Source: Branchiostoma lanceolatum (Eukaryota > Chordata > Leptocardii > Amphioxiformes > Branchiostomatidae). From it: a DNA stretch of 64,000 nt. The position numbers and the translations under genes were made by a program. The notes under the pieces were generated by a model. It did not search any database. It had not been told where the DNA came from and saw nothing but the letters and a program-made list of their open reading frames with translations. Positions 1-64,000 of the stretch are shown one piece after another. The DNA lies in contig NC_089730.1 in the NCBI RefSeq assembly GCF_035083965.1, positions 14,367,242 through 14,431,241 on the forward strand, read 5' to 3'. Every line of letters starts with the position of its first letter. Within the stretch, counting starts at the first letter, position 1.

Positions 1-3000
1 GAGCAATCAAGTTGTAATCAAGTTTGAATCAAATTGGGGTGTAAGATATGCGTGCTCATGTCTTACCGCTAGTCTCTAGGAATGCATCCATTCTAGCAAT
101 CACCACGTGAATGTCCCTTGACTTGATTTTCTTGAGGGTTTGATGGATCAAATCTCAGAAGGAAAAAAAAGAAAGAGCAGTCTATGGCAACTGGGTGTTG
201 GATGAATCGTATGAAGATGTAACTATAATTGTGCTTACAGTAAAACATGAGCCATTATAATATCAAGTCACGGCCATAACAGACAAACACACCCGACTTG
301 TTTTATGACGAAATCGACGTAAATGCACCTAATACTCGTCCTTAATGGCACCAAGGGATGTGATTCCCTCCGACTCCATCGCTTCAGGGTCAGAAAACGT
401 GACCTTAAAGGTCACAGACAACATTCAGCACACCGGGTGCACTTCACCTTGCTGGTATCAGTATCTTTGGTCTCCCGGTGTCGTGCCAAATTTCTGCCCC
501 TGCCAAATATCCGACCCAACACGGTTTGGGGGTTTTCAGTATACCCGAGGGGAAAGAGGTGCGTCAAACTTGTGGGACTTGGTAGTTCTCAAGCGAATTT
601 GGATGCTAACCCTAACCCTATAGTTGTAACCCTAACCACGCACACTCATGATCACTACCCCGCGGAGCAAAAATCTGGCGGAGCAAAAATTTGGCTCTAC
701 ACCAGGATTCTTTACGTGACTGATTTATCTTGCATATCTACGTATACGATCTCTTGAAATGGCGTACGTGGAGGTTTTCATAGTGGTGGATATGAATGCA
801 TCAATACAGATGTGTACAGTAAAAACGAGGAACTTTAACGACTGAAGTTAGGGGCGAGTACTGCTTCTTTGACTATCCTTCCAAAGGCTGCCTACAGGAA
901 ATGACTTTTATCTTCAAGACATTACGGTCTTCATGACTTCAAGACTACGATGGACGAACCACATCATTTCTTTATCGACTATATTGACATATGAATCCGT
1001 GAAGCATTCAAATCATAAAAGCAATCATAAAGCTAGTAGTTCACTATATGCTGTGTAATGAGAAGGGAAGAGGTGGGTGCTCTTATTTCGGTACAGCCCA
1101 AGGCACATTGTAATACAAAAATCCAAAGATATTCGACCGCTTTTATGCAAATAGATACAGAATATGGTGTCAATCAACGAGGAATTGCACTTGAAAGTTC
1201 GTCTGTGTTGGCAGAAGTTGTGAATCACAATTGAACTGCAGTTTCGAACACACAAAAAAATGGACTTGCACAGATTTTCGATTCATCAACTCTGGTCAAG
1301 GAATGAGAAATCCATCCTTTTTTAACTAATGCATCTGCGGTTTCAACAAAAGTCACGGATTTTGTCATACACACTCTGTAGGTGGTTATTTCACCACACC
1401 CGGTGTGACAGCAATCTCAGGCGCGTGTGCTGGAGCGATAAAGGTGTGGGAAGAACATAAAAGACAGCACAGATCTCCTCATCGCGTCAGCCCGGCTTTG
1501 AAGAGAGACTGTGTACCTTTTTCTTACCCCCACATCGGACTTGATTTTCTCTATGAAGTACATGCTACTAATCTGTCAAGGGAGTGATGCAAAGCTTTAT
1601 ACACGGCTGAAGGTTCGGCAAATATTTTGACAGCCCTGCTACTGTAATAATCCTGGTGTGTTTCACAGAGAACACACGTGAAGGAATGTGTCAGAGACGC
1701 TAATCTCGATAGTCCTGTTAAGATTGCTTCCCACCGCACGCGACAAGACAAGATAATCTTAACAGTAGGAAGGATTTTCTACGTGTTTCTTGGAAGCCTT
1801 AAAAATGCCTGTCATGACGTCAGAGCATCAGCCGCATCCATGCTTTTTCAGTACCACCTTAAAGGACGACGGAGTTGTGTCATGTTTACTGCTAGTAATG
1901 GACAGTAATGGACAAAGTTTTCTGTGGTGGATTTTCGTTACCGGCCCCCTATGTTCCTTATTTTGTATTATGATTACCACATTTGTGTTATGATGGATAT
2001 TCTTTTTAAGATTAAAGGGGGAGGGCTTTGTATAAACCTTGTAGGCTTCTTCCCCAATCCTACTCTTTAAAAAATACCTTCCTTTACTTCACTATTATTG
2101 TTTTCTTATGTGCGAATAGGAAAAGTAAAAACTTAAACTAAAGTAGGGATGATAGTAGAAAAGTCATCTGAGGGTGTTTTGAACGGTATAATCATTACAA
2201 CACTACGTCGTCTTCCACGTAGAGGGATCCTTGATTCGGCATCAATGTATATATAAGAAATAGAATGCCGATTTTGGGACGAACATGAGACGAAGTAAAA
2301 AGCAGCTGGGCAAAAGCATTCTAATTCGTTTCCATGATTATGTTACAGTGCCATTTTTTCACAGCAACACTACCCTCACCCATGCACAACGTTTCCTAAC
2401 TATGTACCACATTACAAATTCAACGTCGCGTCTCTTTCGGTCTAATCCAGTTTAACAGACGTATTTTCCATCACAATGGACGTTTCAAGAAAAGGTTCCC
2501 AAATGCCGCGACCTTTAAGCATGATTGTCCCTGAGAACAGTGCATTCACATCCATCGTGCTGAAGTAATTTCCTCGAGTCGACGGGGATAAAAGACCCTT
2601 CTGTAGCGGCGTAGATCTCGCCGTCAGTGCGCCGGAGATAAATGTTCTAACGACCCGCGGTTTGTAAAGGACGGCTTTGGCTGAATACCGGCACATCAAT
2701 CAGAAGGGCGATGAGCGAACACAGGTGTGCATCTCCATTAGTGCAGTTGGGAATGATGAATGCAGCTTCGAACGCACACGGTGATGTTCAACCAATCGCT
2801 GGTTACCTGTTTTCCAAGCAGAGGCTTCGGTCGGGGGGCTAGGAGTGGTCGCGATTTGATTTAACGTGTCCCTCCCTTCGTCGCAGACCCAGCACCTAAA
2901 TGTACGTACAAAACGTACAAATGTGTCAAAGTAATCAAATTGAAGGGTTGTTGCATTCCATCCGGGGCACTCCCCCCCTCCCCCGACCGTAACGTCTTTT

Positions 3001-3726
3001 GGGAGAATACTGGTTACCGTGCACAATAAGAACAAGATATTTTCTTCAACTAACGGTAAAACCGTTACCACATAGCTGTATTTCTTATGCATAAAATACA
3101 AAGAACAGATATCCGATTTTGTGGTGCACCGCTTTTCTGTTTAAATGAGTGTTGAATAGCTCAAAGAATCACCATATCCAACACGTCAAGAAAATCCAGA
3201 AAAAAAACGGACTATACATCAAGATGTTCAAAAGCTTTGAAGAAAGTTCTTCTTCTAGCTGCCAACGATTTATCGAGGGCAGCTTCAAGCTTGCCTTGAT
3301 ATATGAGAGGAAAACAATCGCACGGGTTGTGACTGACTGCTGGAAAATGAACGCCCTTTCCAAGAGACATCTATCATGTTTTCAGCGTTGTTCTTTCATA
3401 TCAGCAGTGACAAGCAATAAAACGCTAGAAAAGTGTTCAAGCAGAAAGAATATAATACAGTGAGTCAGGTGCGGTAATAGAGTAATTGCTGTAAATATTG
3501 CCCTTTACCCGATCTCTCTTCTCTACAACAACAGCACGATCGATATAATTTCTGAGATTTCATAACACAGCGGCACCTGCTCCCACTAATGCTTTATTTG
3601 CGTTCCACGGTGGGATGACTAAGTCTTAAAGGTCATCCACGCGCCATTTACACTCGACAATACCCTCCCTCCGTTAGCTGACATTTCTAGCGTTTCGACT
3701 CATCTAACCTATTCCATCTATAATCT
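1..3726. other. No supported gene
   Basis: Scattered open frames lack recognisable motifs. Apart from the telomere-like stretch at 606-637 and a doubtful minus-strand fragment near 2517-2640, I see nothing to annotate. Confidence 0.5.
606..637. repeat. Short interstitial telomere-like CCCTAA repeats
   Basis: CTAACCCTAACCCTA and, after a gap of a few bases, AACCCTAACC match the animal telomere hexamer. Only about five units are present. Confidence 0.6.
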
Positions 3727-4183
3727 GTACGGAAAGCAGTGGGTATTAATGCGTATGGTCTATCATTCCTTGCTTCAGATTAGTACAGACATAAATACAG
3801 GCTCAGTTGATGGATTGATTGTCCTCCCACGATTTGAAAAACGAATCGCACAGAATAACTCAAATGTCAGCACCAGGGACAGACATCAGCTAAACCCCAG
3901 TAGTTATTAATCTTTACTACATTTCTATATTACCGCTCTGTACGGAAAGCAGTGGCTATCAATGCGTATGATCTATCAATCCTTGACTTTTATACTAACA
4001 TTTAGAACAGTGGCCTCGAGATTAGCACAGACATAAAGGCTACACTGATAGATTGATTGTCCTCCCACGTTTTGCAAAACGAATCGCTCCGAACAAATCA
4101 AATGTCAGCACCACGGACAGATCTTTGCTAAATCCCAAACATGTTGTTATTAATCATTGCTACATGTCTATATTACCGCTCTC
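3727..4183. repeat. Tandem duplication of about 220 bp
   Basis: Copy 1 is 3727-3939 and copy 2 is 3940-4183. Both run from GTACGGAAAGCAGTGG through CTCCCACG and CAAATGTCAGCACCA to TATTACCGCTCT. Copy 2 has about 30 extra bases. No gene is apparent. Confidence 0.8.
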
Positions 4184-4957
4184 GGTGTTTGACAGTAGTA
4201 TTGACAGACTGTGTGACCCATCGAACTGTGTCATTCATCCATTTAAACGTATCCGGTTTCTCTTTTCTTGTGCTCAATGTCAACCGACTGTGCCCCCCAA
4301 AGGTCTACGGTATTGACTATAACCTTGTCCAATGTCACTAGTGCCTATCGTTAATAACTGTCTTGTCGATTTCTGTGTATATATTGGAAAGACGTCAAAG
4401 TCTAGTTGACTGCGCCAAGTACACTAACATCATCGTGTCCAATGTCATTTTGTTCTTCTCACCAACTTTCCTGTACTGTGTAGTGATTCGTCGTTTGCTG
4501 AAACGGTCTAAACATACACTTATCCTTGTCTGTCTGTGAAAAGAAATGTCTGTCTATGCGTCCATAGTAAAATGTTGTGTGGCAGTGCGTATAGCCCTAT
4601 ACCATTCCAGCTTCATCGAAACGTGCTGAATAAGGTAGCTTTTGTCTTCAGATGTTTTGCATTTTCGGTGATGTTAATTGATTTTGAAGACTGGTAAGGT
4701 GACAGGGTACCATTCGATACCACAAAATGTATTCTGAGCAATCGCCTCTACGATGGCCCATGGACCTCTGTCTCAAGGCTTTTCTCTTGCCTTGAATACA
4801 GAGTCTATCTTTGTATGCTGCTTCATGTGTTATCTACAGCCATGTTCAACAAGTTCATGAGTGGTTCCAGTTGATACCACGAAATGTATTTATGAGCGAT
4901 CGCCTCTGCGATTGCCCATGAATGGACTCTACCTCAAGGCTCGCCTGTTGCGTTGGA

Positions 4958-5215
4958 TAGTGTGTTTATCTTTGTGTGCTCCGTCTTGGACCTTTGTCCC
5001 AAGGCTTGCCTATTGACCTTGGATAGAGTCTATCTTTGTGTGCTCCGTCTTGCTTGGACCTTTGTCCCAAGGCTTGCCTGTTTGCCTGGGATAGAGAGTC
5101 TATCTTTGTGTGTTCCGTCTTGGACCTCTGTCCCAAGGCTTGCCTGTTTGCCTTGGATAGAGAGTCTATCTTTGTGTGCTCCGTCCTGTTTTATCTACAG
5201 CCATGTTTAACAAGT
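4958..5215. repeat. Tandem repeat of 65-70 bp, about four copies
   Basis: Copies containing GTCTATCTTTGTGTGCTCCG and CCCAAGGCTTGCCTGTTTGC start near 4961, 5026, 5096 and 5164. A related single unit and flanking sequence occur at 4690-4860. The open frames across it are a consequence of the repeat. Confidence 0.85.
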
Positions 5216-5304
5216 CCATGAGCGTGGACGCTCGGAGCTGCCCAGATGACGCCGACTCCACCGTGGAACTCCGTCTGAACGATTCCGGTACAGAACACAA
5301 TTAC

Positions 5305-5939
5305 GGTAGCCCATCCCCGTACATGTCCTTACTCTTCCTCAGGTAGCCCACCCCCGTATATCCGTACTCTTCCCCAGGTAGCCCATCCCCGTATATCCGT
5401 ACTCTTCCCCAGGTAGCCCATCCCCGTATATCCGTACTCTTCCTCAGGTAGCCCATCCCCGTATATCCGTACTCTTCCTCATGCAGCCCATCCCCGTATA
5501 TCCGTACTCTTCCCCAGGTAGCCCATCCCCGTATATCCGTACTCTTCCTCAGGTAGCCCATCCCCGTATATCCGTACTCTTCCCCAGGTAGCCCATCCCC
5601 GTATATCCGTACTCTTCCCCAGGTAGCCCATCCCCGTATATCCGTACTCTTCCTCAGGTAGCCCATCCCCGTATATCCGTACTCTTCCCCAGGTAGCCCA
5701 TCCCCGTATATCCGTACTCTTCCCCAGGTAGCCCATCCCCGTACTCTTCCTCAGGTAGCCCATCCCCGTACATGTCCGTACTCTTCCCCAGGTAGCCCAT
5801 CCCCGTATATCCGTACTCTTCCCCAGGTAGCCCATCCTCGTATATCCGTACTCTTCCTCAGGTAGCCCACCCCCGCATATCTGTACTCTTCCTCAGGTAG
5901 CCCTTCCCCATCCCCGTACATGTCCGTACTCTTCCTCAG
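5305..5939. repeat. 35-bp minisatellite, about 18 copies
   Basis: The unit is GTAGCCCATCCCCGTATATC followed by CGTACTCTTCCYCAG, with Y = C or T as the main variant. A few units carry ACATG for TATAT or are shortened. Because 35 is not a multiple of 3, long minus-strand frames rotate through all three readings of the unit; they are unlikely to be protein. Confidence 0.95.
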
Positions 5940-6112
5940 CAAAAACCCCTTCCCTATCCATTCCTGCAATTTGAATATTTCATATCCCCTGATGAAAATA
6001 AAATATTATAGTTTCTACGTATCACAGTAAACTGCCTCTAAATGAGGCTTCTACATTTATATATGAGGTACAGATACTGCCAATGTCTTCTACTCTCTAT
6101 GTTGCATATCAT

Positions 6113-6218
6113 TAGCCTGGGTGCCATCCGATTTCTCGCGGCTCGCTACCCTGAAAAAATGAGATTATTTCAGGGTAGCGAGTGTAGGTGCCCCGGTAGT
6201 CAGATGGCACCCAGGCTA
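6113..6218. mobile_element. Short hairpin MITE, TIR TAGCCTGGGTGCCATC
   Basis: Perfect 16-bp terminal inverted repeats flank a second inverted pair (CGCTACCCTGAAA/TTTCAGGGTAGCG). Confidence 0.85.
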
Positions 6219-6552
6219 GCATATCATATAGTAGCGCAAGCGAATGAAGAGGTCTTCAAGACATCATGGGTGTACATTACCTCTTCTGTATGTAAACCAT
6301 TTCGCCAACAGCTATATCTTGCTGAAAGCTTCCTTTACTTGTCCTTGTACTTGTTTAACGAGCAAGTAACTATTCCCTTGCTTAAGCCTTGGCAACAGAG
6401 ACACTGTGACGCCCATGACCTAGCCTCATAAAACGAGTACACAAAGCCAAAGGAAAGCAATAAACATGATATCCAGAATTTGCTACAAAATAACACCCGT
6501 TATGGTAGGCATAACAGGATGGCTGTGCAGATTCAAAATGAATTTTGCATAT

Positions 6553-6580
6553 AAGGTGGTCGCCTAGGCAGGTTTGACTG
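6553..6580. mobile_element. Solo end of the CAGTCAAACCTG-type element
   Basis: AAGGTGGTCGCC followed by GGCAGGTTTGACTG matches the right end of the element at 17530-18885. I saw no left end nearby. Confidence 0.5.
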
Positions 6581-7388
6581 TATACATAGTTCAAAGACTG
6601 TTCCATGTAGTTTGTATGTTGAATTTGCAGCTTTGTGAGATCAGTGAAATATGTAGATTTGATGGAAATCAGTCCACACATTCATAGATAACTTAAGCTA
6701 TTTCTGGACCTATTGAGAGTTGTCGTAAAAACAGCCTATGAACTACATTGTGTACACAACTTGACTAAACCATTAAGCCTATAAGGAACATACTGAAGGC
6801 ATTGCTTGTAAAATTGGCTCCCTGACAGCGATTTATCAGCGAAAAGGATGAATGTGCGGCCGTAATTATATAAAAGCGGGGGGAACTGTAAGCCCGCGTC
6901 TTTGATCTCGTCTTATCGCAAACTCCACTTGACGTGTTCTTCTACTAAAACGTGATCCTCAGGGCTTTGAAGATTTACCTCGTGTACAAACCATGGTCTT
7001 CCGAAAATACCTCGGCTTTGTACCTTAATGTTCAAAATGTGCCATTAGAAATCCTCCCACGTATCTCTACATCTCTGTGTGTATACTGATCTACCGTCAG
7101 TACCTCCTGAACATGTCAACAGTCCTATGTATTGCGATGATCTACAAATATATAAATGAATATGAATAGTCTTACATTCATTTGTGTGTATTAATTGGTA
7201 ATACTGGGATGCATATGCATCTGAGTAGATTTTTCAATATGTTGGAAAAAATTGGTAAGCCATAATCTTAGATCTAGGAGTGAAGTTTCGAAACACATAA
7301 CATCGTTTCCATGATTTATTAAATGGGGTGGTCTGTTTCTGTCTTGCCGGCAGTGACGTCTTTCGTTCATTTCTTTTTCGCCACAGCA

Positions 7389-7556
7389 ATGGCCCGGAAG
7401 TCCAAGAGCGTGGAGGAAAGGACCAATCAGGAGGAAGAGGAGATCGACATTGACCTGAACGACCCTGAAACGGAAAAGGCCGCCCTGACCATCCAGAACA
7501 AGTACAAGGACTTCAAGCTGAAGAAAGGCAAAAAGTCCGCCTCCACCTCTACTTGA
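7389..7556 (+). CDS. PCP4L1: PCP4/PEP-19-like IQ-motif protein, terminal coding exon
   Basis: The frame from the ATG at 7389 encodes 55 residues and ends in TGA. An acidic stretch (EEEEIDIDLNDPETEKAAL) is followed by an IQ-like core (TIQNKYKDFKLKKGKK). This acidic-plus-IQ layout is that of the PCP4/PCP4L1 (PEP-19) family, small cytosolic proteins that bind calmodulin and change its calcium kinetics. The IQ core lacks the canonical arginine, and the two helix ends are lysine-rich. A 3' splice site (CCACAG) lies two bases before the ATG, so either the upstream exon is untranslated or the real start lies in an upstream exon that I could not find. The product is as short as or slightly shorter than the 62-68 residues of the vertebrate proteins. 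It stands alone; the next gene (dynamin) ends 4.6 kb downstream on the other strand. Confidence 0.85.
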   Translation: MARKSKSVEERTNQEEEEIDIDLNDPETEKAALTIQNKYKDFKLKKGKKSASTST

Positions 7557-9686
7557 TTCCACAGTCCAGCGTCGGGGGGTGCGCTGCTTTCGACATCTAC
7601 GGCCAAGCATCTTACACCTCCACTAAATAACAGTCTTGTTCACATATTCACTATAACTAGCAGGATGTTGCGCTATATCCCCCCCCCCCAAAAAAAGCCC
7701 TTTTAAGGTTTGGTGATAAGACGGGTTAAATAGAAACCTCATAGGAGGTGTTGAACATATTTGACAGCTCACCGTAACACGCTGAATAGTTAGTCCCTTT
7801 TGAATTAAAGACATTTGGTTTGCTTCCAACTAAAGGACAACGGATTTTCATATCAACATATCATAGCATGTTCTTAAGGAAATCAAGAAACTATTCCATG
7901 CAAATGTACAAATGTAGCAATGTTATCCCATATTTCTTAATCATATATCGATATTAATATATTGTTGCATATTTCTATGGATATAAAAAAAGCTACCCCA
8001 TGCAAATGTAGCGATCTTTTTCCCAGTCTCCCAGTCACCGTTCATCTTACACTTGCATGCTTAAAGTGTGTTAACCAAGACCAGTACATGTATCAGATAT
8101 GTTGTTGACTGTTGTACTAAAGTCTAGTGCCTGATGTGCGGCTTTTTGCTGTACATACCTCTAGCTATAGCCTAGTACCATACCTTACACACATAAGACT
8201 CTATAGTGCACTACATGTATGTATCTGTATATTGGCTATATTAGTGGATCTATATGTATGCATGCATATTCTTTTGTCTTCATTTGTCTTATTTCATGGA
8301 TGGAAAGGTCTAACTACATGTACACGTATCTATGGTGTGAACTCAGTAATATGTTGTGATTGATGTAGTGTGCTTAAGGTGCCCAAATAACTTTAAAAAT
8401 GCAAAGGTTATACTGAGGATATCATCGCCCGAGGAACAGTGATACACTTAACACAGGATATCATACTACTAGTATAAAAGAACTTAAAGTAAAGTTGTGT
8501 ATATGCCAAAAAAAGGCCAGACATTCAAATGATGCACTCTCTCAACTTTGTAAAGTTTGGAAGTGATTCGCATTTTAGATTTTGTGGTGCAGCATGCAGC
8601 CATCTGGCTATTCATCTCAGTACTGCAGCTAGGTGAGCCAATTTAGCATCATTTCCTGCTCTGATTTTTATTCTAACAAAGTAATTTACACAGAACAACC
8701 AGTATCCATATTGATTATAAGTTCCTTTCTGCATGTCCCTCCATGTGATCTTGAATGCCCATGTTTAACTCAAAACCAGATGTATTGTTGGCTCTTACAC
8801 TGTACCACTTTTTACCATCTCTTTACATGTTAACCTATTCTATGGAATGAGCAGTTCATGTAATAAGGGAAAGGGATCCTGGCGGCACATTGCTTTTTTA
8901 GTACTGGCGTATTCAGGCACGGTTAATCACCATACCGTCACTATTGAATACAAGTGGTATCACAGTGCAGTTTTCCATAAATAACATCTAGATCTCGCAT
9001 GGCCAACCACAAGGCAACTGCCAGTATGCATACATAAGAATGTATGAAGCCCTATATATCAAAATGCAAATCAAATCTATGACCTATGTTACCCCTTGGA
9101 ATTTTCAATAAATATTTGCACCATCCACAGACCTATGCAGAAAGAGTTGACCCTTCTTTCTAGTAAATGTGTACCTACATGTAAACCATTCGTCTTGATT
9201 AGTTTCTTCCATTACTTTTTTGTTGTTGTACATGTACTTTGTTTTAGTGAAAATCTTTGCTGAAAACTTCTGTAATTCCTGATTAACCCTTTGTTGAGCA
9301 TCAGTGTTTTAAGCTAGGCAAAGCCAGTGGATTATTGGCTGACACTTCAGTGGTAAGCTATGAGTGTCTTTGCCACATACATGTACGTCAAATCGCAGGG
9401 ACTTTATTCAACTGTTGTTTTTCAAATTTCAAGACCTTTACTCCGACCCAATCATGCAAATAGCTCACATTACTGACCTGATGGCATGAACACATTATCA
9501 AAACAATTCACCTCTAAGAGTATCAAATTTCCCACACAAATCCTGATACATTGCATATATATTTGTACATGGTTAGAGAGAATCATCTTTTATAAATAGT
9601 CTGTCTAGCCTATCACTAACATTAGAAGGAAAAGTTCTTCAACATGACTAGAAGTTTTCAGCAAGTTGTAAGCTGCCTTCATCAGT

Positions 9687-9784
9687 TAGCCTGGGTGCCA
9701 TCCTCTATAGTTACAGCTAGCTCTCCCTTTTCGCTTGCTTACCACAGTAGCCAGTGGTAACTACGGGGGATGGTACCAAGGCCA
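9687..9784. mobile_element. Diverged copy of the TAGCCTGGGTGCCATC MITE
   Basis: It begins TAGCCTGGGTGCCATCC and ends GGATGGTACCAAGGCCA. The size matches the copy at 6113-6218. Confidence 0.7.
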
Positions 9785-10214
9785 ACCAACCTATCCATTC
9801 ACAGCACCATAATCTTTATAATGACCCAGCATGGAACAATCTTCTTGCATATTAGAGGCAAACACAGCTCCAATTACGTTACATTACGAATAATGTAGTG
9901 AGCGATCACTGCGGGCTATTAGAGCTGGCAGATCAATTTGTGCAACTGAATCATTAACGCAAAAACATCTGTTGGATACCAGTAAATTGTAAGGTTATTT
10001 CAGGATATGACATGCAGTACTATCTACACATGTCTTGATGCGAATTTCTGACAAAGCGATGTTGGCAGTGGCTTTCTCAAATGACATCTTGGTGATGGAA
10101 TCCAAGGCAAAAGACACAAGGATATCTAAGACAAACGGATAAGTTAGTTGATGATTGTTAGACATCCAGGTAATAAGATACACAAGGTAACAGTTACTCA
10201 AGCAACAGATGGAT

Positions 10215-10358
10215 ATGGATAGATTTAGGAAATGGTCAGACTTTCATTCAGGTAGTATCCACTACCTTTCGTCAGTGACTCAAGAAACGTCATTGACGAA
10301 AGGTCACTGAGGAAAGATACTAGATGCTACCTGAAACATTTCTTAAATCTATCCAGTT
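10215..10358. mobile_element. Palindromic element related to 61603-61843
   Basis: GGATAGATTTAGGAAATG at left mirrors CATTTCTTAAATCTATCC at right, with inner CAGGTAGTATC/CTACCTG and ACCTTTCGTCAGTGAC/GACGAAAGGTCACTGA pairs. Confidence 0.7.
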
Positions 10359-12164
10359 AACTTGCATAAACGAGTACTGTAATTCTTGTTTCTTTCACTG
10401 TAACTTTATGTTCACTGTTTTCAGTTACCTCTGTACCGTTAACTTATCATAACCATGAAAAAAACTTATTATTCATGATTCCTTCACACATCCATTCTGT
10501 TAATCACTTGCCACCACCGTGAAGTTCAAGTTAAGTGAAAATGTCTATTTTCCTTACACCGTGAAATTTTGCTACCGTGAAGATAAGTGAATTACAGTAT
10601 GTCAGTGATCCCAGAGTAGAGAAAAGATAAAGCAATATAACCGGACAAAAAGCACAGCCACAAAGCCTCCTTCCCATGTGTGTCAGGACTTTATTCATGT
10701 CTCTGCATCTACACAGTACCCCTTCACTAAGAGTACACATTACACATCATCTCTGCTGGTACAATTTACATACAGATACCTACATTGTACATGCAACAGC
10801 TTACAATCCCTGTCACTGAGATCAACTGTAGCAAAGCAATTAAAAACCTCAAATGTAGGATCACGTCTTATAAAATAATTCGCTGGACATGAAAATCAAG
10901 AAAATTTTCCAGATGAACACACAAATGTCTAATTCAGAATGTATCGACAACTGTGTATCAGCATATTTACATATTATAGGAATCATTATAATCAAATACA
11001 GTTATGCTGGTTGAAACTCTGAAGCATGTTAAATCAATAATTTGTTGGAATAATAACTGGAGCAATAATAAGTCGGGATGAGGAACTCTCAGCACATTCT
11101 GTCTAACCTTGATACAGCACAAGGTACTTGTCGCTATGAAAATCTTTAATAACATTTTCTTGATCTTTTGAGTACATCAAGTCACGTTTACATATTAATT
11201 TATGGGTCTCATGCTTAATGACGATACTTTGAGACTGTCCCCTAACTTTCTGGCCACTTTGTGTTTTCAAATCATGACTGTGTGATAAGCCCTTTATTTG
11301 CAAAACGTTATGACCTAACTTCGTCTTCAAGCAGTTTGTTTCAGTTCATAATAGCACTGACAAAAGTTGTAATTCAAAACTGTGAATTGAATACTGCAAG
11401 TTTGTAGGTAGCTCTCAAGGTAAAGAAACAGGCCGCATATTGATTCTTCAGCTGCCTTAATGTCAGCCATTTGAATCAGAATTAGCCATGAGTAGTTCTT
11501 TTGCATGGAAAATGTTCAAAATCAGGTTGATATACACAGTTTGATGATCCATTGAAAAGTACTATGGTCTGCAATAATGTAGATAAAGAGTCATTCATAT
11601 GCCTATGAATTTATTGTAAACCTGAAATGTCATTGGAAAAGCAGAGAAATTTGTATGTCAGAAAATATTTTTCAAAAATTAGCAGCTAATCAACTTTTGC
11701 AGATATACATGTACAGGTACAGTATGTCCAACCAAAAACAATTTCTCCCTCCAGTCTACATGAACATTTGTATAAATGTATTGTTGTAACTTATAATGAT
11801 AAGTCACTCTTACATGTATCTGTTGGACTTCTCTGAATGGTTTGGGCTTTGTAAGGGTTGCCTTTACTCCACTGCATCCAGAGAACCTTGTGACAAAGAG
11901 TGACCAGAAAGCTACAAGAAGGTCTCCTGGCATCCTAACACCATACACATGTAGATATTCTCTTTGCTGCTTCATATGTAGACGACTCACAGCGGTCAGA
12001 CTAACCTATAGGTATCTAAATCTAAAATACTCTGTCAGGACTCTACACTTTTTGTATGGGATAGTAGTACAGGTACAGGACTGTCACATCACCAATATCA
12101 ATGTGATTCCACTTTTTCTGCTTTTCTTCTTCTCCTACCTACAAGAGGGGTCCTCCTTCGAGAC

Positions 12165-15100
12165 TTAAGGACGAGCGGGAACGGCAGGGCGGCCAGGTGG
12201 TGGCCTTGGTGGGGCATCAGGACGCCTGGAAAAAATGAACAGGCACCATGAATAAACATGAAGGACGGTAGGAGGATAAACCAGTTAATACTGCTGTAAA
12301 ACCTGTGCTGTGGGGAGGTGTGCAACACACATTCTTGTATTAAGGAAGGCACAGCAAAAATCACCTCTCATGTCAAAACCTTTTGTGCATTGTAACTGTG
12401 GGGCTCAGACATTGCTGCAATGATGTCAATATCTGATGAAAACATATTCTGTGCTTTATGGATTTTATGCCTGCAATGTACAGCTGTGTACAGTGCTTTT
12501 GTGGATTGTATCAAAAGGAACATTGCAGTGGTAACATCACTAATTTTGTGATACAAAATGGTAATTCCCATATTGTTAAACTCAAGAGCCATTTTATGCT
12601 GGCCAAGAGCATGTCTCTCTTTGGTTCCATCACAAAGTCAAAGCTGCACTTCAGGTAAATGCTGCAAGGTGTCCTCGCAGGATGAGGATAGGTGATTGAC
12701 TGAAAGAATCTGAGAGGATACCCTGCACTCCTACACCCAAGGAAATTGCTATCACTTCCTTGATGTCTTATTCTCTGTTGTTCTGGTAAAGTCTGCTGGA
12801 AAAGCAAATCAACACCCGAAATGATGTACGATGATTGTAAACAAATATCTCTGTAAAAAGAAATCATAGGAAAAAAAGAGAACTGAAAAAAAGACGCGGA
12901 CTATACCTTGGGATAGCAGGTGCTGCGTTCTGCCCCGGGCGTGCGGGGATCTCGGGTGGTGCGAAGCCGGGTGCGGGCCGCGACGGAAGGTCGGGACGCT
13001 GCATCATACTATTTGGCCTGGGAATGTCAATCAAAAGTACAGCATGCACTCATGAAACTAAAACTTTTTTTTTTCTTTGGGGAAGACTTGAAGAGGGATG
13101 GATGAATTGTGCATGGAGATGACGGTGATGAGGAATAGACAGGACAAGCAGCCAATCAAACAGGTGCAAAGCTGTGTCTGTTTTGTGTTCTTGTCCAATG
13201 AGAGTGTAGCTTTCAGGACAGACAGCCAATCAAAATGGTGCAAGCTGTGATTGCTTTTGTGTTTGTCCAATCAGCGTGGATTTGGTCATGGGTACTTGTG
13301 AGCTGTATCCAAGGCAAGGATAAGTGACTGGAGAGGACTTGACATGGGATGCAGAAGCATGTTGGAAAGCTAGCGACAGCAGCACAGGTTCTTCTAAAGA
13401 TCTGTATCATTTTCTTGCCATTGGAAAGGAACGGAGGGACTTCTAGGGTTAGAGGGAGGGGGATGCTGGTTTGGGCCTCCAGTTGTGTAGAGAGAAAAGC
13501 GAAGAAAGGCGAAATAATATGAAACGAAAGGAGAACGCAACAACTCAACCACCAAAAAAGGCAAACATACAAAGCACTACAACTTTGACAGTCTCAGTGC
13601 ACCCGTATGCTAGTGTGTGCATACTTACTTTCTTGTGCCTGCAAGTTTTATTGCAGCGTTGTGTGCTTTTAGATGCACATGTACAAAATCATGTGTGTGT
13701 AGACCAAGGACAAGACTTAATGGACTTTAAGTCAACCTGGACTTAACTTTTCAAGCCCACCAACTTTCATAAGCAGGTTTCTTTACCTTACATTGCCAAT
13801 TATAATCACAATCAAGATTCTATCATATCACCAACTTTGTGCCATGACACAAAACCTACATGGCATTTTTCTTCTTTTGCTTGAAAGATGCAACTTGTCA
13901 TAACATCTGATTCATTTAAATTTTTAAGTATGATAGGCATGCCCTTCCCTGACCTGACAAGTTGTTTGAAAAAAATCATCTTCATGTAACTTCCAAAATG
14001 ATTGCATTATACAACTTGACATACAACCTGTTAGCTGTTAGGTACCACACTTTGATACAGTACCTGGTTGTTGGGAAGTAGTACACAAGGAGCCGTTCAT
14101 GACTTACCTAGGAGGGGGAGGGGCAGGCCCCCCTGGTCCGGGAGGGACGGGCGCCGGACGAGCCACCCCGCCGGTCCGCTGGCTTGGACGCCGGTTCAGC
14201 GAGGGGCTACCACCTGGGGACACCCTGCAGACAGTCCAAGAACCATGGAGGGGTCAAAACTTAACGCAATGATATCACAACTACGTTTGGCCCAGGAAAA
14301 AAAATGTTGTGTTTCCAGTTACCCCACGGACCCTAGCAAAAACCTGCTGACCCCTGACCTTTTGGGGGGCGTCGACCACTGGAAAGGAACATAAAATTTT
14401 GGAACATGGGTTTTGAAAACGCTATAAATTAATTGTTCAACATGTTCTCTTCATTTCTGTTGCAATAGAAAAAGTTATAAACACAAACCGACCAAACCTA
14501 GGTCCCCTTTATGTTGACACCCTTTTATATGGTAGTTGGAATTTATTTTTTAAAAGAGGGACAATCCTACCTATTTGTTCAGGACCGTAATTGGAAACAT
14601 AATATCAATTCCCCTTGGCCTTATGGAATAAACATGAGTACCAAGAACTTCTCTTCTCATGCTTCTTCACATCACTAAAATCTGACATTATCGTATAGCA
14701 TCAGTGAAAATACTTGTGCCACTTGTACTCTTTGTGTTGCATCCCTGGGAGCAGCAAAAGGCAACAAGACATGGTAACCTAGAAAGACAGTCTTCCCCAA
14801 ACAATATGCTATGTTCTATGTACATGTATGGTTTTGCTTGTCAGAACTTGTCTTGTCTTGTCAAGCAGTTGGCAGTCGAAGGATGATGTAAAAATACAAT
14901 CATGATGCAATGTACTATGCAATGAAGATATTTTCATTAGCTAGTTCCGTATCATGGTTCATGCTAATACAAGCCATAGGGCTGTTAATTTTCATAAAGT
15001 TTGGGAAGATCACCACAAAACTATTTGCATCATGCTCACTTCTAATTCTACTGTCATATATAATAACTCAAACATGATATAATTCTCCTCCATTTCAATA

Positions 15101-17364
15101 ATTCACGATGTCTTTCTCTTCAACGAATCTTTCAATTCAAGTATCCCCAAACTTTATGATGTACTGTAACAGTAACTACTGTTGTAAAACTCATGCCAGG
15201 CATGGTAAAGTCACAGAGAAAGCTGGTTGGTTGTCATGGTATGTATTAGACTAACCTGCCAATTCAAAATGTCTTTCCAAGTATCCCCAAACTTTATTAT
15301 GCTGATTAACAGCCCCTAGTTATAAAACTCATGCCAGGCATGGTAAAGTCATAGATAAAAGCTGGTTGGTTGTCATGGTTTGTATTAGACTGACCTGCCA
15401 CTAGTGGGGCTAGTCGGGGGAGCCAGCTGCCTGTGGGCACAGTGGGAGGGGGGCAGGAGGAGCGGACAGGGAAGGAGGAATGAGTTACAACATCAAAACA
15501 GTCTACTGGGCATGGAGAGTGTTCCAGGGATGGGTCACAGCAATTAGATTTTAAATAAACTTGTTTGCATGGCATTAGAAAAAATAAAAGGAGTTGAAAC
15601 TGGTTTGAAAACATAGTGTATTTTTCTTTCTGAAAAGGATGTTTTACAAGTTAAATACCCAATTGAAAAATTTATGGAATTCCATATTGAAAAGGTTTGA
15701 ATAGAACAAAATTCAGCCTCCTTTTGGACACTCTCCATTGCATCTACATGTATTGAGTGAACAAGAAATGAAGATAGAATACAGAAAGCTTGAATGTCTA
15801 CTTTATCAAAACAATCACACATTAGCTACTACTACAAAGTGGAAACTACATCTCTAATGAACACTCGTCTAGTAGTCATGCAGTCACACATACATGTACA
15901 GGAAATTTAAGTCTACAGACGTACACAGACAACAGTTTAAAGACATTCTAGACGTCAAAAAGCTTTGCAAAAGGCAGACGGACAAAGCATAAATCTAGAC
16001 ATGTACAGTGCAAAAGAGCTGCCAGAAAGGGCCACAAAACATTATTTGGGGACACTGATAGCTGGAGGTATAGAGGGTCAAGTGTAGCATCTTTCTTCTA
16101 ATCATCATGTAGTACGTTCTGCACTTTTCCAAGTAATTATGTCTGTGTTTGTAGGCTTGTAGTTACAAGTTTCTGGCAAGTTTTACTATAGAATGTACCA
16201 GCACTTTCTGTAACTACCGGTTGTATACATGTTCACAGGTGTAAATTGTAACTGTAATGGTGACATAAATCTATCTTTTGACATAATGATACATGTAGTA
16301 TCTATTGATTTGTTTTGAGGTTTCAACCTTTTATTCTAATGTTGACCTGGAACATGGTAATAACATGGGAATTCCCTTTGAAAGTGAGAGGCAGCTTTCT
16401 GAGGAATTGCATCAATTCCTGGGGACAAACATCTCGGTATCTACAGCTCCTACAACTACATATACCTCCAGTACTGTTACAGCTACCTACATTTGTATAG
16501 TACTATCACAGCTACGGTTGTACCTACAGTACTGTTATGACTACCATCAGTAGTCCTATGGCAGTACCTACATGTACAGTACTGTTAGAGGAGGGGTTAC
16601 CTGGTAGGACTCAGCGGTGGAGGTAAGTTCCTGAACATGGGATCAGCGTGGCAAGAGAGAGCACAGGAACAATGTTGGAGCATAGCTCATGCATTATAAC
16701 ACATGCTCATGCATTGACGTACATGTAGAGGGGGGGGGGGCAATAAGCACCTTGTTCACTCTTTTTATCACTGATAGAATCTACAAGTACACTATGGGGT
16801 TCACTACTTATCATTCATCACCAAGGGTGAAAGTTATAAAAGTACATGTATCTAAGGATCTGGTCTACATGTACATGATTTATCTTTCCAACACGAAGGG
16901 ATGTCGGTTATTTACATTTCATATGCAGTAAGCTGGGGCTAGGGTGGGTGCATTTTATTATGCAAAAGCAAACATTAAAGTAAATTTCAAAGCAAGCATT
17001 GCAAGCTACAGCAATTAGCAGCAACATATCCATTATGGCAATTATGGGTGATGCAAAATAAACTGTAGCAAGACATCAATGCATACCCAAGGACTTTCAG
17101 GTAGGTCAAAATCAAGTATGACTAACTGGGTGATAAATCCAGCAACTGGATAAATTCTCTGAAGACTTCTCTAGAGAACTGAAGTTGCTTGATTTATTTT
17201 GTGTTATGTAATGTTCTACTGCCTGGATGTCTAACCTTTGTGGACAAACTAAAAACACAGTTGAAATTGGATTGGGAGACAAACATCCAGAGGGACAAGG
17301 AGGTAAAGTTCACACGACACAGACGGAGGTTTACCTGGTTGGACTTGGAGGAGGTTGCAGTCCT
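12165..17364 (-). CDS. DNM: Dynamin proline-rich tail exons
   Basis: This is the 3' part of the dynamin gene. Six exons follow GED exon 18: 17335-17364 (30 nt, GLQPPPSPT), 16601-16630 (30 nt, NLPPPLSPT), 15395-15430 (36 nt, [11 protein letters not shown]), 14108-14224 (117 nt), 12907-13017 (111 nt) and the terminal 12165-12225. The first five begin and end in phase 2, so any can be skipped without loss of frame. The last encodes [19 protein letters not shown] and a TAA stop. The PxRP and RPxxP repeats are typical SH3 ligands, the known role of this tail (amphiphysin, endophilin, Grb2). Whether each microexon is really used cannot be told from the sequence. Confidence 0.85.
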
Positions 17365-20300
17365 CTGGAAGGGGCAGAGTAAGTGGAAACACACAACAGT
17401 TTAGCAAGCAGAACACATGGAGCATGGTTAAGAATATCAGAGATACATGTACAACACCGGGAGTTAGACAGAAAGGGAAGTTAAACTGCACCTTTACAAC
17501 TTTGTTTTCCTAAAACTGTTATACATGTACAGTCAAACCTGTCTATAGCGGTCACTCAAGGGACTGGCCAAAACTGGCCGCTAAGGACAGGTGGCCGCTA
17601 TGGAGAAAATGTTGATTAATTGACCACGAGTGACACATGTTTTCAGTACCCACTGAGATACATTTTTTTATTCACCGTACAGTACACATGTAAACATTAA
17701 CATAGGTAAGGCACATTTTAGAAATTCGATTGTTGTTCTTTTACTTATATTATGGGCTTGCAAAAAGAATTATTGTATCTGTCAACTCCAAAATCCATGG
17801 CTTGCTCGAGCTTCATGTCTGAACAGACCAGCATCGCCATACTCTACTCTTGCGACGAATTTGATCATTCGCGACTGCTTCGCTGCAGGCACACGCGTCA
17901 CCAACGAGTTTTAATCATATGAAACTAAGTCCTTCGCAGCAAAATGCCACCTAGTTAGTTAAGAACAAAATATGTGTTGCTCAGTTGCCACTTACTGTTA
18001 GTTTTCGACCGTTTTCAAACATAAAATCGTGGCGACAATTTTCCTTGTCTGTTGTTGTTTGCTTGTCATGATCGGCTTCTACCATTATGCTAATAGGGTA
18101 ATGAGAGGAAGGTTGCTCTTTTGAGAGCTTTTTTTCTTTTAAGAAAATTGCAACAACCCAAATTTTACATCATAGTAATGTTATCCATATTTAGTTTGAG
18201 GCTTTTGGTTAAGTAATTATCCTCAGTAATAGTTTGCAGCAAAATAAATTTAACACACTATACCTCCGCAACAGTGGTGTCTTCCGATGACCTTTATGCT
18301 GCTCCGCCATTCTGAAAATCGTGTTTGGGCACATTTTCGGATGAATTCCCGGGGAAAACGGAAATATTTGGCCGACATTGAAACAATTCGCGAACTTAGC
18401 GCATCAGATACATGTGCGGGCTGTATTTTCCAAAAACTAACTAACCGTAATTTTTGCCCAGTCCAAATGCACAGAAATAGTCAAATATGCTACGATGTAC
18501 AAACGCAAGCCATGTGAAGAAATACTTCAGTTCGCGTCAAACCATGGATAATCTAACAAAGATAAAACATTCTTGTTTTCTTTATCATTATTATCTTGTC
18601 AAGTTGAGTTCATATAAACTTGATAACTGCATAAAAGAATGAAGATTTTGAACCCGGCGTGTGGTGGCGATGCGGCTTCTACCGGCGCACATTGCCCGTT
18701 ATCGGCAGTGTTACTGTACTCGCGGGACCGAAAATCGTCTGGCCGCGACCGCGTTGGACAGGTGGCCGCTATAGCCTAATTCTTAATGCTTATGTCAATG
18801 GGGAAAATCCAAGGGACCGACAAAAAGTGACCACTATGGGCAGGTGGCCGCTATGCAAAGGTGACCGCTAATACAGGTTTGACTGTACATGGTTACCATT
18901 ATATCTGATAACCATGTCTGATATTGCATCTCAGGACAAAGAGGTAGGATGGCAAGAAGTACATGTAAACTCAGTCTGTCTGCTTTGTCAAAAGGTTAAA
19001 CAGAAGATATACAGTATGTCAAGGCAGATGATACTGAAAACTACCTAGTACAGTAATTGTAATGCCTGGAATTGGCAGGTGAGAAAATTTTAATTACAAA
19101 AAGAGAAAGAAAAACAGTGTATGTGACCACCCGTGGCAATGTGACATGTTAGTAAAGGCTGCAAGAAGCTGTTACACTACAAAGGTACAGATCCTTTTAC
19201 CCTTTGTGTGTTTTGTTGTCTTTTTATTTTGCATGATATTCCCGTTATTAAGTCAAGGGTAACACAAATCCAATTTAGGACGCAGCAAGGTCGCCAACAT
19301 GCAGTCAGCAGTGTTACCTGTTCTGTGAGGGGCTGGGCGGGGGGAGCCAAGAGTCGCTGTCCACAGGAGGGGGGCAGGGTGTGGAGACGGTGGTCATGTT
19401 GATGTCTCCGATGATCTTCAGGGCCTCCTTCAGGGAATGGTACATGCGCAGCATCTCATCCCTTCTCTGGGCCTCCGAGGCAGACTCTTCCATCATAGAC
19501 GCCTGAGGAAGGAATCAAAGAGGTGAAAAAACATAGTGGAAACAAACACGGTACAGTCAGAATGTAACGCTTTATCTTTAATGTTTTTTTAGAATTTTGG
19601 ACGCAATTGACTTAAGAATGGGCAAATATAGAACCGATTCACGACAACGAGTACGATAAAGTCATAAGTCTTTGGCGTATGGTGCCTTTTTTTCCTGGGT
19701 GTGAATCGGCCCAGCACGTCACACAACAGGCACTTGTATGGCCTGTACGACGAAGTATGTTCACCTCGAAACCTGAATTGGGTCATACATGTAGATATCC
19801 ATGCCAAACTCACACTCAAGAGTAATGATTTAGTACACAGTGCAAAAATAAGAAGTTTCAATTCACTGTGAGCAAATCATTTGCTATAGTGGGGTCGTGT
19901 GGCGTAACGGCAGGATTTCCGACTCAGAACCAAGGGGTTCCGGGTTTGAATCCCCTGCTGCCACCGATCTTGTGCCTTTGGGAAAAAAGGTACTTAACAC
20001 GATTTTCCCCACTCCACCCAAGTGTAAAAATCGGGTACATTATGTGTGTGGGTCACGACATCAGCAATAGCTGCCTGTGTCCCACGTGTATTGCACTGTT
20101 GCAATTTCAATAAATCCAAATCCATTTGCTATATTTTGCCAGCTATTTTCTTCATCCAAACTTACGCTAACAAACTTTGACAAGTCACAAGTGGAACAAT
20201 CTCAGCCTGACTGAGATTTGACCCCTCACCTGGTCGCCGCTCGAATACAGGTGGGCGAGCATCTCTGATTGGATGAACTCCTTCGTGTCGTTGACGATCA

Positions 20301-23300
20301 TGTGCATGATGGTCTTGGGCACGAGATCGCGGATCGTCTTGGTGATGATGCCCATGTAGGAGTCCACCAGGTTACGGATGGTCTCCACCTGACGTTCCAG
20401 CTGGGGATCCATGGAGCCGAGGTCTCCCTGAGGCTGTGGGGAAACAGAGGTGTGATACCATCTTTTAACATTGTTTACTCTGTATTATAATCTGGCTGGT
20501 AGAATGAGAGGTGGTAGTGATCATGGCATGGAGATGGAAAAACAGCAGTTTCATATTGCGCAAATATGCTATAGATAATATCTGTTATGTAAATGTTTCT
20601 GGTCTGTCAATTTTGATAATTATGACACTGCTTTCGACAGATTTGTCAGCACTGATCCTTGCAGTTGAGGAAGGAAAGCGTTGCATCTAGCATCTAGAAA
20701 TCATCTCAGAAAAGCAGAGACAAATCTAGCAGATAATCTGATTGATGCAGTGATCAAAATAACCGCTTTTCAATATGTCTGTATAAGAATTCTTGTGGGA
20801 TTAGAAAATGGATCAGTTAATTCAAATTAAACCAATCATTTCTTCATCAGTCTTTCAGAAATTTGAATTCTGCCAAAAATATGAGATTTTTCATGACAGC
20901 ATAAGACAGACATCTACTCACATTGCCCTACAATTGGCAATCCAGCCACCATGAAATGGAGAAACAAAAGGACATGGACATGTGAATAACACTGAAACAG
21001 ACATCCTTAATAGGTAACATACATGTATATCACATGTATGTACAATTACAACACAATGAAATGACAGTCATGACATTGCAAATGACGTTGCACTTACTTA
21101 CATACACATTAAGGTATAGGGTAGCACGTCGGCAGAACGTAATGCGCATACAGTAATTGGCCTGCTATTCAACCCTATTATAGCTGCAGAGTCTCTTTAG
21201 TTCTCTTTGGTCAACGTTGAATTAGAATAACAGCCATTGCATAAGATGTCTTTGGACACAACTATATGAACCTATAAACGAGATATCAACCTTAAATACG
21301 CGAACACGGCCTTAAATGCTTACGTTCTGCTGACGTGCTGTATAGGGTACATTAATACCAAGAAAGTTGAAAAAATCAGTGGCATCATGATTCCTCATTT
21401 GCACACTAAAAGTCACAGCACATTATCAACTGCTTCTTCATGCCTGACTTACCCAAAGAAATGCAGGTACAGTATCATTGGGAAAGAAGAGGTAAAAAGG
21501 GTGATGAATAATTAGACATACAGAGGTTTAATATTCCACATTCAAAATGGGAAAAGTTATCAATTCTCAAAGAAAACTTAAGAGGCATTATTTTCGGCAC
21601 AGACAAATCCACGAGGGGAGAAATAAGAAGGAAACCTTCTATACAAGGTAGTTGATAAAAGACAGGTGGATAAATACATTGTGGAAACAAGATGAAAAGG
21701 TGGTGAACGGGGGTTGGTGGATAACATACAAGTATGGCAAAGTAGAAAAGACATAGGGGTAAGTCAAACTTTATCAGCTGAGTAAAATGGTTCTGTGACT
21801 CTTGTACCCCACAGTTTGTAAGTTTACAGAGATCCCAACACAATCATTGATGATAGCAGAGAGTTCAAGAAAATTCTGTCCTGGAACTTGCAAAACTTGG
21901 AAAATGCAAAACCAGATTAAAAAGATGCCATCTATAACCATCCCTCAACAGAGACAGGAGCGTCAAAGACTTTCTGCAACTTATGATCCACTGCTCACCC
22001 AGTCACGTGTTCTATCTGCATAACGTAACATCACAGAAGCAGTGGATTGCTCATTCCTTGACAGGCTGGAGTTGATCAATTTGGGTAAGTCCAATTTCTT
22101 GTGTTGGCAGTTCAACTTTGACTCAGAACAAAATGTTGTCCGTCAGACTTACGCTGGATTCCTCGCTGGTCGGGTCCACGTTGCGTTCAGGGTACACTCC
22201 TGCCCGCAGGAACGACGCCTTCCAACTGTCCACCTCATCCAGCGTCTCCGCCGACAACTCCAGCTGCTTGTAGTCCTTGTAGACGTTTCTACACAGGGTT
22301 AGGAAACAAAGAGGTTAGCACCTCAACCATTGCATCAACAGTCATATCTAAAATATACAGGGAGAAAGCCGACAACTCAAGCTGCTTGTAGTCCTTGAAG
22401 ACGTTTCTACACGGGATTAGGAAACAAAGGTGTTAGCATGTAGAATCATTGCACAAACAGTCGTATCTAAAATACACAGGGAGCAACGCCGACAACTACA
22501 GCTGCTTGTAGTCCTTGTAGACGTTTCTACATTTGATAAAATGAGACATTAGCATCTCTATATGGTATCCATGCACCTACTGTCATATTTCGAATGTATC
22601 TTTTATCTTTTGAAGTCTGTCAAAATGTCCCGTTTACCACAAGTAAACTCTCATCCACCCATCCATCTCACCCTCTTACTAGTCCGGGAGAAGATACACA
22701 TTACATACATGTACATCATGCAGGTGTATGAAGGGTAGTTGTGATGTATCCAACACATATTCAGTGCACAGATGAACCACTAGGGAAATGGTTAATCAAG
22801 GCACATTCAGGGTAAGACAGTTTACCACACAGTGAGCTTTAATGGTTTCATGCATTCAAACTCATACATTGCACAACAGAGATGTATGTATGCTGACCTT
22901 GACTCCTGGTTGAAGAGTGCGAAAATGTGTCTGCGTGACATCCAGCCCTGCTCGACGTCCCGGACCCTCAGGCCATCCAGAGGCAGCATGTACTTCTTAT
23001 CTTTCTCCTGTAAACATCACAATGTCAAGATTATGGAAGCAAAATCACAGAGCTACAAGGTTACAGTTGAAAAAAACTGGCACATTTTGGAGTAATGTAG
23101 CAACTTAACAGGTTTTGACAAATAGTCAAACACTACACACAACAAAAGAGACAAACTCTGTCTTTTCATCAACCCAGTTAAGTCAGATCTCGTCTTGGAG
23201 TTCTCTTGTCACGTGACTAGACGTGTTTCTGTCAAGGTATCCTAACATATACAGTCTAGCTGTACAAGTGCCCGATGTTGTGAGTACATGTAAAGACACA

Positions 23301-26300
23301 TTACTCAGACACCCACCTCCTCATCCTTGAACCAAGAAAGGCTCTCCGCAGTCAGCACAAACCAGTACTCCTTCGAGCCTCCCTTCATGATGCTGATGTT
23401 GTGGATGGTGAGCCAGCCCTTCCGAATAACCTACAGGGCAAAGGTCAGGGGTCATGAGCTATAGGTCATAGTTTGTGGGTCAAAATTCAGTGGTGACAAT
23501 GAGTTCTATTTCATGCATACGTAAAATCTGTGCATGATAAATCAAATCAAATTTTACCAGTAAAATAAATCAAATTCAATTTTATCATGTTATATGCAGT
23601 AGTATTTTCAACCATTAAATGTTCAATTTCTCAAAAAAAGTTCAGTTCATTGTGTGATCAAGACAACCTTTCTTCAAATCAGGTAGCAGATTTTGCAGAA
23701 CATTCTTTTATCAAAAGAGCCACAATCATACATGTACATTGAGTGCATTGCTTCAGAGCAAGAGTGCTGATAACATTCATTAAGTAAAGGAAACTTCTAA
23801 CTTGCTAATTGATTTAGAAGAATAGCTGATTGCTAAAAAGAGAGCAAGCATAAAATCACTGTGCTTGAAACTGTAAAAAAAAAAGATAAAGAAAAATCAA
23901 AATGCCCTAAAAAAAAGTAGGCATAAGGGAAAAGAGTGTCAGGGTCAGGGATCACTCCCGAGTCACCAGCTTGTTGAGCAACAGGCTCCCTCCACACAGA
24001 AAAAAACACACACCACAGACACCAAGTTTGCAGAACTGTTCAAACCTGGTTGCCCACACTCTTGGCCTTTCTTGTTGTCTTGTTGTCACTCTTAGCTTGC
24101 TGGGCGCTGCAAGTGGACAAACGTGATTATTCCTACTCTATCTACCGTCACACGTGCCTCACACATGTTCACACACTGTGTACAATAACACACCTGGTTC
24201 CCTAAGTTCTTGGCATTCCTTTTGGTGGCGGCTTTGTCAGTGGCCTGAGCACTGGAAGTGGAGATGGCAGAGGAGCTAAGTATCGTCAAGCAGCCACCAG
24301 TATGGAAAGAAAACGGGCTCAACAAAAACAGATGAAAAATCAAAGATACTTGAGAGCCAGTGCATAGTTCAGAAAGGGGCAGAGTGTTATTCAGTCTTCA
24401 AGATGTGAGATGTGCTCTCTTTAATCTCTAAAAAATCACTCAAGTCAGCCAAAAAGTGTCACAGGCAGAATATTTGTTAGTAGTGTCAATTCACCCAAGG
24501 TACGTACTTATGAAGAATTCTTTTTCTGGCCAGAAGAGAAAGAGAGAAACAAAACAAGTTTTTCGAGTGGCCGAATTCAGTAGTGCTTACCTACTGCGCC
24601 CTGCTCCTTTAGTAGATGCACTATAAGATAAAGAAACCATCTAAGAAACACCAAAGAACCAAGCCGTTTCCACCAAGCTCCCTACTGTTGTTAGTTAACT
24701 GGATAACATCCGCCACAACTAACCGTCTTATCTATCTGGCTCTACAAGTCTCTGATTAAAAAAAGGGGACTTTGAAAAAATCTTTATCTATGATTGTTCT
24801 TTCATGACCTGCAAAGTTCTGCCACTGATATCAATTGTACTTGATATGTGCTTGGTTATCTTGTATCACATGATCTGAGGAAGGTTTTCGATTAGCTGTA
24901 CAACCATGTGAAGTAACTTTTCAGGTCGTGATGCAAGAACTGTTGTAAATCAACAGATAAAGAATGCAAAAGTCTAATGCAATTAACTGGAAATCACATA
25001 CATTGTATATGATATTGAAAAGTATCTATACTACAAATAAGAAACACTGTCAAAAAATACAGATATTCTTTAAAAGGTAAAATGAAAAGAATCAATTCAA
25101 AGATATTGAAACTTTTAAATCTTCTTTCGCAGAAAACTGCCCAAAAGAAAATCAAGAACATGGTACTAAGTACACTACAGCAACAAATTGCAACAACGAG
25201 ATACATTCAAATAAGACATGGTTAGTAACATAAATACATGTATGGCATTCGTGAACAAAAATGCAGCAGCAAGGGAATGCTGTTAGGGGGATGACATCAG
25301 GTTAGGGGACACCGATCATAAAACCTGAGGCATGTGCCAAAATTTTTTATGACAACAATTTGAAGGGTTCATTTGTCTGTGTAAGCCTTCAACAGATTAA
25401 GGCCACAGCAAGTAAATTTAGTCGCTTCAATTATTGTAACAATGTTTATGGTCTCTTCTTTGAAAATCTAAGCATCTTTTTTCCCCACACTCTTGCATAA
25501 GATTTGGAGTCTGCAGAGGATTTACTTGCTGTGGCCTTGGTGTCTGTTGATTGGCTGACACAAGACAAATGTACAGGGTGGGTGGGATTTCCAACTGCTC
25601 CAGCCTTATAAACCTGACTCCCCACCCAAAGTTTGGGGTGTGGGGACTTACCGCTTGCCCTCAGACCGGGCCGTAGCTCTAGTATTGGGTATGACAGTAT
25701 CACAGTGTTACTATGTTTAGTTCTACTGTTTGGTAAAGCAGGCAGTCATAACACATCAGGTGGTAGAATCATCACCCAACTTCAGTTCAGTTCAGTTCAT
25801 CCTCTTTTTAGAGGTGACACAAGTGTTTCCACAAGTTCCTGTCGTACATGACAGATCGAAGTTCCTGATCCTCATCTTCAAGGCCAACATCCTCTTCGAT
25901 TACTTTCTTTAGTGTCAACGACGGGCGACCACCCCTACGCCTTTCATTCAGTTTCCAGAGGAGAACCATACCCACTTAAACCGTTGATATCAGCCTGGTG
26001 TCCAAACCTATCAAAGCCACTGAGTCGCTTTTGTCCTCTTTGGCAAATGAGGACAAAATGACTGGGCAGGTACATTTGTATAATAGGTTTGAATACAAGG
26101 CTACATTAAAAGTACATATACAATACTCCTCCTTTCTAAAATACATGTAACACTGTACTTTTATTCCTTAACCTGTTGTCTTTGAACGAGTGTGCAAATA
26201 AACATGTAGCATGGTTGATTATGCCCAAAACATTTTTTCATTTACCCGCAGATGTAGCATTGTTTCACTGTATATGTGTTGCTCTAGAACTAGATGTACA

Positions 26301-29300
26301 TGTCCACTAAAAAGTGGTATTTTAGTTTATCAAAGTCAACAAATAGCCATCTTATTGTTAACTGCAAAGAAATAATTCATGAAATAATTTTGGGTGATGA
26401 TTCACAAAAAATGGGTTGTGACTGTCTGTTTTCCACTACACTGATGTTAACAATAACTTCTGTTAAACATGAAACTATGAGTGCAAAACATAGTCAGGTA
26501 CTGGTGGAACAGACTTTGTTAATCCATGGCTTTCACTATTGTAAAGCATTAATAAGCTTGCTGATCCAACAATTTAGTTGGTGAATAAGCCTTTAGTAGT
26601 TCAAGCAGTACCTCATGAGTTTCAAAGGAAAACACTGCCCTCTCAAATTCCCAGGAAAGAGCAAGTTTCCAAGCACGGGTTTGGCTCTGACTTGTTATAT
26701 ACATAATACAGTGCTAAACTTTCTTGTAACACTAAGGTATTCACGGATCAAATTTTCGACGACCACCGTCGCCTTCTTCAGGATCAAAAATAACCAATCA
26801 CTGCCGAAAGTAAACTCGCAAGAGTTACAGACACATGACCTTATTGACACGTGTCATTATGGAAGTGACGTCAGCAATTGTGGTCGTCGAAAATTTGATC
26901 CTTGAATCCCTTAGTGTAGGAAGAAAGTTTAGCACTGTATTATGATTACTACCAACACAGATTAGCTTCCATTATTGTTTTATACATGTTTTGAAAAGTT
27001 TTCAATGTCTTCTTTGTCTCTTTTTTCACTGGTTGCCTCACGCTATATGCAAGTGCACCACTAAAAAGAAATTGAAATTCTGCAAAACAAAGCATTTCTT
27101 GTTTCACTGGTTGCCTCATGCTATGCAAGTGCACCACTAAAAAGAAATTGAAATTCTGCCAAAGAGGTGCGAAAACTAGAACCAAACATCTGCTTGGAGA
27201 TGGGAGAGCAGCCATTTTGTGTCCTTTGTAACCCAGGAGTTTTGCAACTTTGATGGAGGAATTATACTGCCTGACTATGTCTGACTCTGTACCTTCCAAA
27301 CCAGTCCCGATCTGCCCTGCAACATGCAGCACACCAAGACATTACCATTAATACATGTACATGCAAACACCCAGAAACTAGCACAGACAACACTCTCAGA
27401 GAAACCCACAAAAAAGACAGCATCTAATGAACACTACAGTAAAAAGAGCATGCATAAGAGATTGAAATGTCAAAGACAATTGCAACAAGAAAGACAAGAT
27501 GATAATTGAGTCAAAAAAGAGTATGAAGAAAAGACGACCTCCACCATGCAAGAGGCTTTGCATTTGTGCTGTGTACACATGTACATGCTCCCCAAATTTG
27601 GCTGGCAAAAACATACAGACACAGCTGTGGCAAGTATGCAAGTTTCTAGCCCCTAAATTTGACACTGCAGAATTTGCTCTCTTATTTCATTCAAGTGGGA
27701 ATGAAAGAGCAAATTCTGCAAGTCAATTTTAGAGTAAAACCAAAGGGGGAAGGCCCAACTAGAATGCCGCAAGACTAAATGCCAGTCAGTGCCACCCACA
27801 AGAATGCAATGATAAGGCAAGCCTCTTACTCGGCGAACCCCACAAAATCCTCGTGGTTGGTGTTGATGTACGCGATATTCACGTCCACGAAGATGGCGAC
27901 CTGTGGGCGGAAGAACGGCATCGAGCATGGGAGAGGGAAAAGAGCATAGCGTAACCTAGCAACGGTAGACTAAGCAATCTTACTTTGCAAAACCGATGAA
28001 ATCCTCGTGGTTTGTGTTCATGTATGCCAAATTTATCTCCACTAAGTCAATAACCTGTGATGAAAATAAGAGAAACCTGTCTGTCAATCAAAGAAACAAA
28101 CTTTCTTCTGAATCTAAATGAGCAAAGTCAAAGAAACATTGATTAACTGAATCCATTACCTGAATCAATCATTTGTGTGGAGATGTGATAAAAATAGTTC
28201 AGTTTCTAACAACTTAAAATCAAAATCTTTTAAGTCTTTAAATGACAAACTTTTGAACAGGGCAATCTCCCACAATTTGAATTTAGTTACTAAGTCTTCA
28301 TTACCAAATCAGATTGATAATCGTGTCAATAAAGAACACATCTCTTTTAATCATCACCAATAATAGATTAATGTACATATTGACAAATGTAGTCAAATAT
28401 ACAAAATAACTTGACTACTTTGCCAGTTTGAAGATTTTACCAAAACGATGATCAGTACATTTCAAATACCTGATCTTTGGCCCTTTGTTCGCGCTCTCGT
28501 ATATGTGTGGTCACAATGCGTTCCGTTTCCTCTCGCAGCTGGGGGTAGCGTCCCATCTGGAGTTTACAAAAAACATTTGTGATCTTGATACGTAGTTACA
28601 TGTACAAGGTGGTCCTGTGGTTAGGGTTGCTGACATACATGTAGAATGTAAAGGTTAGAGCTGTCCTATAGGATGGGACGTAAAGCCAGAGGCTCCATGT
28701 CTAAGGACAGCCACACCTCAAGCACATTAAAGATCCCATGATCACACTTATCCAAAAGAGTAGGGCGTATATACTGGTGTGAGTGGATCAAACCTTAATA
28801 TAGTCCGATATCGTTGAAGAGATTCATCAGTCACATATAATTACAAGTTACTAATATATTCTTCTATCAGTGACTTTTAAAAAGTAGCAATACGTACTTC
28901 CCAATTTTCGATGTCAACTCTACATCTTGATCAAGGAGCAGGGGTACATGTAAGTAGGATGAACCGTACCGAAGGTTGGGAGCTGCCCAAGTCCTACTTA
29001 CCCCTGCTCCGCAAGGAGGCGGGGGAGGCAGGACGATACTCACAAGTTTCGTCCTAGTCTTGTGTTCTCGCAAGACTAGGTCACTCCGTGATCAAGATGT
29101 AGAGTTGACATCGAAAATTTGGAGGTACGTATTGCTACTTTTTAAAAGTCACTGATAGAAGAATATCTTAGTAACTTATAGTCCAATCTTTTGCAGCTTG
29201 AACGTACATTCAAAACTGGCATGTTATGCCAAAGGTGGTTTACCAGTTAAGAGAAACAAAACGAACCTGTCCAACCACAATTACTTGTCTTTCAATTTAA

Positions 29301-32300
29301 CTACAACATGATTCAAATGAAAAATTTCAAGATTTTTAAAGCAAATTAATCTAACTTGAAGTATCTACATGTATTATGGAGCGTCAAATCATGCAATCTT
29401 CAAACTAACGACCAGACCTTTTCGCCACACTGTCTGACGACGTTGTTGAGCTCGTTGATAACCATGTCCACACACTTCAGAGACGGCTCCTTCAGTTTGG
29501 CGATTTGCCGCTTGCAGATGGCTTCAAACGCCATGTCAGGGGTGAACAGGCCCGTTCTGAAAACATGTGGGTGATCATCAGAGTAACTATGCAAAATGAT
29601 CTAATAGTCTGCTCTAAAGTTCTGATTATTTCTTTCATGGGGACACTAGGAAATATGAAGTTTCCATCATTCATATACAGTACAACTCAGAAGTTATATG
29701 CTTATGTGGTGTTTTAAACATCTGTTTCAATGAAACACAGACAAACACAAGTGTTACAACTGAAGTCAGAATATAGAAGCTAGTCATACTCAAAGCTAAG
29801 ATAATTGTAACAACGATATTAGGGCATTTTAGTAAACAATTCAGAGCTATAGTATATGTACCCTACCTGACACCATGGATGTTCTTAATAGCATAGCTGA
29901 TCTCCCTTCTCAGCTCCTTCTCATCAAACTCCATCTGAAGAGGAAAAACAAAAGCAGCGTTTAAGATGAAATCTTACAGAAGTACAAAAAATTGGGAAAG
30001 ACTTCAACACCAATATTTGTCAGCTGCTTACCAATAATAGATATCATAAGGATTGGAAAGATAATCTAGGCTCACCTTCACGAGCTCGAAGGGAAATCTC
30101 TCGTGGAAGATTCGGTTGATGCGAGCACCACCGGAGAGCTCTACTGTGTCGATCTGGTCACCAGAACCTTCAATCCGCTTGTCGAAATCCACACCAAATG
30201 TGTTCACCATCCTAGAAATGGAAAAAACACAACTTGGTTGTCCAAATTTCCTTCCACTGGTTCATAATGCAATGCAAACAAACAAGTAGTAACATGTACA
30301 AGGCTTGAAATTCATTTTTGCAGATAAGTGAACTGGTGCACTTAACCTAACAATTCTGGGTACACAAAAATAGATAAACTACAGCAAAACCTGCCAACAC
30401 AGTTTCGAGATCTGAAAAATTGTGATGAACCCAGATTCTAAAGATAACTTTTAATCACAAGTAACACAGTAATGGTTTTAATAAAAAATTCATGTAATTT
30501 AAATGTCGAGAATATGTGCTCTAGTACTTAAGTGTACAATAGTAACTTCATGTACATTTTCCCTATACAAATACATGTATCTAGGTGCAAGGCACAGTCA
30601 AAAATTAGGTGTATAGTTCCAACTTTGGGTGCACAAAAAGGGTTTTGTTCCTAGTATTTCCAGCCCTGGGCAGGTCTAAAGTACAATATAAAGATTGTAC
30701 TTGTTACTGACTGTAGCATGGCCTTGGTTTTCCTAGTGGGGTCGTCGGGGCGGAAGTTTTTGTACTCCTCCACCTCCTTCTCCATCCCCAGCAGCTGCCC
30801 CTGCAGTTTGTTCCGCAGCACCGGCAGCGTGTCACGGATGTGGTTCGTCAGTTGCTGAAATGTGAGCGACAATCATGTCAGTGTTCTTGCCAACACAGTC
30901 TGAGCATAGGGCCCCCAATGATGTAGTTTTGTGGATTTACTATGCCAAACCTTAATCTGGTTTTCTTTTCTGTTTGTAAAGATAATATGAGCGACATTCA
31001 TGTCATAAACATGTCAAAACCAACAAATTTGTAGTGCATGTCTACATGTACATGTAGTTCAAGATATGGCAGACAGACACAAAATGTACATATATTAGAA
31101 CCTTGTATGTGGAAGTTAGACCATAAACTTAAGTTGGCAGCTACATGTATATGGCAGAAGACTTACATGTACATGCTCAATGAATTTGTTGAATAATTTG
31201 TAAATATGCAGATGGTTAAGTTCTATGACCACTACAACCATTTGACAATTTGCAAATTGGTTTTGAACAACTTTCATCTTTTTAAAAAATGGCTGATCAA
31301 AAGCACAGATTCTTTTGCAATCACACTTAGAACAAAAGCAAACTTTAATGTGCTAGCGGTTGGCAAATCCGACTCATTACTCCTTACCTGGTTGAGAGTT
31401 TTCTGCAGGTAAGGTGTCCCCATGCGGTCTGCCAGGTGCCTGTACGCAGGGTGGCTCAGGAAGAACTTCCTCTCAGCCGCCAGAGCCGCCTTAATGTCCT
31501 TCTTGCCATCGATGTCTGCCTGACTACGGTTCACCACTCCAATGTATCCTAAACACACGGTGTAACATCAGTATCCTATGGAAGGTATCAGAGAAACTTG
31601 CAAATGTAACCACAGGTACAATAATGTGATTCATATGTGAATTTTGTTTTTCATTGCTATCTATCATCTGAAGCTTTTGCTTACCATAATATTACTACTG
31701 CCAGTCATTCTATACAAACTAAGACAAATCATGAGTAAAAAAAATACCATAGTGAGACATATTTAAGCAAAAGTTGACAATTTTTTCAGCAAAATTATGA
31801 GTGTCACCCAATAATGTATAAAGGAAGTTTAAACTAAGTACGTTTGTTTGATGTATGTCAGATGTTATGAACAGTAGCAGTCAGACTGTCAGTGGTTGAC
31901 ATTGCTAAGGAAGTAGAAGAGTAAGGTTTCTAATATGCACATAAGATGCAAAATCAAAAGAAAGCAAAGGAAAAGAAAAGAAGTACCTTATGACAGTGCA
32001 TCCAAGCAGGTAACAGCAAAATAAAGTTGGGGTTGGGAGGGGAGCTTATTCACCAAGGGTAGGACTAAGAACCAATAAGCTGGTCTTAGTTAGAGCAGCA
32101 TTTTGGAAGAGCTATCCATTCAACTTTAGGTATACACTGATGTATTTGTAGATGAATATTGAAATTGCTAAGCTACATATAGGTACTGGGATACCATACA
32201 TACTTTCAAGGGAAAGCTTCTTAGTTTTGATACATAGTTTCTGGACTTTAACCAGTCAAAGAAACTTTTACTCACAATGGACATATCCGGTCTTAGTTGA

Positions 32301-35300
32301 AACTACTTGTGCGCAAATATCGGAGTGAAAGTAGTTAATGTGCTAAGATGTGTGCAAGTTTGGTAGGGGGTTGTAGGTTCATGATCGTTGGAAAGTCGCA
32401 TTCAATCTGTGTCTCTCGCTCTGTTGGCAGAAGATCCTTGAATTGAGTGCCTCTTTCATCAGTAACAGACAAACCATGCGGAATTTGAAAACTACAGCAG
32501 CTACGCTACGATCTGTTAGAGCGCCAAACCTCTGCGGAGGGGGTACGTCTTGTTGTCCAGAATGTCGCCGGCGTGGGTTCCCTGGTCCATCAGGTCCAGC
32601 TTGGTTAGTACCCCGATCGTACGCATCCCTGCAAACGACATAAGGCGGCACGTTGTAACGATATGGGAGAAAACGGGCAACCCTTACCTCTGCGTAGAGG
32701 ATAAGTCCGGTTCTCAAGAATGTTTCGAGAGTCTGTGCCTTCGTCCATGAGGTCTAGCTTGGTGATCACACCAATGGTGCGCATACCTGTGAAAAACGGT
32801 TAAAAGGACACAACAGGATGATGTTAAGGTCGGACACTGTTGTCAGGGCTGTCTCCAGGAGTCCGTCTTACACTGTACCTCCTCCATTTTGTAAGAATTG
32901 GACTTTTAAAGGTGACTCGTGCATCTAATTTTGAAAATTGACAATCCAAAATCAAATTTTACAAAGTGAACAGACCTAGAGACATTCCTGACTCTATTTC
33001 AATTTCCAAACTTGTCGTGTAAAAAATAAGGTTTCCAAGAACCATTGTGACACCACTTGCTAAGAACCCAGAGGTTGGAGAAAACCAAACCACAATCTAG
33101 GAAAGAAAGGAACTGAAAGAATTAAGAGTTTCCAAATCAAGAGTGAAACACCATCGCAGACTGGCTACAAAGAGTTGTTATGACCACCACATAATGTTAA
33201 TCAACCTGAAAATAGAGCATCAAAGAACAAGAGTATACCAAAGCATTACGTATATTACAGACATGATATTAAAGAGTAAACAATTATACTGCAATGATAG
33301 CAGGCAAACCAATAGACCACAGTACATACATGTATCAAGAGAAACTATATGATGATCATGAAACAATAGAAAAGCAAAAGCCATATATCATCATTTACAA
33401 AGTTAAGGGAATGCCACAATAGCAAGTAAAATATACCGTTTAAGGCGTAGCATAAGAAAGTAAGATTCTTTTCAAATACAAGAGTGGGAAACAGTAGAAA
33501 GCAAACACCATAAGCTATCAAAAACAATGTTAAGAGTATGCCACAATTGCATAGTAAAATACTTTAATTTTGTTTAAGGCATAGCGCAAGAAATAAAGAT
33601 TCTTTTTCAAATACAGGAGTAGGATACAGTAGAAAAGCAAACATAATGTTAGGAGTATGCCACTATTGTATGGTAAAATACATTCGTTTAACTTTAAGGC
33701 ATAGCATAAGACATTCTTTTCAAAGACAGTCAGGCTTTTAAGATAGGAATGTCATTGTGGAAATGTTGAGCAAAAGTCAGATTTTGAAATACAGTCCGGC
33801 TTTTTAAAAAAACAAATGTTATTATGGAAATGTTGAGGAAAAGTGAGTTGAGGAAATGTTGAGGAAAAGTGAGTTGAAGAAATGTTGAGGAAAAGTGAGT
33901 TGAGGAAAAGTGACTACTTCAAACACATCATACCCTGTGGGTCCACTTCCTTTGCTATCTTGAGGGCGTCAGAGTTTGCCAAGTCCTGGTTGGCGGGCGA
34001 CACCGCGAGGATGAGACAGTTGTCCTTGGTGATGAACTGGAAGAGCATGTCTCGGATCTGCTGCTCGATGTCTGGCGGCTGGTCACCGACGGGAACCTTC
34101 GTCATGCCCGGGAGGTCAATCAGGGTCAAGTTCAGGACTGGAAAAAGGAGATTAATAAATAAGGCTAATAAAACGAAGAGGCTTCTCTGTGCAGTTGAAA
34201 TCAATTAGACATTTGACAAATGACAGTTGCTCAAACAACTGGATAAATTTTCTAAACAGCCAGGACTGGTGTTTCAGACAGCATCCGCTGTCTTTTGTCA
34301 TGACTAATTCAAGGGATTAGACATTTGTTTTAACTAAAAGTTAACAGTTACAGTCAAAAATACCCAAAAAGACCACTCAGGGAACCGACAAAATCTAGAC
34401 TGTGTGGACAGGATTCTTTTAACATTTGTGTCAATGGGAAAAATAATCTAAGAGACCGCCAAAAAGTGGTGACATTGGCCAGGTGGGCCTTGTGAAGAGC
34501 TGGTCATTTGTACATCAGGTTTGACTGTATTTGAGCTTGAGCCAGCAATTGAATCTGAAACCAAAATACCTAACTTTAACCTTGGCCTACTTCTATGGTC
34601 TACTACGTGTGGACCATACCATGTTGGACTCACCATGGGGGGAGTAGACCCTCAGGTTGATGGGAACAGGAGAGATCCCTCTGTTGGATCCTGTCATCCG
34701 ATCTGTCTCCGCCTCGATCTCCGCTCGGATCTCGTGGAAATCTGAGAACATCTTCCCCTTAGCATGCAAGAACTCCCCATATTCTGCAATATAAAATACA
34801 TATACATTAATCATAAAGCACATAATATCAATCGTCAGAGATGTGCAATCCTAAACTAGTAATTAATCATAAAGTACATAATATCAATCGTCAGAGATGT
34901 GCAATCCTAAACTCTAGTAGTAAATTCTATGTAAATTCTATGTATTTCTTAAATTCTATTTCATGTCTATAATCCCTTTGCCTGTAAAATAAACAATGTA
35001 ACTGTGGGGCAACATTACTTGTTTCTTGAAGAAAATATGAGATATGAACCTTGAGCACGTTGTAGGGAGGAGTAATCTCCAAGCAGATGTTGGAAAGGAG
35101 AATTGTATAACATTTCCTGTAGTTCTGTATTCTATTCTGTCTTTCTGACATTCATGTGCAACTGCCTGACCCTCCCGATGCATTATTTCTGTATTTTCTG
35201 TACACAAATGATGCGTGAAGGAACAAAAAAGGCTGACGGCACAGAGCAGGTTTAGCAGCACTGTACATGTGACAGAACTGACCCCTCATTTTAGTGGACC

Positions 35301-38300
35301 CTTCCATTTCATGGTTCGTTGGAAGCCCTATTTTCTAGTTGTCACGCCTGCATGGCTTGTTCAGCCCAATTTTTAGCAAAACCAATCAAGCTCTTGATTT
35401 GCCCATCTAACACACTGGAAGGCAGTCCCTCGAGACATCATTGCCAAACATGTAATCTTATAACGTCCTTGTATTGAATGCTATGTTATGATAGTACTTA
35501 TTACATCACCAAGTTCATCAAATTCCTAGAAAATCTTATAAAATCATAGACCTAGACTAGACTCTTATAAATAAAAGTTCATTATCGCCTCCCATTCTAT
35601 TTTCAACTGTTAGGAGGAAGAAGAAAGGTGGCTAAAAATACATTACAACATCACAAATCTTTCTGTGACCAAGTATTCAGCTCAGATATGTGCAAGCTGA
35701 AGAAATAATTATCTATGGCTCTGCAATAACGCAGAATTGTTATTCATAAATATAAAATTCTTGAAATAGAATAGTTGTTCAAATGACATGTAAAGGTTTA
35801 TGGTTGATAATATAAATGTATGATATAATGTGCATGTTCTACATTTACTGGTATATAAGGCTAACACTGGCGTTGCTTGCATCTAACTTCTAAGTAAACA
35901 TTGCGAGATGCTGTATGCATAATTCAGGACGTGCTGGTAGCAAATGAAACGTTGGTGACCTAACGAAGCGTGGGGTGGAGTCGTTCGCTGTCATTTCCCG
36001 TGACAAATCACTGCACACCGACAAATCAATAGGCATCCTTTTCAACCCAGAAAAATCAATAATACGTATACAAGTATCCAGCCATTGCCCCACGCCCAAT
36101 GGGACCTGCACTGGGGTATACTGTTATATGACTGCTTCTGACACTAGGAAACAAATGTTAACTGGAACCAATGATGGTTCCACTTTTTCACAGTATGATC
36201 CAAGACCAACAACTGTTACTACATGCGAAACAGAAAACATATAATGGACTATAGTATGCTTCTCACACTGACAATGCAAAGACTTACGAGTGTTTCAATA
36301 TTTTCACATTTTCTTTTTCATATTCATAACTTCTTAAATCCCATGAACTTGGTTGCTAAAGCCATTTCCATCTTGAAACATCTATTCTTCAAAATTACAA
36401 CAAATAGTACCACTACTCTCTCTATTTATATATAACATTTACAAACAAAATGCACTTGGATTGTTGGAGTGGAATCAGGAGCTATAAAATGAGCCGAAAT
36501 ATTCCCGTTTGCTAGAGTGACATGTGACAGGTTAAAAAAATATACACGTATATTGCGTGAAAGCCTCTAATATTGGTCTACATGTACCTCCCCTGGGATT
36601 GAGATTGGATGACATACCAATAGGTCATCTCTTTCCCAGCATCACCATGTCCCTATGACCTTTCTAAAGAAGCGATGATTACAAAACATCCTGCGTTTTA
36701 CTGTCTGAAAGTGATCTTATCCTTTGATGATGTGATTTTCTCACAGACACTATGGGACAATCCACCTTATCTACGTATAGCTTCGTTGGTCTGACTCACT
36801 CACTGTCACTCTTTGATGTCACACAGGGGATTTTACTTCAAGGTCATAGGAATCTCACGACCTTGGTTGACCTCAAGTTGCTGAAGAGCTAAATTGCATG
36901 ATGTACATTTCTTTGCTACACAGGACTTTGCGCATGACAAATCAGCATGTGAAAACGTTGCACATGAAATGTTTTTGCACATAGTACAGCTACTAAAATA
37001 AATTGCTTCAAATACTGTGAGGATGAGTCACAAATTGCACATAAAAACACTTGTACATGTACCACTAAACAAATTACATTCAGGCAACAAGATTAGATTT
37101 ATATTTGTGGTACAACAGACTATAAACCAGACAGTGAGGGAGGGTGCATTGATATGATAAAACAAAAAACAAATGATATTTGCTTCAAAATTCATAATAC
37201 ATATACATATTTCAATAAATGACCCACCTGCTTTAGGGTTGTGGATAAGCTGTAACACCAGGGGTCGTCTGGTCACAATGCCTGACCCTCGGGGTAGGAA
37301 GTCCCTAGAAAAAAACAAGCAAAGAAAATATTGATAACGAAATATGAGGTTTTGCATCTTTCATGGAACAAAACGGTGGGTATGTATGTTATGATATTAA
37401 CCTATGTATCAATTTGTAATGGTATATAAACATCAAAACAACCATGCTTAGTTCAAAGTATAAGTGGTAATGTCAACACAAGCCATAACTGTATGCCTGT
37501 TTCATTTCACCAAAATAACACTGTTTTACGCAGTCATAAACATACATGTGTACACTTATCTCCTAGTACAAATGTGGTACATAGATTGTCCATGTATTTC
37601 ACATTTTCTTGATTACACTAATCAGTATGCCATGTGTACCTGTGGACAGTACCACTTTAGTCATGAAGGTAATTTGCCCATCAATGGCACTTCAAAAAGC
37701 TGACGAGTCCACAAATGAGATTTATGACAAATTGTGATGGGTAGCGTGCCATTAGGTCAGCTATAAATGCAACTGTAGATCTCTGGCAGCAAAACCATTC
37801 CACACGGTCAGACCAAGGACAACAGTTGGAAGGAATACAAGATGTGTATATTCATGCAAGGGCTATGATGTCATGCAATGATGCCGTGCAACGCAGGTGG
37901 CTTTACGGCAAAGAAAAAGTGAAACAAAACATTCTTGGTTGATATGACCTTTGGCACAAGTTCGAGTTATCCCATTTTATCTAACACAAAGCACTTCATA
38001 ATCTGACAAAAGCAGGAAATAGAAATGTCATTTGACGTTAGGGGCTCCCGTGTCGTCTGACGTTCTCAACTTCCAATCCAACATTGACAAATATTTCTTG
38101 TTTTCAAGGTGACCTTTAATAGAACAAACACATGTGAAAGATTGCTATGGATATTTCAAACATGGCAACGCAAACAAACTTGGCACAGTATTTGAACAGT
38201 TTAACGGGAATGTTAGTTTACTAAAAAGTTATGGTGAGGAACTACAAACGGAAGCACCTGTGCTTTTCCAAGTAAGGGAGCACCTATGTGACCTAATTGC

Positions 38301-39300
38301 AACTATTTTAAGAAGGCATGACTTGCTGTTCTATTGTGAACCATGACCTCATGTATCAAACAATAGAAACTAAACAAAGGGAAAGGTGTGAGTGAAGCCA
38401 CAACACGGGTAACAAAGACAGGTAGCATTCAAACTGCAGGTGTATTTTCATTTAAAAACAAGTGCTGTGGCTTAAGTTATCAACATAACACAACACAAAA
38501 TAAACAAAATCACTTAATGTGAAATGATAATTAAAAAGATGAGTACGTAATTCTTAAAAAAAAACTTTTCAAGATCATCAGCACTGAAAGAGGTAATGAC
38601 AAAAGTAATTTGTCACAAATTATAAGGATTGACAGTCAAATTACGACAATGTCACCTCCAAATGAATTTTAGCATCAGAATCAATCATCATCATAACACT
38701 GGTGTCGTGCAATCCATTCGTGATAAGGGCACAAATTCCCCACAGGATCCGTGGGCTGACCCGATAGGTTGATTGAATTTCGTAACAAGTTTGATTAAAA
38801 ATGTCAGATCGTGGTTGATCGGAGTGATACGCGGGGACTTGGAGGTTTGAGGAATTCTGCCGGCGTCTTGCTGAAGTGTAGATGACCCGGTGGTCGATAC
38901 GGGATGGCACCGTATGTATGAGTTTCCCAAATTGGGCAAAGCGGAAATACATCCCGTCAGCTCAGCCAGCTACTGTTGTGATTCTCAAATTACGCTCTGC
39001 TCTGGGCGGATCGCCGCGTTTCCAGACTACACAGCTAACAAATCCTGAACCATAGCTCATTTGAGATATAGGAATTAAAGGTTTGAATAATAGATACCAA
39101 GGAATGAAGAAGTTGTTGATAATTTCTTCTCACCTGCCAACGAAATTTTCCAACACACTGCTCTTCCCGGCACTTTGCCCTCCCACCACGGCGATTTGTG
39201 GCAGGTCCAAGTCCATGCGATGCCCGACTTGGGAGAAGGCATCTTGCAGTTTGTTCACCAGAGGAATAAGTTCCTCCAGTCCCCTGTTAGCCCACGCCAT
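12165..39300 (-). CDS. DNM: Classical dynamin, complete gene of about 25 exons
   Basis: Large GTPase that oligomerises around the necks of budding vesicles and drives membrane fission in endocytosis. Exons, in transcript order: 39134-39300, 37228-37304, 34634-34783, 33934-34137, 32688-32786 or 32530-32628, 31388-31548, 30712-30854, 30076-30211, 29867-29934, 29418-29556, 28470-28556, 27984-28054 or 27830-27900, optional 24591-24620, 24194-24251 or 24046-24106, 23317-23430, 22898-23007, 22153-22288, 20230-20433, 19318-19502, 17335-17364, 16601-16630, 15395-15430, 14108-14224, 12907-13017, 12165-12225. All junctions are GT-AG and phases agree throughout. One isoform is 897 aa (vertebrate forms are about 865). 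Motifs seen: P-loop GQSAGKSS, switch [20 protein letters not shown]; stalk; PH domain ([18 protein letters not shown]); GED ([19 protein letters not shown]); proline-rich tail with RxxP SH3 ligands. The start [19 protein letters not shown] matches the usual dynamin start style. Confidence 0.97.
17530..18885. mobile_element. Non-autonomous DNA transposon, TIR CAGTCAAACCTG
   Basis: The ends are inverted copies: CAGTCAAACCTGTCTATAGC at left, CAGGTTTGACTG at right, each followed inward by GTGGCCGCTAT and GGTGACCGCT motifs. Flanks are TACATGTA and TACATGGT, a possible target duplication. The 1.36-kb interior has no transposase-like frame. It sits in a dynamin intron. Confidence 0.8.
19202..19300 (+). 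repeat. Dispersed repeat, copy 1
   Basis: It runs from TTTGTGTGTTTTGTTGTC through GTCAAGGGTAACACAAATCC to AGGACGCAGCAAGGTCGCCA. It stops 18 bp short of the donor-side end of dynamin exon 18. Confidence 0.7.
19889..20123 (+). mobile_element. tRNA-derived SINE with perfect target duplication
   Basis: The 5' part is tRNA-like with a box A (TGGCGTAACGG) and a box B-like GGTTTGAATCC, followed by a body and the tail AATAAATCCAAATCC. It is flanked on both sides by the identical 10-mer ATTTGCTATA (19879-19888 and 20124-20133). A mature tRNA fold is not preserved. Confidence 0.85.
22366..22533 (-). repeat. Tandem partial copies of dynamin PH exon 16 (pseudo-exons)
   Basis: The first 40-45 nt of exon 16 plus its acceptor recur at about 22368-22411 and 22487-22531, spaced about 118 and 120 bp. 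The more upstream copy reads NVYKDYKQL then TAG; the other reads [13 protein letters not shown] and then diverges. They are duplicated intron-exon borders that could act as decoy or poison 3' splice sites. Confidence 0.75.
24046..24106 (-). CDS. DNM: Dynamin alternative exon 13c (stalk-PH linker)
   Basis: This 61-nt exon runs phase 2 to phase 0 and encodes [20 protein letters not shown]. It is a one-codon-longer alternative to 13b, 87 bp further along the transcript. The acceptor is CCACTTGCAG and the donor GTTTGA (weak). Including both 13b and 13c would add 119 nt and break the frame. Confidence 0.82.
24194..24251 (-). CDS. DNM: Dynamin alternative exon 13b (stalk-PH linker)
   Basis: This 58-nt exon runs phase 2 to phase 0 and encodes [19 protein letters not shown]. 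It corresponds to the short linker before the PH domain, which in vertebrate dynamins contains NAQQRS and ends in NQ. The acceptor is CACTTCCAG and the donor GTGTGT. It splices in frame to VIRKGW of the PH domain. Confidence 0.85.
24591..24620 (-). CDS. DNM: Dynamin optional 30-nt cassette exon 13a
   Basis: A 30-nt stretch lies between an acceptor (ATCTTATAG) and a strong donor (GTAAGC), phase 2 to phase 2. It would add ten residues (ASTKGAGRS plus a split codon) at the junction between stalk and linker. It cannot replace exon 13b or 13c because its end phase does not fit the PH exon, but it can precede either of them in frame. Confidence 0.6.
25813..25950 (-). mobile_element. LINE ORF2 C-terminal tail
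   Basis: The minus strand reads [47 protein letters not shown] and a stop. The RRRGGRPxLT...VIEED...DR(N/D)LW pattern is that of the extreme C-terminus of non-LTR retrotransposon reverse transcriptases. No upstream RT is visible, so it is a 5'-truncated copy in a dynamin intron. Confidence 0.65.
26703..26943. mobile_element. Palindromic MITE, 66-bp arms
   Basis: The left arm ATAATACAGTGCTAAACTTT... and the right arm, which ends ...AAAGTTTAGCACTGTATTAT, are near-perfect inverted copies. The arms continue inward to TTTTCGACGACCAC and GTGGTCGTCGAAAA. About 241 bp overall, in a dynamin intron. Confidence 0.85.
27040..27160. repeat. Two tandem copies of about 79 bp
   Basis: TTTCACTGGTTGCCTCA and GCACCACTAAAAAGAAATTG are each present twice. 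A separate short hairpin (CAGAATTTGCTCTCTTA... mirrored) is at 27665-27721. Confidence 0.7.
27830..27900 (-). CDS. DNM: Dynamin alternative exon 12b (end of stalk)
   Basis: This 71-nt copy of exon 12 has identical phases and encodes [20 protein letters not shown] then GFA plus GA. Splice sites are strong (CGCCCACAG and GTAAGA). Using both copies would add 142 nt and shift the frame, so only one can be used in a functional mRNA. The copies agree across NTNHEDF and diverge in the first ten residues. Confidence 0.9.
27984..28054 (-). CDS. DNM: Dynamin alternative exon 12a (end of stalk)
   Basis: This 71-nt exon runs phase 0 to phase 2 and encodes [20 protein letters not shown] then GFA plus the first two bases of a Lys/Asn codon. 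It matches the vertebrate segment that ends in [12 protein letters not shown]. The acceptor is TTCATCACAG and the donor GTAAGA. A diverged copy follows after an 83-bp intron. Confidence 0.93.
28608..28795 (+). mobile_element. Probable SINE
   Basis: GTGGTTAGGGTTGC near the start resembles a tRNA box A, and the body contains GGGACGTAAAGCCAGAGGC and CACATTAAAGATCCCATGA, words common in invertebrate SINEs. Its limits are approximate. It lies in a dynamin intron. Confidence 0.55.
28858..29164. mobile_element. Palindromic MITE, 76-bp arms
   Basis: The arms at 28858-28933 and 29089-29164 are almost perfect inverted repeats (ATTCTTCTATCAGTGAC to CTTGATCA and back). The interior holds a second inverted pair around GTAAGTAGGA/TCCTACTTAC and another around CAAGACTA. 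It lies between dynamin exons 10 and 11. Confidence 0.88.
32530..32628 (-). CDS. DNM: Dynamin alternative exon 5b (GTPase G4 segment)
   Basis: This is a second 99-nt copy of exon 5 with the same phases, encoding [20 protein letters not shown] then [16 protein letters not shown] is intact and there is no stop. It differs from 5a at eight residues, including I/L, E/Q, DSRN/HAGD and ENR/DNK. The acceptor is TCGTTTGCAG; the donor (GTTTGG) is weaker than that of 5a. The intron between 5a and 5b is 59 bp, probably too short to splice, which favours exclusive use. Confidence 0.88.
32688..32786 (-). CDS. DNM: Dynamin alternative exon 5a (GTPase G4 segment)
   Basis: This 99-nt exon runs phase 1 to phase 1 and encodes [20 protein letters not shown] followed by [12 protein letters not shown]. 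It carries the TKLD guanine-specificity motif and is very close to the vertebrate sequence. The acceptor is TTTTTCACAG and the donor GTAAGG, both strong. A second intact version of the same segment lies 59 bp further along the transcript. Confidence 0.93.
33362..33730. repeat. Three tandem copies of about 125 bp
   Basis: Each copy contains CAGTAGAAAAGCAAA, GTTAAGAGTATGCCAC, GTAAAATAC and TTTAAGGCATAGCATAAG. Just downstream, 33838-33915 holds a short array of GTTGAGGAAAAGTGA units. Both are in dynamin intron 4. Confidence 0.8.
34351..34527. mobile_element. Short MITE with the same CAGTCAAA/CAGGTTTGACTG ends
   Basis: A 177-bp element begins CAGTCAAAAATACCC and ends CAGGTTTGACTG. It shares internal words (GTCAATGGGAAAA, GACCGCCAAAAAGTGG) with the element at 17530-18885, so it is an internally deleted relative. 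It lies in dynamin intron 3. Confidence 0.75.
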
Positions 39301-41435
39301 ATCGTTCGTGTAGACTTCAGAAAACGCCGCTAAAGAGGTAAGAGAATCACGTCTCCATCTTCCTCCACCCCCTTCTCAAAAATCAATATGGCGGCTGACA
39401 GGATAGTGAGCATGCGCACTTGGGACATCCCGTACAGCATGTTGGGATAGCCCGAACTAGCTTCCAGAAAATGACATATTCAAATCATTTCATAAAGTTT
39501 GTATCTTTCAAAACAATCTTTCAACTAGAAAATCATACATTATACGCAATTATGCTTGATAAGATAAGTCCAAAGGATCTAGTTTGCTGTTTTCAGGTAA
39601 TATCAAGATGAGACACACACCCCTCTAGAAGATTTAGAATGGTCCGCATGAATCCCAGTCACATGCCTCATAGATGACGGATGTCACGAAGTATTACTTG
39701 TATAATGACCCCCAAGTCATTCCCTTACCCTTATCTGTGCCTCCCAGACACGCGTTCCTGACTCAAGGGACATCGCTCATGACAAAATGTCATCAGCTAG
39801 CTCCTATCCAAACTTTTCATGTCTCTACTCTAGAACATTCTGTTGTAACCTCAAAGTCAAACATTCCTGGGGCTCCAAGGACTGTCTTTAGAGTCCTTGA
39901 TGAGGGCAAACAACATTGCTTTATAGTCCCTCAGTTCTCAGTGCTTGCCTAGATGTTGATTGTGGAAAAAGATAACAATTGCGTCATGATGTAAACCTGG
40001 TATGAGCCCACACTATATAAAATGAAAATACCACAGGTTCCCCAATGTTGGATGGCTGTTCTGCAGGATATCGTAATAAAGGCAGTAACTCATGAGGATG
40101 TGCACTATCTCTGTCAGGATATAAATACTTTTCAAACATGTTACCCATTTATTCATAGAAATTACATATTAGTCATTTGTATGCCCAGTAATTTTTTCAT
40201 CCTTCAAATTATGAACACTTCAACTACCGCATCAATTCGGTATGCCCTTAATTAATCCTCCTGTGAAAGAACTGAACATCTTAGCTTCCAGACCAGCTCT
40301 TCTAAAATACACAGAACTCATCAATAAACAATCATCAATAAACAAAGACGAAATCAATAACCTGTGAAATTTCCTCTCCTTGCACCTCTTCCCAAATATT
40401 GTATTCTGTGATAATTCAAACTCAACATAAAAGGCTAGATATAAACTGCTACCTTGTAATGTTAGTTAGTTATAATGTTACATACCAACAAAAGAATGTC
40501 TGAACATGAAGTGTAGTATTAAATTAATCTGTTATTGAAGCTTATCTATGACATTTTAATGACTCATGACTCTGTGATGATTTACGTTGTAACAAGATCA
40601 TCCATAATGGGAGTCTCTTTCTAAAAGTGCCTAGAAATTGTAAAAACTTATAATCTAACAAACAAACAAGCAACAGACAACATATTTCTCTTTCCAGATT
40701 TTACTTCAGTCTAGGAATGTTTTGACAACCAGTGGTGTTGAAAAATGATATGTAAAAACAATATGCAGTAAGTACATCTGTATTACAGAATTCACAACAT
40801 CAGTTCTATATGAAGCTTACCTAAGAATCCTCTGCCAGTATCAGACTAGGTTAACATATAAATCATACATCTAAAAATCAAAAGCTTTGTATTCAGATGT
40901 CTAAGTCAAGATATTACCGGCTCTGAATGTGTCTAGTGCCATTTGCAAAGTACGGATGGATGCAACTAGAAGTGATAACCTCCTAGAAAATGAATCTCCA
41001 AATACAAAGCAACTATATGATGACTTTTACATATACTGTGTAACAAAAAAAGTAACAGTTCTTATCTATAGGGACAGACTGTCATAAGTTACTAGGCCAA
41101 CATTGAAACAAATATCTGTTATTTTCATTTGACCATGTTACAGTCATGCAGCATCCACATAAGTCACATAATTCCAAGTCAAAACTACATCATTGACAAA
41201 TTACTGACATTCAATTTCACCAGACTCCCAACACAATAATACATTTACATGTCACCACGTCTATTATTATATTAGTTAAATCTATATCTGACCACATTGA
41301 AGCTATGAACTGCATATTCCTTCAATTTCTTTCACTTCTTCTCGAGTGGTGGCAATGGTTTTCCCTAACATCCTAACACAAAATTACATTTCTAGCTTGT
41401 TACTAGTATGGAATATTCAGCACAATGTTTTGGGC

Positions 41436-42487
41436 CTAGTTTATTTTGAGATTTTGGTGAAGCTCAGGCCTAATGTCGTACACTAGCTCCAGGATTCGCG
41501 TCATCACTTCGTCCTTGTTCCCAGTGACGTTCTGGTTGAGTTCGTCCATCTTCTGCAACGTTTGTTCGTCCATGCGGCGCACAATGTCCGTTCTGGAGCC
41601 CATGTGCTGGAAAAAAACATATCATTTGTCAGATTAAAAGTGTTTGTATTCTGAAAAAGAAGGTTTGACATGCAATGATGAAAATCTGCTTAACCAAAAT
41701 ATAAAAATGCAGCTTTTATTGGTAAAAAATATGCTTTTTTTTAACTTAACCATCAAGCCGAAGGGATTGTCATAGGAATTGATGCATCCTTGCAAATTCT
41801 GGACGACCTTGGGCGTTTCATTTAGAGGGTAATGAATATTGATTAATTTTTTTATCATGCATTGTTTCATTTTCCATCACCTAATAACATATGATTGTTA
41901 GTTACACACACAGAAGAACAATAATAACCAGTTAAAGTACCTTTTCCTGATGGTCCAGAAACTGTTTTTCTCTCTCCTGCCGATATGTCTCTATCTCAGC
42001 CTGGGCCTCCTCCTTGGCCTGCTTCAAACGACGGTTTTTACCTGCAGAAAGATGAAGCAAATTTTGACACTCAAAATAATTTTGAGTCCACACACTATCA
42101 GTTTTAAGTTTTAACTATCAACCCGACTAGCGTACACTTTATTGCAGACGTACAATGTAATATTACATCAATCTATGACTAAAACATGACTTCAGTGGAT
42201 AGTATTACGATACGATGCTTGGCAAAATTTTATAGGAAGGAAAAAGGCAGGTGTCGTGATGATACATGCCATGTAACATGATCATGACGTCAGCAACCCC
42301 AACATTTGCTCCTGAAAATGTGCAACTTCTGTCGAGATTAAACATCAAAATGTACAATATTCGTATTCTATGGAATGCTTATCACGTATCGGAACAGTTT
42401 CTTACGTTTCCGGGCCTCTGCAACCTTCTCTGCGGCGCGTTTCTCGGCCGCGAGTAGCTGCTGGATACCGGTGGTCTGACTCGCCAT
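41436..42487 (-). CDS. ATP6V1G: V-type proton ATPase subunit G
   Basis: Three exons (42406-42487, 41941-42041, 41436-41606) join in phase to give 117 residues. The start [20 protein letters not shown] and the segment [19 protein letters not shown] are the family hallmark; the C-terminal part contains [14 protein letters not shown]. Subunit G is the peripheral-stalk partner of subunit E in the V1 sector and forms a long coiled coil, consistent with the Lys/Glu-rich sequence. The length equals that of the vertebrate protein (118). The gene lies 2.1 kb upstream of dynamin on the same strand and is divergent from the dipeptidase gene, with 876 bp between the two start codons. Confidence 0.96.
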
Positions 42488-43362
42488 TTTGGGGATCTCG
42501 TGACGTCTGTGCAGGACCAGTCCACTTCCACACAGGGGTGTCGGTGGTCGGTGGCTCGGAAATTATTTCATAGTGCCTGGTATTGAGGTTTTTGTAACAA
42601 GGCGACTTTTCTGATAATCAAAGTTTTGCAGCTAAACCAAAGTATCATATATGCAGATTTTCATGCAGGGCTGTTACAATAAATCCTTTCAAAAAGTGAC
42701 ATTAAAATTCTAATGACGAGTTACTTCCATACAAGATCAAGGACGTTAACATTATATATAATGTCTTTGACGAGACTAATTAACTTATTAAGCATTTTAA
42801 AGTTATTTTAGCGACTTTCTTTGTGTTTGTAAATTAATGATTTCCATTTGATCATTAACTTCTTGTCCCAATCAATGATACTTGAGTGTATTTGAATATT
42901 TAAAAAGTTCTATTTGATTAGCTATAACGTTAGATTACTACATACCAAAGTTATTGTTTAAAAAAAAAGGCTTGCATAGGAATTGGTGCATCAAAATGTT
43001 GGAGAAAAAAAACCCGCTCCTATATTTCTCAGGGCCTAGGGAGACGTTGTCAAAGATGGAAACATCTTTAAATGGAAAGCACTTTTCAAAGCTGTTTTGC
43101 CAGAAAGCGGTGAAAACTTTTAAATACGCAAACCTGTATTGATCCCGGATTACTTAATGATACTCCACCATTATTGATGATCAGCTTCAACTCGTTGTGT
43201 CTATATAATGTAGCATTTTATCAATTATATGGTGGTTATAGTTTTCCAGGATATGAACTCACACACACGAACACACGCGCGCGCGCGCACGGAACAAACC
43301 AAACAGGCACGCCGTGATGAATTTTGAACAGCCCCAGTGAAAGTGCTGAAGTGGACGACAAG
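42488..43362. promoter_or_regulatory. Divergent intergenic region, V-ATPase G and dipeptidase
   Basis: The two genes start 876 bp apart on opposite strands, so this interval should hold both 5' UTRs and promoters. No TATA box is placed convincingly. A CA/CG microsatellite lies at 43258-43291, about 70 bp before the dipeptidase ATG. Confidence 0.45.
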
Positions 43363-46300
43363 ATGGGGTCGAAAAGACGTCTGCTGCTGGTCTCCAACTC
43401 TACTCTGCACGGAAGTGGCTACCTGGACCACTGCGAGGCGCAGATCAAGAGTTTCCTTGGAAGGTGAGGTCGTCAAGTAGCTACACAGATTGACTGTACA
43501 TATCGAGGTTGCTTTCTTTAGCCTCCGAGTTATGTGCAGCTGTGCATCCGGCTCGCTCAAACCGCACATCGCGATCCGTTCGGTGAAACTCCTTGCCAAA
43601 CTTGTAGATAAGATGCTCAGACTTATTTTTGATTTTATCAAAATAGGCTTGGAAAATGGACGTCTTTTCAGATTAGGCTCCAGTATTAAATATCGTGCAA
43701 TACTGAAAACTACTGTGAACTGTATGGTAAAGTACCAGCACATATGTCACGCACGTGTCAGTTGTAGAAAGACCGTCGATCTTCAGAAAGCATGGGTTCA
43801 TTATGAATTTTGGAATAACAAAGTTTTATAACTCTTCATGTACATTTTTGTACCATTTCCAGTTTGAAACGTTTTCCCTTTCTTCTTGTCACGCCATCGG
43901 CACACATCACGTAAACAAATGGTTAATTTATTGGCCTTTTTACAATGGAAACGCCCACTAACACCTGCTCAGCTTATGGGTTTCCGGAAAAGGTGAGCAA
44001 GGCTTGGTGGAGTGGGCTACCTCAGCAGGCTACCCTTTCTGGGCCTCAAGGCTATGCATGTGGGGTAGTGAAAACCATCTTTATTCATTTCCACACTACC
44101 TAAGAATATGGAGGCTTTAACAGGTTGTTCTAATCTCCAAGCAGATGTGTGGTGTTTTTATTTTTTCCCATCCATGTGTAACAATGTTTTGTGCTTATCT
44201 ATCCAGCCAGGTGAAGACAGTTCTATTTGTGCCCTATGCTCTACATGACAGAGATGGCTACGCCAAGACAGCACGGACAAAATACGAAAGCATGGGTAAG
44301 ATTATTTTTCCCCTGTCAATATTTCTTTTCACATATGCATTTGCTATCATACCAAGATGTTCTGATAGTACTGAAATCTGCCTCTTTGACGCTCTTGATA
44401 ATCTTTTTTTTTTTCAAGTTACTACTTCACCAAAACAATGACTACTCGAGTTATAAAATTATTGCATATTTAACCTCACTAATGTTTTTGTTTTTTTAGG
44501 GTACAAACTGGACAGCATCCATGAGCAGCCAGACCCTGTAGCAGCTGTGAAGGCTGCAGAGGCAATGTTCATTGGTAGGCACCTGGTCTACTACACCAAT
44601 TCTGACAGTACATTTCTGCTGCGATGTTTCACAAACAAAAAAACACTATGATTGACAGGATAAAGAATGGAGTTTTTAGGCAAACAATCTCCTTATAAAG
44701 GACTTCAGACTTTTTTTTCATGTGTCACTGTTTCTTGTGTCATATTGTCTCCTTTTGATTCACTTGACAAGGTTCTTTATTGTGTTGAAAGAGTAGATAT
44801 AACACATAAATTGTTTGTACAGGTGGTGGTAACACATTCCGTCTCCTGAAGGCTCTCTATGACAACAAGATTGTCTTGGAGATAAAGAAGAGGGTGTTTG
44901 AGGTAGGATATATTAACACATCTTTTTTATACTTTCATGTTTAATGTAAAAATAAATTGATATACTAGTATACTTCAACAAGCTATCTATTCTTTTACTG
45001 CTAGTAAATGCACTACTTTATATTGCATGCAGGGAAAGGGATTAGTAACCTAGAATTTAGAAATGCTGAGATAAATATAGATAAAACAAACCTTTCAAAA
45101 TTATGTCTTCCAACCTGTTACAGTTGTATTCAAACTTGCCACGTTTACGGACAGTTGACACTCTACCATGGTACTCCTGTTATAACATTCAACAATGATT
45201 AACTTAAAAGATAACTCAGTATTCCTGCCCCACCAGGATGGAATGCCTTACATCGGCTCCAGTGCAGGCACCAATGTCTCCACCATCAGCATCAGCACCA
45301 CCAACGACATGCCCATCGTCCAGCCACCCACGTTTGAAGCCATCGGCCTGGTCCCCTTCAACATTAACCCTCATTTCCTGGACCCTGATCCTAACAGCAC
45401 ACACCAAGGGGTAAGTACAACATTAACCCTTGTTTCCTGTAGGGGTAAGTACAATGTTAACCCTTGTTTCCTGGACCCTGATCCTAACAGCTCACACCAA
45501 GGGGTAAGTACATTGCACATGTAAGCGCATTTAGTAGCCATCGACTTTTAAATGCTTTTTACAGAATGATACCTTTGAAGGCTTTTTCTCTGAAGCATCT
45601 TCAGAGCATTCACAAAATGTATCATACTGGTGCTAGAAGTACTTTGAAATATTTTTTGTTTAATCTGCTAAGTCAGGTTTGTACTCTATGTTATGTACTT
45701 TCTGTATTACATCTATGGCATGCTTACAAACATGTACATACAGTTTGTAAGAGAGCAGTATTTACCATTGGTGACCTGACTAGTACATTTTAGAATAGCT
45801 ACTGATATATTAGATAAAAACTAATGGAGTTCATTTGTGTTTCAGGAAACCAGAGAGACCAGGATAAAACAGTATCATGAGGAGGATGACACACCACCTG
45901 TGCTGGTAGGAAACTCTTCCTTTTTCTTTACTTTTTATTATTAAAGCATTCTATCACTATGTACGTCACCCTTAGGCTACTGGAATTAATCTCCAAACAG
46001 ATCTACATTTGTAGTGGCGGAAATACCGTACACATGGGCTAAAACAGCGCAAGTATGTGTTTGGGCTAATGGATACTGTCTTGTGACCGATAGATGTGCT
46101 TGGAGGTTACCGGAGTAGCATTATCTAATTGAAGAATCTGTCATGTGCAAATTGATTGGAAGATTTCAGAATTGATTTAGGAATAACTACTGTCAATGTT
46201 GAACTTTTGTGTAATATAATGGTTTTATTTTTGTGGTGACCTCTGCACCACAAATTCATTACATTGCAAATATATCTTTCCAACGTATTAGTACTGTACT

Positions 46301-46876
46301 ACAGAATAGTTTTCCCTGCTACCGAGAACTAAAACTACCACGTAACTCAACTGTAAATGAATTTACAGTATCCGCAAGCAGTCTTTAGTCCCAGTTACAC
46401 GTAGCCAAACATGGCCTCCCTACCTACCCCCAACCATGTCGGCTGAAGTTGGCTGGTGTTTGTCATGGTTGGCTGGTGCCTGGTGGTCAGCTGCTGTTCA
46501 GAACATTTTGCTGTGGACGGGACGTCTGGAATAGGTTGGCTGGTGGTTTGCTGGTGGTTAGGAATAAGTAAATGGTCAGGGTGTGTTAGGAGTCAACTTT
46601 GACTCTAAACCTATAGCTGTTCCTGACCTACCACCAACCTTGGTTGGCTAGTGGTAGGGAGCAATGTTCAGCTATGTGTAACCGTGGCTTTTCTTTCCTG
46701 CACAGGGTTTGCGTGAAGGAGGCATCCTCCATGTGGAGGGAGACAAGGCGACTCTGAAAGGGACGACCAATGCTCGCCTGTTCCTCAGGGGGAAGGAACC
46801 CACGGAGCACGAACAGGGAACAGACTTCAGCTTCCTTCTGGACACCAAGAACTACCAGCTGGACATCAAGCTGTGA
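43363..46876 (+). CDS. Alpha-aspartyl dipeptidase (peptidase S51, PepE-like)
   Basis: Seven exons (43363-43463, 44207-44295, 44500-44574, 44823-44902, 45237-45410, 45846-45905, 46706-46876) join in phase to give 249 residues. The family cleaves dipeptides with N-terminal aspartate in the cytosol. Seen: the [11 protein letters not shown] motif, the nucleophile elbow GSSAGTN (Ser about 124), and NINPHF with the likely catalytic His about 161. N-terminal [19 protein letters not shown] and [16 protein letters not shown] are typical. The start lies in the context AAGATGG. A tandem copy of the end of exon 5 sits just after its donor (see the separate entry). AATAAA is present at 47561 and 47676. 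Confidence 0.95.
45411..45503 (+). other. Tandem copy of dipeptidase exon 5 end with extra donors
   Basis: The last part of exon 5 and its donor are repeated directly downstream. GGTAAGTAC donors occur at 45411, 45445 and 45504. Using the last one would extend exon 5 in frame by 31 codons with no stop. The extra segment repeats [15 protein letters not shown] but has Cys where the first copy has the putative catalytic His. It may be an alternative 5' splice site or an inert duplication. Confidence 0.6.
45986..46109. mobile_element. MITE of the CTCCAAGCAGA family
   Basis: TTAATCTCCAAACAGATCTA at left is mirrored by TAGATGTGCTTGGAGGTTA at right. It lies in the last intron of the dipeptidase gene. 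Confidence 0.7.
46391..46683. mobile_element. MITE, TIR TTACACGTAGCCAAACATGG
   Basis: The left TTACACGTAGCCAAACATGGCCTCCCTACC is mirrored by GGTAGGGAGC, AATGTTCAGC and TATGTGTAA at the right. The interior is rich in TTGGCTGGTGG repeats. It lies in the last dipeptidase intron, close to the final exon. Confidence 0.7.
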
Positions 46877-47560
46877 AAAGGAACACAGGGGATGCCTAGA
46901 ACACTGCATTTTACTTTATGATTTGGCTTAAGATATGATTTGTTTCTTCAGTCTTCTTTAGAAATTATTCCCATTTACACTACAGTTATGAAATTATGCT
47001 TGTGATTGAACTTTGAAAAGTCAATTGATACAAAGCAATGCTCGCGAATGAGTGAATGTGATGTTAAGTGCAAGCACTATCTCAGTGACATGTGCAACAA
47101 CAGATAACAAGTATATATTCTAATTATGCCACAGTTACAAATGAAAGTGTGATAATCATACTGCTGCTCCTTAGTTAATACATGTTACAATTAGAGAAAC
47201 TAGACTTCTGAAGCAAAGTCGACCCATAATTTCAAACACAAACATTGGACACATTTTCAACTGCCCAATTCCACTCTTTGTCAAGGAATCTACTGCTCTT
47301 GTGATGTCACATTATGCAGATTACTCATTCCTTGACAACCACTGGAGTTTCACAGTTGAATTTTTTTTTTGGGGGGGGGGGGTGTTGTGATGAAAATTAC
47401 ATGTACAGCTCAACTTTGCTTTATAATGATTTCTACCAACACAATTTAACTTTCAAGCTAATTCTAATACTGTTCAATGGAGCAATGTGGAATATTTTAG
47501 ACTAGAGTGTCTTCGTTGAACATGATGAAATGTGCCAACCTATCCATTATAATGAAAGAA

Positions 47561-47566
47561 AATAAA
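47561..47566 (+). terminator. Candidate poly(A) signal, dipeptidase gene
   Basis: AATAAA lies about 0.7 kb after the stop; a second one is at 47676. Confidence 0.4.
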
Positions 47567-48642
47567 CAGCAATTAAGTTAAATTTTACTTACACAGTTTG
47601 AAAGAGGTTTAACATAACAGGTGTTTGTTGTACCACCGTCAGAATTTGGGATAGTCCCTAAGCCGAACTCTTATGAATAAAGATTACAATAAAACATGTC
47701 TGTATGTTTGGTTCCCAAGCATTGCCTTTCAACTTTGGACAGAAGAAATTATGGCGGTTACTTCATCTGCTGACGATCATTGCATCAGGAAAATAACACA
47801 AGTGAAAGTGTTTTTTCGAGGCATGTTGTCTTTATTGTTGGAGACACATGTACATTACCATGAAACTACCATGGCAGTGGGCAGAAGCCACATCTATACT
47901 TAGTGCAGCACAGAAAACACCTTTGAAAGTCTGAAGTCAAATTTTCATAAGAAATAATAACTAGTCGAACAATTAAATATTATCTTCTTATCAGTTCAAA
48001 CATGCTTTTTTCCATATTGAAAATCAACCATTTTTTTAACAAGTAGTCTAGGTACAGGTTCAGGTCCGGACCTGTAAGCTGTACCTAAACCTGTGTACCT
48101 GTGCCTAAAATTTGTATAGGTACACAGCTCTACATACACTCCTCTCCAATCATCAAACTATGATCGCCTGATGATCTAGATTCTAATGTATTATAGACTA
48201 TGGTCTTCTATGCAATATCAATGTATCACAATCATCATTATCTAATCACTATCTTAATCAAGAGTTATTGGGTTCACAAAATTACTTTCCAATATCAATA
48301 ATATGATACCAAAAATGAGAGAAGTATACAATATCTATATAAAATATCATATATCATATATTATATCTATATATAATATCATAAAGGTTTGATCTAGAAC
48401 ACTACAAAAAATTTAGGAAAAGGAAAAACACAAATTTTTTTCAATAATCAATGGGGCGGACACCTTCCCCATAACAAAACTGTTATTCGTAAATTTCAAC
48501 ATAAACAGCAAATCATAGTTTCAGTCCCCACATTGCAAAGAGCATTCCCCCGTCCTCGTTGCGAAGTTGTCTGTAACCTGTTGTCACATCTCATCCTTTA
48601 GCAGACTCCATATGTATAGTTTGCATCGGACCGATGTAACTC

Positions 48643-48833
48643 TACTCTCCAAGCAGAGGAGGGGCTCCGACTGGTTTTTGACGTGTTTTAGGCGTTTTTG
48701 TATGGCTTTCTACTTTGCCATTTTTGTTGTCTCTACTTTTTGTTTGTAGAGACACAAAAAAAGGCAAAGTAGACAGCCCTAGTACACTACAAAAACGCCG
48801 GATAGCCGGAACCTCTCCTCTGCTTGGAGAGTA
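48643..48833. mobile_element. MITE with TIR TACTCTCCAAGCAGAGG
   Basis: A 191-bp inverted-repeat element: TACTCTCCAAGCAGAGG at left, CCTCTGCTTGGAGAGTA at right; the arms continue imperfectly through GGCGTTTTTGTA and CTACTTTGCC to the centre. Confidence 0.85.
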
Positions 48834-49937
48834 CCATAATTCTGTATCAATCAGAACGTCAGTGCTTCATCAGCAAGGAAACCGCGAATTAAGACGTCAG
48901 TCATGGAGCCTGATTTCGAGGCTAAAGTAAATCACGTGTTCAAGTGGGTGTATGAGAGGCAACCCCTGATTGGTCACAGCATATGCAAATCAGTCAGCTT
49001 CAGACAACGGAGAAAAGTGGTCACTTGTCAGGCGAGCCGATGCTGTGAGCGGAGACGTCGACCGAGTTTTCCGCGGGACAGAAAGGAGGTTCATGAAGTT
49101 GCAAGTTACCGCTGATATTCACAGGGTGATGTGCTGTTCTTAAGTCTCTTTCGGATTTAATTAACTTGTAACAAACGTCAAGAGTAATTAATTTTCTTTG
49201 TAGTCGCTTAGAGTGTAAACAGCTTTTATATATCATCAGTCAGCTTTGATAAATACATGTAGGTCAAAGCGGATATAGGTTACATAGCTTTGACTTCTAG
49301 TCAGAATTTTGAAGAAGTACGTAGCTTCTAACAACCGCACTATGAAATTCCGTCATATGTGTTCCATGATGTGCGATTTTGGGGCCTTTGCTGTGAGGAA
49401 GACCGATTTCGGTATTTTGGGGCCTTTGCTGCGAGGAAGAAAGAAACGTGACAGATGGTTGCTATTGATATGTAAATAGTTGTCACCAGACTTCTGCAGA
49501 GCCATGAATAGCTGAGTTACACACAAGAGCTTTTTGCTTGAATGGATTGAACCAAGGAGGATAAATACTGAGTCACTTTTCATACGAATAATGGCTGTAC
49601 TGACTGTAATCTCAAAGCAGATATAGAAAGGCAAAATCGTAACGTATCAAAAGGCCTCGGTTCCGCGGAGAAATGTCTGCATTCCTACATCTGCTTAAAT
49701 ATTGACCCGGGCTACAGTTTAGCCAGGGCCTGGGTACCCAAATAGTTGTTCAATGACTTTCACTACAGTACATGGAACCAAGTACTAAGTAACGAGGTCC
49801 TTTTGAGAAATATGTCGGAGGTCTCAATGGTTTTCCCTAGCTAAATAGACATGTAGACCATTTTGTTATTCCAAGGACATTATAATGTCCTTGGTTATTC
49901 GAAGGAATTCGGGAAAAAGTGGTGTGAAAAGCAAACA

Positions 49938-50035
49938 TTACCTCCAAGCAGATGTAGGGTGTGGCCGGCTGCTCCGAGTAACCAGGAGCTTGCAAAATGT
50001 TACGAATTTGCCTTTCTACGTCTGCTTGGAGATAA
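49938..50035. mobile_element. 98-bp MITE, TIR TTACCTCCAAGCAGATGTAG
   Basis: The left TTACCTCCAAGCAGATGTAG is mirrored by CTACGTCTGCTTGGAGATAA at the right. It lies about 300 bp before the zinc-finger coding exon. Confidence 0.8.
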
Positions 50036-50352
50036 CTGAAAGTTCTTGCTTTTGACTGAATACATGAACAATTAGCTAAGTCTACTGATGCAGAGGAGTG
50101 AGTAAGGTTGGGAGGCCACGGGAAATATAACCAGCGTTGGCACATTCACGGATTGAGAATACTGAATTGTATGCTAGCATTAAATCCGGGGTAAACAAAA
50201 CTATCGGGATAGTGGTATTGTGATGGTTTTACCCCATATTTTCGCCAGAAATACACTATAAAATCTATACTTTTATGCATTTCACTAGGTTTTTCAAGCT
50301 TTTAATGAAAACGTATCAATAACATTTCTGCAGGACCAAAGACTTGATCAAC

Positions 50353-51696
50353 ATGGCAACCGCAGCTGCATCTCATCTGACATCGGAGCAGAAAAAAGAT
50401 GGACGTGGAAAGGCTTTTCCGCGTACACACCAGTGTGGCGAATGCGGTAAGGAGTTTAATAAAGTGAGTGAACTGAAGACTCACATGCGGACTCATACCG
50501 GTGAGAAACCGTACAGATGTGAGGAGTGCAGCAAGCAGTTCAGTCAGCTGGGTAATCTGAAGACTCACATGAGGACCCACACTGGCGAGAAACCTTACAG
50601 ATGTGAGGAGTGCAACAGGCAGTTCAGTGCGCTATGTCATCTGAAGAGCCATATGGGGACTCACACTGGTGAGAAGCCTTACAGATGTGAGGAGTGCAGC
50701 AAGCAGTTCAGGGAGCTGGGTTATCTAAAGAGTCACATGCGGATTCATACTGGTGAGAAACCTTACAGGTGTGAGGAGTGCAGCAAACAGTTCAGTCATC
50801 TGGGCCATCTGAAGAAGCATATGAGGACTCATACTGGCGAGAAACCTTACAAGTGTGGGGAGTGTAGGAGACAGTTCAGTGCGCCAGGTAATCTGAAGGT
50901 GCACATGCGGACTCACTCTGGAGAGAAACCCTACAGATGTGAGGAGTGTAGCAGGCAGTTCAGTCAACTGTATCATCTAAAGCAGCATATGACAACTCAC
51001 ACTGGAGAGAAACGTCACAGATGTGAGGAGTGCAGCAGACAGTTCAGTTTGCTGTGTTCCCTGAGGATCCACATGCGGACTCATACTGGAGAGAAACCAT
51101 ACAAATGTGGGGAGTGTAGCAAAGTGTTCATAGACTCGAGTTCTCTAAAAGTTCATATGCGCACTCACACGGGTGAGAAACCGTATACATGTGATAAGTG
51201 CAGCAGACAGTTTAATCAGCTGGGTGCTCTGAAGCGGCATATAAAAACTCACACGGGTGAGAAGCCCTACAAATGTGTAGAGTGTAACAAACGGTTCAGT
51301 CAGTCAGGTAATCTGAAGATGCATATGAGGACTCACACGGGTGAGAAGCCCTTCAAATGCGGAGAGTGTAACAAACGGTTCAGTGTGCTGTGTAAACTGA
51401 AGACGCACATCAGAACCCACACGGGTGAGAAACCTTACAGGTGTGATCAGTGCAGCACACAGTTCAGTGAGCTGGGTCATCTGAAGAACCACATGAGGAC
51501 TCACACTGGCGAGAAACCTTACAGGTGTGAGGAGTGCAGCAAACAGTTCAGTCAGCCAGGACATCTGAAGAGGCATATGATAACTCATACTGGTGAGAAG
51601 CCGTATACATGTGATGAGTGCAGCAAACAGTTTAGTGAGCTAAGCAATCTGAAGAAGCATATGAGGACCCATACTGGGGGAGCGGGCAGCTCATGA
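50353..51696 (+). CDS. C2H2 zinc-finger protein with 15 tandem fingers
   Basis: One uninterrupted coding exon of 447 residues, starting at an ATG in good context (AACATGG). A 3' splice site (TTTCTGCAG) ends at 50332, so a 5' non-coding exon is likely. After about 30 residues come 15 C2H2 fingers of 28 residues joined by TGEKP linkers, and only about six residues follow the last. No KRAB, SCAN, BTB or ZAD domain is visible. The finger backbones are nearly identical (YRCEECSKQFS), whereas helix positions -1, 2, 3 and 6 vary: KSET, QGNT, ACHS, EGYS, HGHK, AGNV, QYHQ, LCSI, DSSV, QGAR, QGNM, VCKT, EGHN, QGHR, ESNK. Probable sequence-specific nuclear DNA binder; target unknown. AATAAA at 52837 may end the transcript. 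Confidence 0.95.
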   Translation: MATAAASHLTSEQKKDGRGKAFPRTHQCGECGKEFNKVSELKTHMRTHTGEKPYRCEECSKQFSQLGNLKTHMRTHTGEKPYRCEECNRQFSALCHLKSHMGTHTGEKPYRCEECSKQFRELGYLKSHMRIHTGEKPYRCEECSKQFSHLGHLKKHMRTHTGEKPYKCGECRRQFSAPGNLKVHMRTHSGEKPYRCEECSRQFSQLYHLKQHMTTHTGEKRHRCEECSRQFSLLCSLRIHMRTHTGEKPYKCGECSKVFIDSSSLKVHMRTHTGEKPYTCDKCSRQFNQLGALKRHIKTHTGEKPYKCVECNKRFSQSGNLKMHMRTHTGEKPFKCGECNKRFSVLCKLKTHIRTHTGEKPYRCDQCSTQFSELGHLKNHMRTHTGEKPYRCEECSKQFSQPGHLKRHMITHTGEKPYTCDECSKQFSELSNLKKHMRTHTGGAGSS

Positions 51697-52836
51697 TCAG
51701 CAACTGATCGATAGTGATATTAAGATGAAGACGACACATAACCTTGATTAATTGCAGCGTCGCTGGTTTCGTTAAGCGATCCGTAGTTTAGTGAATTAAT
51801 GTAGAGCACTGAATGGACTCCATTGAAAATGTGAAGCTAACATTAATAGCAAATGTAGACAATTGGCCTGAATGGTAAAGAACAGTTCATCGGCATGTAA
51901 ATTAAGGCCTGTCTGTCAATTTGCATACTGCTTTCCCTGCTTAGCACTCATCATTTGGGAAAGACTATGGTAGTTAAACACACACCACTACCAGTGGACT
52001 AGCCCCCAGCTGTAGTGACTTTCCCAAAGTTGTGTGGCCCAGGGCTGCCGAAACGGAGATGGGCACCGCCTTATGCACCGTCTGGTGCGGGGAGGACTTT
52101 AACCAACTTAACTTTCTGTCAATTTACTTACAATTTTGAATTAGGTGATAGATATTGGAATTACTGCTTCGAATAATCTTTGTAAATAGATAACCAATCT
52201 TTATAATTAGCTGTGGTATAAATGTGACCTTGCTTGTTATTCTAGACTAATGCGTCGTTGTCTGTAATTTGATATGTTTTTTGCAAAGGAACTATGTTCT
52301 GTAATCATATTGAGATCTATTGTGTATTGATCCTTCTCTAGAAGTGTGTATTAGTATTATAGTTGTACATGGTTCAGCACCGTTCACCTTCCGGAATTCC
52401 GTAAGGACAACACTTTCCACACATCTGTTAGAGAGCTAGTCTCCCTCTTTATCTTGGTTAAAGTTAGTGAAATTGTTGCACTTGCCACTTTGCCTTACTA
52501 TCATCTATGTAAATAGTAACTCAGCTCGGTTAGTATGAGAACCCATACTAAGATCTTCAATTCCCCATAGAATACTAGTATTCAGTTAGTGTAGATGATA
52601 GTCTCACATTGTGTAGGACCGTTCACTTGACGTAAGGTCAACACCTTACATACGTCTTTATCTGGACTAACATAGGTAAAATTGTCGCACTTGCCACTTC
52701 GGCTGAATATATGCTAAGTTTGTTAAAAGATTTTAAAATAATTTGTGGCGAAAATATGATCTAGAAATTTGTTTTGATTTATTGTTATGATATTATCCTT
52801 TTAGAGCTAGATATTAATTTTGTTGTCTGTTTTGTC

Positions 52837-52842
52837 AATAAA
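52837..52842 (+). terminator. Candidate poly(A) signal, zinc-finger gene
   Basis: AATAAA lies about 1.1 kb after the stop codon. Confidence 0.35.
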
Positions 52843-53606
52843 TTGGAACGAATGTGATGCGCTGTTGTATTTCTTGCAAGGACAGGAATTCAGAATGATT
52901 ATAATGAGCATAAAGTTACAAACACATTTGCCAGATTGTTCGCCTGATGAAATGGCTTGTTGTCCATATTTGCAACATACGTGTTTGCTTGATAACGGAA
53001 ACAAATCGTACTGCAAACGCTTTAACCAGGCAAGGATTATTGAAGAAAATTATGGGCATACCGACAGTTATTTCTTTTGATAACAACTTCATTGAAACAT
53101 ACCAATCAAACCGTCTTTTGAGGCGTATTGCCTTTATTGATGTTGTAAATTCTGTTGAACATCCAAGCTACAGAAATCAGTGCAGATAACTTCTAACAAT
53201 GGTGAATGGAAGAGACTAGTCAAAAATAAAAGTATGACATATCTATACATTACAAACTAACAAAATCTCAAAAGAATTCCAGTTGACATTAACCTGACAG
53301 GAGGTATTGTGGATACATTAGCCATGGCAAAGCCGACAATGGGGCAGAAATGTTCACTAACAGCAAATCAGTGTGCTAGTCTCTACTTTGGTAAAGATGA
53401 TACAGTTACATCACAATTAAACACGGCAGCCTTTCATAACAGCCCACATGTACATTCATCTAATTATACAACAAAGCACGGAACCTGCATCAGTGAAGCA
53501 TACACGAGCATGCTGGCAAACTGTGCTCTTGTGACTTCTCTATGTCCTACTTGTCTATTCGGATTCCCCCAGCTTCCGAACTTGCCTGCAGTCTTCACAT
53601 CGGTAG

Positions 53607-53810
53607 CTGTACACTTTCAACGCTGTGGGTTTGCATGTACCTCGTTAGATGACCTGGCTGACGGAAGCTCCTACTGCATTCTTTACATTGATAGGGTTTC
53701 TCACCGGTGTAAACCCGCATATGATTCTTCAGATGACCCAGCTCACTAAATTGTCGGCTGCATTCCTCACATCTATAAGGTTTCTCTCCAGTATGAGTCG
53801 GACTACATAA
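53607..53810 (-). pseudogene. Decayed two-finger C2H2 fragment
   Basis: The minus strand reads THTGEKPYRCEECSRQFSEL, then GHLKNHMRVYTGEKPYQCKE, then CSRSFRQPGHLTRYMQTH. In the first finger the last zinc-binding His is Tyr; in the second the first His is Tyr. The fragment is in inverted orientation to the intact 15-finger gene 2 kb away and shares its CEECSRQFSELGHLKNHM wording, so it is most likely a degraded duplicate. The open frame around it reaches 53595-53930 but is not otherwise protein-like. Confidence 0.75.
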
Positions 53811-54073
53811 CCAAATATGTTGTGTATGTAAGTGAGGTCGTATTGAGGTCACCTGGTGGCGCCGAATGGCAGCCGCCCAGACCCTTGCGACAGTTCCACA
53901 AAAATGCAAGTGTGAATGAAAGCTGTACATGTGTATTATGTGAAACCTGTAAGCCCTGCATCAAGCCCCCCCCCCTCCCCCAAATATATTCGCCGCCGTT
54001 CTAGGAAGCCTGCGAAGGAGGCTAAGCTGATCATGCTATAGCAAGCTTCCGGTTTGGCCAGATGGCTTTATTA

Positions 54074-54454
54074 TGTTCGCCGAGAAGATTATGTTTTCGG
54101 TTACGCCAGCTGTGGGGTGGGTCTGTATGTATGTCAAGAGCATAAGTCGAGAAACCTTTGATGGATCTTCATGATTTTTGGTAGGTGTGTAGCGGCTGTA
54201 GGTACAAAGGTTCGAGAATGGTTCACCTGGCGTTTTCCTACAGTGCTGCAGTGGACTTTGTATGTTTGTGTGTTTGTATGTAGACAACACAACTCAAGGA
54301 ACTGTTAATGGATCTTGTAGGTAAGCATTTATCAACACACTAGCCACATATACTAGTCCTGTACCACCAAATAATTTTTAAAGTCTTAGATAAAGGCACT
54401 CTCCATAATAAGCCTTGATTATTTGGCGAAGGTAAGGTATTCGTGGAACTCTAG
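54074..54454. mobile_element. Short inverted relative of the 58871-60230 element
   Basis: It begins TTCGCCGAGAAGATTATG and ends TTATTTGGCGAAGGTAAGG, ATTCGTGGAACTCTAG. The interior shares GATGGATCTTCATGATTTTT and the CTGCAGTGGACTT block. Confidence 0.7.
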
Positions 54455-54597
54455 TTACGGATGAAGTGAGAAAACAAGTCAAGGAACCCACACATTATAG
54501 AAGAGATGGGTAGGTTCATCTTCCACTGCCTTCAAAGAAGAAGTCAAACCCAACAACAGTAGATGTGACTAACCATATTGATGTAGTACAGGATAGG

Positions 54598-54603
54598 TTT
54601 ATT
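54598..54603 (-). terminator. Candidate poly(A) signal, DHDH
   Basis: TTTATT on the plus strand gives AATAAA on the gene strand, 76 bp after the stop codon. Confidence 0.45.
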
Positions 54604-54678
54604 ATGTCTCTGTCATTCGAAAGAAAATAAAGGCATTGACTTGACTTGTATGCTCCACTATAATTTTCCTGTTTTTGA

Positions 54679-57600
54679 TCACATCATTTTGCAATAAGCC
54701 CTCGAACGGTGGACGCCGACCGCCCGACGCGCCCGGTCCAGGATGCGGGCTATCTGCAGGCTCATGGCGTGGGTCAGCAGCGGACTCTCGCTCAGACCTG
54801 CCAGGAAACGGAACAACTCATTCAGGGGTGCCGAAAGCCCCTTTCTCACTGGACCCGCGGTACGTTGGCGGCGTCGCGGCGTCCTAAATTGGATTTGTGT
54901 CACCCTTGACCTTATAATGGGAATATGATGCAAAAGGTACAAATATGACTAAGAAGACAACAAAGCACACAAAGCTTAAAAATATTTGCTTTCTATCGAT
55001 GAAATTCGTAGAGCACTCTGTCAGCCGGTCGGTCGGTCACAGCGAGGTCGCCAACGTGCCGCGGGCCCAGTGAGATATTGGGGCTTTAGTATTCATACGA
55101 ATCTTATAACGTTACGTGCGAATGTTACGGAATTAACCTTGCATTGAAAATCACTGTTTCCATAATGATCCGACAAGTCGTTTTAACTGAAAAATTCTCT
55201 TACCGTCTTGTAAACACCTCCTGACTTCCATAGCCTCGAACCTCAGCCCTGTACTGTTGAAATAGTTGAGCGGTTTTTCTGGTCGAGGGAGGGGAAAACT
55301 GTGGGACCTGTCTGGGGTGATCACTTCAGTGGGACACCAGAAGTTTGGAATCTGAAAAATAATTTCAGAGTTTTCCATAATAGGACTGAGATACATGTAA
55401 CGGAAATATTTATGGCATGCATGCAAATGGAACATAAACAGATAACAAAAATGCAAATAAGATTCTTATTTTCATAGCCAATGTGAAAATGTCACAAGCT
55501 CTTAGTGGTAAATATTGGGAATTCCATACTTGTGACATGTGTAAGTTAGTTAAAGGTTAACATTACCATGCATAGATCATTCAAATGTGTAAGTCACTGG
55601 CATACACTTTAGCCTTTGATATTTCATGCAGGTATGAGGTCGCCGAACTCTAGTTTGTTGTTGTGAAAAACGTTAACCATGAGAAAACTGTTTAGCGCAC
55701 TTTGTGCCCACCTTAAAAGAGGTCTTTGTCCCGTAAACATGGGCCTCTTGAGACAAAGTTGTAGACATACTACAGGTTAGGACTGCCATTCTATTGTTGC
55801 TGTACTTCAGGACAATGGTGGCAGCCTCATCAACTCCTGTGGGTTAACAATACATTAGCTAAAACACACATTTCAGTAAAGCAAACCAGGTCTTTACAAT
55901 TCTTAAGTCAGTGTGGAAAGGTACCAGCACATATGTACATACCAGCACAAAAATTGATTGTTTGTTTTATTTGTTTGTTTGTTTTATTTCGATCTCCATT
56001 AGTTATATACAATATGCACTATTCTTCCTGGAGTCCCAATATACAAATAAATAAATATCGACAAATATCCAGAAAACAACCTGCTCGCTGTACTTTTATA
56101 CGAGAGTGAGTCAAAAAGTAATGCAACTGGTTTCATTACAGGCTCATTACCTTCGCGAAGGAGGTTCACCTCCTACAGGGGAAAATTGGTTGTGTCTCTG
56201 TGCTCGCAGATATAACTGAAGATCCCTTGGATGGATTTGTAAGTCCACCATCTACCTCATTAATTCAGTTTATTTTGCGGCAATGTTTTAGCGTCCTCTA
56301 TCTGTCAGTTGGCTAACTGCAGCATTATAAATGTCATCAACTGCAACGTTGCAGGGATAGGATACACCAAGCAGATTCTGCAGAGCCTTCTTCGGTAAAT
56401 CAAATCAAAATGTCATCGGAAGGAGCAATATCGATAGTCACATACAACACACGTTTACCGTAGTGGCGCCTTGGATCTACTCTCCAAGCACCCCAGTAGA
56501 TCAAGTGATAGAAGCCCACAGATGGTGATGGTTGGGTCACATCAACCGTAGGCCACCAGAAAGCCTGACTACACTAGCCTTACGATGGACACCACAGGGG
56601 AAAAGATCCAGAGGCTGCCCAAAATAAACATGGAGGCGAACTGGAAAGAGAAGTGAGGACTGAAGACTGCCTCCCAAAAGATTGTACAAGTTACCACTAG
56701 GAGACATTCCTGTATAGTATATGCACTACATATTTTTACGTATAGCTCGAGGGAACAGTAGATTATCATAAAACCTGCCCAACTCATCTTGAAAATCTAA
56801 GCATAAGCGTCAAGTTTTATATTCTTGTATAGAATCCATCGTTCCCAAAATATGTCATTCAAGTAAAACTGGTAGGAAAGTCTTACCTACTGATTACTAA
56901 TGACTTAGTCAATCAGTCTTACCTATTGATGACTAATGACTAATTACCAACCTGTGTCTATGAGCTGTCCAGTGGCAGTGACGTCCTGAGGCTCCTCCCC
57001 TCCGAACGCCATGGTGGTAAACTGGATCGGATAGATCCCTACCTCAACCAGCGATCCTTCTGTCAGGGATCTGAGAAGGGCACAGATGCATGGATGTGGG
57101 TGTGAATCTATTGTAGGGGCGGTATCACGTGGCGACGGCAGGTTATATCCTATGATGAAATATATCGAAAGCGGCAGTTTTGCTGCCATATCATAGAAAG
57201 CCGCTAGAGGGCACATGATCGAATTTGTCCTTTGTCTTGCCGACAATAAATCCACTTGCCCAATATGATGACTATCTATCCACAGCTTCTCCAGGTACGC
57301 TGTTCACACACACACACGTACACACGCACACACGCGCGCACACATACAACTTGGACTGAGATGATCATGAAATGACCTCTGACCTGTCCCTAAACCTCTG
57401 GACGCTATCAAAGTTGATTCCGAAGGACGCTGTGACCATTTTCACCTCCCCGAGCTCCCCCGAGTCGAGGATTTCGCGGACTTTCTCATAAACTGGAAAG
57501 AAACGGCTCCAAATAGCCTTCGAAAAAAATCAAAAAGTAGCTCTTAATTTGTTAATCAAATTCAAAGGTATTTTCTATTTCAAACTCGACCATCTTGACG

Positions 57601-60600
57601 ATAACTGTAAAGCAAGAACACATTTCATTTGAAATGAGATTGATGTTAGATTATCTTTACTTAAATCTTTCTTCCTATGCGCCGCCTCATCAATCTGTAT
57701 CAGCACAGTGATAAATGAATTTAGTAATGATGAAAAGCAAATAAAATCGAGGTAATGCAGGTAACGGTAATGGCCATATAATGATAACGTTACTGGTCCA
57801 CTTTTCTTCTGTGTATATGGTGCCGTGACGGACAGCCTCGCTCACTCGATGGTTATAGAAACCGACTATGACACCGTACACAGCTCAGGGCAGGTCATCA
57901 ACCCTATATCACCATATAGATAGATGATGTTGACCAATATATACGAAGTCCCCATTTTTATGGCACCATATTCGAATTCACCTAGGGGCGGGTCATTAAC
58001 CCTTTGACTGTTTAAGCCCCCCTCTCGCTTGACCCGAATTGACAAAGCACTCAACGAATTTCATCGACAAAAAGCGAATCTTTTTAAGCTTTGTGTGTTT
58101 TGTTGTCTTTTTGGTTACTTGTACGTTTTAAATGATAAAGTCAAGGCTAACTCAAATTCAATCTAGGACGCTGCGAGGTCGCCAACGCGGGCTTAACCCG
58201 AGGGGGGCTTAACCCTTGATTGTATACCTCCATAAAGAAGAGGTTATTCTTCTCGGCGAGGCTGGTCATCTGACGCACTTCTCGGGAGCTGACAGACTTC
58301 GGCTTCTCACACAGGACAGGCATCCCCGCGCGGAGCATCATAGTAGTCACTGATGCGTGCTGGGGATGGGTGGCACCGATGTACACCACATCTGAGGGTA
58401 AAATGATAAACATAGTTTCATAAAATGCCCGCTACTCTAACATGACACTAAAATCAATGTAACCAGTTGAAGATGTGTAAATGACTCTACGAAAGACCAT
58501 AAGTTTGAAACGTTATATCACTGTCTTGCCAATCTTTCCTTCTTTCTCTATCTGTGTGTTCGTCTGTCTTCTTTTCTGTCTATCTCTCTCTCTCCGTATT
58601 TCTGTCTGTCTCTGTGTGTGTCTCTCTCTCTCTCTCTGCCTCTCGCTCTCTCTCTCTCTCTCTTCAGTTTACCTATGTCCTTCTGTGCTGCAAGCTCGGC
58701 ATACGATCCATAGGCCGACGGGATGCTGTGAGTCTTAGCAAACTGTTCTGCTCTCTCAAGGCTTCTAGCTGCCACGGCCACCACCTGCCCAACATTGCAG
58801 GATAACAAAGCTGCTGTTAACTTTGTTCCGGGAAAACCTTTGTGAGCAACCGTAACAACAACAAAAGCAACTAGAGTTCCACAAACACATTATCTTCGCC
58901 AAATAATCAAGGCTTATTATGGAAAGTGATTTATATTTACGTGCCTATCACCCCCTGCAAATTTGATCATGCACCATACCATTTGGACGTTATGATTGGG
59001 CGAATGAGTCCAGTTAAGATAGGGTTAAAAATCATTTGGTGGTACAGGACAAGTATATGTGTAGAGTGTGCTGATATATGTTATAACTGGTCATGAAAAT
59101 ATGAGTACGTTGATATTATATGGGCCACAAAGGTTCGATATGGCAGTGTTGAAAGTTGAAAGTGATGATGAAATAGTACAGTCAATACATATGAATAGAA
59201 TAAATCTGGCACGTTTTTAGGTGTTTCTAGTCAGGCTTTCTATTTTGTCCCTATTTCGTTATGTCGCCAACCGTGTTGAACAAAAATGCTCAAACTGAAC
59301 GCGTCAAAAACCAGCAGGACCCACACCTCTGCTTGGAGAATAGTTTATTTATTTGACCTACATGTACGTTTATGCAAGGCTATCTGTTTACATGACCTGA
59401 CACTGTCCCATGTCCCATTGAAAGGCAGTGTGTTAACAAACTTTCCTTACTAATTATGCAAATTAGCTCCTTATTTGCATAATTAGTCATTGATTATGTA
59501 AAGCACCATCCGAGCTCTCTATATACCAAACATCACGACGATCTGTCGACCCCTTCTCAAGTTATTCATGTCCGAATGTCAAAACAAAAACACCCACTGC
59601 GGTTCTTAACAAGCCGCTAGGGGGCCAAAATTTACAGAACTTACTTTCTGTGGCATGAACTATCTACCACACAAAAATCATGACCATAGCACTTTCAGAA
59701 AATATGCCCCTAAATTTTGAAGCTCTGCTGCAGTACCTTTGGTACCCGCTAGAAGGCCCATTATCGAACTTGACCTTCCTTTCGGTAAATCCTACCCATC
59801 CACTAAATATCATAAGGATCCATCAACAGCTTCTTGAGTTATGTTGTCCACAAGAAAATTCACATCCACACAAAGCCCGCTGCAGTACCGACGGAAAGTG
59901 CCAGGAGAACCATTTTTGAACTTGACCTCCGTTTTCACAACATCTACACACCTGCAAAAAATCATGAAGATCCATCAACGTTTCCGTCCCTTTTTTTGCC
60001 TACATACAAACACACAAAAATGCTAAGTCCGCTGCAGTACTATTGAAAAACGCAAGGTAAACCATTTTCGAACATGACCTTCCTTTACACAACCACTACA
60101 CACCTACCAAAAATCATAAAGATTCATTGAAGCTTTCTTGAGTTATGCTCCTGACATACATTCAGACCCACCCAACAGATTTTTCAACAGAAAACATAAT
60201 CCTCTCCGAGTACAAGTACTCGGCGAAGATAACAAGGGTACAGAACAGTCGTCCCTAAACCAGAATTTGAAAATAGAGTCCCCAAGCTCCCTTCGACCAA
60301 AGCGTAGTAAACATATACCAGGATCATTTATTCGTTGGTTATCATCTGAACAGTAGAAGAAACTAATGCCAGCACCGGTGAATACTCCAAAGGAAACTGA
60401 AAAAGTACTGGGAGGAGGTAAGTAGTCACACGAGACTAGCTTCATCAGATTGGTAAATCACCGGGAATTAAGGTTCTCTGCACACAGCCAACCATTTGAT
60501 AATAACCTGTCAACGTGTCGGTTGTCCTGTAACTTTTCTCGAGGCGATGCTGACGGGTTCTAATTCATCATTTTCTTTAGGAAAGGCAGCAGAAGGACGA

Positions 60601-60816
60601 ACAAAACCCAATGGAAATGCCTCCACTCCAGAGGCATCGCCAAAAAAAATTGGTGGGTAATTGTTATTTGTTGTATTCAAAGAACCGTCTTTCTCAGTGA
60701 GTGGGTAACCACGTGATGCTCACCTGATGCTCGTCCTCCGACAGAGTGTCCAGAGCCACCTTGAAGTCATTGCTGATTTTTCCGGCGCTCACGATCCCCC
60801 AGCGGGTGGGCGCCAT
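54679..60816 (-). CDS. DHDH: Trans-1,2-dihydrobenzene-1,2-diol dehydrogenase (dimeric dihydrodiol dehydrogenase)
   Basis: Eight exons (60724-60816, 58673-58784, 58228-58391, 57384-57517, 56952-57070, 55712-55836, 55204-55351, 54679-54797) join in phase to give 337 residues; the human protein has 334. It is an NADP-dependent oxidoreductase of the Gfo/Idh/MocA family, oxidising trans-dihydrodiols and some sugars. Seen: N-terminal Rossmann start [36 protein letters not shown], the CEKPKSV motif with the catalytic Lys, [10 protein letters not shown], and [17 protein letters not shown]. The usual Asp before GIY is Glu here (EVGIY). The fourth exon uses the acceptor TTTCGAAG, not the inner TTCCAG, to keep AIWSRFFP. 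Intron 1 holds a 1.36-kb repeat. Confidence 0.95.
54842..54980 (-). repeat. Dispersed repeat, copy 2 (most complete)
   Basis: On the minus strand it runs from AAGCTTTGTGTGCTTTGTTG through GGTCAAGGGTGACACAAATC and CAATTTAGGACG to CCAACGTACCGCGGGTCCAG. Other copies lie at 19202-19300 (+), 58088-58191 (+) and, in part, 55031-55080 (+). Confidence 0.75.
55946..56052 (-). mobile_element. Probable LINE 3' end
   Basis: Read on the minus strand, GGACTCCAGGAAGAATAGTG leads to ACTAATGGAGATCGAAATAA followed by repeated AACA/AATA units, the style of a non-LTR element 3' terminus. Coding sequence is absent. Confidence 0.45.
56524..56660 (+). mobile_element. Decayed LINE reverse-transcriptase tail
   Basis: The plus strand reads [32 protein letters not shown], stop, [11 protein letters not shown]. 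This is the WxGHVxR...ALxWxPxGKRxRGRPKxTWRR tail of RTE-type LINE ORF2 proteins with internal stops. It lies in a DHDH intron, antisense to the gene. Confidence 0.75.
58088..58191 (+). repeat. Dispersed repeat, copy 3
   Basis: It runs from AGCTTTGTGTGTTTTGTTGT through GTCAAGGCTAACTCAAATTC to GACGCTGCGAGGTCGCCAAC. It ends about 40 bp from the third DHDH exon. Confidence 0.7.
58560..58668. repeat. CT-rich microsatellite beside a splice donor
   Basis: A run of TCTC/TGTC dinucleotides ends about 5 bp from the donor side of the second DHDH exon (58673). A CA-rich tract is also present at 57304-57350. Confidence 0.8.
58871..60230. mobile_element. 1.36-kb repeat element with internal tandem monomers
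   Basis: It begins CTAGAGTTCCACAAACACAT and TCTTCGCCAAATAATCAAGG and ends TACTCGGCGAAGAT. From about 59690 to 60180 it contains imperfect monomers with GCTGCAGTAC, GAACCATTTTCGAACTTGAC and AAAATCATGAAGATCC. An inverted, shorter relative lies at 54074-54454. It is in DHDH intron 1. Confidence 0.7.
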
Positions 60817-62519
60817 CGTAAGTTCATACAGACCTTTGTAGTGCCTAGTCACATATAGTGCAGTATGTTTTCTTGTTGTTTCTGTAGCAGGGTATATTTC
60901 TAAAGGGATGGGTTGCTAGCCCTTCTTCTTTAACGTGCTCGAACAAACTCATCAACTACGGGACCCCCATTTTACAGCCCCTCCAGCTCTGTCCTGCTTA
61001 TTTGCTACGTAATGTAGTCGAACGCCACAGGCTGTCTGCTACTGTGACCACTGTGACAGCCAGGTCATTGACCTTACTTGTTTGGCACGAAAGGCGAAGA
61101 AGAGGAAGAAACGTAGCAAACAAAATCTTTCCCTTTCATGATGGTAAACGAATATATAGAACAGAAAAATAAAAAAGCTAAACTCTAACACCTACTCAAC
61201 GACTTCAATTCACGAAACATCATGATATGGACAAAGTGTCCTGATACGCTTGAAGTGACAGGGCGTGCTAATACACGTAAAAAGGCGACGACCGTTTCAA
61301 AAGGCGACGTCCGTTTACGAGAGGGAAATTAACGAAGTGTCATCTTCGATGGGCTCGTAGTAACAGAATCACCTTAACATTCATCTTTGTAGCAACGATC
61401 CAAAAACTCTTACTTACAAAATGTTATGTACGTCTTTCTAAAGATACATAACTATATTACCTGTACGTTAGTAGTCTTTAGTGGGTCATCAGTCTGGTCA
61501 CAAGTGTCCCCAACCTTAATTTAACCCCGTCCAACAACATTGGCTATCCAGGTGTTCCAGCCCGACACTATTAAAAACCCGTTCAACAATATCAGATTAA
61601 TGTAAGATACGCCAAAACTAGTCACTCATGCAACCGGATAAAATTTTGAAACATGTCAGACGTTTCAGACAGCATCCTCTATCTTTGGTCAGTGACTAAG
61701 GAAAGATCTGGCAGAACCAGGTTTTATACCAATACTCTGAAACTTAGTTCTGCCAGATCTTTCCTTAGTCACTGGCGAAAGATAGTGGATGCTGTTTCAA
61801 AATGTTATTCAGTTGCTTGAGTGACTATTTTTGGCGTATCTTATTACCTGGATGTCTAACCTTACTACTGGCTAAACGTTAAAAGTGGAGAGGTGCGGAT
61901 ACTACTAGTACATGTCATAATAGATATGTATAGCCGATGGTAAGAAAACTCACAAGCCGTCGAAAGTGAGAAATCGCATTGCGTTTATCAAAAGAACTAT
62001 ACTGGCTCGAGCATTCATCAATTACTTCAAGCGAAGGCTCAATATTCTTTTATTAACGTGTTCATGTCCAGGTGTCCTTTGTACCTTCTATGTATGGAAA
62101 CACATGTCCATTCATTTTTACACTTTGATCTCGAGTAATGTACACCTGTCAAATGCCCGATCAATTCCATCTTATTGACATCAAAGCCATGTTAATGCCT
62201 ACAAAAGCTAACTCCTTAGTTGTGAGTATAAGCACGAAATATACTGTCATCGAAAGACTTACAGAAGGATGCCTTTAAAATCTTTGGAAAGTCGACATAC
62301 ACATGGCAATCAGGTAAGCATTTCAGTTTCAATGACACAGTATTTTAAGAAAAATGTGACCCACGTAAACCTGCTGATACTAAAACCAGAAGCCACAAAA
62401 GTGTATTTTCTCATACAGAATCGTTTACACAAGCTGATTATATCGCTGAGAAGTATGTTGACGAAAGTGTCACAACTTTTTCAGGTGACGTTGGCGAACG
62501 CTTCGCAGCGGGGATTGAC
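60817..62519. other. Intergenic between DHDH and the PhyH-family gene
   Basis: No coding signal apart from random frames. It contains the DHDH promoter side and the MITE at 61603-61843. Confidence 0.5.
61603..61843. mobile_element. Palindromic MITE with nested arms
   Basis: The outer arms (TAAGATACGCCAAAA at left, TTTTTGGCGTATCTTA at right) enclose inner arms of about 50 bp around CAGCATCC and GTGACTAAGGAAAGATCTGG. Related words occur at 34262-34310 and 10215-10358. Confidence 0.8.
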
Positions 62520-63862
62520 TCAATGCTTCCCGAGCCTTTTGCCGGAAATGTTCTTGTTGTCCGCGGGATCGACGAACCCCTTCCCCGTGAAGTCCGTGTG
62601 GTTGGAGCATCTCTTGATCTCCGCGTCATCAACCTGATGGGCACATGTCAATCATAGATATAAAAAAATAACGCCCAAGCTACGTTCCCATTTTATTGAT
62701 TTTCAAACAGACCTTGCCATTCTAATGGAGAGGTTTTTGTAAGTTAAATGGAAAATACTGCTTATATATATATAAAGCGACGCATACACATATACTAGTA
62801 GTCGCCGTCTTTGATGACGCCTCAGGGGCGAGGCCGTTTTAAATTTCAAACTTTACCTCGATCTTCTCTCTGAAATTCCGTCAATGTATCTTTTATGGGA
62901 CTGGTATTAGAATGGAGCAGGAAAGATATTTGAGGCTGAGAGGACGGAAAGGGACGAATGGTATTCATAATCAAGTCGTCCGTCGCTACATAACATTGGA
63001 GTTTGTCTCCCGATAGTGGTAGAATAGTACATGTACTTACGATATCTAGCGGCACGTACGACGCGTTGTAGTGCTCATAGATGGGGTCGTTGGAAGCCCT
63101 GTTGTAGGAGACCAGGTACGCCCTCCGCCGCCGGTCGGACCTGTTCTGGTCGCTGCGGTGCAGGACGTTACAGTGGAAGAGCACGGCATCACCTGGGTCC
63201 AACTCTACATACACATGCTCCAGTACCTGGAACAACAGTTTTTGATGTTCCTTATTGTTGTCTGAGTGTTTTCCTTATACTTTTGAACTTAAGCAGCTAG
63301 CTCAAAGTGAATCAGTACCGCATGTAGTACATACATGTATCTTTACACATGTATGGTATGTGCATGAAAGAACAAAGAAGACAACTGATTATTTGACGAT
63401 CATCTGTCTACATGTTTTCCTTTTACCTTTGAAGCTTAAACAGCTAGCTCAGAACAAATCAGTGCCATATTCTAATCTTTTGAGATTCGTGCCCATCACA
63501 CTACCTTCTCAAGATGCAAGGACTCTTGGCAGCTGTGAACAATTGATAAGTGACTGAACTGAAGTACTTTGTAGAGCTTTATAGCCTATCTTAGTAATCG
63601 TCTCTGTGGCTATTGTTCACTACAGCAATTTATAGAAAAATATGTTCCTTCCTACCATGCAAGTTTCTCAACCTACCTGGTCGACATGTATAGTAATTGC
63701 ATGAATGAGCAAGGGAGGCGAATGATTATTAGAAGCTCATCTGCACGAAAATGAACTTATAGTTACCTGCTTGAGTTGGTTCACTCTTTCTTCGTCCGCA
63801 CCGGTTTCTCCGGCAACCCGCTTGTGTTCTACACGTCCAGCAAGGTGTGAACCACGTAGTAC
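62520..63862 (-). CDS. Phytanoyl-CoA dioxygenase (PhyH) family protein, 3' part
   Basis: Three phase-0 exons (63767-63862, 63041-63226, 62520-62633) encode the last 131 residues; the 5' exons lie beyond the right edge. Seen: VLRGSHLAGRVEHKR, the turn VELDPGDAVLFHCNVLHRSD with the likely distal iron-binding His, and the following RRRRAYLVSYNRASNDP with the 2-oxoglutarate-binding Arg. These are features of Fe(II)/2-oxoglutarate oxygenases of the PhyH/ectoine hydroxylase-like group. The proximal HxD motif must be in the missing exons. The substrate cannot be told. The C-terminus ends KNISGKRLGKH. The gene lies 1.7 kb upstream of DHDH on the same strand. Confidence 0.85.
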
Positions 63863-64000
63863 CTGAAGGGAGGTAACAAGCTTGAGCCAAGCTGAGAAGA
63901 ACCGACTCGGAGGTAAACTAGGCACATTATGAACTACCCTCCACCAAGGATGGTTGTGCTTTATTTTACGCATGTGTTAGTTTCGAATTCGTTTATGTTT

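Follow-up and report, generated by a model that had tools for sequence, protein, structure and literature searches.

Tandem copies of the exon for the GTPase G4 segment, and tandem exon pairs near the stalk-PH linker, in a lancelet dynamin gene

Dynamin is the enzyme that severs vesicles from membranes. A dynamin gene of the lancelet Branchiostoma lanceolatum, lying in the 64,000-nt stretch of genomic DNA analysed here (the window), carries two adjacent intact versions of the exon that encodes the G4 (TKLD) segment of the GTPase domain. We call them exons 5a and 5b, and consider it highly probable that they arose by an old tandem duplication, that both have been retained by selection, and that they are used as alternatives between exons 4 and 6. 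Tandem copies are also present of exon 12, at the end of the stalk, and of exon 13, in the stalk-PH linker. It is about an even bet that one invertebrate dynamin gene has in this way acquired three exon switches by independent evolution, of which one affects the GTPase domain and the others the stalk-PH linker, yielding up to eight tuned dynamins, while vertebrates rely on three paralogous genes, the 10a/10b exon pair and linker cassettes. If this is true, the G4 switch would represent a natural splicing control of the dynamin GTPase cycle.

A classical dynamin gene on the minus strand

The window was searched by tblastn with a human dynamin 1 (DNM1) sequence as the query. The exons for the GTPase domain, stalk, PH domain and GED were found to be collinear on the minus strand, where they span 39.3 to 19.3 kb. 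Exons 1-18 were delimited by GT/AG splice sites and phase (Table 1), and they are numbered here according to the human dynamin scheme. Since the spliced model is open and places G1, G3, G4 and G5 ahead of the stalk, PH and GED, the gene appears to be a classical dynamin (DNM family). This agrees with the identity proposed in a preliminary description of this DNA, which is upheld both by the tblastn matches to the DNM1 sequence and by the peptide of exons 4, 5a and 6 joined together, which matches dynamin-1 in the PDB across all of its 155 residues. The junction between exon 12 (ending in DFIGFAN) and exon 13 (starting with AQQRS) also agrees with the translated primers for the DNM2 exon 12b insertion given in an excerpt of PMC9652393.

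Table 1. Position of the dynamin gene and of its exons discussed in the text (coordinates of the window)
Feature	Position	Strand	Remarks
Dynamin gene, exons 1-18	19318..39300	minus	ATG, then GTPase, stalk, PH, GED; tblastn and splice-site model
Exon 4	33934..34137	minus	G3 region (DLPGM); donor phase fits 5a and 5b
Exon 5a	32688..32786	minus	99 nt; G4 (TKLD) segment, upstream copy; donor GAG/GTAAGG, strong
Intron 5a/5b	32629..32687	minus	59 nt; GT...AG
Exon 5b	32530..32628	minus	99 nt; G4 segment, downstream copy; donor GAG/GTTTGG, weak
Exon 6	31388..31548	minus	G5 (GVVNRSQ); takes 5a or 5b in frame
Exon 10	29418..29556	minus	Site of vertebrate 10a/10b; single copy
Exon 12, first copy	27984..28054	minus	71 nt, 23 residues; end of stalk
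Exon 12, second copy	27830..27900	minus	71 nt, 23 residues; 83-nt intron separates the copies
Exon 13, first copy	24194..24251	minus	58 nt; stalk-PH linker
Exon 13, second copy	24046..24106	minus	61 nt; 87-nt intron separates the copies
Candidate tail segments	14253-14107, 13049-12867, 12284-12168	minus	Proline-rich, open; downstream of the exon 1-18 model

Duplicates of each exon were sought within the gene region, with the coding strand as the target (E<1). This search recovered pairs 5 and 12, two fragments of exon 16, and four weak matches with E values of 0.18 to 0.80 (one for exon 2, two for exon 10, one for the second exon 12 copy), which were taken as chance. At the same threshold and within the same region, no third copy of exon 5 was present. 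The short exon 13 pair was missed by the per-exon search and was found by a motif scan. All the dynamin pairs share the features by which tandem exons are recognised, i.e., they are adjacent homologous exons of the same phase and similar length, bounded by GT/AG sites. When the exons of pairs 5, 12 and 13 were combined in every possible way, 8/8 combinations remained open as far as exon 18 extends, which makes for a core of 769 or 770 residues. Thus, if the pairs are used as alternatives, eight dynamin cores, varying in the GTPase domain and the stalk-PH linker, would be produced from one locus. An Rfam scan of the window returned zero RNA families at the gathering threshold.

Anatomy of the exon 5 pair

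Exons 5a and 5b are alike in phase, as each of them opens with two bases and closes with one base of a split codon. The acceptor of 5a is TTTTTCACAG and that of 5b is TCGTTTGCAG. The two exons are identical at 71/99 nucleotides and 26/34 residues (28 nucleotide and 8 residue differences), and both align by tblastn with residues 197-230 of the human dynamin 1 query, 5a at 79.4% identity (E 1.3e-11) and 5b at 73.5% (E 2.5e-10). The coordinates of the two exons, their 99-nt lengths, their equal phase and the 59-nt intron between them had been given in the preliminary description, and we find all of these correct to the base; the tandem copies of exons 12 and 13 are additional to what it describes.

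Four repeats (33760-33911) follow closely on the exon 4 donor; three of them are at least 97% alike and the fourth is 76% alike. On the coding strand, a pyrimidine-rich stretch reads CTTTTCCTC in three of them and CTTTTGCTC in the fourth. As an idea only, these repeats upstream of 5a could be a candidate site for a pyrimidine-tract repressor.

Both exon 5 copies look selected

We assessed selection on the copies by comparing them with each other. By the Nei-Gojobori method, 5a and 5b show 19.5 synonymous differences per 25.8 sites and 8.5 replacement differences per 76.2 sites (pS 0.75, pN 0.11; Fisher p 4.7e-10, calculated on rounded counts), the silent sites being at or near saturation. We also simulated a null model in which one copy evolves freely, with a transition/transversion rate ratio of 2 and, as a simplification, a partner that takes only synonymous changes. 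Under this model the mean number of amino-acid differences was 14.9, against the 8 observed; 0/5000 simulations ended with 8 or fewer, and a stop arose in the free copy in 2006/5000. Judged by this two-copy comparison, through the pS/pN values and the simulation alike, both 5a and 5b look to be under purifying selection. The earlier view of them as two intact exons is upheld. For the exon 12 pair (49/71 identical nucleotides, pS 0.65, pN 0.22) the observed conservation was reached in 103/5000 null simulations, which suggests selection on both copies less strongly than in the case of exon 5.

A different fate is seen at exon 16, which encodes part of the PH domain. Here, the acceptor and the first part of the exon are present in three tandem copies (22250-22558), 118-120 nt apart, and only the last one in the direction of the gene is complete. 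Over 71 nt, the two fragments share 92% and 70% identity with the intact copy, and one of them has an in-frame stop; they look dead. In contrast, the copies of exons 5 and 12 are intact and have diverged at silent sites.

Most residue differences between 5a and 5b lie just past the G4 motif

The residues that distinguish 5a from 5b are 204, 212, 215, 216, 217, 218, 221 and 223 in dynamin-1 numbering. Seven of these eight fall within residues 212-223, just past the G4 motif, and they include D215H and R217G in 5b; the histidine replaces an aspartate common to DNM1 and DNM1L, and residue 217 is a glycine. In comparison to human DNM1, 5b has 9/34 mismatches and 5a 7/34. TKLD itself and the LMD that follows are unchanged between the copies, which confirms an earlier observation that the guanine-binding motif is retained in both.

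In DNM1L, residues K216 and D218 contact the ribose and the guanine, and changing them to alanine brings activity down to zero (PMC3747075, in excerpt). The equivalent dynamin residues, K206 and D208, are kept in 5a and 5b. Because K206, D208 and D211 are unchanged, both proteins would be expected to bind GTP. As the changes cluster just after the G4 motif, the isoforms may differ in GTPase rate or in the contacts of the GTPase domain, with nucleotide choice unaffected; it is the position of the changes that points to such a functional difference. An exon 5 swap would affect a part of the enzyme that binds the nucleotide and that lends itself readily to tests by mutation.

Residues 224-225 are Thr-Tyr in both 5a and 5b, Leu-Leu in DNM1 and Val-Ile in DNM1L. 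Since Thr-Tyr is common to the two copies, unlike in DNM1 and DNM1L, these few sequences give a hint that the exon 5 duplication may postdate the split of this lineage from vertebrates.

Exon 12 and exon 13 pairs

Both exon 13 copies start with N or D, which is followed by 19 residues in the first copy and 20 in the second, and it is from their anatomy that we propose them as a pair. When pair 12 or pair 13 is considered alone, inclusion of both copies or of neither shifts the frame and leads to a stop, so nonsense-mediated decay would be expected to clear transcripts with double use or skipping of either pair. By simple arithmetic, joint skipping of exon 12 and the 58-nt exon 13 restores the frame (129 nt). 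The intron after the exon 12 pair contains a hairpin (27666-27720) with 21-nt arms that are 90% complementary and 13 nt apart.

Short introns within the pairs and how exclusivity may arise

Of the 20 introns in the model, none is shorter than those within the pairs (59, 83 and 87 nt), the next one being 141 nt long; under a random order of lengths, the chance that the three shortest would all be within pairs is 1/1140. In the case of exon 5, double inclusion or skipping leaves the mRNA in frame and without a stop. Since the frame is not affected by either, exclusion of one copy would have to come from splicing itself.

We scanned the short introns for branch motifs. In the 59-nt intron, the candidate GTTAC (4/5 consensus bases) is located 32 nt from the donor, and a stricter match, CTTAT, at a distance of 47 nt, which puts it only 12 nt away from the acceptor. 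The 83-nt intron also has a candidate 32 nt from its donor, whereas in the 87-nt intron the candidates nearest to the acceptor lie 67 and 70 nt from the donor. Steric exclusion is thus plausible, although not proved, for pairs 5 and 12, and a steric block would not be expected in the 87-nt intron. The preliminary description had held that the 59-nt intron is too short for most animal spliceosomes and that joining of 5a to 5b is therefore sterically unlikely. The shortness of the intron and the candidate branch at 32 nt are in line with this, but the CTTAT match at 47 nt and the in-frame double-inclusion mRNA are not. Moreover, a 56-nt intron of human HNRNPH1, with a donor-to-branch distance of 27 nt, is spliced with the help of SPF45 (PMC8363638, in excerpt), and length alone therefore does not forbid the joining.

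Donor strength was scored with a human matrix. The 5a donor scored 6.76 and the 5b donor -0.52; similarly low scores were obtained for exon 7 (-0.87), exon 10 (0.44) and the second copy of exon 13 (0.02). By inspection, the donors are not U12-like.

We also assessed RNA pairing of each short intron with the nearest 600 nt or less of the flanking introns, using shuffled controls. Within these flanks, exon 5 gave no signal: the observed pairing was equalled or exceeded in 19/200 and 183/200 shuffles, and the pairing of flank with flank in 84/100. The corresponding values, for flanks of the same extent, were 39/200, 50/200 and 5/100 for exon 12, and 139/200, 171/200 and 12/100 for exon 13. A competing RNA structure has been reported for the human dynamin-1 exon pair (PMC3923563, in excerpt).

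Taken as alternatives, 5a would be the default exon, because its donor is much the stronger, and 5b would be chosen if 5a were repressed or if the donor of 5b were activated. Joining of 5a to 5b would be disfavoured by the small space that the 59-nt intron offers between its donor and the better-placed branch candidate, and this would be backed by competition between the two exons.

Alternative explanations

The weak donor of 5b raises the question of whether this copy is instead a decaying duplicate, a pseudo-exon that splicing seldom or never includes. The gap between the two donor scores fits such a reading, and so does the greater distance of 5b from human DNM1, with the loss of D215; the partial copies of exon 16 demonstrate in addition that dead exon fragments do occur in this gene. 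However, decay is hard to reconcile with the one-free-copy simulations, none of which ended with as few amino-acid changes as observed, and the exon 16 fragments are unlike 5b, their 71 nt of similarity including intron sequence and one of them being interrupted by a stop. We regard the decay of 5b as improbable. Inclusion of 5a and 5b together, i.e., a cassette or optional second copy that would add 33 residues past the G4 motif, is somewhat less probable still. Such an mRNA would be open, and introns as short as 56 nt can be spliced in human cells (PMC8363638, in excerpt), but the conserved GTPase fold would be expected to suffer if the G4 segment were repeated ahead of G5, and the intron that would have to be removed is the shortest of the whole model.

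Haplotype duplications can occur in animal assemblies, and the exon pairs could in principle be an artefact in which two haplotypes or paralogous genes were collapsed in tandem. The exon 5 copies, however, differ at 28% of their nucleotides and are nearly saturated at synonymous sites, which is unlike alleles; the three pairs are separate and belong to a single collinear gene; and, apart from the exon 16 fragments, the per-exon search (which missed the exon 13 pair) gave no other duplicate at E<0.1. An artefact is thus very unlikely, far more so than decay of 5b, and retention of both exon 5 copies as alternatives is the explanation that we prefer.

Comparison with known exon choices in dynamins and other proteins

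The isoform diversity of dynamins has been described for vertebrates. Excerpts of PMC2916854 place the alternative exons 10a and 10b in DNM1 and DNM2 and state that they are absent from DNM3 and from invertebrate dynamin; a lancelet (B. floridae) is among the sequences of that study, and invertebrates are said to have a single isoform at this splice site. The use of 10a and 10b is mutually exclusive, with a developmental switch in mouse (PMC2916854 and PMC9652393, in excerpt), and DNM1 peptides from both forms have been detected (PMC4465641, in excerpt). The lancelet exon 5 pair resembles this system in being a set of tandem exons of a classical dynamin, for which mutually exclusive use is suggested here by the sequence. 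Unlike it, the exon 5 pair belongs to the GTPase domain, while 10a/10b is a duplicated exon for residues 399-444 of the middle domain, so the lancelet pair is not a member of the vertebrate one. The preliminary description had drawn the same distinction, and exon 10 is indeed single here: in the coding-strand search of the gene region, no second copy came up beyond the two chance-level matches, both at E 0.80.

Two further alternative exons, 12b and 13b, are described for mammalian DNM2; 12b is used mainly in muscle and lies near the autoinhibitory interface (PMC9652393, in excerpt). The variation thus concerns the stalk-PH linker, where the lancelet gene duplicates exons 12 and 13. According to the same excerpt, however, the mammalian exons are in-frame additions (10 residues in the case of 12b) and not duplicated alternatives, and the lancelet tandem copies are distinct from the DNM2 exons that bear these names. 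If pairs 12 and 13 act as switches, splicing control close to the autoinhibitory interface would seem to have evolved more than once. The excerpt of PMC9652393 names no alternative exon at exon 5.

Outside dynamins, human and fly orthologues have often acquired substitutions of tandem duplicated exons independently of each other (PMC9741552, in excerpt). The lancelet pairs are similar to these cases, as homologous exons swap one region of the protein and functional residues are kept, but they differ in that a segment with a nucleotide-binding motif is swapped and that three pairs occur in one gene; the terms dynamin and dnm have 0 occurrences in the main text of that paper. Mutually exclusive exons and exon duplication are also among the terms of a study on G-alpha evolution in Metazoa (PMC5896119, in excerpt), although the G-alpha tandem exons belong to a different GTPase family. 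Among the matches listed in a search of open-licence papers by title and abstract opening, we found no report of alternative exons in the dynamin G4 segment. Within that literature and among the matches listed, the lancelet pairs are of a known kind in a new place in dynamin. Predicted 5a and 5b isoforms may already be present in the public annotation of lancelet genomes.

Other features of the window

Intron 10 of the dynamin gene contains an inverted repeat (28842-29180) with 97-nt arms that are 95% complementary and 145 nt apart, which resembles a small non-autonomous transposon. On the minus strand, an open segment at 62849-63274 matches the end of the phytanoyl-CoA dioxygenase family. On the plus strand, open segments at 44124-44441 and 45189-45524 match different parts of Peptidase family S51 and are probably exons of one gene, and a long open frame (50323-51696) encodes many C2H2 zinc fingers, with 14 stretches that match the double-finger model.
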